A model generated the notes under the pieces. The model was not told the DNA's origin. It was given only the letters and a program-made list of their open reading frames with translations, and searched no databases. Positions 1-64,000 of a stretch of 64,000 bases of DNA are shown one piece after another. The number at the start of each line of letters is the position of its first letter. Positions within the stretch are counted from its first letter, which is position 1. The translations under genes and the position numbers were made by a program. Source of the stretch: Thauera phenolivorans (GTDB lineage: Bacteria; Pseudomonadota; Gammaproteobacteria; Burkholderiales; Rhodocyclaceae); assembly GCF_001696715.1 (NCBI RefSeq), contig NZ_MBFM01000002.1:62001-126000 (forward strand). The letters are read 5' to 3'.

Positions 1-1753
1 CGCCCGCGACATCGGCGGCACCGGCCTCTTCTCCGGTGAATACCTCGTCGCCAGCAAGCGCCACGGCACGCTCGACTTCACCCTCGGCCTCGGCTGGGGC
101 TATCTCGGCAATGCGGACAACGTCGCCAACCCGCTCGGCTGGCTGGACGACCGCTTCGATCGCCGCCCCGGGCGCGAGTCAGGCGACCAGGGCGGCAACG
201 TCAACACCGACGCGTGGTTCCGCGGCCCTGCCGCGCTGTTCGGCGGCGTGCAGTGGCAGACCCCGTGGGCGCCGCTGCAGCTCATCGTCGAATACGACGG
301 CAACGACTATTCCAACGAGCCGCAGAACAACGACCAGGACCACGACTCGCCCTTCAACCTCGGCGCCGTCTATCGGGTCAACGACTGGCTCGACCTGCGC
401 GCCGGCTGGGAGCGCGGCAACACCGCGATGATCGGCGTCACCCTTCACGCCAACCTCGCCCGCCGCAGCGCGCCGCCCAAGCTCACCGACCCGCCCGCGC
501 CGCCGCTGCGCACCGGCCCGCGCCCCAGCCGCGCCGCCGAAGCCGGCCAGGACTGGGCCCAGGTCGCGCGCGAGCTCGAAGCCAACGCCGGCTACCGCGT
601 CAGCCGCATCGCCCGCCGCGAGCGCGAGATCGTCGTCGAAGGCGAGCAGACCCGCTACTTCCACGCCCCCAAGGCGATCGGCCGCAGTGCGCGCATCCTC
701 GACCACGCCGCCGCCGAGGACGTCGACTGGCTCACCGTGGTCGACCACCGCGCCGGCATGCCGGTCGCCGAGACCAGCCTCAACCGCGAGGCCTTCCGCG
801 CCGCCGCGGCCGAGGACGGCGACGCGGACGCGCTCGAGACCCTCATCCGCAGCCTCGAGCACAACGACCCCAGCCCGCGCCGCGACACCGAGCTCTTCGC
901 CCAGACGCCCGCGCCCTTCACCTGGGGCGCCGGCCTCGGCTACCGGCAGAACCTCGGCGGCCCCGACAGCTTCATCCTCTACCAGCTCAGCGCCAACCTC
1001 GACGCCGAGTACCGCTTCGCTCCCGGCACCTGGCTGGCGGGCCGGCTCAGCGGCAACCTCGCCAACAACTTCGACCGCTTCGACTACGACGCCCCCAGCG
1101 GCCTGCCGCGGGTGCGCACCGACCTGCGCTCGTACTGGACCGAATCCGACCTCACCCTGCCGCTGCTGCAGCTCACCCACGCCCGCCGGCTCGGCGGCGA
1201 GCTCTTCGGCATGGTCTACGGCGGCTATCTCGAATCCATGTTCGCCGGCTTCGGCGCCGAGCTGCTGCACCGGCCGATGAACAGCGACTGGGCGCTCGGC
1301 GTCGATTTCAACTGGGTCAAGCAGCGCGACTTCGACCAGGACTTCGGCCTGCGGAACTACGACACGGTCACCGGCCACCTCACCGGCTACTATCGCGGCC
1401 TCGACGACGTGCTCGCCAAGCTCAGCGTCGGCCGCTACCTGGCCGGCGACTACGGCGCCACCCTCGACCTCTCGCGCGAGTTCCACAATGGCGTGCGCTT
1501 CGGCGCCTGGGCCACCGTCACCGACGCCTCCGACGAGGAGTTCGGCGAGGGCAGCTTCGACAAGGGCATCTACGTCTCGATCCCCTTCGACGAGCTCATG
1601 ACCACCTCCACCCTGCGCCGCGCCGAGCTGGTCTTCGCGCCGCTCACCCGCGACGGCGGCGCCCGCCTCGAGCGCGCCTACGGTCTGTTCGGCCTCACCG
1701 AAGGCCGGCACACCAAGCTGTTCCAATCCAACCACGACAAACTCACCGATTGA
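1..1753 (+). CDS. yjbH: YjbH-family outer-membrane polysaccharide protein (5' partial)
   Basis: The first 583 codons visible here are open from base 2 to a TGA at 1751-1753, so the N-terminus lies outside the window. The start of the visible part carries the D-I-G-G-T-G-L-F-S-G-E-Y pattern typical of YjbH/YmcA proteins. Alternating aromatic strands (for example around 1100-1500) suggest an outer-membrane beta-barrel, and there is a proline-rich linker near 475-540. YjbH proteins are encoded in exopolysaccharide loci and are thought to help export or modify the polymer at the outer membrane. The stop overlaps the start of the downstream phosphatase gene by one base, so the two are probably cotranscribed. 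Family assignment is from recognition; the exact role is inferred. Confidence 0.8.
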   Translation, partial: ARDIGGTGLFSGEYLVASKRHGTLDFTLGLGWGYLGNADNVANPLGWLDDRFDRRPGRESGDQGGNVNTDAWFRGPAALFGGVQWQTPWAPLQLIVEYDGNDYSNEPQNNDQDHDSPFNLGAVYRVNDWLDLRAGWERGNTAMIGVTLHANLARRSAPPKLTDPPAPPLRTGPRPSRAAEAGQDWAQVARELEANAGYRVSRIARREREIVVEGEQTRYFHAPKAIGRSARILDHAAAEDVDWLTVVDHRAGMPVAETSLNREAFRAAAAEDGDADALETLIRSLEHNDPSPRRDTELFAQTPAPFTWGAGLGYRQNLGGPDSFILYQLSANLDAEYRFAPGTWLAGRLSGNLANNFDRFDYDAPSGLPRVRTDLRSYWTESDLTLPLLQLTHARRLGGELFGMVYGGYLESMFAGFGAELLHRPMNSDWALGVDFNWVKQRDFDQDFGLRNYDTVTGHLTGYYRGLDDVLAKLSVGRYLAGDYGATLDLSREFHNGVRFGAWATVTDASDEEFGEGSFDKGIYVSIPFDELMTTSTLRRAELVFAPLTRDGGARLERAYGLFGLTEGRHTKLFQSNHDKLTD

Positions 1754-2220
1754 TGGCGAACGCACCCTTCTTCAAGCGCATCCTCGTCGTGTGCGTCGGC
1801 AACATCTGCCGCAGCCCCACCGCCGAGCACCTGCTGCGCGAGGCGCTCGGCGACTGCGGCGCCACCGTGTCCTCCGCCGGCCTCGGCGCGCTGGCCGGCC
1901 AGCCGATCGAGCCCACCGCGCTCGCGGTGCTCGCGCGCCGCGGCCACGCCCCCCAGCCACACGAGGCGCGCCAGCTCGACGACGCGCTGCTGGCGGACGC
2001 CGACCTGGTGCTGGTGATGGAGAAGGGCCACCTGCAGGAGATCGGCCGCCGCGCCCCGCAGGCGCGCGGCAAGACCTTCCTGCTCGGCAAGTGGCGCGGC
2101 GACGCTGAGATCCCAGACCCCTACCGCAAGGACGAGGCGGCTTTCGAGCTCGCCTTCGACCTCATCGACGACTGCGTCAAGACCTGGGCCGCGCGCATCG
2201 CGCCGCGCCAGATCACGTGA
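1753..2220 (+). CDS. wzb: Low-molecular-weight protein-tyrosine phosphatase (Wzb/EpsP type)
   Basis: A 155-aa protein of normal LMW-PTP length. The catalytic P-loop C-X5-R-S is seen as CVGNICRS with Cys14 and Arg20, and the general-acid loop as DPYRK with Asp122. In polysaccharide loci these cytoplasmic enzymes remove phosphate from the tyrosine cluster of the Wzc-type kinase, a cycle needed for polymer assembly. The kinase gene follows after 22 bases, which fits. The ATG overlaps the stop of the upstream yjbH-like gene. It could in principle be an arsenate reductase-like LMW protein, but the context argues against that. Confidence 0.93.
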   Translation: MANAPFFKRILVVCVGNICRSPTAEHLLREALGDCGATVSSAGLGALAGQPIEPTALAVLARRGHAPQPHEARQLDDALLADADLVLVMEKGHLQEIGRRAPQARGKTFLLGKWRGDAEIPDPYRKDEAAFELAFDLIDDCVKTWAARIAPRQIT

Positions 2221-2242
2221 ACGCTTCAAACCAGACCATTCC

Positions 2243-4476
2243 ATGACCCGACCCGCTCCCCTCCAGCCGCAGACCTCGCCGCGTCGCGACGCCAATCGCG
2301 ACGACTTCATCAACCTCGGCGAGATCATCGGCGTCCTGCTCGACAACAAGTGGCTCATCGCCGGCGTCACCGCCGCCTTCGTCGTCGTCGGCGCCGGCTA
2401 CGCCACCTTGGCCACGCCGATCTACCGCGCCGACGCCCTGATCCAGGTCGAAAAGAAGTCCGGCGGCATCCCCGGCCTGTCCGACCTCGGCGACATGCTG
2501 GGCGCCGAGAGCAAGGCGGTCACCGAGATCGAGCTACTCAAGTCGCGCAGCGTCATCGGCGCCGCGGTGGACAATCTCAAGCTCGACCTCCGCGCCGAGC
2601 CGGTGCGCTTCCCGCTCATCGGCAACTGGTTCGCGCGCCGCTTCGTGCCCGCCACCCCGGGCGAGACCGCCGCGCCGCTGCTCGGGCTGGCGAGCTTCGC
2701 CTGGGGCGGCGAGCGGATCGAAGTTTTCCGGCTGGAGGTGCCGCCGGCGCTGGTTGGCGAGGAACTTGAGCTGGTGGCCGGGGCGGACGGCCATTTCAGC
2801 CTCGCCTACGAGGACACGACGCTGGCCGAGGGAAGGGTGGGGGAGGAGGTCGAGGCCAACGGCCTGCGCATCCAGCTCTCCGAGCTCGTTGCCCGCCCGG
2901 GCACCCGCTTCAACCTCGTGCGCCGCGACCGCCTCGCCACCGTGCGCGGCTACCAGGACGCGGTCGAAGCTCGTGAGCGCGGCCGCGACTCGGGCATCAT
3001 CGCCCTCGGGCTGGCCGACAGCGATCCTTCGCGCGCCAGCGCGGTGCTCGACGAGATCAGCAAGCAGTTCGTGCGCCAGAACGTCGAGCGCATGTCGGCC
3101 GAGGCCGCCAACAGCCTCGAGTTCCTGCGTGGCCAGCTGCCCGAAGTGCGCCGCGAGCTGGAGAAGGCCGAGGCCGCACTCAACACCTACCAGAGCCGCG
3201 CGCGCTCGGTCGACATCGGCCTCGAGACCCAGGCGGTGCTCGACCAGGTGGTCGGCCTCGAGACCCAGATCTCCAACCTGCGCCTGCAGCAGGCCGAGTA
3301 CGACCGCCGCCTCACCCGCGAGCACCCGCGCTACCAGGCCTTGCTCACCCAGCTCGCCGAGCTCAGCCGGCAGAAAGCCAGCCTGGCGGCCAAGGTCGAG
3401 AACCTGCCCGAAACACAGCAGGAGCTGCTGCGCTACACCCGCGACGTGCAGGTGAGTACCGAGATCTACACCCAGCTGCTGAACAAGGCGCAGGAGCTCG
3501 ACGTGGTGCGCGCCGGCACGGTGGGCAACGCTCGCCTCATCGACAGCGCCGCCGTCAACCGCCAGCAGCCGGTGGCGCCGCGCAAGGCGCTGATCGTGCT
3601 GCTCTCCGCCGTGCTCGGCGGCCTCGCCAGCCTCGGCCTGGTGTGGCTGCGCCGCTCGCTCAACAAGGGCCTGGAAACGCCCGAGGCGATCGAACAGCTC
3701 GGGCTCCCCGTGTATGCGACCGTGCCCTTCAGCGAGCAGCAGAAGAGCATCGAGGCCCAGCTGCGCCGCGCGCCCGCGGGCGCCAGCGGCAAGCCGGTGC
3801 TGCTCGCCGCCACCCACCCGCACGACCTCGCGGTGGAGTCGCTGCGCAGCCTGCGCACCAGCCTGCACTTCGCCATGCTCGAGGCCGCCGACAACCGCCT
3901 GATGATCTCCGGCCCCAGCCCCACCGTGGGCAAAACCTTCGTCTCCGCCAACCTCGCCGCGGTCATCGCCCAGGCCGGCCAGCGCGTGCTGCTGGTGGAC
4001 GTCGACATGCGCAAGGGCCGGCTGCACAAGCTCTTCGGCGCCAGGGCGGACAACGGCCTGTCGGATGTCCTCGCCAACACCTGCACGCTCGACGCCGCCA
4101 TCCATCGATCGGAGGTGGAAGGCCTCGCCTTCATCCCGCGCGGCCGCATCCCGCCGAACCCCTCCGAGCTGCTGATGCACGCCAACTTCACCGCCTTCCT
4201 CGACGAAGTCGGCAAGCGCTTCGACCTGGTCATCCTCGACACCCCGCCGCTGCTCGCCGTCACCGACGCCGCCATCGTCGGCCGCCAGGCCGGCACCAGT
4301 CTTATCGTCACGCGCTTCGGTATGAACGGCGCGCGCGAGATCGAGCTCACAGTTCGCCGTTTCGCCCAGAACGGCATCGACATCAAGGGTGCGATCTTCA
4401 ACGGCATCCAGAAACGCGCCGCCGCGTACGGCAGCTACCACTACTACCAATACGAATACAAATCCGAAAAAGCCTG

Positions 4477-4477
<1 letters not shown>
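2243..4477 (+). CDS. wzc: Wzc-type polysaccharide co-polymerase / tyrosine autokinase
   Basis: A 744-aa inner-membrane protein of the PCP-2a class. An N-terminal Wzz domain begins after a short cytoplasmic tail, with TM1 at about residues 36-58. A long periplasmic coiled-coil region follows, then TM2 at about 447-468 just after a proline-rich PRK-type motif. The cytoplasmic BY-kinase domain has Walker [10 protein letters not shown] near 557-565 and Walker A' [10 protein letters not shown] near 582. The tail has a tyrosine cluster ([11 protein letters not shown], six Tyr), the usual autophosphorylation site. The protein would control chain length and couple Wzy polymerisation to export, with the upstream phosphatase as partner. 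No Wza exporter gene is visible; it may lie upstream of the window. Confidence 0.94.
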
Positions 4478-5763
<1,286 letters not shown>

Positions 5764-5795
5764 CCGTCCCCCCGCCGAGCCCCTGCCGACGCCCC

Positions 5796-5821
5796 TGTAG
5801 GAGCGCCGGCAGGCGCGAACC
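5796..5821 (+). repeat. Half copy of the GTAGGAGC REP-like repeat
   Basis: The sequence starts TGTAGGAGCGC and forms a short imperfect palindrome ending GGCGCGAAC, in the 118-base gap between the dehydrogenase and epimerase genes. It resembles the left half of the paired repeats at 22345, 29854, 29958 and 40640. No right half is present. Confidence 0.5.
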
Positions 5822-5881
5822 CAGCCGCGAAGCACCCCAACGCCCCCCGCGAACCCGGCCACTCCGCCCCACCGAGCACCC

Positions 5882-6907
5882 ATGACGCGCTACGAAGAAC
5901 TCTGCCTCGACCTCCCCAAGAACCCGAAGACCTGGCTCGTCACCGGCGCAGCCGGCTTCATCGGGTCCAACCTGCTCGAGACCCTTCTCAAGCTCGATCA
6001 ACGGGTCATTGGCCTCGACAACTTCGCCACCGGCTACCAGCGCAACCTGGATGAAGTCATGGGCCTCGTCACGCCCGACCAATGGGCCCGCTTCACCTTT
6101 ATCGAGGGGGATATCCGCAACCTCGATGACTGCCGGCGCGCTTGCGAGAGGGTGGATTACGTCCTGCATCAAGCGGCATTGGGTTCTGTTCCGCGCAGCC
6201 TCAATGATCCGATCACTAGTAACGCCACCAATATCGATGGCTTCCTGAACATGCTCGTCGCCGCGCGTGATGCGATGGTAGCCAGTTTTACCTATGCCGC
6301 CAGCAGTTCGACATACGGGGATCACCCTGGTTTGCCGAAAGTCGAGGATGTGATTGGAAGGCCTCTTTCCCCCTACGCCATTACCAAGTATGTGAACGAA
6401 CTATACGCCGAGGTTTTTTCTCGTAGTTATGGGTTTTCGACAATAGGCCTGCGATATTTTAACGTATTCGGAAAGCGACAGGATCCGAACGGGGCCTACG
6501 CTGCGGTTATCCCAAAATGGACTGCAGCGATGATTGCCGGGGAAAATGTCTTCATCAATGGTGACGGCGAAACCAGCCGGGACTTCTGTTTTGTCGATAA
6601 TGCAGTGCAGGCCAATCTCCTCGCCGCCGCCGCCACGGCTGAGTGTGCGCGAAACCAAGTCTATAACGTGGCTGTCGGGGGGCGCACCACGCTTAACCAA
6701 CTCTTCCACGCTTTGCGTCAGGTACTTGGCGAGCAGGGTGTTGTCTATGATAGGGCACCAGTTTACAACGATTTTCGATCTGGTGATGTCCGCCACTCTC
6801 AAGCAAATATTGAGAAGGCTGGTACGCTGCTCGGTTACCGTCCTACTTCCGATATTCGAGCCGGTATTGTAGCCTTTATTCCGTGGTGCATCAAAGTGTA
6901 TTCATGA
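5882..6907 (+). CDS. UDP-GlcNAc/GlcNAcA C4-epimerase (WbpP/TviC type), copy 1
   Basis: A 341-aa extended SDR enzyme. The NAD motif GAAGFIG is near residues 23-29 and the catalytic Tyr165-X3-Lys169 is in [12 protein letters not shown], with the SSSTYGDH serine region before it. The family interconverts UDP-GlcNAc and UDP-GalNAc (or their uronic acids) and acts with the dehydrogenase encoded just upstream. Base composition changes inside the gene: the first ~250 bases use GC-ending codons like the flanking genes, whereas after about 6140 codons such as TTT, TCT, CGT and ATA become common. A diverged paralogue, frameshifted, lies at 28802-29820. Epimerase versus another SDR sugar enzyme is judged by style. 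Confidence 0.9.
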
Positions 6908-7145
6908 TAAACGTTAGGTGAATTCGCTCACCTGCTAAGGTTTTCACTAAGGAGTTTGTACGCCGCTCTAACTTTTCAGGTTATTAGATTTCTGGCTTTC
7001 CTGGTGCTAGTGAATGAAATGCTAATATAAAGTTGCAGCATTCTCTTGATTAATTGAGAAAAATATGGTTTGCAAGTGCGTCGCTAGGTTTCTTGACGCG
7101 CTCCTCAAGAAAATAGTGACTAATTTGCAAGTGGAAGTCGAAAAT
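6908..7145. other. AT-rich intergenic leader, no gene seen
   Basis: This 238-base gap marks the change from GC-rich to AT-rich DNA. An open frame from 7065 runs into the glycosyltransferase, but its first 27 codons do not look like the family, so I treat them as leader. TAATAT near 7025 could be a -10 box; no convincing -35 pairs with it. Confidence 0.4.
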
Positions 7146-8234
7146 ATGGTCCGTGTTCTCCATGTTTTTGCGAACCTAAATTTGGGTGGCGCGGAAAGTC
7201 GAATAATTGATGTCTATAAAAAAGTAGACAGGAGTAAAGTCCAGTTTGATTTTCTCATTCTTACCGATGATGATTGCTACTTTGAACGCCAAATTTTGCA
7301 TTTAGGAGGGCGTATTTTTCGGGTTAAGCACCCAAGGCTTGGTATGTATCGGCACCTTAAGGACCTGGCAAATGTTCTGAGGAGTAATAGATTTCATGCG
7401 GTCCATTCGCATACATCTTATTATTCGGGTCTGGTAATGGCGATGGCCTGGTGCTTTGGGGTGAAATATAGGGTTAGTCATGCAAGAAACCAAGTTTTTG
7501 CCCCAGGGTCGTGGAAGGTAACCGCTATGTTCTTGGTTGGACGGTTGCTCTGTCGTTTTTTTTCCACGTCTCGACTTGCCATTTCAAAGCCCGCAGGCCT
7601 TTTTCTTTTTGGCAAAAATGCCGATTTTGATGTAATTCCTAATGCATTTGACTTTGAGAGTGTGTTACCAAGGGCGGGGATTGGTTTTGCGAAAGGGTTA
7701 GATAGTGGCGCCTTAAAGATCGTGATGGTTGCGCGATTTTCAAAAGTTAAAAATCATCACTTCGCATTACATGTTCTGAGCGATCTCGTACGTAATTACG
7801 ATGAAAATGTCACCCTGGATTTGATTGGATCGGGTGATCAAGAGGTTGAAATCAGAAATCTCGTGGCGAGTCTTAAGCTAGAAAATAACGTTAGGTTTTT
7901 GGGTAAGCGAGACGATGTGAAAGAGTTGCTTTGCAAATTTCATTGTTTGATTCTCCCGTCTTTCTCTGAGGGCTTAGGCGTTGCTGCTTTAGAGGCTCAG
8001 GCTGCGTGCCTGCCGTGTATCGTATCTGAGGGTGTGCCCGCCGAAGTGGATATTGGGATGGGGCTTTGCCGTCGTGAGCCTTTGGTGATTGAACGTTGGG
8101 TGTGCGTGTTGAAAAGTCTTAAGTCGTTTCCTCGGGTTTCAAAGTCAGAGGTTGACGCACGCCTTCGCTTTCTTGGATATTCCTTAGAGCGGACATCTTC
8201 CATCTATCTAGAGAAATACGGAATTCAACAGTGA
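7146..8234 (+). CDS. GT4-family glycosyltransferase
   Basis: A 362-aa GT-B fold enzyme. The N-terminal domain begins MVRVLHVFANLNLGGAE, a typical GT4 acceptor-side loop. The donor-binding E-X7-E motif appears as E-GLGVAAL-E in the C-terminal third (near residues 274-282), followed by CIVSEGVP. It should transfer one sugar from a nucleotide donor to the growing undecaprenyl-linked repeat unit at the inner face of the membrane; the sugar cannot be told from sequence. I use the ATG at 7146, with GGAAG about 10 bases upstream, rather than the ATG at 7065. Codon use is AT-rich compared with the window. The stop overlaps the next gene (GTGA). Confidence 0.85.
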   Translation: MVRVLHVFANLNLGGAESRIIDVYKKVDRSKVQFDFLILTDDDCYFERQILHLGGRIFRVKHPRLGMYRHLKDLANVLRSNRFHAVHSHTSYYSGLVMAMAWCFGVKYRVSHARNQVFAPGSWKVTAMFLVGRLLCRFFSTSRLAISKPAGLFLFGKNADFDVIPNAFDFESVLPRAGIGFAKGLDSGALKIVMVARFSKVKNHHFALHVLSDLVRNYDENVTLDLIGSGDQEVEIRNLVASLKLENNVRFLGKRDDVKELLCKFHCLILPSFSEGLGVAALEAQAACLPCIVSEGVPAEVDIGMGLCRREPLVIERWVCVLKSLKSFPRVSKSEVDARLRFLGYSLERTSSIYLEKYGIQQ

Positions 8235-9295
8235 AAAGAGTTCTCCAAATCATTCCGACATTGCAGTACGGCGGGATCTCATCAGTCGTTAGCGGGTGGA
8301 GTGAAGTGTCTCACCGTATCGACTATCACTTTGACTATATAGCTTTTAATGACGGCCCTCTTAAGAAAGTATTTGAAGATCAGGGGGCTACCGTTTACGT
8401 TTTACCAACGATCAGGAAAAACCCGGTTGCCTATTTTCTCGGGTTGATCCACATTTTTTTTGCCGAAAGGTATGATGTTGTACATGTCCATAATAGTTTT
8501 AAAAACGGCATGGCCTTGCTGTTAGCGAGGCTGATGCGTGTTAAGGTTAGAGTTTGCCACGCGCATACTTCTGGGCTTGAAGACAAAAGTCTTGGCTTTT
8601 CTCTCTCGATACTGAAGTTTTTAGCAGTTAAGAATGCCACTGTGCGCCTTGCTTGCAGTAGAAAAGCAGGGGATTTTCTCTATGGGAAGCAGCCTTTTTC
8701 TGTTTTAAATAATGCGATTGATGTTCAGTCAATTCTGGATGAAGCTGGCGATTCGGATGCTACAAAGGAAAGGTACTGCCTTCCAAAAAACAAAATCATC
8801 GTTGGTCATGTAGGGCGATTTGTTGCAGTGAAAAATCATGAGTTTATACTCAAGTTGGCGCAATCTCTGTCCGATGACTATCACTTTGCTTTAGTGGGTA
8901 GTGGTGGTCTGAGGGATAAAATAAAAAAGCAGGTCTTAGATCTAGGGTTGTCGAGCCGGTTTAGTTTCATCGAGCCAACAAAGGAGATTCCAGCGATTCT
9001 TCGCACGTTTGACGTGTTTGTGTTGCCGTCCTTTTTTGAAGGTTTGTCTATGGTGGCATTAGAGGCGCAAGCGTCTCGGCTACCGTGTATTGTCTCAGAT
9101 CGAGTTCCTCCAGAGGCTGACGTCGGCTTGGGCTTGCTTACATATCTACCGCTTGAAGACTTCCACTCTTGGGTGAGATTGATTAAGAATTTGCCCCGTA
9201 TAGAAATTTCGCGAGCCGACGTCGATGCTGCGTTTAACAAAAAGGGGTATACGACTAGGTCGCTTGTTCAGAAGATCAAGGAAGTCTACGGCTAA
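8231..9295 (+). CDS. GT4-family glycosyltransferase (EpsF-like)
   Basis: A 354-aa GT-B enzyme starting with GTG in a 4-base overlap with the preceding glycosyltransferase. The N-terminus has the GG-loop (LQYGGISSVV) and the C-terminal half the E-X7-E donor motif as E-GLSMVAL-E, followed by CIVSDRVPPEADVGLGL. That tail resembles EpsF-type glycosyltransferases of exopolysaccharide loci. It is clearly related to the neighbour at 7146-8234, so the pair may come from an old duplication. It should add a second sugar to the same lipid-linked unit. Base composition is AT-rich, as in the rest of the variable core. Confidence 0.86.
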   Translation: MKRVLQIIPTLQYGGISSVVSGWSEVSHRIDYHFDYIAFNDGPLKKVFEDQGATVYVLPTIRKNPVAYFLGLIHIFFAERYDVVHVHNSFKNGMALLLARLMRVKVRVCHAHTSGLEDKSLGFSLSILKFLAVKNATVRLACSRKAGDFLYGKQPFSVLNNAIDVQSILDEAGDSDATKERYCLPKNKIIVGHVGRFVAVKNHEFILKLAQSLSDDYHFALVGSGGLRDKIKKQVLDLGLSSRFSFIEPTKEIPAILRTFDVFVLPSFFEGLSMVALEAQASRLPCIVSDRVPPEADVGLGLLTYLPLEDFHSWVRLIKNLPRIEISRADVDAAFNKKGYTTRSLVQKIKEVYG

Positions 9296-9380
9296 GTAAA
9301 TCCTATTTCGCCTCTATGTGGTACAAAAATTTCGCGCTAGATGCTGTTTCCTGTGGGAGTTGACCTCTCAACAAACTTGA

Positions 9381-9656
9381 TTGCCGTTGGTACGACTCCG
9401 CGATCCTGACGCCGACCTCACATCCCATGAACCAACATATCGAAGGCCCCTTCACCACCACATTTGGCTAAAGCCGCCATGGCATGTTGCCATGGTCAAA
9501 CTCAACATGGGCATGCGGCGGATCGATTTTGATGTCGAGCACTTCGGTAAGCGCGCGTTCTGCGCTGAGTGCAGGTTTGAGCATCAGCCGATCTACGATC
9601 GGGTGTGGTGCAGTTGGGATAACCTGGAGTTCTTGCAGTTTGACGTGTCGGCGTGA
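9381..9656 (+). pseudogene. N-terminal remnant of an ISL3-family transposase
   Basis: The end of this frame reads RIDFDVEHFGKRAFCAEC, then IYDRVWCSWDNLEFLQFDV. This matches the zinc-finger N-terminus of ISL3 (IS204/IS1001/IS1165) transposases, where a C-X2-C is followed by PVYD...W.HL.F.Q. Only one of the two Cys pairs survives and the frame stops at 9656. The part before about 9440 is not transposase-like. The right half of the old element resumes after the ISAs1 insertion at 10974. Confidence 0.6.
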
Positions 9657-9662
9657 GGGGAT
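9653..9662 (+). repeat. Target-site duplication of the ISAs1-family element, left copy
   Basis: GTGAGGGGAT immediately left of the left terminal repeat; the same ten bases occur at 10964-10973 immediately right of the right terminal repeat. Confidence 0.93.
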
Positions 9663-10963
9663 CAGGGCCTCCGCACTCGGAATGCATTTTCCCTGATCGC
9701 ATAGCCACCTGGAAATAGTCGTTCACATTCAACATCTTATGCATTCATCTTGTGGACCCTTCGAAAATCACGTCTACTCTCGTCTTTTGGGCAAAGAGCG
9801 TGAGTGCGACGCAAAGGGGTTCCCTGATGAGCTATCTGGACGAAATCGATGATCCGCGCAAGCCGAGTAACGGCACCTTGCACGACTTCCGGGAGATCCT
9901 GGTGATCCTGATCGCCGCCGTGCTCTCGGATTGCGACACGGTCGAGGACATCACCTTCTGGGCGCGCACCAAGGAGGCGTGGCTGCGTCGCTTCCTCGTG
10001 CTCAAGAACGGCATCCCGTCCGAGGAGACCTTCCTGCGGATCCTGCGCGCGCTCGATCCGAAGCAGTTCGAGAACATGTTCCGGCGCTGGGTGGGCGGCG
10101 TGGTCGGTGCGCTCAGCGACGATGCGGGCCTGGCTGGCACGATCGCAATCGACGGCAAGACCGTGCGCGGCTCGGGCACCGGCGGCGAGAGCGCGATCCA
10201 CATGGTCAGCGCCTTCGCCACCGAGCTCGGACTGGTGCTCGGCCAGGAGAAGGTCGCCGCCAAGAGCAACGAGATCACCGCGATTCCCGAGCTGCTCGAG
10301 GCGCTCTCGATCAAGGGCCTGCTGGTCACGATCGACGCCATGGGCTGCCAGAAAAGCATTGCCAAACAGATCGTTGCGAAGAAGGGCGACTACCTGCTGA
10401 TGGTCAAGGGCAACCAGCCCAAGCTGCTCGAAGCGATCGAGACCGCCTTCATCGACCAGCACGGTGTTGAGTCGGTCGACCGCAGCGCGCTGGTCGAACG
10501 CGGCCACGGACGCACCGTTGGGCAGATCGCTTCGGTGCTCTCGGCCAAGGGCATCGTCGATCCGGCCGACTGGCCCAAATGTGTCACGATCGGGCGCATC
10601 GACTCCATGCGGGTGGTCGGCGACAAGGAATCCGATCTGGAGCGGCGCTACTACATCAGCTCGCGCGCCCTCACCGCCGAGCAACTGGCCACCGCAGTCC
10701 GTGCGCATTGGGGCGTGGAGAACCGGCTTCACTGGATCCTCGACGTCAGCTTCAGCGAGGACGCCAGCACGGTGGCCAAGGACAATGCGCCGCAGAACCT
10801 GTCGATGCTGCGCAAAATCGCGCTCAACATCATCCGCGCCGACAAGACCGACACGCGCAAGAGCAGCCTTCGGCTCAAGCGCAAGGGGGCGGCGTGGGAT
10901 GACGGAGTACGGGAGCGCATGCTGGGGATTCGATCAATATGCTAGGCGAGTGCGGAGGCCCTG
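9663..10963 (+). mobile_element. ISAs1-family insertion sequence, complete
   Basis: The element is 1301 bp. It is bounded by a perfect 17-bp inverted repeat: CAGGGCCTCCGCACTCG at 9663-9679 and its complement at 10947-10963. A 10-bp direct repeat of target DNA lies outside. It holds one intact transposase gene. The length and duplication size fit the ISAs1 family. It has landed inside an older, decayed ISL3-family element, whose pieces lie on both sides. Confidence 0.94.
9827..10945 (+). CDS. ISAs1-family transposase
   Basis: A 372-aa DDE transposase, the usual length. The N-terminus carries the DUF4338-like MSYLDEIDDPR...FREIL segment typical of ISAs1. Acidic residues sit in TIAIDGKTVRGS and VTIDAMGCQ, and in the C-terminal WGVENRLHWILDVSF region. 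I start at the ATG at 9827, where this conserved N-terminus begins; an in-frame GTG at 9752 would add 25 unconserved residues. The gene looks intact, so the element may still be mobile. It stops 18 bases before the element's right end. Confidence 0.92.
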   Translation: MSYLDEIDDPRKPSNGTLHDFREILVILIAAVLSDCDTVEDITFWARTKEAWLRRFLVLKNGIPSEETFLRILRALDPKQFENMFRRWVGGVVGALSDDAGLAGTIAIDGKTVRGSGTGGESAIHMVSAFATELGLVLGQEKVAAKSNEITAIPELLEALSIKGLLVTIDAMGCQKSIAKQIVAKKGDYLLMVKGNQPKLLEAIETAFIDQHGVESVDRSALVERGHGRTVGQIASVLSAKGIVDPADWPKCVTIGRIDSMRVVGDKESDLERRYYISSRALTAEQLATAVRAHWGVENRLHWILDVSFSEDASTVAKDNAPQNLSMLRKIALNIIRADKTDTRKSSLRLKRKGAAWDDGVRERMLGIRSIC

Positions 10964-10973
10964 GTGAGGGGAT
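10964..10973 (+). repeat. Target-site duplication of the ISAs1-family element, right copy
   Basis: GTGAGGGGAT, identical to 9653-9662 and directly abutting the right terminal inverted repeat. Confidence 0.93.
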
Positions 10974-11420
10974 GCGCAACATCGCCGCGCTAACCGCAAC
11001 GCTGCAGGGACTGGCAATAAGGAAACACTGCGCTGGCAGCTAGGGGCCATACGCAAGAACCCTGGTCACTGAAGCCTCGCGCGTTGTGATGCGGTGAACT
11101 ACACCGTTCAAGCTTCAAGAGCCGGCGGACTTGGCGGATCAAGCAGGGGCTGTGCATCGTCTTCAAGGAAGCTGGCGCGAGCGACAGCGAAAAGGTCGCG
11201 CATTGGGCGTAGATCAAATGGATGAACTGGGCTTTACGGTCTCTCTTGGCGTCCTTCAAGCGGCTGGCCGTACCCCGGTGCGGTGACCCTCGGCAGGCTC
11301 GACGGGCGCAAGCGAGGAACGGACTGCTCCAGCAAAGCAAGATCGCCTACCGCAGTTTCGGCGACCTCGACAACTTGATCACTATTCCTTACCTGCTCAC
11401 ATTTAAGTTGAGCATCTGCC
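10974..11420 (+). pseudogene. C-terminal remnant of the ISL3-family transposase
   Basis: No continuous frame exists, but pieces in changing frames match the C-terminal half of ISL3 transposases. A KNP motif appears near 11053. IKWMNWALRSLLASFKRLA lies near 11215-11275, where the family has W..WA..SRL.P. Then LLQQSKIAYRSFGDLDNL at about 11327-11380 matches the family's final KA.GYR.FE segment. Stops and frame changes throughout show it is dead. With 9381-9656 it forms one old element split by the ISAs1-family insertion. The rest of the gap to 11595 holds no gene I can recognise. Confidence 0.55.
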
Positions 11421-11595
11421 CAAGAACTCCATGGTGTCGGCCATCCGCCGCGACTACGGGCACTACCGGTACGTTTGTTGAGAAGTCAATTTTCACTGCA
11501 AACCGCACAGAGCCAGAAAGAGCGTAACAGGATAAAGTGGTTTCGTGCGTGTTAAACGGCGAGAAAACGAGGCACAGGCCAAGATCGGAAGACGT

Positions 11596-13005
11596 ATGAC
11601 TCTTAAGAACATCATCGGGTTTGCAGTAGGCCCACTTGCGTCCGCGGGTTTGGGCTTGATTCTCGTCCCCGTCGTGGCATGGAGTTTTGCGCCATCAGAT
11701 GTGGCACGAATGAACGTGTTTCAGATTGCAGTTTCTTTTTCTTTACTCTTTACAGTGCTAGGGCTAGATCAGGCCTATGTGCGCGAATATCATGAAACTA
11801 ATAACAAGGGCCAATTATTACGGAGTTGTTTTCTTCCTGGTTTTATGCTGCTTGGTGCTGTCGGGGCTATTAGCCTCCCGTTTTCGGGTGACTTGGCTTT
11901 TCTGCTCTATGAGCGAGCGGACCCAGTTTTGTATTTTCTTACTGTGTCTGCTTTTTTTGCTTCGTACCTATCTCGCTTTTTAGCTCTAACATTAAGAATG
12001 CAGGGTCGAGGTTGGGCGTATTCAGTAAGTCAGGTAATTCCGAAAGTTTTGCAGTTAATTCTTGTGCTTGTTATTGTCATAACATTTTCGGCTAGAGATT
12101 TCTTGCAGCTACAAAGTACGATGCTGCTCTCTATGGTTGCTGTTGTCTTTTTTTGCGTGTGGAATACCCGGGTTGAGTGGAAAAACGCGTTAAAAAAAGA
12201 TATTCAGTTTGCTGAATTAAAAAAACTACTGGCTTTTGGCTTCCCGTTAATGTTTTCGAGTTTAGCGTACTGGGGCTTGACCGCTGCTAGCACGCTTGCA
12301 CTTCGTGCATGGTCTAGTTTAGATGAGCTCGCTGTCTACTCTGTTGCAGGCAGCTTCGCAGGGGCAGCAATCGTATTTCAATCGATCTTTACTGTGATAT
12401 GGGCGCCGACGGTATATAGATGGGTTTCTGAAGGCGCAGATATGAGCGTGGTTGACCGCGTTGCAAAACAGGCAATGGCTATTATTTTCGCGATTGTCGC
12501 AATCTGTGGCAGTTTGTCTTGGCTTTGTGATTGGTTGTTGCCTAGTAGGTACAGCGACGTTAAATATATTCTGATGTGCATGTTGATGCAGCCGCTCCTT
12601 TATACGCTGTCGGAGATTACGTGTGTTGGTATTGGGATACAGCGTCGGACAATTCATTCGGTTTGGATTACTTTATTGGCCATGCTCATAAATATAGTGT
12701 TAGGTTATTTTCTTGTTCCGTCGCATGGTGCGGCTGGTGCCGCAGCCTCCAATGCGATTGCTTTCAGCGCATTCTTTTTTGCACGAACGGAAGTTTCGTC
12801 AAGAATTTGGCGGAGTATTCCGCGAGGAAATCTATATTTCTGTGTGACCTTGCTGGTTAGCCTCGCTATAGGGATGTCCTTCTGGGCGACGTTTTTCCAA
12901 AGCCTCGCTCACATATCATGGGTGCTCTTATTTCTCTTTTCCTTATATTTTTATCGGGAACAGTGGGTGGAGTTGGCTGCGTTGCTGGGTAAAAGCAGGC
13001 GCTAG
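11596..13005 (+). CDS. Polysaccharide flippase, Wzx/MATE-like
   Basis: A 469-aa very hydrophobic protein with about 12-14 predicted membrane segments, starting MTLKNIIGFAVGPLASAGLG as in the polysaccharide_synt family of flippases. It should move undecaprenyl-diphosphate-linked repeat units across the inner membrane. I start at the ATG at 11596, preceded by GGAAG at 11587-11591; the longer frame from 11545 adds a charged stretch absent from the family. The gene is AT-rich, like the neighbouring glycosyltransferases. It now lies between two IS elements, the ISL3/ISAs1 nest upstream and the IS1380-family element downstream, but is itself uninterrupted. Confidence 0.85.
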   Translation: MTLKNIIGFAVGPLASAGLGLILVPVVAWSFAPSDVARMNVFQIAVSFSLLFTVLGLDQAYVREYHETNNKGQLLRSCFLPGFMLLGAVGAISLPFSGDLAFLLYERADPVLYFLTVSAFFASYLSRFLALTLRMQGRGWAYSVSQVIPKVLQLILVLVIVITFSARDFLQLQSTMLLSMVAVVFFCVWNTRVEWKNALKKDIQFAELKKLLAFGFPLMFSSLAYWGLTAASTLALRAWSSLDELAVYSVAGSFAGAAIVFQSIFTVIWAPTVYRWVSEGADMSVVDRVAKQAMAIIFAIVAICGSLSWLCDWLLPSRYSDVKYILMCMLMQPLLYTLSEITCVGIGIQRRTIHSVWITLLAMLINIVLGYFLVPSHGAAGAAASNAIAFSAFFFARTEVSSRIWRSIPRGNLYFCVTLLVSLAIGMSFWATFFQSLAHISWVLLFLFSLYFYREQWVELAALLGKSRR

Positions 13006-13033
13006 ATTGGTTAGCCAGGAAACACTGCCTCTC

Positions 13034-14729
13034 ACCTGAATCCGTGTTCGCTTAGCCGGAAATCCAGCCTAACGCATTGATGTAATTGTATAATTACGCA
13101 TCCGAGCCTTTCATCCAACCGACCATGCCGCGCTTCGAAGTCAAGCAATCCGCCAAGCTCAATCTGACGTCCTACTCGGGCCTGGCGTTGATCGGGCAGT
13201 GCTGCCAGGCGGCACAGGTCGAGGCGGTGATCGACCCGAGGCTGCCGGTGTCGCAGGGTATGCGGAGCTCGGACCTGGTCAAGTCGGTGGTGGGGCTGCT
13301 GAGCCTGGGCAAAAGCGACTTCGAGGCGATCGAGCCGTTTCGCGGCGACCGCTTCTTCAAGGAAGCGCTCGGGCTCGCCAAGGTGCCCGGCAGCGTGTGG
13401 ATGCGCCAACGGCTCGATGCCCGCGCGGCCGAGCTGCGCGAGCTGACCGACGAGCTGAGCCTGCGCCTGCTCGAGCGCACCGAGGCGCCGATCACGGCGC
13501 ACAAGGGCTACGTCTGCGCCGATCTGGACACCTTCGTGATGGACAACTCCGACACCAAGAAGGAGGCGGTCAGCCGCACTTACCAGGGCGTCGATGGCTA
13601 CACGCCGATCGCGCTGTACCTGGGCAACGAGGGCTGGAACCTCGGCCTGGAGCTGCGCGCGGGGTCGCACCACTCGGCGCTGGAGACCGAGTATTTCTTC
13701 GAGCGCGCGTTCCCGCGCCTGCGCCGGGTGTGCGCGGCCGATGCGAAGCTGCTGTGGCGGGCCGACAGCGGCTTCGACAGCGCCCGGCTGCTGTTCGCGC
13801 TGGCCGACGAGCGCGATCGCTGGGCAGCGCTGGGGCGTTCGTTCGACTACCTCACCAAGTGGAATCCGCGCCGTCAGGACAAGACCGCCTGGGTGGACCG
13901 GGCCGAGGCCGCCGGCGTCTTCGAGGAAGTGCGCGCGGGCAAGCGGGTGGGGCTGCTGGACCTGAAGATCGACCGTGCCTGGAAGAAGGCCAAGCGCACG
14001 CTGCGTCTGGTGGTGCGGGTGACCGAGCGCACGATCGACAAGAAGGGCCAGCACCTGCTGACCCCCGAGATCGAGATCGAAGGCTGGTGGACCAGCCTCG
14101 AAGTGGCGATGGCCGACGTGATCGAGCTCTACAAGCACCACGGCACGCACGAGCAGTTCCACTCCGAGATCAAGACCGACCTGGACCTCGAGCGCCTGCC
14201 CTCGGGCAAGTTCGACCCCAACGACGCGGTCATGCATCTGGCCGCGTTCGCCTACAACTGCCTGCGCCTGATCGGCCAGCTCGGGCTGACCGGCGAGCTC
14301 TCGCCGATCCGTCACCCGGCCAAGCGCCGACGCATCAAGACAGTGCTGCAGGAGGTGATGTACCGTGCGGCGAAGTTCGTCGAACACGCCCGCCGCCTAG
14401 TGCTGGACTTCGGACGCGGCGTCGACGCGCATGAGAAGGTGTTCACCACGGTGCAGGCGCGACTGTGCGCGGTGGCTTCGCCGTGATGCAAATCCGACGG
14501 CCGAATTCTCCGAATCGAGGCCATTTCGCTGCGGCGAAAGGGCGACGGCCGCGTGGGAGCAGGAAAATGACGTAGCGCACCCCCCGTAAGCCCGGCTCGC
14601 CGGGCCTCCGGGCCGTGAAAGGACGGTGCTCGGGGCTGCGGTGAGCTGAGATTGGGAGTCAGGCAGCAGAAAAATCATGCGCTGGGGCTCGCGGAGCGGG
14701 TACGCGCTGAAGACAACACGGATTCAGGT
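13034..14729 (+). mobile_element. IS1380-family insertion sequence
   Basis: The element is about 1.7 kb, bounded by a perfect 15-bp inverted repeat: ACCTGAATCCGTGTT at 13034-13048 and its complement at 14715-14729. One transposase gene fills most of it. No matching 4-bp target duplication is visible at these exact ends, so one end may have decayed or a recombination may have removed it. The GC content is far above that of the surrounding wzx and wzy genes. Confidence 0.87.
13125..14486 (+). CDS. IS1380-family transposase
   Basis: A 453-aa DDE transposase of the IS1380/IS4-like group. Catalytic acidic positions are likely in CADLDTFVMDNS, in LWRADSGFDS and in EQFHSEIKTDLDLERLPSG, the last being the diagnostic E region of the family. 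The ATG at 13125 (MPRFEVKQS) is chosen; an in-frame ATG at 13086 would add 13 residues. The gene appears complete, and about 240 bases of non-coding DNA separate its stop from the right inverted repeat. Confidence 0.9.
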   Translation: MPRFEVKQSAKLNLTSYSGLALIGQCCQAAQVEAVIDPRLPVSQGMRSSDLVKSVVGLLSLGKSDFEAIEPFRGDRFFKEALGLAKVPGSVWMRQRLDARAAELRELTDELSLRLLERTEAPITAHKGYVCADLDTFVMDNSDTKKEAVSRTYQGVDGYTPIALYLGNEGWNLGLELRAGSHHSALETEYFFERAFPRLRRVCAADAKLLWRADSGFDSARLLFALADERDRWAALGRSFDYLTKWNPRRQDKTAWVDRAEAAGVFEEVRAGKRVGLLDLKIDRAWKKAKRTLRLVVRVTERTIDKKGQHLLTPEIEIEGWWTSLEVAMADVIELYKHHGTHEQFHSEIKTDLDLERLPSGKFDPNDAVMHLAAFAYNCLRLIGQLGLTGELSPIRHPAKRRRIKTVLQEVMYRAAKFVEHARRLVLDFGRGVDAHEKVFTTVQARLCAVASP

Positions 14730-15026
14730 CTGAGATTCTGCGGGAGATCTTGATTTAAGAAATGACGCTGCTGGTGGGTAAGTTAATGGTAATTTCGTAT
14801 GTGCTTGCTGCGAGCTGCAGAAAAGGTGTGGTGTATCGTTATGGAATGCGGGTATTGCGGCGTGTAGAAGAAATTGGTGGTGTCGTAGCGATTGGGCTTC
14901 CGTAAGACTCTTGCGTTTAAATTAAAAAGGTCAGAGATCTCAGGCGGTTGAATGTCGATGAAGATGCAGAGGGGCGTTAGTCGCTGAGTATTTTTTTGGC
15001 GTAGTTGATTTTGTAAGGTGTTCCAC
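14730..15026. other. AT-rich intergenic stretch upstream of the Wzy gene
   Basis: These roughly 300 bases hold no convincing gene. TAAGG at 15014-15018 serves as ribosome binding site for the GTG start at 15027. The IS1380-family element separates this leader from wzx, so the downstream genes may depend on a local promoter or on read-out from the insertion. Confidence 0.4.
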
Positions 15027-16280
15027 GTGAATACGCAGAAGAGAGAAGAGATAATTAATCGCTTTGCACTTGCAAGTTTTTTCTTATTTTTTGTATCGTC
15101 TCAGATTAACTTTATATTTCCGGGTGCTTTAGAGCTGACATACGTTTTAATATTTATTTTTTCAGTAGTCGTAATGAGTGGGGGTGAAATCGAAAAAGTT
15201 TGGTTTAAGTACATAATATTGTTTTTCGTATTTTTTCTTCTTTCGTTGATAGTGTATTTTTATGGGGGGCGTGGTGATCTTCCGCCTAGACCTCTGTTTG
15301 TTTATAGCTTTCTGTTGGTCTGCTTGCTATTTGTTGGGGCTAATTTAAATAGGAGTGAATCATTAAGGGGGCGCGCGTTTGACGTGGTTAGGTTTTCGCT
15401 TTGGTTTGAGGTGTTCATTGTATTTGCACAGTTCAGCTATTTAGAGTGGGGTGTGGGACTCGCGCCGCGGGCGGAGAATGCTGAGTGGTCAGGGTCGTTG
15501 ACTGGTAGTTATGGGAATCCAAACAATGTATCGGTAATGATTGTTTTGACAGTTTTGTTCTTGATTATTGTTGGAAAAATAAGGTTTGATATTTCCGGCT
15601 TTGGTATCTTATTGGCGTCTGGTGGTGCCGTTCTAATCTTGCTATCACGAACGGCGTTAATAGGGTATTTAACTGTTCTTTTTTATTTCTTTCTCAAAGA
15701 AAGTGATCTGGTTAATTTTAAGCTCTCCGGAAAGGTCTTGCGGGTATTTGGTTTGGCGATAATCTGTGGATTGCTAGCAGTTGGCGTTAATATAGAAGGC
15801 TTTGAGAGCAACGTGATTGCGCGTTCCATAGCAAAGTTTTCAACAATAAACGCACTTGTGGAGGATCAGTCAACGGAGTTTCGTATCTTGTCTTCCGTTA
15901 GGTTAGTCGAAAATATTGGAAGACTTGGCTTTGGGACAATGTCCGATTTGAACTATGGAAAATTCTTTGCGAGCTACGATAGTTCGCTCGCAAAAATGAA
16001 TCCACATTCTTTTATTGTAGAGATTTCTTTTCTTTTGGGTTATGTGGGGCTTTCAATTGCGATCATTTTCTTTTGTTTTCTTTTCTATGATATCTATAGT
16101 GGGAGTATGTCCTTCGTCTTTTCCTGCTATGTGATAGCGCTGTTTTTACTGTTCCAGTTTGTTCCGTCTACTGTCTTCAGATTGCCGATGTTTTTCTATG
16201 TTATGGTGTTAATTTGTATTTTCGGCGGAGATCGGGCTGCGAGGCAGACGAGTCCTTCGGGGGGCGGTCGGGTACAGTAG
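15027..16280 (+). CDS. O-antigen polymerase/ligase-like membrane protein (Wzy)
   Basis: A 417-aa, strongly hydrophobic and AT-rich gene product with about ten membrane segments and a large periplasmic loop before the last three. A conserved-looking segment SLTGSYGNPNNVSVMIV and the later LLSRTALIGYLT match the Wzy/WaaL style. With a flippase, Wzc and initiating transferase in the same locus, the most likely role is periplasmic polymerisation of the repeat unit. I choose the GTG at 15027, nine bases after TAAGG; another GTG at 15018 is in frame. These proteins are poorly conserved, so ligase versus polymerase cannot be separated by sequence. Confidence 0.75.
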   Translation: MNTQKREEIINRFALASFFLFFVSSQINFIFPGALELTYVLIFIFSVVVMSGGEIEKVWFKYIILFFVFFLLSLIVYFYGGRGDLPPRPLFVYSFLLVCLLFVGANLNRSESLRGRAFDVVRFSLWFEVFIVFAQFSYLEWGVGLAPRAENAEWSGSLTGSYGNPNNVSVMIVLTVLFLIIVGKIRFDISGFGILLASGGAVLILLSRTALIGYLTVLFYFFLKESDLVNFKLSGKVLRVFGLAIICGLLAVGVNIEGFESNVIARSIAKFSTINALVEDQSTEFRILSSVRLVENIGRLGFGTMSDLNYGKFFASYDSSLAKMNPHSFIVEISFLLGYVGLSIAIIFFCFLFYDIYSGSMSFVFSCYVIALFLLFQFVPSTVFRLPMFFYVMVLICIFGGDRAARQTSPSGGGRVQ

Positions 16281-16317
16281 GTTAAGCGTCTTTCTTGATG
16301 GGGCCTTTGATTGGTGA

Positions 16318-17451
16318 ATGTGCAAAATGAAATTTCTTGTCATCGCTGGGTTTCCTGATTCGTTAATACAATTTCGGGGTGCGCTGTTAGATTCCTTACT
16401 GGCGTGCGGCCTATCGGTGGTCGTTGCAGCACCAGATCTGCCGGAGGGTAGTGCCGTGCGGACACTGCTTGAGGCGAAAGGGATCAAGGCGCACGATATC
16501 CCTTTGACGCGAACTGGTATGAATCCGGTGGCAGATTTGATTACGCTTATATATCTACGACGATTGATGCTTCGGGTTCGGCCGGACTTCGTTCTGGGGT
16601 ATACGATTAAGCCGGTCATCTACGGGTCGTTGGCCGCAAGACTGGCAGGGGTGCCCAGATCTTTCGCCCTGATAACGGGATTGGGTTATGCGTTTACGGG
16701 CTCCCACGGTAGAGGGCTGCGTGGAGTAGTGCGCAGTTTGGCTCTAAGGCTCTATCGGTTGGCGCTGCGAGGTAGTAGTAAAGTTTTTTTTCAGAATCCT
16801 GACGACGAGGCTCTGTTTCGAAATTTGCGCTTGCTTACCGCATCGAAGCCGTCGTATGTCCTCAATGGCTCGGGCGTTGATCTGGCGCGGTTTTGCGTTG
16901 CGAGATTCCCAGAGACCCCCAGTTTTCTGCTTATTGCGCGACTGCTCGGTGATAAAGGCATTCGCGAGTATGCGGAAGCTGCGCGTCTGGTACGTTCGAA
17001 GTATCCAAGCGTCGTTTTCAGACTTGTTGGGTGGATCGACAGTAACCCCGATGCGATACGGTCGGATGAACTGGATGGATGGGTCCGGGATGGCACGCTT
17101 GATTATCTGGGGCGACTGGAGGACGTGCGGCACGCCATTGCGGATTGTAGCGTGTATGTGCTGCCGTCTTATCGGGAGGGTACTCCACGCACCGTGCTTG
17201 AGGCGATGGCGATGGGGCGGCCGGTGATCACGACCGATGCGCCGGGATGTCGAGAAACGGTTGTGGACGGTGATAACGGGTTTCTCGTACCAGTGAAGTC
17301 GGTAGGGGAGTTGGCGGAGGCGATGACGAGGTTTATCGAGGATCCGGAGCTGGCGCGTTGTATGGGTAGCCGGTCACGATTAATTGCCGAGGAGAAATAT
17401 GACGTTCGTCGGGTGAATGCGGTAATGCTAAGAGAGATGGGGGTCCAATGA
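16318..17451 (+). CDS. GT4-family glycosyltransferase (PglA-like)
   Basis: A 377-aa GT-B enzyme. The N-terminus (KFLVIAGFPDSLIQFRGALL) and GYTIKPVIYGSLAARL resemble PglA/WbaZ-type transferases that add the second sugar, often GalNAc, onto lipid-linked bacillosamine. The donor motif is E-GTPRTVL-E near the C-terminus, followed by GRPVITTDAPGCRETV. The stop overlaps the next gene, the initiating PglC-like transferase, by four bases, so the first two sugar-adding steps are encoded together. The start could also be the ATG at 16327. GC content rises through this gene, from the AT-rich core back to the high-GC flank. Confidence 0.85.
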   Translation: MCKMKFLVIAGFPDSLIQFRGALLDSLLACGLSVVVAAPDLPEGSAVRTLLEAKGIKAHDIPLTRTGMNPVADLITLIYLRRLMLRVRPDFVLGYTIKPVIYGSLAARLAGVPRSFALITGLGYAFTGSHGRGLRGVVRSLALRLYRLALRGSSKVFFQNPDDEALFRNLRLLTASKPSYVLNGSGVDLARFCVARFPETPSFLLIARLLGDKGIREYAEAARLVRSKYPSVVFRLVGWIDSNPDAIRSDELDGWVRDGTLDYLGRLEDVRHAIADCSVYVLPSYREGTPRTVLEAMAMGRPVITTDAPGCRETVVDGDNGFLVPVKSVGELAEAMTRFIEDPELARCMGSRSRLIAEEKYDVRRVNAVMLREMGVQ

Positions 17452-18053
17452 TCAAACGGATGTTCGACGTCTTGGCTTCGGCGTTGGGCCTGTTGTTGCT
17501 CGCCCCGGTAATTCCAATCCTCGCCTGGCAGATCCGCAACAAGCTCGGCTCCCCCGTCCTCTTCCGCCAGACCCGCCCCGGCCTGCACGGCCAGCCCTTC
17601 CAGATGGTCAAGTTCCGCACCATGCGCGACGCCATCGGCCCGGACGGCCAGCCGCTGCCCGATTCCGAGCGCATGACGCCCTTCGGCAGCTTTCTGCGTT
17701 CGGCCAGCCTGGACGAGCTGCCCGAGCTGTGGAACGTGCTCAAGGGCGACATGAGCCTGGTGGGGCCGCGGCCGCTGCTGATGGAATACCTGCCGCTGTA
17801 TTCGCCCGAGCAGGCGCGCCGCCACGCGGTGCGCCCGGGGGTGACGGGCTGGGCGCAGATCAACGGGCGCAATGCGTTGAGCTGGGAAGAGAAGTTTCGC
17901 CTGGACGTGTGGTATGTGGACAACCAGTCGTTCTGGCTCGACCTGAAGATCCTGGCGCTGACGGTGAAGAAGGTGTTCGTGCGCGAGGGGATCAGCGCGG
18001 CGGGCGAGGCAACGATGGCGAAATTCACCGGCTCGGCAGCGAGGGACAAGTGA
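17448..18053 (+). CDS. Initiating sugar-phosphate transferase (PglC/WcaJ-C family)
   Basis: A 201-aa monotopic phosphoglycosyl transferase, the minimal PglC-type length without the extra WcaJ N-terminus. The re-entrant membrane helix is at residues 5-27 (MFDVLASALGLLLLAPV). The catalytic Asp-Glu pair is Asp89-Glu90 in SLDELPEL, followed by LKGDMSLVGPRPL and RPGVTGWAQINGRN. It should transfer a sugar phosphate from a UDP-sugar to undecaprenyl phosphate, starting the repeat unit. The next genes encode the acetyltransferase, aminotransferase and dehydratase that would supply UDP-di-N-acetylbacillosamine, so that sugar is the likely substrate. Confidence 0.92.
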   Translation: MIKRMFDVLASALGLLLLAPVIPILAWQIRNKLGSPVLFRQTRPGLHGQPFQMVKFRTMRDAIGPDGQPLPDSERMTPFGSFLRSASLDELPELWNVLKGDMSLVGPRPLLMEYLPLYSPEQARRHAVRPGVTGWAQINGRNALSWEEKFRLDVWYVDNQSFWLDLKILALTVKKVFVREGISAAGEATMAKFTGSAARDK

Positions 18054-18712
18054 TGCAGGACGCGCTCTATTGCGTGTATGGCGCGAGCGGGTGCGGGCGC
18101 GGGATCATGCCGCTCGCGCGCGAGCAGGCGCGCGCGCTCGGAATGGCGGCGGACCGCCTGGTGTTCGTGGATGACGCGGCGCAGCCGGGCCAGGTGCTGA
18201 ACGGGCAGCGGGTGCTGAGCTACGAAGCCTTTATGGCGGAACCCGCGGGCACGCGCTTTGCGGCGCTGGCGATCGCTAACAGTGCGGTGCGCGCGAAGCT
18301 GGCCGCGCGGCTGGAGGCGGACGGCGTGCGGCCGTGGACGGTGGCGGCGTCGAACGTGGTGGTGATGGACGAGGTGGAACTGGGGGAGGGCGCGCTGCTG
18401 AGCCCCTTCGTGACCCTGACCTCGAACATCCGGATCGGTCGCTTCTTCCACGCCAACCTGTATAGCTACGTCGAGCACGACTGCGTGATCGGCGACTTCG
18501 TGACCTTTGCGCCGGGCGTCCAGTGCAACGGCAACATCGTCATCGAGGATCGCGCCTACATCGGCACCGGTGCGGTGATCAAGCAGGGCAGGCCTGGCGA
18601 GCCGCTGGTGATCGGCCGCGGCGCGGTGGTGGGCATGGGCGCGGTGGTGACGAAGAGCGTGCCGGCGGGCGCCACGGTGGTGGGCAACCCGGCGCGGGTG
18701 ATGCAGAAGTAG
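18053..18712 (+). CDS. PglD/NeuD-type sugar O/N-acetyltransferase
   Basis: A 219-aa protein. The N-terminal half is a small Rossmann-like domain beginning YCVYGASGCGRGI. The C-terminal half is a left-handed beta-helix of hexapeptide repeats from about residue 100, ending VVGMGAVVTKSVPAGATVVGNPAR. A histidine in YSYVEHDCVIGD sits where PglD has its catalytic base. In the bacillosamine pathway PglD acetylates the 4-amino group of UDP-4-amino-4,6-dideoxy-GlcNAc with acetyl-CoA. The ATG overlaps the upstream stop by one base. NeuD-type sialic acid acetylation is the main alternative, but no sialic acid genes are present. Confidence 0.88.
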   Translation: MQDALYCVYGASGCGRGIMPLAREQARALGMAADRLVFVDDAAQPGQVLNGQRVLSYEAFMAEPAGTRFAALAIANSAVRAKLAARLEADGVRPWTVAASNVVVMDEVELGEGALLSPFVTLTSNIRIGRFFHANLYSYVEHDCVIGDFVTFAPGVQCNGNIVIEDRAYIGTGAVIKQGRPGEPLVIGRGAVVGMGAVVTKSVPAGATVVGNPARVMQK

Positions 18713-18766
18713 GGGCCGCGCTAGTGGCGGCCCTTTCAATCGAATGAATGGAATGACGAGTTCGTA

Positions 18767-19942
18767 ATGCTCAATACGCCTTTTAGCCCTTGGCCCAACT
18801 TCACCGCGGAAGAGGCCGACGCGGTTCGCGATGTGGTGCTCTCCAACCGGGTGAATTACTGGACCGGCCAGGAATGCCGGCAGTTCGAGACCGAGTTCGC
18901 TGCGTGGGCGGGTACGGCGCACGCGGTGGCGCTGGCCAACGGCACGGTGGCGCTGGACGTGGCCCTGCAGGCGCTCGGCATCGGCCCGGGGGACGAGGTG
19001 GTGGTGACGCCGCGCACCTTCCTCGCCTCGGTGTCGAGCATCGTGAACGCGGGCGCCACCCCGGTGTTCGCCGAGGTGGATCGCGACAGCCAGAACATCA
19101 CCGCCGACACCATCCGCGCGGTGCTGAGCCCGCGCACCCGGGCGGTGATCTGCGTGCACCTGGCGGGCTGGCCGTGCGACATGGACCCGATCATGGCGCT
19201 GGCCGAGGCGCACGGCCTGAAGGTGATCGAGGACTGCGCCCAGGCCCATGGCGCGCGCTACGAGGGGCGCGGCGTGGGTTCGATCGGCCATGTGGGGGCG
19301 TGGTCCTTCTGCCAGGACAAGATCATGACCACCGGGGGCGAGGGCGGCATGGTGACAACCAACGACCGCGCGCTGTGGTCGCGCATGTGGTCGCTCAAGG
19401 ACCACGGCAAGAGCTGGGAGGCGGTGTACGAGCGCGAGCACCCGCCCGGCTTCCGCTGGCTGCACGAGAGCTTCGGCACCAACTGGCGGATGATGGAGAT
19501 GCAGGCGGCGATCGGCCGCATCCAGCTGCGGCGCATGCCGGCCTGGCACGCAGAGCGGGTGCGCAACGCGAACGCGATCTGGCACGCGGCGCGCGCGCTG
19601 CCCGGCCTGCGCGTGCCGGAGGTGCCCGCCGACATCGAGCACGCCGCCTACAAGTGCTACGTGTTCGTCGAGCCGCAGGCGCTGAAGCCGGGCTGGAGCC
19701 GCGACCGCATCCTGCACGAGATCAACGCGCTGTCGGTGCCGTGCTACTCGGGCTCGTGCTCGGAGGTGTATCTGGAGAAGGCCTTCGACGGCACCGGCTG
19801 GCGGCCGGAGACGCCGCTGGCGGTGGCGCGCGAGCTGGGCGAGACGAGCCTGATGTTCCTGGTGCATCCCGGCCTGAGCGCGGACGAGATCCAGCGCAGC
19901 TGCGACGCCCTGGCGCAGGTGATGACGCGGGCGGCGGGCTGA
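18767..19942 (+). CDS. PLP-dependent sugar aminotransferase (PglE-like, DegT/DnrJ/EryC1 family)
   Basis: A 391-aa aminotransferase of the usual family length. The PLP-binding lysine is Lys185 in SFCQDKIMTTGGEGG, and the cofactor pocket shows IEDCAQAHGA at about 155-163. It would convert the UDP-4-keto-6-deoxy-GlcNAc made by the PglF-like enzyme to the 4-amino sugar with glutamate as donor. The gene lies between pglD-like and pglF-like genes, which supports this role over perosamine or other amino-sugar synthesis. Its stop overlaps the start of the VanZ-like gene by one base. Confidence 0.9.
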   Translation: MLNTPFSPWPNFTAEEADAVRDVVLSNRVNYWTGQECRQFETEFAAWAGTAHAVALANGTVALDVALQALGIGPGDEVVVTPRTFLASVSSIVNAGATPVFAEVDRDSQNITADTIRAVLSPRTRAVICVHLAGWPCDMDPIMALAEAHGLKVIEDCAQAHGARYEGRGVGSIGHVGAWSFCQDKIMTTGGEGGMVTTNDRALWSRMWSLKDHGKSWEAVYEREHPPGFRWLHESFGTNWRMMEMQAAIGRIQLRRMPAWHAERVRNANAIWHAARALPGLRVPEVPADIEHAAYKCYVFVEPQALKPGWSRDRILHEINALSVPCYSGSCSEVYLEKAFDGTGWRPETPLAVARELGETSLMFLVHPGLSADEIQRSCDALAQVMTRAAG

Positions 19943-20319
19943 TGGGCGAGCGCCTGAGCGCACTGCTGCGGCTGGTGTTCTGGGGCGCGTGCGCGGCGAT
20001 CGCGGTGGCGTCGCTGCTGCCCGGCCCCTGGCTGCCGCCGGCGGCCTTCGACCTGTGGGACAAGGCGCAGCACGGGCTGGCCTTCCTGCTGCTGGCGGTG
20101 CTCGGGTTCGGGGCTTTTCCGGGGGCGGTGGGCCGGGTCGCGCTCGGGCTGCTGGCCTACGGCGTCGCCATAGAGCTCGCCCAGGCCGCGACCGGCTGGC
20201 GGTATGGCGACTGGCAGGACTGGCTGGCCGATGCGGTGGGGGTGCTCGCCGGCTATCTGATGTGGGGATTGGGTCGGGCAGTGACCGACGATCGAAGAAA
20301 GGCGGAATGTGATGCGTAG
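19942..20319 (+). CDS. VanZ-like small membrane protein
   Basis: A 125-aa protein with about four hydrophobic segments. The VanZ pattern is visible: a conserved DKAQHGLAFLLLA after the first loop and GYLMWGLGR at the end, with WRYGDWQDWLADAVGV between. VanZ-like proteins occur in many envelope loci, but their biochemical role is unknown outside teicoplanin resistance. Here the gene is wedged between the aminotransferase (one-base overlap) and the dehydratase (eight-base overlap), so it is probably translated with them. No function should be claimed beyond membrane location and co-expression. Confidence 0.75.
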   Translation: MGERLSALLRLVFWGACAAIAVASLLPGPWLPPAAFDLWDKAQHGLAFLLLAVLGFGAFPGAVGRVALGLLAYGVAIELAQAATGWRYGDWQDWLADAVGVLAGYLMWGLGRAVTDDRRKAECDA

Positions 20320-22330
20320 TTCACTGTTACGGCTGCCGCGCCGCTACAAGCGCGTGCTGCAGGTGGCGGCCGACGTGGTGCTGGTGTGGGCGGCCTTGTG
20401 GCTGGCTTTTCTGATCCGGCTGGAGGCAGTGGGCCCGATCGAACCCTTCGGCGGCCATGCCTGGCTGTTTCTGCTCGCGCCGGTGGTGACGCTGCCGTTC
20501 TTCGTGGTGCTCGGCCTGTATCGGGCGGTGCTGCGCTACGTGGGGCGCCACGCGCTGATCACGATCGGCAAGGCGGTGACGCTGGCGACGATGGTGCTGT
20601 TCATGGTGGTGCTCCTGATGCCGGCGCAGGAGGTGGTGGTGCCGCGCTCGGTGCCGGTGATCTACTGGGGCACGGCGATGTTGCTGCTCGGCGGGCTGCG
20701 TTTGCTGATGCGCAATTACTTCGTCGCCGACGGGGTCGCGAGCCCGAGCGGCGAGCGCAAGCCGCGGGTGCGGGTGGTGCCGCGTCCGCAGCGACCCGCG
20801 GCGGCGATCTACGGCGCGGGCACGGCGGGCAACCAGATCGTGAGCGGTCTGCGCGCGGGCAACGAGCTGCGGCCGGTGGCCTTCGTGGACGACGACCCCT
20901 CGCTGTGGAACACGGTGGTGGGCGGCTTGCCGGTGTATGCGCCGCACGACATCGGCCGCATGCTGGCGGCGACCGGCGCCACCGAGATGCTGCTGGCGAT
21001 TCCGTCGGCGCCGCGGCGGCGGCGGCGCGAGATCCTCGCGCTGCTCGATCCCTACCCGGTGCACGTGCGCACGCTGCCGGGCCTGAAGGCGCTGTGCGAA
21101 GGCTCGGTGAAAGTGGAGGACCTGCGGGACGTGGAGATCGACGACCTGCTAGGCCGCGAGCCGGTGGCGCCCGAGCGCGGGCTGTTCGAGCGCTGTATCG
21201 TGGGCCAGGCGGTGATGGTGACCGGCGCGGGCGGCTCGATCGGCTCGGAGCTGTGCCGTCAGATCGTCACCTGCCGGCCGCGGGCGCTGGTGCTGTTCGA
21301 GCATTCGGAGTTTGCGCTGTATTCGATCCAGACCGAGCTCGAGCGCGTGATCCGCTCGCGCGGGCTGGCGATCGAGCTGGTGGGCATCCTCGGCTCGGTG
21401 CGCAACAACGAACGCATGCTCGACGCCTTGAACGCCTGGCGGGTGGACACGGTGTACCACGCGGCGGCCTACAAGCATGTGCCGATCGTGGAACACAACG
21501 TCGCCCAGGGCTTCTTCAACAACACCATGGGCACGCTGCTCTCGGCGCAGGCGGCGATTCGCGCCGGGGTGAGCAACTTCGTGCTGATCTCCACCGACAA
21601 GGCGGTGCGCCCGACCAACGTCATGGGCGCGACCAAGCGCCTGGCCGAGCTCGTGCTGCAGGCGCTGGCGGCCGAGCGCGCGCCGGTGCTGTTCCGCGAG
21701 GAGGCGCGCGGCGCGGTGGAAAACCGCACCCGCTTCACGATGGTGCGCTTCGGCAACGTGCTCGGCTCGTCGGGCTCGGTGATCCCGCTGTTTCGCGAGC
21801 AGATCCGCCGCGGCGGGCCGGTGACGGTGACCGACCCGCGCATGACGCGCTACTTCATGACCATCCCCGAGGCCGCGCAGCTGGTGATCCAGGCCGGGTC
21901 GATGGGCGAGGGCGGTGACGTCTTCGTGCTCGACATGGGCGAGCCGGTGAAGATCGTCGAGCTGGCCGAACGCATCGTGCATCTGTCGGGGCTGACGGTG
22001 CGCTCCAACGAGCGCCCCGAGGGCGACATCGAGATCCTGTTCACCGGCCTGCGCCCGGGCGAAAAGCTCTACGAGGAGCTGCTGATCGGCGACAACGTGC
22101 TGCCCACCGCCCACCCGATGATCATGCGCGCCACCGAGGAGCGCCTGCCCTGGAGCGAGCTCGTGCCCGCCCTGCAGTCCATCGTCGAAGCCATCCAGCA
22201 CGCCGACTACCCGCGCGTGCGCGAGCTGCTGCAGGCGCTGGTGAGCGGGTACACCCCGGACGAGCGCCTCGTGGATCTGATCTACACGCGGCGGGCGGGG
22301 CTGGAAGACGCCCCCAGCGCCGCCGCCTGA
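20312..22330 (+). CDS. Membrane-bound UDP-GlcNAc 4,6-dehydratase (PglF/WbpM/CapD family)
   Basis: A 672-aa protein. It has four N-terminal membrane helices (about 14-130), a Rossmann-like CoA-binding domain (about 165-290), and a C-terminal extended SDR domain with TGAGGSIGSELCRQI near 305. The active site has the STDKAVRPTNVMGATKR pattern, in which Met replaces the classic SDR tyrosine, as in PglF and WbpM. It should convert UDP-GlcNAc to UDP-4-keto-6-deoxy-GlcNAc, the first step to bacillosamine. The ATG at 20312 lies six bases after an AAAGGCGGA ribosome site; GTG at 20309 is an alternative. It is the last gene of this plus-strand block before a REP-like repeat. Confidence 0.92.
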   Translation: MRSSLLRLPRRYKRVLQVAADVVLVWAALWLAFLIRLEAVGPIEPFGGHAWLFLLAPVVTLPFFVVLGLYRAVLRYVGRHALITIGKAVTLATMVLFMVVLLMPAQEVVVPRSVPVIYWGTAMLLLGGLRLLMRNYFVADGVASPSGERKPRVRVVPRPQRPAAAIYGAGTAGNQIVSGLRAGNELRPVAFVDDDPSLWNTVVGGLPVYAPHDIGRMLAATGATEMLLAIPSAPRRRRREILALLDPYPVHVRTLPGLKALCEGSVKVEDLRDVEIDDLLGREPVAPERGLFERCIVGQAVMVTGAGGSIGSELCRQIVTCRPRALVLFEHSEFALYSIQTELERVIRSRGLAIELVGILGSVRNNERMLDALNAWRVDTVYHAAAYKHVPIVEHNVAQGFFNNTMGTLLSAQAAIRAGVSNFVLISTDKAVRPTNVMGATKRLAELVLQALAAERAPVLFREEARGAVENRTRFTMVRFGNVLGSSGSVIPLFREQIRRGGPVTVTDPRMTRYFMTIPEAAQLVIQAGSMGEGGDVFVLDMGEPVKIVELAERIVHLSGLTVRSNERPEGDIEILFTGLRPGEKLYEELLIGDNVLPTAHPMIMRATEERLPWSELVPALQSIVEAIQHADYPRVRELLQALVSGYTPDERLVDLIYTRRAGLEDAPSAAA

Positions 22331-22344
22331 CCCACGCACGGGTC

Positions 22345-22430
22345 TTGTAGGAGCGCACCCCCGTGCGCGATAACGGCGGTTGTGCGGGCGATGCGGCGGT
22401 TATCGCCCTGGGGGCAGGGCTCCTTCTATG
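22345..22430 (+). repeat. Paired REP-like palindrome, copy 1
   Basis: The left half TGTAGGAGCGCACCCCCGTGCGCGAT is a small palindrome. After a short spacer, an inverted right half ATCGCCCTGGGGGCAGGGCTCC follows, ending in a slightly decayed CTTCTA. It lies just after the pglF-like stop. The layout is the same as at 29854, 29958 and 40640. The GTAGGAGC core resembles the REP elements of pseudomonads. Confidence 0.75.
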
Positions 22431-22883
22431 AGGCCTCCGCTGTCAACCTTCTCCGGTTTTCGGTTTTTCCCCCGGAACGGGGTCAAGGGCGGGCCGCGAA
22501 GCGGACCGGCGTAGCGCACCCTTGACCCCGTGAAGGGGGCCTTAGGCTCGCGCAGGGTCGTCGGTCCGGCCACACCGGGCCGACGACCCTGCCGAACCCC
22601 TTGCCTGTTTTGTTCGACATCGTTTCCGCCTTGCGCCTGCCCGCGGTGTTGCGGTCCATCTTGCTGCGCACAGCGTCGATGCAAGGTTCATGGGTCGATC
22701 CATCGCGTGAGAGGACTGAGCCTGTCACCACCTTCTATCCGTACCGCGCCCGCGCTCGGGCTGCGGTGACCTAAAACTGCATACGCCCGCAGGCGGCAGT
22801 CCGACCCATCGTGTGCGGTGCCCCTTCTACAAGGTCGGTGCCTTCATGCACCCAGGAGCCCTTCGGGCGACCGCGAAACCTTC
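22431..22883. other. Unassigned high-GC stretch left of the IS66-family element
   Basis: I find no recognisable gene. A minus-strand frame from 22731 to 22483 (82 aa) and a plus-strand frame from 22818 are open but match no family I know. Joining the DNA across the IS66-family insertion (22883 to 25389) extends the plus-strand frame as ...GDRETFFNLYAHAS..., so the insertion split an older sequence. It may be the remains of another mobile element. Confidence 0.4.
22876..22883 (+). repeat. Target-site duplication of the IS66-family element, left copy
   Basis: AAACCTTC directly before the left inverted repeat; the same eight bases are at 25381-25388 directly after the right one. Confidence 0.94.
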
Positions 22884-22919
22884 GTAAGCGCTCCACGAAC
22901 CCCATCCTTCCGGGGCTCG

Positions 22920-24599
22920 CTACGCTGTGATCAACTGCTCAGCCTTGAGACTCCAGGGCAGGAGGGCCTCGAAGTGTTCGACGGTGGTCGCGGTAGGCAA
23001 GGCGCGCAGTACGTGGCGCAGCCACAGGTACGGCTCGACGTTGTTGGCCTTGGCGGTCTCGATCAGCGAGTAGATGAGCGCGCTGGCACGCGCGCCGGCC
23101 TGGGTGTCCGAGAAGAGCCACGCCTTCCTCCCAACGACGAAGGGTCGGATGGCGTTTTCGGCCGGGTTGTTGTCGATCGGCAGGTCGCCGCGCTCGAGGT
23201 AGCGCGTCAGTCGCGGCCACTGCCGATGCAGGTAGCCTAGGGCACCGCCGAGTATCGAGGTGGGCGGCACGGTGGGGAGCACCTGATCGAGCCAACCGCG
23301 AAGCTCACCGATGACGGCACGGCTTCGGCTCTGGCGTAGCGCCAGACGCTCGGCGTCGTTCAGTTCGCGCGCCTCCTTCTCGATGGCGTAGAGCTTGCCG
23401 ATCAGGGCCAGCGCCTCGTGGGCGCGACCACGCTTGCCTTCGGGCAGCACCTTGCCGGCATCGACGAAACGACGGCGTGCATGGACCCAGCAACCGAGCC
23501 GGGTCACCCCTTCGGTGAAGGCAATGGCGCCGTAGCTCTCGAGCCCGTCGGCCATCAGATGCCCCTTCCAGCCTTCGAGCAGGCGCAAGGGCACCGCCTG
23601 CGCGCGGCTCGGATCGTACTCGAAGAGAATCACCGGCCTACCCGGCGGGCCACCGCGCTGCACCCACATCTGGCTCTTGCTGGTCGCCGCCCGGCCAGGC
23701 TCCTTGAGCACCTGGACCGGGGTTTCGTCCATGTGGATGACGTCGTGCCCGAGCAGCACATCGCGCATCAGGTTGGCGACCGGCTGCAGTGCCCGTGCGG
23801 TGCCGATCACCCAGCGCGCCAGGGTCTGGCGCGGCACGAGCACGCCTGCGCGGGCGAGCACGTACTCGAAACGCGCCAGCGGCAGCCCATCGACGTACTT
23901 GGTGACGAGCAGCATCGCCAGCAGGTCGTTGCTCGCGTTGCTCTTGGGTAGCACCTGCGCCGGGGCGCGGGCGCTGACGGGCGCCTGGTCGCCCTTGGGA
24001 CAGCCGTAGCGCTTCTTGATGTGGCGCAGCACGCGCACCTGCATCGGCACGATATCGAGCTGTTCGCTGACGTCCTGGCCGATCTCGACCATGGGCGTGC
24101 CGCAGGCGCAGGTGCGCTCGGCCTCGGGGACGTCATGGATGACGTCGATGCGCGGCAGCTCGATGGGCAAGGGCTTGCGCTTGCCGCGCGCCTTCTTCTT
24201 GCCGGCGTCGGCCGGGGTCTGGCCAGACGGCTCGGTGGCCGGGGGCGGCAGAGTCGCGGTGTCGTCCGCCTCGGGTGCGGATGCGGCCAGCGCTTCGGCC
24301 TCGTCGAAGAGCCAGCCCTGGCCCGCGTGCGATTCGCTGCTGGGCCCGAACATGCGCCGACGCGCCAGGCGTAGTTGCTCGTAGATCTCGAGGATGCGCG
24401 CCTCGAAGGCCTTTTGCAGTTCCGCCTCGCGGGCATCAAAGGCTGCCTGCCGTTCGGCTTCACGTGCCTCGAACGCCTGCTGCTGTGCCAGCAGCAAAGC
24501 TTTGAGCGCCGCTGGATCGTCGGGCAACTGCTCGGGGAGGACGGATGCGCACACGCCGACGGCGGGGTTCGAGCGAGGGACGGCGGTACGTTGCGGCAT
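22920..24599 (-). CDS. tnpC: IS66-family transposase TnpC
   Basis: A 559-aa DDE transposase. An N-terminal coiled coil (FEAREAERQAAFDAREAE region) and the LRRRMFG-like ARRRMFGPSSE segment precede a zinc-finger-type CACG...CPKG region. The catalytic acidic residues are in VIHMDETPVQ, HLMADGLESYG and NNPAENAIRPF, all standard for IS66. I start at the ATG at 24599 (MPQRTAV); the frame extends upstream to 24698, but those residues overlap the tnpB end region and are not conserved. The stop lies 36 bases inside the left end of the element. Confidence 0.95.
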   Translation of the reverse strand: MPQRTAVPRSNPAVGVCASVLPEQLPDDPAALKALLLAQQQAFEAREAERQAAFDAREAELQKAFEARILEIYEQLRLARRRMFGPSSESHAGQGWLFDEAEALAASAPEADDTATLPPPATEPSGQTPADAGKKKARGKRKPLPIELPRIDVIHDVPEAERTCACGTPMVEIGQDVSEQLDIVPMQVRVLRHIKKRYGCPKGDQAPVSARAPAQVLPKSNASNDLLAMLLVTKYVDGLPLARFEYVLARAGVLVPRQTLARWVIGTARALQPVANLMRDVLLGHDVIHMDETPVQVLKEPGRAATSKSQMWVQRGGPPGRPVILFEYDPSRAQAVPLRLLEGWKGHLMADGLESYGAIAFTEGVTRLGCWVHARRRFVDAGKVLPEGKRGRAHEALALIGKLYAIEKEARELNDAERLALRQSRSRAVIGELRGWLDQVLPTVPPTSILGGALGYLHRQWPRLTRYLERGDLPIDNNPAENAIRPFVVGRKAWLFSDTQAGARASALIYSLIETAKANNVEPYLWLRHVLRALPTATTVEHFEALLPWSLKAEQLITA

Positions 24600-24621
24600 G
24601 CCGGAATTATACCCGATCATG

Positions 24622-24981
24622 CTACGTAACTGATTGGTAATGCAGCGTTTTATGCGGTTTAGCCGCCCACAGATCGAAGCCTTCGAGCAGCCACTCAAGC
24701 TCCTTCATCGTCAGCGTGCAGGTGGGCTGGCCCGCCTCGGCCGCCGGCCAGGCGAAGCGCTCGGCTTCGAGTCGCTTGTACCAGAGGCAGAAGCCGTTGC
24801 GGTGCCAGTACAGCGCCTTGAGCTTGTCGCGGCGGCGGTTGATGAACAGGTACAGCGCGTCGCCGAACGGGTTTAGCCCCAGTTCCTGCTCGACCAGCGC
24901 CGACAGCCCGCCGATGGATTTGCGGAAGTCGATCGCCGGCCGGTACAGATACACCGCGCCGATGGTGTGCCCCGGATGCAT
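24622..24981 (-). CDS. tnpB: IS66-family accessory protein TnpB
   Basis: A 119-aa IS66 Orf2 protein. The signature is clear: a start like IGAVYLYRPAIDFRKSIGGL, then GDALYLFINRRRDKLKALYW, and WYKRLEAERFAWP. The ATG at 24981 overlaps the tnpA stop (ATGA), indicating translational coupling. TnpB is required together with TnpA and TnpC for IS66 transposition, but its biochemical activity is not established. Confidence 0.95.
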   Translation of the reverse strand: MHPGHTIGAVYLYRPAIDFRKSIGGLSALVEQELGLNPFGDALYLFINRRRDKLKALYWHRNGFCLWYKRLEAERFAWPAAEAGQPTCTLTMKELEWLLEGFDLWAAKPHKTLHYQSVT

Positions 24982-25298
24982 CAGCGCCTCCGCTCCGAGA
25001 GCGCCGCCGACAGCGCGGCCAGCCAGTCGACGCCGGGCAGCGTCGCGCACTCGAGCCGCAGCTGTGCGCCGATCATTACCGTGCAGCCCGTGCGGGCCGT
25101 CATCGAAGGCTCGATCTGGATCGGAACGAATCCGCCAAGCTTGGCGCGGCTGCGGCGACCGCCGGCCACCAGGCGCTTACGCCATTGGTAAAGCGCTTGC
25201 GGCGACAGGCCCTCGCGCTCGGCGTAGGCCTTCGTGGTGATGCCCTCGGCCTCGATCGCCGACAGGTGCGACAACCAAAACGTGCTGCGCTCCGACAT
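24981..25298 (-). CDS. tnpA: IS66-family accessory protein TnpA (helix-turn-helix)
   Basis: A 105-aa protein with an N-terminal helix-turn-helix of the transposase_8 type: FWLSHLSAIEAEGITTKAYA followed by EREGLSPQALYQWRKRL. It is the first gene of the three-gene IS66 operon and probably binds the element's ends. The C-terminal half after GGFVPIQIEP is less conserved. Its stop overlaps the tnpB start. Confidence 0.93.
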   Translation of the reverse strand: MSERSTFWLSHLSAIEAEGITTKAYAEREGLSPQALYQWRKRLVAGGRRSRAKLGGFVPIQIEPSMTARTGCTVMIGAQLRLECATLPGVDWLAALSAALSERRR

Positions 25299-25380
25299 GC
25301 TCGTGCTCCCCGGAAAACGGAAGCCGAAGCATGCGGGCTCACCCAGGGCTACGTAAGGATGGGGTTCGTGGAGCGCTTAC

Positions 25381-25388
25381 AAACCTTC
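25381..25388 (+). repeat. Target-site duplication of the IS66-family element, right copy
   Basis: AAACCTTC, identical to 22876-22883 and abutting the right terminal inverted repeat. Confidence 0.94.
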
Positions 25389-25586
25389 TTCAACCTGTAC
25401 GCGCACGCATCGACCGAACCACTCGGGATCAACGCGGCGCATCTGCCCTGCATCCAACTCAAACGGGCGCGCCCCTGCAGCCCGCGTTGCGCGTCACGCC
25501 CGGACCGCTTTGAGCCGGGCCCCCCGAGTTCGACAGTTACGCTCGCAAGTGCTTGTTTTTGCGAGAGCGCACTTTCAAAAATGCCA

Positions 25587-27287
25587 CTACAACAGCGCCA
25601 ACTGCTCCGGCGCCGCTGGCTTTTCGATTCCTAAGGCATGAAGCACCTCATGCTGCTCCGTGCTGAGCGTCGACACCCCCGCCACCGGCTCACAGCCGTT
25701 CAGTCGCACCCGGTGATGCTGGATGCGCTGTAGTTGCTCAAGCGCCCGCTCGGGCGTGTAGCCCGCGTCGGCCGCCTTGAGTCGGCTGCGCATCACGCGA
25801 TGCAGGATCAGCGCCATGAAGCAGATCGACGCATGCGCGCGGATCCGCTCGGGCAGGCGGTGATACACCGGACCGATCTCGATCTCGGACTTGAGCACCT
25901 TGAAACCGCGCTCGATGTCGGCGAGCGACTTGTAGCGCTGAATCACGTTCTGCGTGGACAGGTCCTCGGCGTTGGTGACCAACAGCATCTTGCCGTCCAT
26001 CATTTCGGCAAGACGCTTCGCCTTCTCGTCGATGTGGTAGCTGAAGAGTTCTTCACCCAGATCCACCTTGAGAATGCGCGACAGGTGCGCTTCGCTGACC
26101 GCGCGGTAGAAGCGCGCCTTGGCGCCGCTATCCGAGAGCTTGCGCCCCCGGTGCTTCACGCCTTCGTCTTGTTCGGTGAGCTTGCCGCTCCATTGGTCTG
26201 CCTGGCGGATCAGCGCGTCGATGCGTTCGTTGCGTTGTTCGGTCTTCGTGGCGGCCGTCACCGGATCGTGCGCGACCACCAGCCGCAGATCGTTCCAGGG
26301 CTGCTCCGAGATCACTTCCTGCGTGGCGGTGCCGCACTGTTGTTCGTGGAAGGGTTCGAGCAGCTCGATGAACTCGTTGTATCGCCGGCCCGGCACCGCG
26401 ACGATGAATTCGAGCGGCTTGCCGCTGGCCAGGCGCACGGCTTTCAGCGCCTCCAGATTGTCCAGGCTGAGCAGCCCCCGGTCGGCGACCAGCACCAGGC
26501 GCTGCACCGACGGGAAGCGCTCGAGCACCTTGGTCAGCGTGGGCAGCAGCGTGCGCGTCTCCGCCGTGTTGCCGTCGAACACCTCGTGGTAGATCGGCAA
26601 CCCCTCGGCGGTCTGCACCACGCCGAGCATGAACTGGCGGGCGATCAGCCCTTCCTTGGCCATGCCGTACTGGCGCACGTCGCCGGGCTGCTGGCTGAGC
26701 CCTTCGCTGCGGATCGTGGTGAGGTCGTAGAACACCACCGACAGATCCTGGTCGATCAGCGGGCGCAGCAGCCCGGCGACCACGGCATCGACCTCGTCCT
26801 GGTGATCCATCAGCGCATCGAGGCTGCGCAGCAACTGCTGGTGCGTGACCGCCTTTGGCCGGAAGTCGGGCAGCGCCACGGTCTGCACCCAGCGCAGCAC
26901 GCCGAGCTTGGATTCGGGGTCGCACAGACGGTTGAGCACCATCAGCCGGATCAGCGCCTCCACGTCGGTGGTGCGGCTCGTGCGGCGGAACACCCGACGC
27001 AGCCCCGAGAAGCCCAAGGAGTTCCACAACTCGGTCAGCGCCCATACGTCGCCGAGCGCACGCGCGGACTCGAACGTCACCGTCTGCGCCGGCGGTTTGG
27101 CGCCCATCGGCGCGCGGCCGGTGATCTTCAGCAGGCCGTTGATCACCGCGTCGAGCGAACCATCGACCTGCTCGGCACGGCCGAGCGTGGCGACGGTGCG
27201 CTTCTTCACCCGTCCGGCTTCGTCGCGATAGGACTCGACGAGCTGGACGTAGCGGCGGCCTCCGGAGGTGGTGAGCTTGACGTGCAT
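25587..27287 (-). CDS. IS1634-family transposase
   Basis: A 566-aa transposase of the IS1634 (IS4-like) family, of full length. It begins MHVKLTTSGGRRYVQLVESY. Further on come RLMVLNRLCDPESKLGVLRW and the acidic catalytic blocks VVFYDLTTIRSEG and LVLVADRGLLSLDNL, then the C-terminal DIERGFKVLKSEIEIGPVYH typical of the family (E block). The element is not mapped: I looked for terminal inverted repeats around 25540-25600 and 27290-27370 and found no convincing pair. The gene itself is unbroken. It lies between the IS66-family and IS110-family genes, all on the minus strand. Confidence 0.92.
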   Translation of the reverse strand: MHVKLTTSGGRRYVQLVESYRDEAGRVKKRTVATLGRAEQVDGSLDAVINGLLKITGRAPMGAKPPAQTVTFESARALGDVWALTELWNSLGFSGLRRVFRRTSRTTDVEALIRLMVLNRLCDPESKLGVLRWVQTVALPDFRPKAVTHQQLLRSLDALMDHQDEVDAVVAGLLRPLIDQDLSVVFYDLTTIRSEGLSQQPGDVRQYGMAKEGLIARQFMLGVVQTAEGLPIYHEVFDGNTAETRTLLPTLTKVLERFPSVQRLVLVADRGLLSLDNLEALKAVRLASGKPLEFIVAVPGRRYNEFIELLEPFHEQQCGTATQEVISEQPWNDLRLVVAHDPVTAATKTEQRNERIDALIRQADQWSGKLTEQDEGVKHRGRKLSDSGAKARFYRAVSEAHLSRILKVDLGEELFSYHIDEKAKRLAEMMDGKMLLVTNAEDLSTQNVIQRYKSLADIERGFKVLKSEIEIGPVYHRLPERIRAHASICFMALILHRVMRSRLKAADAGYTPERALEQLQRIQHHRVRLNGCEPVAGVSTLSTEQHEVLHALGIEKPAAPEQLALL

Positions 27288-27367
27288 GCCGCCACTTTAC
27301 CCAGGCGCAAGACCTCGTCAAGTTTGAAGGTGGCTGTTACAAACGTGCCACCACATCACTTTTGCGA

Positions 27368-28579
27368 TCATGGCCTTGAAACCCGCGCCAGTGCTGAAGG
27401 CACTTTCCGAAAAGGGGCGAAAATCGGGGTTAAGTGTCGAACCCCGGGGGCCCCCGCGGGGCGCTCGCCCGTGTCCAGGTAGCGCCACAGGGCCACCAGC
27501 AGCTTGCGTGCGACCGCCACGATGCCCACCCGCTTGTGGCGCTTGCTCGTGCCGGCAAAGCGCTCGGCGTACCAGCGGCTGATCGCACTGTCGGGCTGGT
27601 GGCGCAACCACAGCCACGCGATCTCGACCGCCAGCGCCCGCACCCGCTGGTTGCCCGCCTTGCTGATGCCCTGCTCGCGCTGCATCTGCCCGCTCGCGTA
27701 GGGCGTGCCCGTCAGCCCGGCCAGCGCACCGACCTGCTTGCCGTTCTTGAACTGCCGCCAGCCGAAGAACTCCATCACGAACACCCACGCCGCCACCGGA
27801 CCGATCCCCTTGAGCTGGCGCAGCGCCCGCACCATCGCCATCGCCCCGCCCGCCTCGGCCGCCTCGCGCACGCGGCGCGCCTGCTCCTTCTCGATCGCCG
27901 TGATCTGCGCCTGCACCATCGCCAGGCGTTCGCTCTCGCGACGCACCTGCGCCATCAGGTCGGCCGGGAGCGCACGACCGTCGTGGCGCCTGAGCGCCAT
28001 CAGTGCCGCGGCCCACTGCTTGCCACCCACCCGCTCGACCCGCACCCCCTGGGCGAACAGCAAGGCCTTGATCCGCAGCACATGAGCCGTGCGCTCCTTC
28101 TTGAGCCGCTCGAGCTCGCGGTGCAGCAGCCGTCCTTCCTCGTCCTGCTCCGAGGGCACCTTCGCCACCTTCCAAACCCCCCATTCGCCCCCGTGGTACT
28201 GGCGCAGCTTCGACAGCAGCGACTGCAGATCCACCCGATCCGTCTTCGCCCGACGCGCCTGACGGCTCACCTCGATGCTCGCCGGATCGACCACCACGTT
28301 CTGCACGCCCCAGCCCTCGAGCAGCCGGTGCAGCCAGAACCCGTCCCGGCCCGCCTCGTAGCAGCAGCGCACCAACGCCCCCTCAGGCACGCCCAGCTTG
28401 TGCCGCGCCTCGTCGAGCGCCTGGCGCAGCGCGCTCACCTCGCCACCGGGCACGTTCTTGATCCGCCGCTTGCCCTGATACTCGAAGCCGACCTTCCACG
28501 TCGACTTGCTCAGCTCCAGCGCCATGTACAACACCCCAACCCATCCACTATCGTTCGCTTGAAGGGCCATCTGTGCCAT
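27368..28579 (-). CDS. IS110-family transposase (DEDD recombinase)
   Basis: A 403-aa protein. The N-terminal RuvC-like DEDD domain begins MALELSKSTWKVGF and includes CCYEAGRDGFWLHR, VVDPASIEVSRQARRAKTDR and D-x-x-D positions. The C-terminal transposase_20 domain has IGPVAAWVFVMEF and GALAGLTGTPYASG with a candidate catalytic serine. The first acidic position is Glu (ALELSK) rather than the usual Asp (GIDVSK), which occurs in some subgroups. The ATG at 28579 has a perfect AGGAGG six bases upstream. IS110 elements carry no classic inverted repeats and encode a guide (bridge) RNA in a flank, so the element's ends cannot be set here. Confidence 0.9.
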   Translation of the reverse strand: MAQMALQANDSGWVGVLYMALELSKSTWKVGFEYQGKRRIKNVPGGEVSALRQALDEARHKLGVPEGALVRCCYEAGRDGFWLHRLLEGWGVQNVVVDPASIEVSRQARRAKTDRVDLQSLLSKLRQYHGGEWGVWKVAKVPSEQDEEGRLLHRELERLKKERTAHVLRIKALLFAQGVRVERVGGKQWAAALMALRRHDGRALPADLMAQVRRESERLAMVQAQITAIEKEQARRVREAAEAGGAMAMVRALRQLKGIGPVAAWVFVMEFFGWRQFKNGKQVGALAGLTGTPYASGQMQREQGISKAGNQRVRALAVEIAWLWLRHQPDSAISRWYAERFAGTSKRHKRVGIVAVARKLLVALWRYLDTGERPAGAPGVRHLTPIFAPFRKVPSALARVSRP

Positions 28580-28584
28580 CTTTT

Positions 28585-28590
28585 CCTCCT
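28585..28590 (-). promoter_or_regulatory. Strong ribosome binding site of the IS110-family transposase
   Basis: AGGAGG on the minus strand, five to six bases before the ATG at 28579; it decides the start over the internal ATG codons at residues 4 and 19. Confidence 0.7.
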
Positions 28591-28628
28591 GTTATCCCGT
28601 GCAACCGGTTCAGGTGGAGAGAGACCGG

Positions 28629-28778
28629 ATGGCCCTTCATAGTTTCTACAGGGGTTGCCGGCTTCTGTATGGCCTTGCCGGGCGGCATGAGTGCCGCTTT
28701 GTCAGCTTCGACGCGCGGATCGACCCGGCCAACGTGAATGGCGCGCAAGCCAAGCACTGGCTCACGCTCCAGCGATGA
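28629..28778 (+). CDS. 49-aa open frame beside IS110, unknown
   Basis: The frame starts ATGGCCCTTCA, preceded by GGAGAGAG about eight bases upstream, and ends at TGA 28776-28778. The product reads [18 protein letters not shown], then [20 protein letters not shown] and a short tail ending WLTLQR. I recognise no family. The C-terminal part looks like the end of a larger soluble protein, so this may be a gene fragment fused to IS-derived DNA and not a real small gene. It lies on the strand opposite the IS110 transposase. Confidence 0.3.
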
Positions 28779-28801
28779 GAACCCTCCGCATGAAGGTAAC
28801 C

Positions 28802-29820
28802 ATGAACTGCTACGCCTCCCTGCAGACCACCCTCCAACAAGCCCCCCGCACCTGGCTCGTCACCGGCGTGGCCGGCTTCATCGGCTCGAACCTGCTGGAG
28901 ACCCTGCTCAAGCTCGACCAGACGGTCGTCGGCCTCGACAACTTCGCCACCGGCCACCAGCGCAACCTCGACGAGGTGCAGACGCTGGTCTCGCCGCAGC
29001 AATGGGCCAAATTCCGCTTCATCGAAGGCGACATCCGCGCGCTCGACGACTGCCGCCGCGCCTGCGAGGGCGTGGACTACGTGCTCCACCAGGCCGCCCT
29101 CGGCTCGGTGCCGCGCGCCTCGCCGACCCGCTCACCACCAACGCCGCCAACATCGACGGCTTCCTCAACGTGCTGGTCGCCGCGCGCGACGCCGAGGTGA
29201 AGAGCTTCACCTACGCCGCCAGCAGCTCCACCTACGGCGACCACCCCGGCCTGCCCAAGGTGGAAGACACCATCGGCAAGCCGCTCTCGCCCTATGCGGT
29301 GACCAAGTACGTGAACGAGCTCTATGCCGACGTGTTCGCCCGCGCCTACGGCTTCACCACCATCGGCCTGCGCTACTTCAACGTCTTCGGCAAGCGCCAG
29401 GACCCGGCCGGCGCCTACGCTGCGGTGATCCCCAAATGGACCGCGGCGATGATCGCGGGCGAGGACGTCTTCATCAACGGCGACGGCGAGACCAGCCGCG
29501 ACTTCTGCTTCGTCGACAACGCGGTGCAGGCCAACCTGCTCGCCGCCACCGCCACCGACGAAGCCGCCCGCAACCAGGTGTACAACGTCGCCGTGGGCGA
29601 TCGCACCACGCTCAATCAGCTCTTCGAAGCGCTGCGCCAGGCGCTCGGCGAGAACGGCGTGGCCTACGACAAGGCCCCGATCTACGGCGACTTCCGCGCC
29701 GGCGACGTCCGCCACTCCCAGGCCGACATCGGCAAGGCCGAGCGCCTGCTCGGCTACGCCCCCAGCCACACCATCCTCGCCGGCATCCAGGCGGCGATGC
29801 CGTGGTACATCGCGAATTGA
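28802..29820 (+). pseudogene. UDP-GlcNAc C4-epimerase (WbpP/TviC type), copy 2, frameshifted
   Basis: It is paralogous to 5882-6907. The N-terminal part ([14 protein letters not shown]...ALGSVPR) reads in one frame from the ATG at 28802, which has AAGG six bases upstream. After about 29116 the homology continues in the next frame ([18 protein letters not shown]...) to the TGA at 29820. Copy 1 has CCGCGCAGCCTC here and copy 2 CCGCGCGCCTC, so one base, probably the A, is missing. The catalytic region [13 protein letters not shown] is intact in the second frame. Unlike copy 1 it is GC-rich throughout. It is either a recent pseudogene or a sequencing error. Confidence 0.85.
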
Positions 29821-29853
29821 CGGGAAAAGGGTGCGACCGCGCCGCCCGCGGTC

Positions 29854-29937
29854 TGTAGGAGCGCTGCCCTCAGCGCGATAAACGGCGGCTGTGTTGGCGA
29901 TTACGGCTGCTATCGCCCTGGGGGCAGGGCTCCTACA
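29854..29937 (+). repeat. Paired REP-like palindrome, copy 2
   Basis: TGTAGGAGCGC...GCGCGATAAACGGCGG is followed by TATCGCCCTGGGGGCAGGGC and TCCTACA, so the two ends are inverted copies. It lies in the gap between the broken epimerase gene and smc, 20 bases before copy 3. Confidence 0.85.
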
Positions 29938-29957
29938 CGGGAGCGCGCCACAGGCGC

Positions 29958-30041
29958 TGTAGGAGCGCAGCCCTCTGCGCGATAAGCGGCGGTGGTGCCC
30001 GCGATGACGGCTGCCATCGCCCTGGGGGCAGGGCTCCTACA
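29958..30041 (+). repeat. Paired REP-like palindrome, copy 3
   Basis: It has the same layout as copy 2: TGTAGGAGCGCAGCCCTCTGC... and the inverted ATCGCCCTGGGGGCAGGGC, TCCTACA. Differences between the copies are concentrated in the central spacer and loops. Confidence 0.85.
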
Positions 30042-30109
30042 GCGTCTCGGGGGTGTTGCGAACGGTTACGCTGCACCGCAATAAGCCGCGTGGGCGCTGG
30101 GTTTTAAGG

Positions 30110-30118
30110 TGCTATCAT
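30110..30118 (+). promoter_or_regulatory. Candidate extended -10 promoter of smc
   Basis: TGCTATCAT fits an extended -10 box (TGnTATnAT) 66 bases before the smc GTG. No good -35 hexamer is visible, which is acceptable for an extended -10 promoter. Confidence 0.4.
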
Positions 30119-30184
30119 GCCGCTTTGCTGCGCCGGCCGCGGTCGGTGTGGCGGTACCGGAACTCCTTCACCGCAAATCCGCTC

Positions 30185-33100
30185 GTGCGTCTTACCAAGC
30201 TCAAACTCTCCGGTTTCAAGACCTTCGTCGACCCGACGACCGTGATCACCGCCGGCAACCTGGTGGGGGTGGTGGGGCCGAACGGCTGCGGCAAGTCGAA
30301 CATCATCGACGCGGTGCGCTGGGTGCTGGGCGAGACGCGCGCCTCGGCCCTGCGCGGCGAGTCGATGCAGGACGTGATCTTCAACGGCTCGACCACGCGC
30401 AAGCCGGTGCAGCGCGCGAGCGTGGAGCTGGTGTTCGAGAACCTCGAGGGCCGCGCGCCCGGACAGTGGTCGCGCTATGCGGAGATCTCGGTCAAGCGTG
30501 TGCTCGACCGCACCGGCACCTCCAGCTACTACATCAACAACGTCCACGTGCGGCGCAAGGACGTGGTCGATCTCTTTCTCGGCACCGGGCTCGGTCCGCG
30601 CGCCTACGCGATCATCGAGCAGGGCATGATCTCGCGCATCATCGAGGCGCGCCCCGAGGATATCCGCGGCTTTCTCGAGGAGGCGGCGGGCGTCACCAAG
30701 TACCGCGAGCGGCGCAAGGAGACCGAGGGCCGGCTGTCCGACGCGCGTGACAACCTTGCCCGCCTCGACGACATCCGCATGGAACTCGGCGAGCGCATCG
30801 GTCACCTCGAGGCGCAGGCCGCGGTGGCGGCGCGCTATCACGAGCTCAACGACGCCCACGTGCAGAAGCAGCAGCTGCTGTGGCTGATCAAGCGCAACGA
30901 GGCGCGCGCCCAGCGCGACCGGCTCGCCGACGAGCTCAACGAGTGCACCCGCCGCATCGAGGCCGACAGCGCCCGCCTGCAGGAACTCGAAGGCGGCGTG
31001 GAGGCGGCGCGCGAGACGCACTTCGCCGCCTCCGAGGAAGTGCACCGTGCGCAGAGCGAGCTCTTCGCGGTGGGCGCCGAGGTGAGCCGGCTCGAGACCG
31101 AGCTGCAGCACCTGCAGGAGGCGCGCAAGCGCGCCGAGGCGCGGCTCGACCAGCTCGACACCGAGGCCGCCGACTGGGGCGCGCGGCGCGAGGCGCTCGC
31201 CGCCGAGCGCGAGCGCTGGGAGGGCCTGGCCGAACACGCGGGGCTGCGCGCGGCGCAGGTCGAGGCGCGCCACGAGGAGCTGCTCGAGCGCCTGCCCGAA
31301 CTGGAATCCGCGCGCGAGGCGGCCGACGCCGCCGCCTCCACCGCGCGCCGCGAGCTCGCCCACACCGAGCAGCAGCTGCGGGTGGAAGAGGCGCGGCGGG
31401 CAAGCGCGAGCCGGACCCTCGACGGCCTGCAGCAGCGCCGCGGCCGCATCGAGGCCGAGCGCGGCACGATCGAGGGCCCGGACGAGCGCGCGCTGATGGA
31501 GGCCGAGGCGCGCCTCGAGACCCTGCAGGAGACCCTGGAAGACCAGCAGCAGGCGCTCGCCGCGTTGCAGTCGCGGCTGCCCGACGCGCAGTCGGCGCTC
31601 AAGCAGGCGCTCGAACACGAACGCGCGGTGCAGCGCCGGCTCACCGAGCTGCGCGCCCGGCGCGACGCGCTCGTGCAGCTGCAGGCGCGGGTGCAGGCGC
31701 AGGGCAAGCTCGGCGACTGGCTGCGCCGCCAGGGGCTGGACGGCATCGCGCCGCTGTGGCGCAGCCTGCGGGTGGACGAGGGCTGGGACGCCGCGGTGGA
31801 GGCGGTGCTGCGCGAGCGGCTCGCCACCCTGGTGGCCGCCGACCCCGCCGCGGCCGAGGCCGCCGCGCGCTGCCTGCTCGATGAGGCGCCGCCCGAGTCG
31901 CTCGCGATCGCGCTGCCCGCGGCGCCGGCCGCCGCCGACGAACTGCCGACCATCCCCGGCACCACCGCGCTGGCCGAGCTGGTGAAGGTCGCCGACCCGG
32001 CGCTCGCGCCGCTGGTGGCCGCCTTCCTGCGCGGCTGCCATGCGGTCGAGCGGCTCGAGGACTGGCTGCCGCGCCGCGCCGAGCTGCCCGCCGGGGCGCT
32101 GCTGTGCGGCGCGCGCGGCCAGCTGCTCGGGCGCGAGGTGCTGATCCACTTCAGTCCGGATTCTCGCACCCACGGCGTGATCGAGCGCGAGCGTGAGATC
32201 GACGCGCTCGCCGGCGAACTGGCCGCGCTCGAGGACGAGGCGGGCGAGGCGCACGGGGCGATGCACGCCGCCGAGCAGCTCGCCGCCGGGCTGCAGGACG
32301 AGGCGAGCGGACTGCGCCGCGAGGCGCAATCGACCCAGGCCGCGGTGCACGCCGCCCAGGTGGAGGCGCTCAAACTCGCCCAGGCGCGGAGCCGCGCCGA
32401 GGAGCGCCAAGAACAGATCGCGCGCGACCTCGAGGATCTGCTGCACCAGGAGGCGACCGAGCGCGAGCACCACGCGCGTGCCGAGCTCGAGCACGCGCGC
32501 GCCGCCGAGCTCGCCGAGCTTCAGCGCGAGCGCCTCGACGCGGCGCAGGCGGTGCTGCGCGAGCGCGAGCAGACGCTGCGCGAGCTGCGCACGGTGGAGC
32601 AGGGCGCGGCGCACGAATTGCAGGAGGCGCGCTTTTCCGCGCGTGAGTGCGCCGGCAAGCTGGAAGACATCGAGCGCAACCAGCAGCTCGCCGCCGAGCA
32701 GCTCGCACGCATCGCCGCGGAGCGCGACAGCCGCCACACCGAGATCGAGGCGAGCGCCGACGAGCGCAGCCGCGACGCGCTGCACGCCGCGCTCGAGCTG
32801 CGCAACACGCGCGAGGCCGCCCTCGCCGCCTGCCGCGACGCGCTCGCCGGCGCGGCAGGCGAACTCAAGCAGATTGAAGAGCTGCGTCTGCGCACCGAGC
32901 ACGAGAGCGCGCCGGTCCGCAACCGCGTGGCCGAGCTGCGGCTCGCGGTACAGGCGGCCGAGCTGGCGGCGAGCCAGTTCGACGAACGCCTGATCGAGGC
33001 CGGCGCCGACGAGGCCGCGCTCTCGCCGCTGCTCGCGAGCGAGCCCAAGGAGGCGAGCCTGCAGCGCGAGGTGAGCCGGCTTGCACGCGAGATCGCCGAG

Positions 33101-33724
33101 CTGGGCGCGGTCAACCTCGCCGCGCTCGACGAGCTGCGCACCGCCAGCGAGCGCAAGGGCTACCTCGACGAACAGACCGAGGATCTGCTCAAGGCGATCG
33201 AGACCCTCGAGGACGCGATCCGCCGCATCGACCGCGAGACGCGCGAGCAGCTGCAGGAGACCTACAACACCGTCAATCGCCAGTTCAGCACGCTGTTCCC
33301 GGAACTGTTCGGCGGCGGGCGGGCCGAACTGCTGCTGACCGGCGAGGAGATCCTCGACGCCGGCATCCAGATCGTCGCCCAGCCGCCGGGCAAGAAGAAC
33401 AGCTCGATCCACCTGCTGTCGGGCGGGGAGAAGGCGCTCACCGCGATCGCTTTGGTGTTCGCGATGTTCCAGCTCAATCCGGCGCCGTTCTGCATGCTTG
33501 ACGAGGTGGATGCGCCGCTGGACGATACCAATACGGAACGTTATGCCAACATGGTCAAGCGCATGTCGGCGCAGACCCAGTTCATTTTCATCAGCCACAG
33601 CAAGATCACGATGGAGTTCGCCCAGCAGCTCGTCGGGGTGACGATGCAGGAGCAGGGCGTGTCGCGCGTGGTGGAAGTCGATATCGAAGAAGCGTTGCGC
33701 CTGGCCGAGCCGGTCGCAGCCTGA
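30185..33724 (+). CDS. smc: Chromosome segregation ATPase SMC
   Basis: A 1179-aa protein of full SMC length. Walker A is GPNGCGKSN at residues 31-39. Two long coiled coils rich in Glu, Arg and Ala flank a hinge at about 520-660. The C-terminal head has the signature LLSGGEKALTAIAL and Walker B CMLDEVDAPLDD, then an H-loop in FIFISHSK. SMC forms the condensin-like complex with ScpA and ScpB and organises the chromosome; those partners are not in this window. I use the GTG at 30185, where the conserved N-terminus (RLTKLKLSGFKTF) starts. The next gene, zipA, begins 31 bases after the stop. Confidence 0.96.
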   Translation: MRLTKLKLSGFKTFVDPTTVITAGNLVGVVGPNGCGKSNIIDAVRWVLGETRASALRGESMQDVIFNGSTTRKPVQRASVELVFENLEGRAPGQWSRYAEISVKRVLDRTGTSSYYINNVHVRRKDVVDLFLGTGLGPRAYAIIEQGMISRIIEARPEDIRGFLEEAAGVTKYRERRKETEGRLSDARDNLARLDDIRMELGERIGHLEAQAAVAARYHELNDAHVQKQQLLWLIKRNEARAQRDRLADELNECTRRIEADSARLQELEGGVEAARETHFAASEEVHRAQSELFAVGAEVSRLETELQHLQEARKRAEARLDQLDTEAADWGARREALAAERERWEGLAEHAGLRAAQVEARHEELLERLPELESAREAADAAASTARRELAHTEQQLRVEEARRASASRTLDGLQQRRGRIEAERGTIEGPDERALMEAEARLETLQETLEDQQQALAALQSRLPDAQSALKQALEHERAVQRRLTELRARRDALVQLQARVQAQGKLGDWLRRQGLDGIAPLWRSLRVDEGWDAAVEAVLRERLATLVAADPAAAEAAARCLLDEAPPESLAIALPAAPAAADELPTIPGTTALAELVKVADPALAPLVAAFLRGCHAVERLEDWLPRRAELPAGALLCGARGQLLGREVLIHFSPDSRTHGVIEREREIDALAGELAALEDEAGEAHGAMHAAEQLAAGLQDEASGLRREAQSTQAAVHAAQVEALKLAQARSRAEERQEQIARDLEDLLHQEATEREHHARAELEHARAAELAELQRERLDAAQAVLREREQTLRELRTVEQGAAHELQEARFSARECAGKLEDIERNQQLAAEQLARIAAERDSRHTEIEASADERSRDALHAALELRNTREAALAACRDALAGAAGELKQIEELRLRTEHESAPVRNRVAELRLAVQAAELAASQFDERLIEAGADEAALSPLLASEPKEASLQREVSRLAREIAELGAVNLAALDELRTASERKGYLDEQTEDLLKAIETLEDAIRRIDRETREQLQETYNTVNRQFSTLFPELFGGGRAELLLTGEEILDAGIQIVAQPPGKKNSSIHLLSGGEKALTAIALVFAMFQLNPAPFCMLDEVDAPLDDTNTERYANMVKRMSAQTQFIFISHSKITMEFAQQLVGVTMQEQGVSRVVEVDIEEALRLAEPVAA

Positions 33725-33755
33725 CAAGCAGGACTCAACAGGAAGAGAAGAACTC

Positions 33756-36940
<3,185 letters not shown>

Positions 36941-36995
36941 TTCCTGCCGTCCCGCCGTGCGGCGCGGACGGTGTCAACCCGGAGTGCGATCGAAC

Positions 36996-37898
36996 ATGAA
37001 GAAGATTACCAAGGCGGTTTTCCCGGTGGCCGGCATGGGCACCCGCTTCCTCCCGGCGACCAAGGCAAGCCCGAAGGAGATGCTGCCGATCGTCGACAAG
37101 CCGCTGATCCAGTACGCGGTGGAGGAGGCGCTCGCCGCCGGCATCACCGAGATGATCTTCATCACCGGCCGCACCAAGCGCTCGATCGAGGACCACTTCG
37201 ACAAGGCCTACGAGCTCGAGACCGAGCTCGAGGCGCGCGGCAAGAAGCAGCTGCTCGAGCTGGTGCGCAACACCGTGCCGAAGAACGTCAACTGCATCTA
37301 CATCCGTCAGGCCGAGGCGCTCGGCCTGGGGCACGCGGTGCTGTGCGCCTCGGCGGTGATCAACGACGACGAGGCCTTCGCGGTGATCCTCGCCGACGAC
37401 CTGCTCGACAACCGCGGCGGTCCGTCGGTGATGCAGCAGATGGCCGATGTGTACGACTATCACCGCTGCTCGGTGCTCGGCACCATGAACGTGCCGCGCG
37501 AGGAGACGAGCCAGTACGGCATCGTCAGCACCGAGGGTCTGGCGGGCAAGGTGCAGCGCGTGACCGGCATCGTCGAGAAGCCGAAGCCGGAAGAGGCACC
37601 GACGACGCAGGCGGTGGTGGGGCGCTACATCCTGACCCCGCGCATCTTCGATCACATCCGCGCGCTCAAGCCCGGCGCCGGCGGCGAGCTGCAGCTCACC
37701 GACGCGATCGCCGCGCTGATGAAGCAGGAGGCGGTGCTGTCCTACGAGTTCGACGGCGTGCGCTACGACTGCGGCTCCAAGCTCGGCTACCTGAAGGCCA
37801 CGGTCGAATTCGGCCTCCGCCACCCCGAAACCGGCGGCGAATTCGACGCCTACCTCGCCCATCGCTTCGGCGGCCAGGCGGTCGCGAAGAAGAAGTAA
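36996..37898 (+). CDS. galU: UTP-glucose-1-phosphate uridylyltransferase GalU
   Basis: A 300-aa nucleotidyltransferase. The N-terminus [19 protein letters not shown] carries the G-X-G-T-R nucleotide loop. [18 protein letters not shown] follows, then [13 protein letters not shown] and a GVIVEKP-like [12 protein letters not shown]; all are GalU hallmarks. It makes UDP-glucose for polysaccharides, LPS and glycogen, so it connects with the EPS locus at the left of the window. The ATG at 36996 is chosen because the family begins there; the frame stays open upstream to 36957. The gap to ligA is 55 bases. Confidence 0.96.
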
Positions 37899-37931
37899 GC
37901 CTCGACCACGCTCGACAAGGGAGACACGTCC

Positions 37932-38669
37932 ATGCTCGCCATTATCGGAGGCAGCGGCCTCACCAAGCTCTCGAACATGGAGGTGCTCCGCCGCGAGGTG
38001 GCGCGCACGCCCTACGGCGAGCCATCGGGCGCGCTGATCTTCGGCACCATGTGCGAGCGTCCGGTGGTATTTCTCGCCCGCCACGGCTACGGCCACACGA
38101 TCCCGCCGCACCGGGTGAACTACCGCGCCAACATCTGGGCGCTGCAGCAGGCGGGGGCCGAGGCGATCGTCTCGGTGGCCTCGGTCGGCGGCATCCGCGA
38201 GGACCTCGGCCCGGGCACGCTGATCGTGCCGCATCAGGTCATCGACTACACCTGGGGCCGCGAGATGACCTACTTCGAGGGCGGTGAGGGCCTGGTGCGC
38301 CATGTCGACTTCACCCATCCCTACGATGAGGTCCTGCGCCAGCGCCTGTTGCGCGCCGGCGCGCTCGCCGGCGAGACGATGGTCGACGGCGGAGTGTACG
38401 CCGCCGCGCAGGGGCCCCGCCTCGAGACCGCCGCCGAGATCGACCGCTTCGAGCGCGACGGCGCCGACCTGGTCGGCATGACCGGCATGCCCGAGGCCTC
38501 GCTCGCGCGCGAGCTCGACATCCCCTATGCGGCGATCAACGTCGTGGTCAACTACGCGGCCGGGCGCTGGTCGAGCGAGCAGGGGATCCGCATGGACGAG
38601 ATCGAGGCGGTGCTGCACCACGCGATGGGCCGGGTGCGGGGCGTGCTCGAAATGATCTGCCGGGCCTGA
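37932..38669 (+). CDS. S-methyl-5'-thioinosine phosphorylase (MTAP/PNP family)
   Basis: A 245-aa nucleoside phosphorylase. The phosphate-binding start IGGSGL is at residues 5-10, and later come VASVGGIREDLGPG and DLVGMTGMPEASLA. In human MTAP the base-binding loop has T-D-Y-D; here the matching stretch is V-N-Y-A (in AAINVVVNYAAGRW). Loss of the adenine-contacting Asp in favour of Asn is the change seen in 6-oxopurine-specific enzymes, so I favour methylthioinosine over methylthioadenosine as substrate, as reported for the Pseudomonas aeruginosa enzyme. It would serve methionine salvage. It lies 33 bases after galU with a GGGAGAC ribosome site. Confidence 0.85.
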   Translation: MLAIIGGSGLTKLSNMEVLRREVARTPYGEPSGALIFGTMCERPVVFLARHGYGHTIPPHRVNYRANIWALQQAGAEAIVSVASVGGIREDLGPGTLIVPHQVIDYTWGREMTYFEGGEGLVRHVDFTHPYDEVLRQRLLRAGALAGETMVDGGVYAAAQGPRLETAAEIDRFERDGADLVGMTGMPEASLARELDIPYAAINVVVNYAAGRWSSEQGIRMDEIEAVLHHAMGRVRGVLEMICRA

Positions 38670-38729
38670 CCGCCGCGTCTCCGCCGCATCGCGGCGGCAT
38701 ACTGCCTCCTCATTCCCCGCAAATTCATG

Positions 38730-38756
38730 TTGCACCGCCATGGCGCATGTTAGAAT
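38730..38756 (+). promoter_or_regulatory. Candidate sigma-70 promoter of typA
   Basis: TTGCAC at 38730-38735 and TAGAAT at 38751-38756 with a 15-base spacer, which is short. It lies 31 bases before the typA ATG. Confidence 0.45.
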
Positions 38757-38786
38757 CCTTGCCCTTTCAAGGACTTCCCCTTCTCC

Positions 38787-40604
38787 ATGACGCGCTCCAT
38801 CCGCAACATCGCCATCATTGCCCACGTCGACCACGGCAAGACCACCCTGGTCGACCAACTGCTGCGCCAGTCCGGAACCTTCCGCGACAACCAGCAAGTG
38901 GCCGAACGGGTCATGGATTCGGGCGATATCGAGAAGGAACGCGGCATCACCATTCTTTCGAAGAACTGCGCGATCCAGTACGGCGACACCCACATCAACG
39001 TGGTCGACACCCCGGGCCACGCGGACTTCGGCGGCGAGGTGGAGCGCGTGCTGTCGATGGTCGACGGCGTGCTGCTGCTGGTCGACGCGCAGGAAGGGCC
39101 GATGCCCCAGACGCGCTTCGTGACGCGCAAGGCGCTCGCCCTCGGCCTCAAGCCGATCGTGGTGGTCAACAAGATCGACCGCCCGGGCGCGCGTCCGGAC
39201 TGGGTCATCAACCACACCTTCGACCTCTTCGACAAGCTCGGCGCCACCGAGGAGCAGCTCGACTTTCCGGTGATCTTCGCCTCCGGCCTGAACGGCTTCG
39301 CGGTGGAGAACCTCGACGACGAGCGCGTCGACATGCGTCCGCTGTACGAGGCCATCCTCAAGTACGTGCCCGCGCCGCATGTCGACGCCGCCGGCCCGCT
39401 GCAGCTGCAGATCTGCTCGCTCGACTACTCCACCTACATGGGCCAGCTCGGCATCGGCCGCATCAAGCGCGGCACCATCCGTCCCAACCAGGAAATCGTC
39501 GTGATGTATGGCGACGAGAACCGCGGCAAGGGCAAGGTGAGCCAGGTGCTGACCTTCAAGGGCCTCGAACGCTCGGCGGCGGAGCTGGCGGAGGCCGGGG
39601 ACATCGTGCTGGTGGCCGGCATCGACCAGGTCAACATCGGCGTCACCCTGTGCGACCCGTCCGCGCTCGACGCGATGCCGCCGATCGCGGTGGACGAGCC
39701 GACGCTGACGATGAACTTCATGGTCAACACCTCGCCGCTCGCCGGCCGCGAAGGCAAGTACGTGACCAGCCGCCAGATCCGCGAGCGGCTAGAGAAGGAG
39801 CTGCTCAAGAACGTCGCGCTGCGGGTGAATTACACCGAGGACTCGGACGTGTTCGAGGTTTCCGGCCGCGGCGAACTTCACCTGACCATCCTCCTCGAGA
39901 ACATGCGCCGCGAAGGCTTCGAACTGGCGGTGGGTCGCCCGCGCGTGGTGTTCAAGGAGATCGACGGCAAGAAGTGCGAGCCCTACGAGCTGCTGACGGT
40001 CGACGTCGAGGAAGACCACCAGGGCGGCGTGATGGAAGAGCTCGGCCGCCGCCGCGGCGATCTGCAGGACATGCAGCCCGACGGCAAGGGCCGTGTGCGC
40101 CTCGAGTACCGCATCCCGGCGCGTGGCCTGATCGGCTTTCAGGGCGAGTTCCTGACGTTGACCCGCGGCACCGGCCTGGCGAGCCACGTCTTCGACGACT
40201 ACGGCCCGATGGCGGGCGCGATGGGCGAGCGCCGCAACGGCGTGCTGATCTCGCAGAACAACGGCGACGCCGTGGCCTACGCGCTGTGGAACCTGCAGGA
40301 TCGCGGCCGCATGTTCGTGAGCCCGGGCGACGCGCTCTACGAGGGCATGATCATCGGCATCCACTCGCGCGACAACGACCTCGTGGTCAACCCGATCAAG
40401 GGCAAGCAGCTCACTAACGTGCGCGCCTCGGGCAAGGACGAAGCGGTGTCGCTGACGCCGCCGATCCAGCTCACGATGGAATCCGCGATCGAGTTCATCG
40501 CTGACGACGAACTGGTCGAGATCACCCCCAAGAGCATCCGCCTGCGCAAGCGCTACCTGCTCGAGCACGAGCGCAAGCGCGCCGCCAAGGCAGACGCCGC
40601 GTAA
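38787..40604 (+). CDS. typA: Ribosome-associated translational GTPase TypA/BipA
   Basis: A 605-aa translational GTPase. G1 is AHVDHGKTT near residues 11-19, the switch region shows [12 protein letters not shown]3 is [15 protein letters not shown], and G4 is [13 protein letters not shown] with the BipA-specific PGARP. EF-G-like domains III and V and the BipA C-terminal domain ([18 protein letters not shown], then [10 protein letters not shown]) complete it. BipA acts on the ribosome in subunit assembly and stress adaptation, especially in the cold. It faces glnD across a REP-like repeat. Confidence 0.96.
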
Positions 40605-40639
40605 TCGCGCCCCCATTCGCCGACACCGCTCGCAAGCAC

Positions 40640-40722
40640 GGTAGGAGCGCACCCCCGTGCGCGATGGCGGCGGTCGTGCCAGGGATGGCGGCGGTTATCG
40701 CCCTGGGGGCAGGGCGCCTACA
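40640..40722 (+). repeat. Paired REP-like palindrome, copy 4
   Basis: GTAGGAGCGCACCCCCGTGC...GCGATGGCGG and the inverted TATCGCCCTGGGGGCAGGGC then GCCTACA. It lies between the convergent stops of typA and glnD, where such palindromes can reduce read-through. It is closest to copy 1 in its left half. Confidence 0.85.
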
Positions 40723-40741
40723 GGCCTGCGGCGAACGCTGA

Positions 40742-43318
40742 CTAGACCTGCAGCTTCTCGAGCAGCTCGCGTTCGATGCGCAACACCGCGGGTTCGCTGG
40801 CGAGTTCGGCGCCGGTGATGAGGAAGCTGTCCTCGGCGCGTTCGCCCAAGGTGGTGATCTTCGCCATGTGCAGGCGGATGCCGTGGCGGGCGAGGACCTC
40901 GGCGGTGTCGAACAGCAGCCCGGGGCGGTCGGCGGCGGTGAGCGAGAGCAGGTGGTAGCGGCCGGTTTCGTCGGGCTCGATGCTGACCTCGGGCGTCATC
41001 GGAAAATGCCGTACCTGGCGCGAAACGCGACCGCGCGCCGGGCGCTCGGGGGGCTTGTCGCCGACCAGGTGCTCGGCGAGCTCATGCTCGATCAGCGACA
41101 CCACGTTGCGGTAGGCGGATTCGTTGCCCGGGTCCTGCAGCATGAAGCTGTCGAGCGCGAAGCCGTGGCGGGTAGTGTGAATCTTGGCGTCGAGGATGTT
41201 GAAGCCGAGCCGGCCGAAGAAGCCGGTCAGGTGAACGAAGAGGTCCTTCCGGTCGTGCACATAGACCATCACCTGCACGCCGGTCTCGTCCTCGGCGACG
41301 CGTGCCTTGACCACCGCCGTGGCGGGCGCGGCGCGGTGGTAGAGCAGGCGGGTGTGCCAGGCGATTTCCTCCGGCGAGTGGCGCATGAAGTAGGCGGTGT
41401 CGAGCTGCGACCAGAGTTCGTCCTCGACGCCGGGACGCAGGCCATGGAAGCGCAGCAGGCGGCGGCTGTCCTCGATGCGGTCGTCCAGGCCGAGCGCCTG
41501 TTGCGGCGTGGCGCCGCGCAGCAGGCGCTGGGTGGCGAGGAACAGGTCTTCGAGCAGCTTCGCCTTCCAGCCGTTCCACACCGTCGGGCTGGTGCCGCGG
41601 ATGTCCGCATGGCTGAGCAGATAGAGCGCGATGAGGCGGCGCTCGCTGCCGACCAGGCGGGCGAAGCGCGCGATCACCTCGGGGTCGGCGGTGTCCTCCT
41701 TCTGCGCCACCTGCGACATCGTCAGGTGTTGCTCCACCAGCCACACCACGAGCGCGGCGTCTTCCGCGTCGAGCCGGTGCACGTTGCAGAACTCGCGCGC
41801 GTCGACCATGCCGAGCCGCGAGTGATCGCCGCCGCGGCCCTTGGCGATGTCGTGGAAGAGGGCGGCGACGTAGAGCAGCCAGTTGCGCTCGAAGCCGAGC
41901 ATCAGCCGGGTCATCATCGGGTACTCGTGCGCGTGCTGCCCCATGTTGAAGCGGCGCAGGTTGCGCAGCACCATCAGGATGTGCTGATCGACCGTGTACA
42001 CATGGAACAGGTCGTGCTGCATCTGACCGACGATGCGTCGCCACGGCGGCAGGTAGCGCGACAGGATGCCGTAGTCGTTCATGCGGCGGAAGGCGTGGAG
42101 TACGCCGCGGCGCATGCGCAGGATGTCGAGGAAGGTCTCGCGGTTGACCGGGTCCTTGCGGAACGCGGCGTTGACACGGGTGCGGTTGAGCCAGAGCGCA
42201 CGCAGGCTGCGCGCGGTGAGGCCCTTGAGCTCGGAGCGCTGGCCCATGATCAGGAAGCACTCGAGCATCGCCGACGGGTGGCGCGCGAAGACGTCCTCGT
42301 GGCGGATGTCGAGCAGGTTGCGCACCACCTGGAAGCGCGCGTTGATGACGATCGCCGCGCCGCGGTCGGGAAAGATCACCGAGCCGTAGTTCTGCAGCAG
42401 CACCGTGCTGAGCTGGGTCACCACCTTGGCGGTGACGTAGTAGCGCTGCATGAACACCTCGGAGGCGCGCTTGCCGCCGCTCGGGCCGATGCCCATGATC
42501 GAGGCGAGTTTTTCCTGATGGTCGAACAGCAGGCGGTCCTCGGCGCGACCGGTGAGGTAGTGCAGGCGGATGCGCACGTGCTGGAGGAAGCGCTCGACGC
42601 TGCGCAGCTCGCTCGCCTCCTTGCCGGTGATCATGCGGTTACGCGCGAGCTCGCGCCAGTTGCGCCCCAGCCCTGCGGCGCGCGAGATCCAGCCCAGCAG
42701 CTGCAGGTCGCGCAGACCGCCGGGGCTCTCCTTGCAGTTGGGCTCGAGCGCGTAAGGCGTGTCGTGAAAGCGCAGGTAGCGCTGTTCCTGCTCGAGCTGC
42801 TTGGCCTTGTAGAACACGCGCACGTCGAGCGCTGCGTCCAGGCGGGCGACGAACTCGTCGAACAGCGACAGGTTACCGGCGAGCCGGCGCGCCTCCAGCA
42901 ATGCGGTCTGAATCGTGATGTCGTTGGCGGCGAGGTCCGCGCACTCGTCCACCGTGCGCACCGAATGGCCGATCTCGAGGCCGATGTCCCACAGCGCGCC
43001 CACCAGCCGCTCGAGCCGGCCGCACAGCGTGGCATCGGGCGCATCGGGCAGCAGCACCAGCAGGTCTACGTCGGAGCAGGGATAGAGCTCGCCGCGCCCA
43101 TAGCCGCCGACCGCTACCAGGGCGAGCCCGGCGGGGATTCCGCACGCCTGCCAAAGGCCGACGATCGCCTCGTCCACCAGCTTCGCGCGACCCTGCAGCA
43201 GGCGGGCGCTACGCGGCTCGGCCTCGTATTCGGCGCGCAAGGCCGCCGTGCCTGCCTGCAGGCGGGCGCGCGCGGCGGCGATCGTGTCCTGCAGGGCGGC
43301 GGTGGCGGCATCGAGCAT
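40742..43318 (-). CDS. glnD: Bifunctional PII uridylyltransferase / uridylyl-removing enzyme GlnD
   Basis: An 858-aa protein of standard length. The N-terminal nucleotidyltransferase domain has VGGYGRGELYPCSDVDLLVL near residues 68-87 (G-G-X-G-R...D-X-D). The HD domain has AALFHDIAKGRGGDHS near 480-495, and two C-terminal ACT domains bind glutamine. GlnD uridylylates PII proteins (GlnB/GlnK) when glutamine is low and reverses this when it is high, so it is the nitrogen sensor. It is downstream of map on the minus strand, with 27 bases between, and is probably cotranscribed with it. Confidence 0.96.
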   Translation of the reverse strand: MLDAATAALQDTIAAARARLQAGTAALRAEYEAEPRSARLLQGRAKLVDEAIVGLWQACGIPAGLALVAVGGYGRGELYPCSDVDLLVLLPDAPDATLCGRLERLVGALWDIGLEIGHSVRTVDECADLAANDITIQTALLEARRLAGNLSLFDEFVARLDAALDVRVFYKAKQLEQEQRYLRFHDTPYALEPNCKESPGGLRDLQLLGWISRAAGLGRNWRELARNRMITGKEASELRSVERFLQHVRIRLHYLTGRAEDRLLFDHQEKLASIMGIGPSGGKRASEVFMQRYYVTAKVVTQLSTVLLQNYGSVIFPDRGAAIVINARFQVVRNLLDIRHEDVFARHPSAMLECFLIMGQRSELKGLTARSLRALWLNRTRVNAAFRKDPVNRETFLDILRMRRGVLHAFRRMNDYGILSRYLPPWRRIVGQMQHDLFHVYTVDQHILMVLRNLRRFNMGQHAHEYPMMTRLMLGFERNWLLYVAALFHDIAKGRGGDHSRLGMVDAREFCNVHRLDAEDAALVVWLVEQHLTMSQVAQKEDTADPEVIARFARLVGSERRLIALYLLSHADIRGTSPTVWNGWKAKLLEDLFLATQRLLRGATPQQALGLDDRIEDSRRLLRFHGLRPGVEDELWSQLDTAYFMRHSPEEIAWHTRLLYHRAAPATAVVKARVAEDETGVQVMVYVHDRKDLFVHLTGFFGRLGFNILDAKIHTTRHGFALDSFMLQDPGNESAYRNVVSLIEHELAEHLVGDKPPERPARGRVSRQVRHFPMTPEVSIEPDETGRYHLLSLTAADRPGLLFDTAEVLARHGIRLHMAKITTLGERAEDSFLITGAELASEPAVLRIERELLEKLQV

Positions 43319-43345
43319 GGTCGGCCTCCGGCGGGCGGGAAGGAG

Positions 43346-44161
43346 TCAGGCGAACTGGCTGGCGACGATCGCGGGCGGGGCGGGCGCCTTGTCGGACAGC
43401 GTGAGCACCTCGACGCCGCTGTCGGTGACGAGCACCGTGTGCTCCCACTGCGCCGACAGGCTGCGGTCCTTGGTGACGATGGTCCAGCCGTCGGCGAGCG
43501 CGGAGATCGCGGCACGGCCGGCGTTGATCATCGGCTCGATGGTGAAGATCATGCCGGGCTTGAGCTCGGCGCCGGTGCCGGCCTTGCCGTAGTGAAGCAC
43601 CTGCGGGTCCTCGTGGAAGTTGCGTCCGATGCCGTGGCCGCAGAACTCGCGCACCACCGAGAAGCCGCTGCCTTCGGCGTGCTTCTGGATCACCGCGCCG
43701 ATATCGCCGAGGTGGCCGCCCGGGCGCACCGCGGCGATTCCGAGCCACATGCACTCGTAGGTGACATGGGTGAGGCGCTTGGCGAGGATGCTGCTCTCGC
43801 CGCCGACGATGAAGGTGCGGCTGGTGTCGCCGTAGAAGCCGTCGGCGATCACGGTGATGTCGAGGTTGATGATATCGCCCTTCTTCAGCGCCTTGTCGCC
43901 GGGGATGCCGTGGCAGACGACGTGGTTGATCGAGGTGCAGATCGACTTGGGGAAGGGGGTGTAGCCCGGCGGCGCGTAGTTCAGCGGCGCGGGGACGGTG
44001 TTCTGCACATCGACCATGTACTCGTGACACAGGCGGTCGAGTTCGCCGGTGGTGACGCCCGGCTTGACGAAGGGATCGATGTAGTCGAGCACCTCGGCGG
44101 CCAGGCGGCAGGCCACGCGCATTTTCTCGACTTCTTCCGGGGTCTTGATGCTGATTGACAT
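43346..44161 (-). CDS. map: Methionine aminopeptidase, type I
   Basis: A 271-aa type Ia enzyme. The metal ligands are recognisable: Asp and Asp in NLDITVIADGFYGDTSRTF, His in GHGIGRNFHED, Glu in FTIEPM, and Glu in SAQWEHTVLV. It removes the initiator methionine from new proteins. The ATG at 44161 (MSISIKTPEEVEKM) fits the family start and has GAAAGA upstream; the frame stays open for another 83 codons but without homology. It diverges from rpsB over 292 bases. The map-rpsB-tsf neighbourhood is widely conserved. Confidence 0.96.
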   Translation of the reverse strand: MSISIKTPEEVEKMRVACRLAAEVLDYIDPFVKPGVTTGELDRLCHEYMVDVQNTVPAPLNYAPPGYTPFPKSICTSINHVVCHGIPGDKALKKGDIINLDITVIADGFYGDTSRTFIVGGESSILAKRLTHVTYECMWLGIAAVRPGGHLGDIGAVIQKHAEGSGFSVVREFCGHGIGRNFHEDPQVLHYGKAGTGAELKPGMIFTIEPMINAGRAAISALADGWTIVTKDRSLSAQWEHTVLVTDSGVEVLTLSDKAPAPPAIVASQFA

Positions 44162-44245
44162 TCTTTCAGGGCTGGGGCTGGCTTCGAAGCCTGTAAGGGT
44201 AGCGCTTCCAGGTCCCTGCCGGCAAACCGGTTTTTGCCGCGCGTC

Positions 44246-44275
44246 TTGAGTCGCGTCATTCGCGCGTGCTAACAT
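44246..44275 (+). promoter_or_regulatory. Candidate sigma-70 promoter of the rpsB-tsf operon
   Basis: TTGAGT at 44246-44251 and TAACAT at 44270-44275, spacer 18. It would leave a leader of roughly 170 bases before the rpsB ATG, long enough for an S2-responsive leader, though I could not recognise a known motif. Confidence 0.5.
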
Positions 44276-44453
44276 CGCGGGCTTGTCTGCTACCGCAGGC
44301 AAAATCCACACGCCCGGCAGGATCGGGGTCCGTGGCGCAGGCAAGGCCTGCGTGGCGGCTGGTGTGGCGGAGCGTTCGTTTTCCGGCGGCTGCCGGCGCG
44401 CTTTCGTCACGCTGCAGGGCGGAGGTCAAACCCTTGAAATCTGGAGTAAAAGC

Positions 44454-45215
44454 ATGACTGTCACGATGCGTCAGATGCTCGAAGCGGGCGTCCATTTCGG
44501 CCACCAGACCCGTTTCTGGAACCCGCGCATGGCCCCCTACATCTTCGGCCACCGCAACAAGATCCACATCGTCAACCTCGAGAAGACGATGCAGAAGTAC
44601 CGCGAAGCGAGCGACTTCGTGCGCAAGCTGGCCGCCAACCGCGGCAGCATCCTGTTCGTCAGCACCAAGCGCCAGGCCCGCGAGATCATCGCCGAGGAAG
44701 GCCAGCGCGCCGCGATGCCCTATGTGGACGAGCGCTGGCTCGGTGGCATGCTGACCAACTTCAAGACGGTCAAGCAGTCGATCAAGCGCCTGAAAGAGCT
44801 CGAGGCGATGGTGGAGGACGGCTCGATCGAGCGCCTGCCCAAGCGTGAGGCGCTGACCGTGACCCGCGAGATGGAAAAGCTGCAGAAGTCGATCGGCGGT
44901 ATCAAGGACATGGGCGGTCTGCCCGACGCGCTGTTCGTGATCGACGTCGGCTACCACAAGATCGCCGTCACCGAAGCCAAGAAGCTCGGTATCCCGGTCG
45001 TGGCGGTGGTCGACACCAACCACTCGCCCGAAGGCATCGACTACATCATCCCGGGTAACGACGACTCCTCGCGCGCCATCCGCCTCTACGCCCGCGGCAT
45101 GGCCGACGCCGTGCTCGAAGGCCGCAACCTGGCCCTGCAGGAAATCGTCGCCGCCGGCGCCGACGAGTTCGTCGAGGTCAACGAAGGCGACACAGGCGCG
45201 CAGCAGGAAGCCTGA
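44454..45215 (+). CDS. rpsB: 30S ribosomal protein S2
   Basis: A 253-aa protein. The start [20 protein letters not shown] and [17 protein letters not shown] are the S2 signature, and [15 protein letters not shown] and [16 protein letters not shown] follow. S2 binds the small subunit next to S1. The ATG at 44454 is preceded by CTGGAGTAAAAGC (GGAG). It heads the long envelope/translation gene chain; tsf follows after 114 bases. S2 commonly regulates its own operon through the leader. Confidence 0.97.
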
Positions 45216-45329
45216 TTCACGCCCGGCCCGCCCGCGGTCCGCGCGATGCCGCGGCCGCTGCGGGCCACAGTTTTTGCGCGGTGGGCCGCAGGTTCGCCGT
45301 GTGCAACGCCCAAACATTCAGGAGCTAGC

Positions 45330-46226
45330 ATGGCGGCAATTACCGCAAGCATGGTCAAGGAACTGCGCGAGAAGACCGACGCGCCGATGATGGAGTGCAA
45401 GAAGGCGCTGACCGAAGCCGATGGCGACATGGCCAAGGCCGAGGAACTCCTGCGCGTCAAGCTCGGCAACAAGGCCTCCAAGGCGGCCGCCCGCGTCACC
45501 GCCGAAGGCATCGTCGGCACCTGGCTGGCCGACGACGGCAAGCTTGCCGCGATGGTCGAGCTCAACTGCGAGACCGACTTCGTCGCCAAGAACGACGACT
45601 TCATTTCGCTCGCCGCCCGCCTGGCCGAACTGGTCGCCGCGAAGAACCCGGCCGACGTCGAGGCCCTGTCCGCGCTCGAGCTCGACGGCCAGACCGTCGA
45701 GGCCTTCCGCACCGCGCTGGTGGGCAAGATCGGCGAGAACCTGAGCATCCGTCGCTTCACCCGCATCGAGGCCAAGGGCCTGGTCGCGAGCTATGTGCAT
45801 GCCGGCGCCAAGATCGGCGTGCTGGTCGACCTGGTCGGCGGCGACGAGCAGCTCGCACGCGATCTGGCGATGCACATCGCCGCCTCCAAGCCGAAGTCGC
45901 TCGACGCCTCGGGCGTGAACCAGGAGCTGATCGACGCCGAGCGCCGCATCGCGATCGAGAAGGCGCGCGAGGCCGGCAAGCCGGAAGCCATGCTCGACAA
46001 GATCGCCGAAGGTACGGTGCAGAAGTTCCTCAAGGAAGTGACGCTGCTCGGCCAGGTCTTCGTCAAGGCCGAGGACGGCAAGCAGACGATCGAGCAGCTG
46101 CTGAAGGCGAAGGGCGCCTCGGTCGCCAGTTTCGTCCTTTACGTGGTGGGCGAAGGCATCGAGAAGAAGGTGTCCGATTTCGCCGCCGAAGTGGCCGCCC
46201 AGCAGGCCGCCGCCGCGCAGAAGTAA
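45330..46226 (+). CDS. tsf: Translation elongation factor Ts
   Basis: A 298-aa protein. The N-terminal UBA-like domain reads [20 protein letters not shown], and the core has the [10 protein letters not shown] motif that inserts into EF-Tu to release GDP. A C-terminal coiled segment follows. EF-Ts regenerates EF-Tu-GTP. The ATG has AGGAGC nine bases upstream (CAGGAGCTAGC). pyrH follows after 11 bases. Confidence 0.97.
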
Positions 46227-46237
46227 GGAGTTACGCG

Positions 46238-46954
46238 ATGACTGTCGCCGCCTACAAGCGCATCCTGCTCAAGCTCTCGGGCGAGGCCCTCATGGGCGAT
46301 GATGCCTACGGCATCAACGAGGAGGTCGTCAGCCGCATCGTCGCCGAGATCGCGGAGGTCGTGCGCCTCGGCGTGCAGGTCGGTGTGGTGATCGGCGGCG
46401 GCAACATCTTCCGTGGCATGAAGGGCGCCGCGTCCGGCATGGACCGCGCCACTGCCGACTACATGGGCATGCTCGCGACGGTGATGAACGCGATGGCGCT
46501 CGCCGACGCGATGCGCCGCCTCGACGTGCCAGCGCGGGTGCAGTCCGCGCTGCGCATCGACCAGGTGGTCGAGCCGTACGTGCGCGGCCGCGCGATCCGC
46601 CAGCTCGAGGAGGGCAGGGTGGTGATCTTCGCTGCCGGCACCGGCAACCCCTTCTTCACCACGGACACCGCCGCGGCGCTGCGCGGCGCCGAGATCGGCG
46701 CCCAGATCGTGCTCAAGGCGACCAAGGTCGATGGCGTGTATACCGCCGATCCGCACAAGGATCCGGACGCCCAGCGCTATCATCGCATCAGCTTCGACGA
46801 GGCGATCGGGCGCAATCTGGCGGTGCTGGACGCCACCGCGTTCGCGCTCTGCCGCGACCAGAAGCTGCCGATCAACGTGTTCTCGATCTTCAAGCCCGGC
46901 GCGCTCAAGCGCGTGGTGATGGGCGAGGACGAAGGCACGCTGGTCCATTCCTGA
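46238..46954 (+). CDS. pyrH: UMP kinase PyrH
   Basis: A 238-aa amino acid kinase-fold enzyme. The N-terminus [20 protein letters not shown] carries the phosphate-binding KxSG loop. [11 protein letters not shown] and [18 protein letters not shown] are PyrH signatures. It phosphorylates UMP to UDP for RNA and nucleotide-sugar synthesis and is usually allosterically controlled by GTP and UTP. It has AAGGAG nine bases before the ATG. Spacing to frr is 18 bases. Confidence 0.97.
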
Positions 46955-46972
46955 TCCATAGCGAGGACCCGC

Positions 46973-47530
46973 ATGATTCCCGAACTCATCAAGACCGTCG
47001 ATCAGAAGATGGGCAAGTCGGTCGAGGCCCTCAGGACCGACCTCGCCAAGGTGCGCACCGGTCGCGCCCACACCGGCCTGCTCGATCATATCCAGGTCGA
47101 TTACTACGGCTCGATGGTGCCGGTCAATCAGGTCGCCAACGTGACCCTGATCGATGCCCGCACGATCGGCGTGCAGCCTTGGGAAAAGAACATGGTCGGC
47201 AAGGTCGAGCGCGCGATTCGCGACTCCGACCTCGGCCTCAACCCGGCGTCGATGGGCGAGCTGATCCGCGTGCCGATGCCGATGCTCACCGAAGAGCGCC
47301 GGCGCGATCTCACCAAGGTCGTCCGCCACGAAGGCGAGGCGGCCAAGATCGCGGTGCGCAACATCCGTCGCGACGCCAACGCGCAGCTCAAGGAGGCGGT
47401 CAAGGATAAGACCATCTCCGAGGACGACGAGCGTCGCGCCGAGGAGCAGATCCAGAAGCTGACCGACCGGCACGTGATCGAGATCGACAAGCTCCTCGAG
47501 CAGAAAGAACAAGAGCTGATGCAGATTTGA
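46973..47530 (+). CDS. frr: Ribosome recycling factor
   Basis: A 185-aa protein, exactly the usual length. It shows the helical domain I pattern ([20 protein letters not shown]), domain II with [15 protein letters not shown] and the closing helices ending [12 protein letters not shown]. With EF-G it splits post-termination ribosomes. It forms the pyrH-frr pair seen in most bacteria. uppS follows after 48 bases. Confidence 0.97.
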
Positions 47531-47578
47531 TCCGTCCGGATCGTCTGTTCCCATTGCGGACGCACGAGGTGACGGAAA

Positions 47579-48353
47579 ATGCCTGAAACCGTTTTCAGCA
47601 GTTCCACCCGGGGTATCCCCGAGGCGTCCGCCGTGCCCCGCCACATCGCCATCATCATGGATGGCAACGGACGCTGGGCGCGCAAGCGCTTCATGCCGCG
47701 GGTCGCCGGCCACAGCCGCGGTGTCGAGGCGCTGCGCACCGTGGTGCGCGGCTGCATGGAGCGCGGCGTCGAATACCTCACCGTGTTCGCCTTCAGTTCC
47801 GAGAACTGGCGCCGGCCGCAGGACGAGGTGTCCTTCCTGATGCAGCTCTTCCTGAAGGCGCTGCAGAAGGAGGTCGGCCGGCTCCACGACAACGCGATCC
47901 GCTTCCGCGTCGTCGGCGACCTGTCGGCCTTCGACGAGCGCATCGTCTCGATGGTGCGCGAGGGCGAGGCGCTGACCGCCGGGCACAACCGGTTCAACCT
48001 CACGATCGCCGCCAACTACGGCGGCCGCTGGGACATCCTCAACGCGATGAACCGGGTTCTCGCGAACGAGCCCGGGCGCACCGCGCCGGTGACCGAGGAG
48101 GAACTCGCCGCGAACCTGTCGATGAGCTTCGCGCCCGAGCCCGACCTCTTCATTCGCACCGGCGGCGAGAAGCGGATCAGCAATTTCATGTTGTGGCAGC
48201 TCGCCTACACGGAGCTGTACTTCACCGACACCCTGTGGCCGGACTTCAACCTGGCCGCGCTCGATCACGCGATCGGCTCCTACAAGGGGCGCGAGCGCCG
48301 TTTCGGTCGCACCAGCGAGCAATTGCAGCAGGGCGCCGACGGCGCGCAGCGCA

Positions 48354-48361
<8 letters not shown>
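47579..48361 (+). CDS. uppS: Undecaprenyl diphosphate synthase UppS
   Basis: A 260-aa cis-prenyltransferase. The catalytic aspartate is in IAIIMDGNGRWA (about residue 28). The family blocks HSRGVEALR, LTVFAFSSENWRRP and PDLFIRTGGEKRISNFMLW are all present. It makes the C55 carrier lipid used for peptidoglycan and for the polysaccharide repeat units of the EPS locus. The last bases overlap the cdsA start by eight. Confidence 0.97.
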
Positions 48362-49181
<820 letters not shown>

Positions 49182-49192
49182 TTTCCTTCCCC

Positions 49193-50395
49193 ATGGCAGA
49201 ACCCAGAATCCAGCGCATCACCGTGCTCGGCGCGACCGGCTCGATCGGCTGCAGCACGCTCGACGTGGTTGCTCGCCATCCGGCGCGCTTCGAGGTCTTC
49301 GCCCTGAGCGCACAACGCCAGGCCGACAAGCTGTACGAGCAGTGCCTCGCTCATCTGCCGCGTTACGCGGTGCTCGGCGACGCGGCCGAGGCCGAGCGCT
49401 TGCAGGCGCGGCTGCGCGTCGCCGGCTGCGGCACCGACGTGCTCGCCGGCGCCGAGGCACTGGAAACGGTGGCCGCCCATCCCGAGGTCGACGCGGTGAT
49501 GGCGGCGATCGTGGGCGCCGCCGGCCTGCGGCCGACGCTGGCCGCGGCGCGTGCGGGCAAGAAGCTGCTGCTGGCGAACAAGGAGGCGCTGGTGCTGTCG
49601 GGCCAGCTGCTGCTCGACGCGGTCGCCGACAGCGGTGCCCGCCTGCTGCCGATCGACAGTGAGCACAACGCGGTGTTCCAGTCCCTGCCGGCGGCCTACG
49701 ACCGCCGTCCGGGCGCGAGTGGAGTGCGCCGCGTGCTGCTCACCGCCTCGGGCGGGCCGTTTCGCGCCACGCCGGTGGCGGCGCTCGAGGCGGTCACGCC
49801 GGAGCAGGCCTGCGCGCATCCGAACTGGGTCATGGGCCGCAAGATCTCGGTCGACTCGGCGACGATGATGAACAAGGGCCTCGAGGTGATCGAGGCGCAC
49901 TGGCTGTTCGGTGCCTCGGCGGACCAGATCGAGGTCGTCGTCCATCCGCAGAGCGTGATCCATTCGATGGTCGACTATGTGGATGGTTCGGTGCTCGCCC
50001 AGCTCGGCAACCCCGACATGCGCACGCCGATCGCGCACGCACTCGCCTGGCCGGAACGGATCGACGCCGGGGTGCGCCCGCTCGACCTGTTCGAGATCGG
50101 TCGCCTCGAATTCGAACGCCCCGACTTCCGCCGTTTTCCCTGCCTCGCGCTCGCCTACCAGGCCCTGCGCGCCGGCGGCGGCGCGGCCGCGGTGCTCAAC
50201 GCCGCCAACGAGGAGGCGGTGGCCGCCTTCCTCGCGGGGCGGATCGGTTTCATGCGGATCGCCGAGGTGATCGCCGCCAGCCTGGAACGGGCGGGCGCGC
50301 TCGCGGTCGACACGCTCGACGCGGTGCTGGCCGCCGATGCGCGCGGGCGCGACCTCGCCCGAGAAGAAATCCGCAAGAGACAGACCGCCCGATGA
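49193..50395 (+). CDS. dxr: 1-deoxy-D-xylulose-5-phosphate reductoisomerase
   Basis: A 400-aa enzyme of the MEP isoprenoid pathway. The NADPH loop [14 protein letters not shown] is near residues 13-26. Metal and substrate residues lie in [21 protein letters not shown] and [20 protein letters not shown]. It converts DXP to MEP, giving precursors for the undecaprenyl lipid made by UppS. The stop overlaps rseP by four bases. Confidence 0.97.
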
Positions 50396-51756
50396 ACCTG
50401 CTGAGCTACCTCGTCCCCTTCGTCCTCGCCCTCGGACTGCTGATTCTGGTGCACGAGCTCGGGCACTACCTCGTCGCGCGCTGGTGCGGCGTGAAGGTGC
50501 TGCGCTTCTCGATCGGGTTCGGCAAGCCGCTGCTGGTGCGTCGCGCCGGCGCCGACCAGACCGAATGGGCGCTGGCGGCCTTTCCGCTCGGCGGCTACGT
50601 CAGGATGCTCGACGAACGCGAGGCGCCGGTGGCCCCCGCCGAAGTCCATCGCGCCTTCAACCAGCAGAGCGTCTATCGTCGCTTCGCGATCGTCGCCGCC
50701 GGGCCGATCGCCAACTTCCTGCTCGCGATCGCGCTCTACTGGGGCCTGTTCGCCGCCGGCACCGAGGAGCTGCAGCCGCGCGTCGCGCTCGTCCAGCCGC
50801 CCTCGATCGCCGCCGCTGCGGGCCTGCGCGACGGCGACCTGGTGACCGCCATCGACGGCGACCCGGTGCGCAGCTGGCAGGAGCTGCGCTGGGAGCTGCT
50901 GCGCCGTGCGCTCGACGGCGCCCGGCCGGTGCTCGACGTGCGCACCCTGGAGGAGGTGCGGACGACGCGCACGCTCGACCTCAGCGGCATCGCCATCGAC
51001 GACGGCAACGAGGACCTGATCGCGCGCATCGGTCTGCGGCCGTGGCGGCCCGAGATCCCGCCGGTGCTGGCACGCCTGCTCGCCGACGGGCCGGCCGCGC
51101 GCGCCGGGCTGCGCGAGGGCGACCGCGTGGTCGCGATCGACGGCGAGCCGGTCGCGCAATGGTTGGCGCTGGTCGAGCGGGTGCGCGAGGCGCCCGGGCG
51201 GGAGCTGCGCTTCGAGGTGATGCGCGAAGGCGCGCGGATGGAATTCGCCGTGCTGCCCGAGGCGGCGCAGGAGAAGGGCGAGACGATCGGCCGCATCGGG
51301 GTCGGCGTCGCCGAGCCGGCGCCGGGCGGCGTGCCGATGTTCGCGCGCGTCAGCTACGGTCCGCTCGAGGCCGGGGTGAAGGCCGTGGTGCAGACCTGGG
51401 ACACGAGCGTGCTCAGCCTGCGCATGATTGGCCGCATGATCACCGGTGAAGTGTCGTGGAAGAACGTCTCCGGCCCGGTGACGATCGCCGACTACGCAGG
51501 GCAGACGGCGAAGCTCGGCCTCGACCATTATCTGAAGTTCGTCGCTCTCATCAGCATCAGCCTGGGGGTGCTGAACCTGCTCCCCATCCCGGTGCTGGAT
51601 GGCGGGCATTTAATGTACTATACGGCCGAAATCATAAAGGGCGGACCGCTCCCCGAGCGGGTCATGGAGCTCGGCCAGCGCATCGGTCTGGCCCTCCTCA
51701 TCATCCTGATGACCTTCGCCTTCTACAACGACATCAATCGCCTCATCTCCGGCTGA
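50392..51756 (+). CDS. rseP: Site-2 intramembrane metalloprotease RseP
   Basis: A 454-aa inner-membrane protease. The zinc site HELGH is at about residues 22-26 in the first helix. Two PDZ domains occupy about 115-300, and the C-terminal [15 protein letters not shown] supplies the third ligand. RseP cuts anti-sigma factor RseA in the envelope stress response and clears signal-peptide remnants. It lies directly upstream of bamA, the usual arrangement, which links outer-membrane assembly and its stress response. Confidence 0.96.
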
Positions 51757-51764
51757 ATACCTGA

Positions 51765-54101
51765 ATGAATCGCAAGCTTCTGCCCGGGCTGCTCCTTGCC
51801 CTCTTCGCCGCTGCCCCGGCATTCGCGTTCGAGCCCTTCACCGTCAAGGATATCCGTGTCGAGGGGATCCAGCGCACCGAAGCGGGCACGGTGTTCAACT
51901 ACCTGCCGGTGCGGGTGGGCGAGCGCTTTGACGAGGGGCAGGCCGCGGATGCGATCCGGGCGCTGTTCGCGACCGGCTTCTTCAGCGACGTGGCGATCGA
52001 GGTCGAGGACGAGGTGATCGTCGTCGTCGTGGACGAGCGGCCGGCGATCGCCCAGATCGACTTCGACGGCGTCAAGGAGTTCGACAAGGATGCGCTGAAG
52101 GCGGGCCTGCGCGAAGTGGGCCTGGCCGAATCGCGCATCTTCGACCGCGCACTGCTCGAGCGCGCCGAGCAGGAGCTCAAGCGCCAGTACCTGTCGCGCG
52201 GCAAGTACGCCGCCACCGTGACCACCACGGTGACGCCGCTCGAGCGCAACCGCGTCGGCATCAACTTCGCGGTGGAAGAGGGCGGTGTCGCCAAGATCCG
52301 CCAGATCAACATCGTCGGCGCGAAGGCCTTCGAGGAAGACGAGCTGATCGAACTGATGCAGCTGCGCACGCCCGGCTGGCTCACCTGGTACACCAAGAAC
52401 GACCAGTACTCGCGCCAGAAGCTGTCGGCCGACCTCGAGAGCCTGCGCTCCTTCTACCTCGACCGCGGCTATCTCGACTTCAATATCGACTCCACCCAGG
52501 TGTCGATCACCCCCGACAAGCGCGACATCTACATCACGGTGAACATCACCGAGGGCGAGCAGTACACCGTGACCGGGGTGCGCTTCACCGGCGACCTGGT
52601 GCTGCCCGAGTCGGAGTACCAGGCGCTGACCCAGATCCGCCCGGGCGAGACCTTCTCGCGCATCAGGCTCACCGAAACCACCAAGGCGATCACCGACCGG
52701 CTCGGCAACGAGGGCTACGCCTTCGCCAACGTCAACGCCGCGCCCGAAGTCGACAAGGAGAAGCGCGAGGTCGCGTTCACCATCTTCGTCGACCCCGGCC
52801 GCCGGGTGTACGTGCGCCGGATCAATATCGGCGGCAACACCAAGACCCGTGACGAGGTGGTTCGACGCGAGATGCGCCAGATGGAAGGCGGCTGGTACGA
52901 TTCGGCGGCGATCAACCGCTCGCGCGACCGCATCGACCGCCTCGGCCACTTCGAGGACGTCACCGTCGAGACTCCGCCGGTGGGCGGCACCACCGACCAG
53001 GTCGACGTGAACTTCGCGGTGAAGGAACGCCCGACCGGCAACCTGATGCTCGGCGCCGGCTTCTCCAGCTCGGAGAACATCGTGCTGTCGGCGGCGATTT
53101 CGCAGCAGAACCTGTTCGGCAGCGGCAACGCCCTGACCCTGCAGCTCAATACCAGTGAGGCGAGCCGCACCGCGGCGCTGTCCTTTACCAACCCCTACTA
53201 TACGGTCGACGGCTTGAGTCTCGGCTGGGACCTGTATCACCGCACCTACGATCCGTCCGAGAGCTACTCGGTGTCGCCCTACAAGACGGTATCGACCGGC
53301 GCCGGCCTGCGCCTCGGCTACCCGATCGCCGAGGACGACAGCATCAACTTCGGTCTGTCGGTGGATCGCACCGAGGTCACGACCTACAGCGACAGCGACC
53401 GCAAGTACAAGGACTTCTGCGTCGACTTCGGCTGCAGCGGCGGCAGCAGCGACCCCAACGATCCGAACTACGGCATCGGCGAGGTCACGGTCGACAGCGT
53501 GATGCTGACCGCCGGCTGGTCGCGCGACAGCCGCGACAGCTTCCTCTACCCGCGCAAGGGCGTCTATCAGCGGGTGTTCGGCGAGCTGGCGGTGGCGCCA
53601 GGCGACCTGCGCTACGGCAAACTGAGCTACCAGTACCAGCACTGGTTCCCGATCGGCCGTGACTACGCGCTGATGCTAAACGGCGAGGCCGGCTATGCGA
53701 AGGGTTACGGCGACAAGCCGGTGCCCTTCTACAAGAACTTCTACGTCGGCGGCATCGGTTCGGTGCGTGGCTACGAGCAGAGTTCGCTCGGCAATCAGCG
53801 CGACGACGACGGCGACGCGCTCGGCGGCACGCGCAAGATCGTCGGCAACGCCGAGTTCTTCTTCCCGCTGCCGGGCGCCGGGATGGACCGCAGCTTCCGC
53901 GTGTCGGCCTTCCTCGACGCCGGCTACGTGTGGGACGAGGACGAGGACGTCCGCGCCGACGACCTGCGCTACAGTACGGGCCTGGCCTTCTCCTGGGGTT
54001 CGCCGATCGGCCCGCTCAAGTTCAGCCTCGGCTACCCGCTGAACAAAAAGGACCAGGACCAGGACGAACGCTTCCAGTTCCAGCTCGGCAGTGTGTTCTG
54101 A
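51765..54101 (+). CDS. bamA: Outer-membrane assembly factor BamA
   Basis: A 778-aa Omp85 protein. It has an N-terminal signal peptide ([17 protein letters not shown], cleavage before FEPF) and five POTRA domains to about residue 425. A 16-strand barrel follows, with the VRGYEQ motif near 667 that belongs to the essential loop 6. The last residue is Phe (LGSVF), as in outer-membrane proteins. BamA inserts beta-barrels into the outer membrane. It starts nine bases after rseP. The periplasmic chaperone gene skp follows. Confidence 0.97.
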
Positions 54102-54137
54102 TCACGCCCGGGAGCGTGACCTTTGTTGGAGGTTCAA

Positions 54138-54638
54138 GTGAAATTCAGCACCCTCTCCGTGATCGCGGTCGCCCTCATGAGCGTGGCCCAGTTCGCCGCG
54201 GCGGAAAGCCGGATCGGCTTCGTCAATTCGGACCGCCTGATGCGCGAGGCCGCGCCGGCGCTGCGCGCCCAGGAGCGGCTGGAAAAGGAATTCGCCAAGC
54301 GTGACCAGGAACTGCAGCGCATGGCCAAGGATCTCAAGGGCCTGCAGGAAGAGCTCGAGCGCAACGGCGCGACCATGGCCGAGAGCGAGCGCCGCGGCAA
54401 GGAGCGGGCGCTGACCGACCTCAACCGCGACTTCCAGCGCAAGCAGCGCGAGTTCCGCGAGGACCTCAACCAGCGCCGCAACGAGGAGCTCGCCTCGGTA
54501 CTGGACAAGGCCAACCGCACGGTCAAGCAGATCGCCGAGGCCGAGAAGTACGACATCATCTTCCAGGAGGCGGTGTACGCGAGCCCGTCGATCGATATCA
54601 CCGACAAGGTCATCAAGGCCTTGTCGGACGTCAAGTAA
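54138..54638 (+). CDS. skp: Periplasmic chaperone Skp/OmpH
   Basis: A 166-aa protein. A signal peptide (KFSTLSVIAVALMSVAQFAAA) is followed by ESRIGFVNSDRLMREAAP and long charged helices that form the Skp tentacles. Skp holds unfolded outer-membrane proteins on their way to BamA. I use the GTG at 54138, five bases after GGAGG; the TTG codons at 54123 and 54126 lie within or before that ribosome site. lpxD follows after 18 bases. Confidence 0.93.
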   Translation: MKFSTLSVIAVALMSVAQFAAAESRIGFVNSDRLMREAAPALRAQERLEKEFAKRDQELQRMAKDLKGLQEELERNGATMAESERRGKERALTDLNRDFQRKQREFREDLNQRRNEELASVLDKANRTVKQIAEAEKYDIIFQEAVYASPSIDITDKVIKALSDVK

Positions 54639-54656
54639 GCCGGCGGGTCGCGCATC

Positions 54657-55685
54657 ATGTGGCGGCTCGATGACATCGTCGCCCGCCTCGGCGGCGAACT
54701 GCACGGCGATCCGGCGACGCGCGTCGCGCGCGTCGCTCCGCTCGAAAGCGCCGGGGAGGGCGAGATCGCCTTCCTCGCCAATCCCAAGTACCAGTCCCTG
54801 CTCAAGGACTGTCGCGCCTCGGCGCTGATCCTGGCGCCGGCCGCGCGCGAGCATGCCGCCGACCGCGCCGCGATCATCGTCGACGAACCCTATCTGTACT
54901 TCGCCCGCGTCGCCAGCCTGTTCAACCCGCCGCCGGCGGTCGTTCCGGGCGTGCACCGTTCGGCCACCGTCGAATGCGAGGTGCCGGCCTCGGTGCAGAT
55001 CGGCCCGGGGGCCACGGTCGAGGCCGGCGTCGTGCTCGGCGAGCACGTCGTCATCGGTCCCGGCAGCCATGTCGGCGCCGGCACCCGCATCGGCGAACGC
55101 ACCCGGCTCGGGCCGCGGGTGACGATCTACCACGACTGCGTGATCGGCAGCGACTGCCTGTTCCACGCCGGCGTCGTCATCGGCGCCGACGGCTTCGGCT
55201 TCGCCCGCCACAAGGACGGCAGCTGGACGAAGATCCCGCAAGTCGGCCGGGTGGTGATCGGCGACGAGGTCGAGATCGGCGCCAACACCACGATCGACCG
55301 CGGCGCGCTCGGCGACACCGTGATCGGCGACGGCGTCAAGCTCGACAACCTGATCCAGATCGCGCACAACGTGCAGATCGGCGACCATACCGCGATGGCG
55401 GGCTGCGCCGGCGTGGCCGGCAGCGCGAAGATCGGCGCTCGCTGCCTGATCGGCGGCCAGGCCGGCATCAGCGGCCATCTCACGGTCGCCGACGACGTCG
55501 TGGTGTCGGCATGGACCCTGGTGCCGAAGTCGATCCCGAAGCCTGGCGTGTATACCAGCAACCTGCCCCTGCAGAAGCACGGCGACTGGGTCAGGAATTT
55601 CTCCCACCTGCGCCACCTCGACACCCTCGCGAGCCGGGTGCGCGCCCTCGAGCAGAAGCTCGCTGACAACGACAAGGCCGAATGA
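54657..55685 (+). CDS. lpxD: UDP-3-O-acylglucosamine N-acyltransferase LpxD
   Basis: A 342-aa protein. An N-terminal uridine-binding domain ([15 protein letters not shown]) is followed by a left-handed beta-helix of hexapeptide repeats from about 100 to 300 and a C-terminal helix. [20 protein letters not shown] and the catalytic His in [12 protein letters not shown] are present. It adds the second 3-hydroxyacyl chain in lipid A synthesis. It overlaps fabZ by four bases. Confidence 0.97.
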
Positions 55686-56131
55686 AGGTCATCATGGACA
55701 TCAACGAAATCCTCCAGTATCTCCCGCATCGCTATCCCTTCCTGCTGGTCGACCGGGTGGTCGAGATGGAGGAGGGCAAGCGCGTGGTGGCGCTGAAGAA
55801 CGTGACGATGAACGAACCTTTCTTCCCCGGTCACTTCCCGCATCATCCGGTCATGCCCGGCGTGCTGATCATCGAGGCGATGGCGCAGGCGGCCGCGCTG
55901 CTGTCGTTCAAGAGCAGCGGCGTGAAGCCCGACGAGAACTCGGTGGTGTACTTCGCCGGCATCGACAACGTGCGCTTCAAGCGGCCGGTGGTGCCGGGCG
56001 ACCAGCTGATGATGGAGCTCGAGATCACCCAGGCCAAGCGCAACATCTACAAGTACAAGGGGGTCGCGCGCGTCGATGGCCAGATCGCGACCGAGGGCGA
56101 GCTGATGTGCGCGGTCAAGACGTTGTCATGA
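55682..56131 (+). CDS. fabZ: 3-hydroxyacyl-ACP dehydratase FabZ
   Basis: A 149-aa hot-dog fold enzyme. The catalytic His lies in [16 protein letters not shown] and the Glu in [13 protein letters not shown]; the start [16 protein letters not shown] is typical. It dehydrates 3-hydroxyacyl-ACP in fatty acid synthesis and competes with LpxA for 3-hydroxymyristoyl-type substrates, hence its place among the lpx genes. I use the ATG overlapping the lpxD stop; an ATG at 55694 is an alternative. Confidence 0.96.
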
Positions 56132-56898
56132 TCCATCCGACCGCGATCATCCATCCGGGGGCGCGGCTCGCCGAGGGCGTCAGCGTCGGCGCGTATTCGC
56201 TCATCGGCGAGCACGTCGAGATCGGCGAGGGCACCCGCATCGGCCCCCACGTCGTCATCGAGGGCCACACCCGCATCGGCCGCGACAACGAGATCTTCCA
56301 GTTCTGCTCGATCGGCGCCCAGCCGCAGGACAAGAAGTACGACGCCGAGCCGACCCGGCTCGAGATCGGCGACCGCAACACGATCCGCGAGTTCTGCTCG
56401 TTCAACGTCGGTACCAGCCAGGACGCCCACGTCACCCGTGTCGGCAACGACAACTGGGTGATGGCCTATGTGCACGTGGCGCACGACTGCGTGGTCGGCG
56501 ACAACGTCATCTTCGCCAACAACGCCACTCTGGCCGGCCATGTGCAGGTGGGCGACTGGGCGATCCTCGGCGGCTTCACCGGCGTGCACCAGTTCGTGCG
56601 CGTCGGCGCGCACAGCTTCTGCGGCGTGGGCACCGTGCTGCTCCAGGACCTGCCGCCCTTCGTCACCGTCTCGGGCAACCCTGCCAAGCCGCACGGCATC
56701 AACAGCGAGGGTCTGAAGCGGCGCGGTTATTCGGCGGAGGCGATCGCCTCGATCAAGCGCGCCTACCGGACGCTCTACCGTTCCGGCCTCACCCTTGCCG
56801 AGGCGCGCGCGCAGATCGATGAGATGGCCAGGCAACAGCCCGAACTCGCCCTCTTCGCCGGGTTCATCGCGGACAGCGGTCGCGGCCTCGTCCGCTGA
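56128..56898 (+). CDS. lpxA: UDP-N-acetylglucosamine acyltransferase LpxA
   Basis: A 256-aa left-handed beta-helix enzyme. It starts [20 protein letters not shown], with catalytic His in [12 protein letters not shown] and the conserved [14 protein letters not shown]. The C-terminal helical bundle begins near residue 190. It catalyses the first step of lipid A synthesis. The ATG overlaps the fabZ stop (ATGA). The frame is open upstream, but the family begins at this ATG. Confidence 0.97.
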
Positions 56899-56902
56899 CG
56901 CG

Positions 56903-58054
56903 ATGGCGGTCCGTATCGCGATGGTCGCCGGGGAGACCTCGGGCGACCTGCTCGCCAGCCACCTGATCCGCGCGCTGCGCCGCCACCTGCCCGACGCCGA
57001 GTTCTTCGGCATCGGCGGCCCGAAAATGCAGGCCGAGGGTTTCGACGCCCGCTGGCCGAGCGAGCTGCTCGCGGTGCACGGCTATGTCGACGCGCTCAAG
57101 CGCTACCGTGAGCTGTCGGGCATCCGCAGGCGCCTGCTGGGCGACATCCTCGACGCACGACCCGCGGCCTTCATCGGGGTGGACGCGCCCGACTTCAACC
57201 TCTGGCTGGAAGGCAAGGCGAAGCGCGCCGGCATCCCCGCGATCCACTTCGTCAGCCCCTCGATCTGGGCCTGGCGCGGCGGGCGGCTCAAGGGGATCGC
57301 GCGCTCGGTGAGCCACATGCTGTGCCTGTTCCCCTTCGAGCCCGAGATCTACGAGAAGGCCGGCGTGCCGGTGAGCTACGTCGGCCACCCGCTCGCCGAC
57401 GTCTTCCCGCTCGAACCCGATCGCACCGCCGCCCGCGCGCTGCTCGAGCTGCCGGCCGAGGGCGAGGTGGTGGCGATGCTGCCCGGCAGCCGCCAGTCCG
57501 AGGTGCGCAACCTCGCCGACACCTTCATCGCCACCGCGGTGGCGATCAACGCGCGCCGGCCGCAGACGCGCTTCGTGGTGCCGCTCGCGACCGGCGAGAC
57601 GCGCGCCCTGTTCGACGAGGCGCTGCGGCGCAACGGCGCGCGCGACTTGCCGCTGCGGGTGGTGTTCGGCCATTCGGTGGAGGCGATGACCGCGGCCGAC
57701 GTGGTGCTGGTGGCGAGCGGCACCGCCAGCCTCGAGGCCGCGCTGCTCAAGCGGCCGATGGTGATCAGCTACCGTATCGGCAAGTGGCAGTACCGCCTGA
57801 TGAAGCGGCTCGCCTACCTGCCCTGGGTCGGCCTGCCCAACATCCTGTGCGGCGAGACCGTGGTGCCCGAGCTGCTGCAGGACGAGGCGACGCCCGACCG
57901 CCTGTCGACCGCGCTCGAGAAGTGGCTGGACGACGCACCCGGCCGTGCCACGCTCGAGCGCCGCTTCACCGAGCTGCACCTCAGCCTGCGCCAGGACACC
58001 GCGGAGAAGGCGGCGGCGGCGATCCTGCCCTACCTGAAGGGCGCACCCGCATGA
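56903..58054 (+). CDS. lpxB: Lipid A disaccharide synthase LpxB
   Basis: A 383-aa GT19 enzyme. The N-terminus [14 protein letters not shown] is the LpxB signature, followed by [26 protein letters not shown] and [12 protein letters not shown]. It joins UDP-diacylglucosamine and lipid X on the cytoplasmic face of the inner membrane. It starts four bases after lpxA and overlaps rnhB by four. Confidence 0.97.
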
Positions 58055-58668
58055 CCGGCGACCCCGGCGACCTGTTCGCGCCGGCCCCGCTCGCCGGCGC
58101 GCTGCTGATCTGCGGCGTCGACGAGGCGGGTCGCGGGCCGCTGTGCGGACCGGTGGTCGCCGCCGCGGTGATCCTCGACCCGGCGCGGCCGATCGACGGC
58201 CTGGCCGACTCCAAGAAGCTCAGCGAGCGCGCGCGCGAGCGGCTCGCGCCGCTGATCCGCGAGCGCGCGCTGGCGTGGGCGGTGGCCGAGGCGAGCGTCG
58301 AGGAGATCGACCGTCTCAACATCCTGCACGCGACCATGCTGGCGATGCAGCGCGCGGTGGTGGCGCTCGACCTCGCGCCCGCCGAGGTGCGGATCGATGG
58401 CAATCGCTGCCCGGCGCTGCCCTATCCGGCGCGCGCGATCGTGCAGGGCGACGCCACCGAACCTTCGATCTCGGCCGCCTCCATCCTCGCCAAGACGGTG
58501 CGCGACGAGGCGATGCGCGTGCTCGACCGCGCCCACCCGCAGTACGGCCTGGCGGCACACAAGGGCTATCCCACCGCGGCCCATCTCGCCGCGCTCCGCG
58601 AGCATGGCGTCACCGACTTCCATCGCCGCAGCTTCGCGCCGGTGCGGCGCATGCTCGAAGGCCGGTGA
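58051..58668 (+). CDS. rnhB: Ribonuclease HII
   Basis: A 205-aa protein. The active site motif [19 protein letters not shown] lies near residues 22-40 (Asp-Glu pair). The later DGNRCPAL and [11 protein letters not shown] are family blocks with the remaining acidic ligands. It removes ribonucleotides from DNA:RNA hybrids. The location behind lpxB is conserved in many proteobacteria. Confidence 0.97.
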
Positions 58669-58681
58669 CGCGGCAGCCGCG

Positions 58682-59497
58682 ATGAAGCCGATCAGCTCGC
58701 GCGACAACCCGCTGGTCAAGCGCCTGCGCGCGCTCGCCACTTCCGCGCGTGAGCGACGCAAGCACGGCGAGACCCTGCTCGACGGCGCCCATCTGCTCGC
58801 CGCCGCGCTCGACGCCGGCTGGCCGCTGAAGCAGCTGGTGGCCTCCGAGGGCGGGGCGGCGCGCGCGGAGATCGTTGCCCTGCTCGCGCGCGCGCCCGTT
58901 GCGCTGCCGCGCGTCGTCCTGCCCGATGCGCTGTTCGCCCACGTCAGCCCGGTCGATGCGCCCTCGGGCGTGCTCGCCGTCATCGAGCTTCCCGCCGCGC
59001 CGCCGGCGCGCGCGCTGGAGGACAGCGTGGTGGTGCTCGACGGCGTGCAGGACCCGGGCAACCTCGGCACCATCCTGCGCACCGCGGCCGCCGCCGGCGT
59101 GCACGACGCGCTGCTCACCGAAGGCTGCGCCCAGGCCTGGTCGCCGCGCGTGCTGCGCGCCGGCATGGGGGCGCACTTCGTGCTGCGCATTCACGAGCAC
59201 GCGGACGCGCTCGCCCGTCTGGCTGGCTTCCCCGGTCCGAAGATCGCCACCGCGCTCGGCACCGGCGCGCGCGTGCTCTACGACACCGATCTCGACCGCC
59301 CGGTGGCCTGGCTGTTCGGCGCCGAGGGACAGGGGCTGTCACCGGCGCTGCTGGCCGCCGCCGAGCTCCGCGTGCTGATCCCGATGGCGCCCGGCATCGA
59401 GTCGCTCAACGTCGGCGCCGCGGCAGCGGTCTGCCTGTTCGAGCAGGCCCGCCAGCGCGCAGCGTGGCAAACGTCACGCCCACCCCATGACGACTGA
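58682..59497 (+). CDS. SpoU/TrmH-family RNA 2'-O-methyltransferase
   Basis: A 271-aa protein. An N-terminal substrate-binding domain (SRDNPLVKRLRALATSARER) precedes a C-terminal SPOUT knot with the three motifs: LDGVQDPGNLGTILRTAAAA, WLFGAEGQGLS and IPMAPGIESLNVGAAAAVCL. It uses S-adenosylmethionine to methylate ribose in rRNA or tRNA; the exact nucleotide cannot be told from sequence. It starts 13 bases after rnhB and probably closes the long operon. Confidence 0.93.
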   Translation: MKPISSRDNPLVKRLRALATSARERRKHGETLLDGAHLLAAALDAGWPLKQLVASEGGAARAEIVALLARAPVALPRVVLPDALFAHVSPVDAPSGVLAVIELPAAPPARALEDSVVVLDGVQDPGNLGTILRTAAAAGVHDALLTEGCAQAWSPRVLRAGMGAHFVLRIHEHADALARLAGFPGPKIATALGTGARVLYDTDLDRPVAWLFGAEGQGLSPALLAAAELRVLIPMAPGIESLNVGAAAAVCLFEQARQRAAWQTSRPPHDD

Positions 59498-59572
59498 TTG
59501 ACAGCGGATTCCCCCTCCCGGGATGCTGGCGGACGGCCATGAAGAGCCGCCAGACAAGGAGGAGAGGAACCG

Positions 59573-60118
59573 ATGTCGATCTACATGAAGACCCCGCGGG
59601 GGCAGGAAGAACTCGACCACCGCACCCATGCGCTCGGCCTGCGCGCGCGCCGCCTGCTGATCCTGATCGATGGCGAGCGCCCGACCGAGGAGCTCGCCCG
59701 CCTCAGCGGCGACGCCGAACTCGAAGCCCGGCTGAGCATGCTCGTCGAGCGGGGCTTCATCGCGCGTGCCGGAGGGGAGAAGGCGGCGGGCGCCGGCGCT
59801 GTGGCGGCGCGTTCGTCCCTGCAGGCGCCCGCCGCGCCACTCGCGCCCGCACGCTCGTCCGCTGCGGCCCAGCCCCCGGTGACGCAGGCGCCTCCCGGCG
59901 GCGGCAACGTCGAGCTCGCGCGCGATTTCATGATGAATACCCTGCGCACCTTCAACGGCCCCTACGGCAAGCTCGACCTCGTCAAGCGCATCCACGCCAG
60001 CAGCGCGCGCGAGGATCTGCACGCGATGTACGACGAGTGGCTGCGCGCGATCAGCGAGAGCCGCATCGGCCGCAAGCGCGCCGACGAGCTCTCCGCGCGC
60101 CTGCTCGAGGTGCTCTGA
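59573..60118 (+). CDS. Unrecognised conserved-looking protein, 181 aa
   Basis: The ATG is preceded by a strong AAGGAGGAGAGG site, so translation is likely. The N-terminal 65 residues (MKTPRGQEELDHRTHALGL, then RARRLLILIDGERPTEELAR) look like a small alpha/beta or winged-helix domain. An Ala/Pro-rich linker covers about 70-110, and a C-terminal helical region follows (VELARDFMMNTLRTFNGPYG, then KRADELSARLLEVL). There is no signal peptide or membrane segment. I cannot name a family. Its neighbours are an RNA methyltransferase and yaaA on the same strand, which do not reveal a function. Confidence 0.7.
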   Translation: MSIYMKTPRGQEELDHRTHALGLRARRLLILIDGERPTEELARLSGDAELEARLSMLVERGFIARAGGEKAAGAGAVAARSSLQAPAAPLAPARSSAAAQPPVTQAPPGGGNVELARDFMMNTLRTFNGPYGKLDLVKRIHASSAREDLHAMYDEWLRAISESRIGRKRADELSARLLEVL

Positions 60119-60169
60119 GCGGCAGTGCGGCGGGGTGGCGGGCGAGGGCGACCGCCGCGGCGCGGGGTT

Positions 60170-60178
60170 TGCTACCAT
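60170..60178 (+). promoter_or_regulatory. Candidate extended -10 promoter of yaaA
   Basis: TGCTACCAT resembles an extended -10 box, 31 bases before the yaaA ATG in a 90-base gap. No clear -35 box. Confidence 0.35.
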
Positions 60179-60208
60179 CGGCGGGTTTTCGTCCTGGTGC
60201 CACCCTTC

Positions 60209-60994
60209 ATGATCATCGTCATTTCGCCGGCGAAGGCGCTCGACTACGAGACGCCGCCGACCACCGCGCTGCACACCCAGCCCGATTTCCTCGACCACGC
60301 CGGCGAGTTGATCGCGGTCTTGCGCGAGAAGAGTCCTGCCGAGATCGCCGAGCTGATGTCGCTGTCCGATGCGCTCGCCACCCTGAACGCGACGCGCTAC
60401 GAGAGCTGGTCGCGCCACTTCAGCCCGGCGAACGCGAAACAGGCGCTGCTCGCCTTCGACGGCGACGTCTACGAGGGGCTGGGCGCCCCCAGCCTGAGCG
60501 AGGACGAGCTCGCCTGGGCGCAGGACCACCTGCGCATCCTGTCGGGCCTCTACGGCGTGCTGCGCCCGCTCGACCTGATGCAGCCCTACCGCCTGGAGAT
60601 GGGCACCCGGCTCGCCAACCCGCGCGGGAAGAACCTCTACGCGTTCTGGGGCGAGCGCATCACCGAGGCGCTCAACGCGCTGCTCGCGCGCGAGGACGCG
60701 GCGGGGCGCGAACCGGTGCTGCTCAACCTCGCCTCGGACGAGTACTTCAAGTCGGTGAAGCCGAAGAAGCTCGCCGGCCGCCTGGTCAGCGCGGCCTTCG
60801 AGGACTGGCGCGGCGGCCGCTACAAGATCATCAGCTTCTACGCCAAGCGCGCACGCGGCCTGATGAGCCGCTTCGTCATCCGCAACCGGATCGACGCGGT
60901 GGAGGGGCTCAAGGCCTTCGACGGCGAGGGCTACGCCTTCGCGCCCGAGGCATCGGAGGCCGACCGCCTCGTGTTCCGCCGTCGCGAGGGCTGA
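60209..60994 (+). CDS. yaaA: Peroxide stress protein YaaA (DUF328)
   Basis: A 261-aa protein. It begins [17 protein letters not shown], with [12 protein letters not shown]-like [37 protein letters not shown] and [11 protein letters not shown], all diagnostic of YaaA. In Escherichia coli YaaA lowers free iron and limits Fenton damage after hydrogen peroxide. The ATG at 60209 is chosen because homology starts there. The M14 peptidase gene follows after four bases. Confidence 0.95.
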
Positions 60995-60998
60995 CGCG

Positions 60999-62123
60999 GT
61001 GAGGATCAGCGCGACTTTCGACTCCGGCGCGATCGAGGTGGTGAGCCTCGCCGACCCCCAGGACATCCGCCTGCGCCTGCGTGCGGACAACGCCGCCGAG
61101 TTCCGCCAATGGTTCCATTTCCGCGTGCTCGGCGCGGGCGGCAAGCCGCTGCGCATGGTGTTCGAGAACGCCGCCGAGGCCGCCTATGCCGACGGCTGGC
61201 CGGGCTACCGCTGCGTCGCTTCCTACGACCGCCAGAACTGGTTCCGCGTCTCGGGCACCCGCTACGAGGACGGCCGCCTGATCGTCGAGCACACGCCCGA
61301 GCGCGATTCGATCTTCTACGCCTACTTCGAGCCCTATTCGCACGAGCGCCATCTCGACCTGCTGTGCCGCGCGGAGATGTCCCCCTTCGCCAGGGTGCTC
61401 AACCTCGGCGCCACCGTCGAGGGGCGCGATCTCGACCTCGTGGTGGTGGGCCGCCCAACGCCCGAGCGCGCGCCGGTATGGATCATCGCCCGCCAGCACC
61501 CGGGCGAGACGATGGCGGAGTGGTTCGTCGAGGGCCTGCTCGAGCGCCTGCTCGACGGCGCCGACCCGATCGCGCGCAGGGTGCGCGAGCACGCGGTGCT
61601 CTACATCGTGCCGAACATGAATCCGGACGGCGCGGTGCGCGGCAACCTGCGCACCAATGCCGCCGGCCGCAACCTGAACCGTGAATGGCGCGCGCCCGAC
61701 CCGGCGGCGAGCCCCGAGGTGTTCCTCGTGCGCGAGGAGATGGAACGCACCGGCTGCGGGCTCTTCCTCGACATCCACGGCGACGAGGCGCTGCCCTACG
61801 TGTTCTTCTCCACCGCGGAGGAGGTGCCCGGCTTCAGCCCCGAGGCCGCCGCCCGCCAGGCGGTGTTCATCGACGCCTTCGCCGCCGCCAGCCCGGACTT
61901 CCAGCGCGAGCACGGCTACCAGCCGGGCCGCTTCGGCGAGGAGCTGCTCGGCCTGGCGAGCAAATGGGTGGCGCACCGCTTCGGCTGCGTGTCGCTGACC
62001 CTGGAGATGCCGTTCACGGACAACGCCAACCTCCCCGACGGCCACAACGGCTGGAACGGCGCGCGCAGCAAGCGCATGGGCGGAGCGATGCTGAACGCGA
62101 TCTGGCGCCATCTGGCGGTCTGA
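60999..62123 (+). CDS. M14-family zinc carboxypeptidase
   Basis: A 374-aa protein with a GTG start four bases after yaaA. An N-terminal beta-sandwich domain (about 1-130, with FRQWFHFRV and WPGYRCVASYDRQNWFRV) precedes the peptidase domain. Zinc ligands are His and Glu in IARQHPGETMAEW near 165-168 and His in LDIHGDEALPY near 255. FSPEAAARQ and SLTLEMPF (catalytic Glu) follow. This N-domain/M14 layout is that of the cytosolic carboxypeptidase-like group. The natural substrate is unknown. No signal peptide is seen, so it is probably cytoplasmic. Confidence 0.88.
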   Translation: MRISATFDSGAIEVVSLADPQDIRLRLRADNAAEFRQWFHFRVLGAGGKPLRMVFENAAEAAYADGWPGYRCVASYDRQNWFRVSGTRYEDGRLIVEHTPERDSIFYAYFEPYSHERHLDLLCRAEMSPFARVLNLGATVEGRDLDLVVVGRPTPERAPVWIIARQHPGETMAEWFVEGLLERLLDGADPIARRVREHAVLYIVPNMNPDGAVRGNLRTNAAGRNLNREWRAPDPAASPEVFLVREEMERTGCGLFLDIHGDEALPYVFFSTAEEVPGFSPEAAARQAVFIDAFAAASPDFQREHGYQPGRFGEELLGLASKWVAHRFGCVSLTLEMPFTDNANLPDGHNGWNGARSKRMGGAMLNAIWRHLAV

Positions 62124-62156
62124 GCGACGCGGCGCACGCCTCTTCGGGCGCGCTCG

Positions 62157-62195
62157 AAAAAAAACCGGGATGGCACCCGAGGGGCCATCCCGGTT
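62157..62195 (-). terminator. Intrinsic terminator of the alcohol dehydrogenase gene
   Basis: A perfect 12-bp inverted repeat AACCGGGATGGC (62163-62174) and GCCATCCCGGTT (62184-62195) with a 9-base loop. On the minus strand the hairpin is followed by eight T residues, giving a strong rho-independent terminator. On the plus strand the hairpin may also slow read-through from the M14 gene, but no T-run follows. Confidence 0.9.
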
Positions 62196-62231
62196 GCGGA
62201 GGGGGGGCATGCGCCTCCCGTCGCGCCTCGC

Positions 62232-63383
62232 CTACATCGCGGCGGCGAAGATCGCCTCGACCTCGGCCTGCTCCGCCGGCCTCGGGTTGGTCACGCCGCA
62301 GGCGTCCTTCATCGCATTGGCCGCCAGCGCCGGGATGTCCTCGCGACGCGCGCCCAGGGCGCTCAGGTTGGGCGGGATGTCCACGTCCGCGCTGAGCCGC
62401 CGGATGGCGGCGATCGCGGCCTGCGCCGCCGTCGCTGGGTCCATGCCGCGGGTATCGACGCGGAGCGCACGGGCGACGTCCGCCAGGCGCGGGGCCGCCA
62501 CGTCGGCATTGAAGGCCTGCACATGGGGCAACAGCACCGCGTTGCAGACGCCGTGGGGGAGGTCGTAGTAGCCGCCGAGCTGGTGCGCCATTGCATGGAC
62601 GTAGCCCAGGGAGGCATTGTTGAACGCCATCCCGGCGAGGAACTGCGCGTACGCCATCTGCTCGCGCGCCTGCATGTCCGCGCCGTCGGCGACAGCCTGG
62701 CGCAGGTTGTCGGCGATCAGCTCGATCGCCTTGATCGCGCAGGCGTCGGTGATCGGCGTCGCCGCGGTCGACACGTAGGCCTCCACCGCATGCGTCAGCG
62801 CATCCATGCCGGTCGCCGCGGTCAGCCCCTTCGGCATCCCCGCCATCAGCGCGGCGTCATTCACCGAAAGGACCGGCGTGACGTGGCGATCCACGATCGC
62901 CATTTTCACGTGGCGTGCCTCGTCGGTGATGATGCAGAAGCGGGTCATCTCGCTCGCGGTCCCGGCCGTGGTGTTGATCGCGACCAGCGGCAGCTGCGGC
63001 TGGGCCGAGCGATCGACGCCTTCGTAGTCGGCGATGCGCCCGCCGTTGGTCGCGCACAGGGCGATGCCCTTGGCGCAGTCGTGGGGCGAGCCGCCCCCGA
63101 GCGAGATGACGAAGTCGCAGTGGTCGGCCTGCAGCATGGCCAGGCCCTCCTCGACGTTGCCGATCGTCGGGTTCGGCTTCGTACCGTCGAAGACGCTGGC
63201 CTCGATGCCGGCCTCGTGCAGCAGGCCGACGACGTGGTCGACCACGCCGAGGCGGTTGAGCGGCTTGTCGGTGACGACCAGCGCGCGACGGAATCCCTTG
63301 CCGCGCACGACATTCACCGCGTCGGCGAGGCAACCGGCGCCGATCATGTTTTCGGACGGGATGAAGAAGGTATTGGTGCTCAT
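62232..63383 (-). CDS. Iron-containing (type III) alcohol dehydrogenase
   Basis: A 383-aa protein of typical length. The NAD-binding loop is [15 protein letters not shown] and the metal-binding histidines lie in [24 protein letters not shown] and DLPHGVCNA. It should oxidise or produce a primary alcohol such as ethanol with NAD(H). The start at 63383 is set by the AGGAGAAC ribosome site. The aldehyde dehydrogenase gene lies 77 bases upstream on the same strand, so together they could take an alcohol through its aldehyde to the acid. Confidence 0.95.
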
Positions 63384-63460
63384 CGAAGTTCTCCTGATTG
63401 TGTGTGGATGGCCGCCGTGCGTGCGGCGGCGCGTTTCTTGTCGGATTGCGAACCCGGGCG

Positions 63461-64000
<540 letters not shown>

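Follow-up and report, generated by a model that had tools for sequence, protein, structure and literature searches.

Several bacterial systems are known in which UDP-di-N-acetylbacillosamine (UDP-diNAcBac), the nucleotide form of a rare amino sugar, is produced. In Psychrobacter cryohalolentis, where it belongs to an O-antigen pathway, the aminotransferase Pcryo_0638 and the acetyltransferase Pcryo_0637 were assayed on this route (PMC8040287; PDB 7L7X-7L82), and the dehydratase gene, Pcryo_0612, has a distant locus number. Acinetobacter wee/qhb clusters combine an initiating transferase, an acetyltransferase, an aminotransferase and a dehydratase (WeeH/ItrA1, WeeI/QhbA, WeeJ/QhbB, WeeK/Gdr) in a capsule locus with wza-wzb-wzc, wzx and wzy (PMC3628348, PMC3726653). 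Campylobacter starts its N-glycan with PglF, PglE, PglD and PglC. In the Gram-positive Bacillus subtilis, UDP-diNAcBac is made and used by the EpsC/N/M/L system, and EpsL, the phosphoglycosyl transferase (PGT) of the EPS operon, accepts it in vitro (PMC10653937); this is a precedent for the locus described here at the level of function.

The window, a stretch of 64,000 nucleotides from Thauera phenolivorans, holds a gene module with the same four functions as the Acinetobacter clusters, in another host, with other sugars and with a VanZ-family gene inserted; compared with P. cryohalolentis, all genes are in one run together with the PGT and VanZ genes. Many related bacteria carry comparable gene sets, and enzymes closely related to these have already been studied, so the module is an unexceptional case of a known kind. 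With a probability of roughly 0.86, we regard it as the portion of a Wzx/Wzy-type capsule or EPS locus that supplies the sugar nucleotide and initiates the chain, in which diNAcBac would come first; for a polysaccharide otherwise unknown, the starting sugar thereby becomes predictable with good confidence. From sequence relationship, active-site residues, gene order and the co-occurrence of PGT and aminotransferase we infer each catalytic step, the sugar order and the polymer fate. The membrane dehydratase would convert UDP-GlcNAc to UDP-4-keto-6-deoxy-GlcNAc, the aminotransferase would place an amino group onto C4, and the acetyltransferase would cap it to give UDP-2,4-diacetamido-2,4,6-trideoxy-glucose (UDP-diNAcBac). 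The PGT would then transfer diNAcBac-1-phosphate to undecaprenyl phosphate via a covalent intermediate on its Asp89-Glu90 dyad, a GT4 enzyme would add the second sugar, and the completed unit would be flipped by Wzx, polymerised by a Wzy-like protein and exported via the Wza-Wzc machinery encoded just upstream. The VanZ protein has no place in this scheme.

The four enzyme genes of the module and the GT4 gene before them are uninterrupted plus-strand ORFs, each with a strong family match. The overlapping order described in the initial annotation applies to four junctions (GT4/PGT 4 bp, PGT/acetyltransferase 1 bp, aminotransferase/VanZ 1 bp, VanZ/dehydratase 8 bp), but acetyltransferase and aminotransferase genes are 54 bp apart. 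The genes of the four-gene module proposed there are real and were placed correctly, but the small VanZ ORF between aminotransferase and dehydratase (19942-20319, plus strand; PF04892 33 bits, cut-off 30.1; NF037970 22 bits) had been missed.

UDP-diNAcBac is well supported as the predicted product of the module by the likeness of the aminotransferase to Pcryo_0638 and of the acetyltransferase to Pcryo_0637 and by contact residues that are largely kept. The PLP aminotransferase of WeeJ/Pcryo_0638 type (18767-19942, plus strand), correctly recognised from the start, matches the DegT/DnrJ/EryC1 family with 307 bits and shares 69% identity (266/385, 610 bits) with Pcryo_0638 (7L7X); the next best solved chain scored 193 bits and 4ztc, which we take to be PglE, only 85 bits. 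Eleven of the 13 positions taken from the structure paper are identical, including Asp156, Gln183 and Lys185, and the remaining two are aromatic exchanges, Y229F (78 of 80 relatives) and F335Y (28 of 80). Gln183 of Pcryo_0638 holds the C2 acetamido group and Lys185 is the Schiff-base lysine (PMC8040287); both residues are present in the window's aminotransferase and in all 80 relatives. The UDP-4-amino-sugar N-acetyltransferase of WeeI/Pcryo_0637 type (18053-18712, plus strand) exceeds the cut-off of the NeuD/PglB/VioB-family profile (172.5 versus 160.8 bits), is 58% identical to Pcryo_0637 and 63% to 4m9c, and retains all nine checked positions; its C14, H142 and Q178 correspond to Cys13, His142 and Gln178 in Pcryo_0637 numbering, as expected for a Wee/Qhb-type enzyme. 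PglE has glycine at the place of Gln183, and PglD has His15 and Asn162 (PMC8040287). The initial labels of a PglD-like acetyltransferase and a PglE-type aminotransferase therefore had to be replaced: Gln183, Cys14 and Gln178, together with the low scores of 4ztc and 3bss (PglD, only 50.5 bits), rule out the PglE/PglD lineage, and both enzymes belong to the Pcryo_0637/0638 (Acinetobacter WeeI/WeeJ) lineage. A PglD/PglE-type label can thus mask a different enzyme lineage with the same sugar product. The Campylobacter system resembles the module in predicted product, PGT and dehydratase domain, but differs in these two distant enzymes with other active-site residues and in the oligosaccharyltransferase STT3, which had no match in the host genome.

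The PGT (17448-18053, plus strand) has 201 amino acids, a Bac_transf match of 217 bits, the Asp89-Glu90 dyad and a GPRP motif, and is 53% identical (103/195) to PglC of C. concisus (8g1n). It thus has the features of a PglC-like small monotopic PGT (about 200 amino acids, Bac_transf domain, dyad, PRP), in agreement with its first description as a minimal PglC-like transferase. Its donor sugar is not fixed by 53% identity to PglC. In the host's family, the PGT class, whose boundary was read off a score gap (265 to 151 bits) after the search, and the aminotransferase, counted at an E limit of 1e-100 that leaves weaker relatives unlisted, occur in identical sets of 15 among the 121 genomes, spanning 12 of the 68 genera (Fisher value 2e-19, ignoring shared ancestry), with the two genes on different contigs in one genome. 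This overlap ties the PGT to the sugar of the aminotransferase and, together with the likeness to Pcryo_0638/0637, supports the original proposal of diNAcBac as initiating sugar; it also gives a practical clue when donor sugars are to be assigned to PGTs. Carrying bacillosamine genes is by itself no proof that diNAcBac comes first, since in such Acinetobacter loci one account did not settle which sugar the initiating transferases attach first (PMC3628348), and another made a case for GlcNAc in some clusters (PMC3726653). The host genome encodes three Bac_transf PGTs, so other chains may start otherwise. Directly before the PGT lies a glycosyltransferase with Pfam GT4 domains (16318-17451, plus strand), which had been termed PglA-like with good reason: its closest solved structure is the diNAcBac-PP-undecaprenol alpha-1,3-GalNAc transferase 8dqd, presumably PglA (125 bits, against 47 bits for the next different enzyme).

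The genes upstream point to a polymer; those with coordinates given here are on the plus strand. A YjbH/GfcD-type export protein (1-1753; PF06082 585 bits for 248-1750), whose frame is open past the left edge of the window, is preceded in the adjoining DNA by Wza, GfcB and GfcC (Poly_export/Wza_C, YjbF and GfcC matches) and followed by a Wzb-type phosphatase (1780-2220; PF01451 at residues 523-659 of the mechanical ORF 214-2220) and a Wzc-type tyrosine autokinase (2243-4477; TIGR01007 over cut-off, NF008568 763 bits and below its cut-off of 1068). wza, gfcB/C, yjbH (gfcD), wzb and wzc are the defining genes of group 4 export. Further along are a TviC-type UDP-HexNAc(A) C4 epimerase (5882-6907; NF011728 504 bits, below the cut-off of 760), of which a second, full-length copy is split between two frames, two GT4 glycosyltransferases of low GC content (7065-9295), a Wzx-type flippase (11545-13005; PF01943 E 4e-13, over cut-off) and a Wzy-like protein, a possible polymerase (15018-16280; Wzy_C 17.4 bits, below the cut-off of 31.7, and no NCBIfam match). 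The order is wza-gfcBC-yjbH-wzb-wzc, then a low-GC island with wzx, the wzy-like gene and glycosyltransferases, then the module, giving the gene set of a Wzx/Wzy capsule/EPS locus with group-4-like export, its wzy match being sub-threshold. These export genes and the island make capsule or EPS the most likely destination of the module product, as the earlier guess of an EPS had it; a literature search for a link to Thauera EPS returned nothing relevant.

The absence of an oligosaccharyltransferase from the window, also stated in the initial annotation, was borne out: neither STT3 nor Wzy_C exceeded the threshold there, the Wzy-like gene giving the sub-threshold match. A search of the host genome for PglB or PglL, which that annotation had proposed, gave no match to STT3, a profile for which the only positives among 14 controls were four archaea, with no bacterial PglB among the controls, nor to PF11846, which we take to be the domain carried by PglL and which was over cut-off in 5 of 185 genomes of the class; PF15864 matched nowhere and is hence uninformative, and TfpM reached only 20.7 bits. 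Wzy_C was over threshold at five places in the genome, all on another contig (C9), one of them an intact exosortase-A-type putative O-glycosylation ligase (TIGR03097 506 bits, cut-off 188). This putative ligase and the four further places could indicate that the diNAcBac-started glycan is transferred mainly onto proteins by an O-oligosaccharyltransferase encoded elsewhere in the genome, and a pentasaccharide attached to protein in A. baumannii is built like the capsule unit of another strain (PMC3628348). We nevertheless consider such a fate unlikely, given the lack of PF11846 and STT3 matches in the genome and the position of the module in an export/polymerase locus. That one diNAcBac-started unit has both fates, capsule polymer and transfer to proteins via the putative TIGR03097 ligase, with VanZ acting in the partition at the membrane, seems very improbable; if true, it would provide a donor glycan for this uncharacterised ligase family. 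A literature search on exosortase O-ligases found no paper.

For the capsule or EPS reading, the nature of the 4-N-acyl group also has to be considered. For Acinetobacter K-locus enzymes of WeeI/QhbA type, the predicted substituent is an acetyl or a 3-hydroxybutyryl group, and the hydroxybutyryl form is reported for the RAG-1 repeat unit (PMC3628348). A variant acylated by other than acetyl via the same steps is improbable for Thauera, as Pcryo_0637, whose contact residues are the same, proved to be an acetyltransferase in assays and has crystal structures with acetyl-CoA/CoA (PMC8040287). Across 80 related loci, the acetyltransferase slot (same strand, within 9 kb) is occupied by a Wee-type enzyme (at least 50% identity) in 13, by a more distant relative in 54 and by neither in 13. 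For the one of the 54 that was compared with solved structures, the closest was 4m98, a pilin glycosylation protein; the more distant lineage may likewise acetylate.

The membrane UDP-GlcNAc 4,6-dehydratase of WbpM/PglF class (20312-22330, plus strand; alternative GTG start at 20309) matches Polysacc_synt_2 with 403 bits and is 47% identical (146/313) to the catalytic domain 5bju, presumably that of PglF. Counted from the ATG at 20312, T428-D429-K430 and M438-x3-K442 form the TDK...Mx3K signature, with Met438 where most superfamily relatives have tyrosine; all 67 dehydratase ORFs recovered from the 80 loci have methionine at this place. The Met-for-Tyr exchange was thus rightly noted, but it does not point to bacillosamine by itself and is ruled out as a marker, because WbpM and PglF have it in common (PMC8987622). 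A route in which a 4-reductase takes over from the dehydratase, so that QuiNAc or FucNAc would begin the polymer, is scarcely credible: both sugars can also arise from the dehydratase product (PMC3628348) and the enzyme's class is shared with WbpM, but an aminotransferase and an acetyltransferase of assayed type adjoin, the two TviC-type copies are the only other sugar SDRs among the scanned ORFs (part of those in 214-40601), and the PGT is PglC-like, whereas Pseudomonas QuiNAc/FucNAc chains start by WbpL-type enzymes (PMC3628348, PMC3726653).

PGT, acetyltransferase, aminotransferase and dehydratase are collinear in 51 of the 80 related loci (tblastn-based, acetyltransferases of both lineages counted); a stricter count gave 36/80 because mechanical ORF starts extend upstream of the acetyltransferase, and 51/80 was used. 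The full set was not shown in 29 loci, and in 4/80 the contig breaks off close to the gene. Linkage of GT4 to PGT is only moderate: of the 61 loci that have an adjacent PGT, 27 show a GT4 match ending within 200 bp of where the PGT begins, and in 15 of these the match is at 45% or more. A VanZ homolog turned up in one of the 80 loci (E limit 1e-5), where it lies 5 kb away from the aminotransferase gene, and in none of 14 loci of the host's family (E limit 1e-3), in searches that more distant VanZ proteins would escape; these counts rule out VanZ as a standing part of the module. One PGT (L087) matched TIGR03013 with 513 bits.

All five ORFs that the initial annotation had assigned to a PglC-D-E-F type bacillosamine locus were present and intact, and each was confirmed by a family scan: a GT4 glycosyltransferase (16318-17451), a phosphoglycosyl transferase (PGT, 17448-18053), an acetyltransferase (18053-18712), an aminotransferase (18767-19942) and a dehydratase (20312-22330, or from a GTG start at 20309). 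The scans additionally identified a VanZ-family ORF of 125 aa between aminotransferase and dehydratase (19942-20319), which had been omitted. The order previously described as overlapping is interrupted by 54 bp between acetyltransferase and aminotransferase, whereas the other junctions do overlap. The host genome comprises 3.69 Mb in 14 contigs, and the window covers positions 62001-126000 of contig C7.

The best solved match of the aminotransferase was 7l7x with 610 bits and 266 of 385 aligned positions identical, compared to 193 bits for the next solved chain and 85 bits for 4ztc, which we take to be PglE. 7L7X is Pcryo_0638, which was described to use the same substrate as PglE with the ligand bound differently (PMC8040287), and the match scores argue against the earlier PglE-type label. 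Among 13 positions named in the same report, Trp9, Pro10, Thr60, Asp156, Gln159, Ser180, Gln183, Lys185, Lys215, Asn239 and Gly337 were kept, while Tyr229 was exchanged for Phe and Phe335 for Tyr. A scan of public genomes yielded at least 587 aminotransferase relatives, and in the best 80 of these, which were retained, Phe was found at position 229 in 78 and Tyr at position 335 in 28.

Similarly, the acetyltransferase was 63% identical to 4m9c, presumably WeeI of A. baumannii, and 58% to Pcryo_0637, and its match to the PglD chain 3bss reached 50.5 bits. All nine positions checked were kept, including His142, Cys13 and Gln178 (Pcryo_0637 numbering). Since Cys13 and Gln178 are sites where Pcryo_0637 departs from PglD (PMC8040287), the PglD-like label does not hold for this enzyme either; in the accessible part of that report, 4M9C appears as search model only. 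The dehydratase motif TDK...Mx3K was indeed observed, but it is common to WbpM and PglF according to the available part of a review, which attributes PglF chemistry to Thr395/Asp396 and Lys397 and not to Met (PMC8987622), so that the Met-for-Tyr site does not by itself mark bacillosamine. Of the loci of the best 80 relatives (of at least 587), 67 contained a same-strand dehydratase ORF, and Met occupied this site in all 67. The catalytic domain was 47% identical over 313 aligned positions to 5bju (listed as WlaL), which we assume to be PglF.

The PGT has 201 aa, contains Asp89-Glu90 and a GPRP motif and is 53% identical (103/195) to PglC of C. concisus. This PglC also shares 58% identity with EpsL of B. 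subtilis, for which activity with UDP-di-N-acetylbacillosamine (UDP-diNAcBac) was reported (PMC10653937). Linkage between PGT and aminotransferase was then tested. In 121 genomes of the host's family, host included, representing 68 genera, the aminotransferase was found in 15 genomes (E up to 1e-100, with weaker relatives outside the listing). Searching for the PGT (E up to 1e-40) gave matches in 32 genomes. In 15 of these, identity was 61-100% and the score 264 bits or more, and the remainder scored 151 bits or less; the class boundary was set at this gap after the scores were seen. PGT-class and aminotransferase genomes were the same 15 of 121, in 12 of 68 genera (Fisher 2e-19, ignoring relatedness), and in one of them, G103, the two genes reside on separate contigs. 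Reports on Acinetobacter count against a link between the PGT and diNAcBac, as far as the consulted parts of these sources go: the first sugar of loci with such sugar genes was left open (PMC3628348) or argued to be GlcNAc for some clusters (PMC3726653).

The best 80 of at least 587 relatives were mainly Pseudomonas-related and betaproteobacterial records with 74-82% identity. By tblastn, 60 of these 80 loci had a PGT (identity 55% or higher) ending within 1 kb upstream of the aminotransferase, PGT, acetyltransferase and aminotransferase followed one another in 56 and the full set including the dehydratase was present in 51; contig ends near the aminotransferase cut 4 loci. Stretches around the aminotransferase in 14 other family genomes contained matches to the PGT (13/14), the acetyltransferase (12/14) and the dehydratase (10/14). 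A VanZ homolog was detected in 1 of the best 80 loci (of at least 587), far from the aminotransferase, and in 0 of the 14 family stretches. Of the 51 full sets, 9 have a Wee-type acetyltransferase, i.e. one of the Pcryo_0637 lineage, and 42 a more distantly related one. Across the 80 loci, closely similar aminotransferases and PGTs are accompanied by an acetyltransferase that is of the Wee type in some cases and more distant and PglD-like in others. UDP-diNAcBac synthesis by enzymes of the Pcryo_0637/0638 lineage (PMC8040287), K loci of Acinetobacter that carry genes of these kinds (PMC3628348, PMC3726653) and the use of UDP-diNAcBac by the PGT of an EPS operon (PMC10653937) have been published, and the locus is a further instance of this type of gene set. 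The exact genome overlap of PGT and aminotransferase and the occupation of one acetyltransferase slot by two lineages are of modest use.

The genome search for PglB or PglL proposed earlier gave no match to STT3 or PF11846 in the host genome. Among 185 class genomes, the PF11846 model matched in 24, with 5 of them above its cut-off, PF15864 matched nowhere in the search, and TfpM gave a match of 20.7 bits only. However, contig C9 encodes a putative O-glycosylation ligase of the exosortase-A system (TIGR03097, 506 bits; positions 1174-2511 of stretch L001) and contains four further Wzy_C places, and because of these, the glycan may be attached to protein. A PGT of the XrtA system (TIGR03013) is located on contig C8 (positions 1480-2868 of stretch L087).

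To the left of the window, stretch L109 encodes Wza (Poly_export, Wza_C), GfcB/YjbF and GfcC, and YjbH spans the left edge. Rightward follow Wzb, Wzc, a TviC-type epimerase, two GT4 enzymes, Wzx, a Wzy-like ORF whose match stayed below threshold, a GT4 and the module, with the run broken by two insertion sequences. The locus resembles a group-4-type capsule export system, as we presume for its export genes, combined with a Wzx/Wzy repeat-unit region. The two plus-strand ORFs scanned between Wzc and the epimerase (4478-5881) had no Pfam match; a long minus-strand ORF (4444-5883) also spans this stretch. Leaving aside the insertion sequences, the GC content is approximately 41-47% across most of 7000-16600, with 53-56% in windows adjoining these elements, and it reaches 63-74% in the module; for this reason the repeat-unit genes appear to be foreign, and the initiation module resembles the host. 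On either side of this low-GC island, which holds glycosyltransferases, Wzx and the Wzy-like ORF, GC is high, in the export genes as well as in the initiation module. Five insertion sequence families are represented inside and to the right of the polysaccharide locus, namely ISAs1 (9752-10945), IS1380 (13086-14486), IS66 (22920-25298), IS1634 (25587-27287) and IS110 (27368-28579), and two small ORFs at 24622-25298 were tentatively assigned to the IS66 element. LigA, encoded at 34874-36940, had its best match (72%) in the genome of Aromatoleum toluolicum out of 12 genomes compared, 11 of which gave a match, and the host is therefore probably a Rhodocyclaceae-like betaproteobacterium. The TviC-type epimerase is present in two copies (5882-6907 and 28802-29811) that are 75% identical over 909 bases; the right copy is full length, and because its frame switches near 29119, it has the appearance of a disrupted duplicate located next to transposases.
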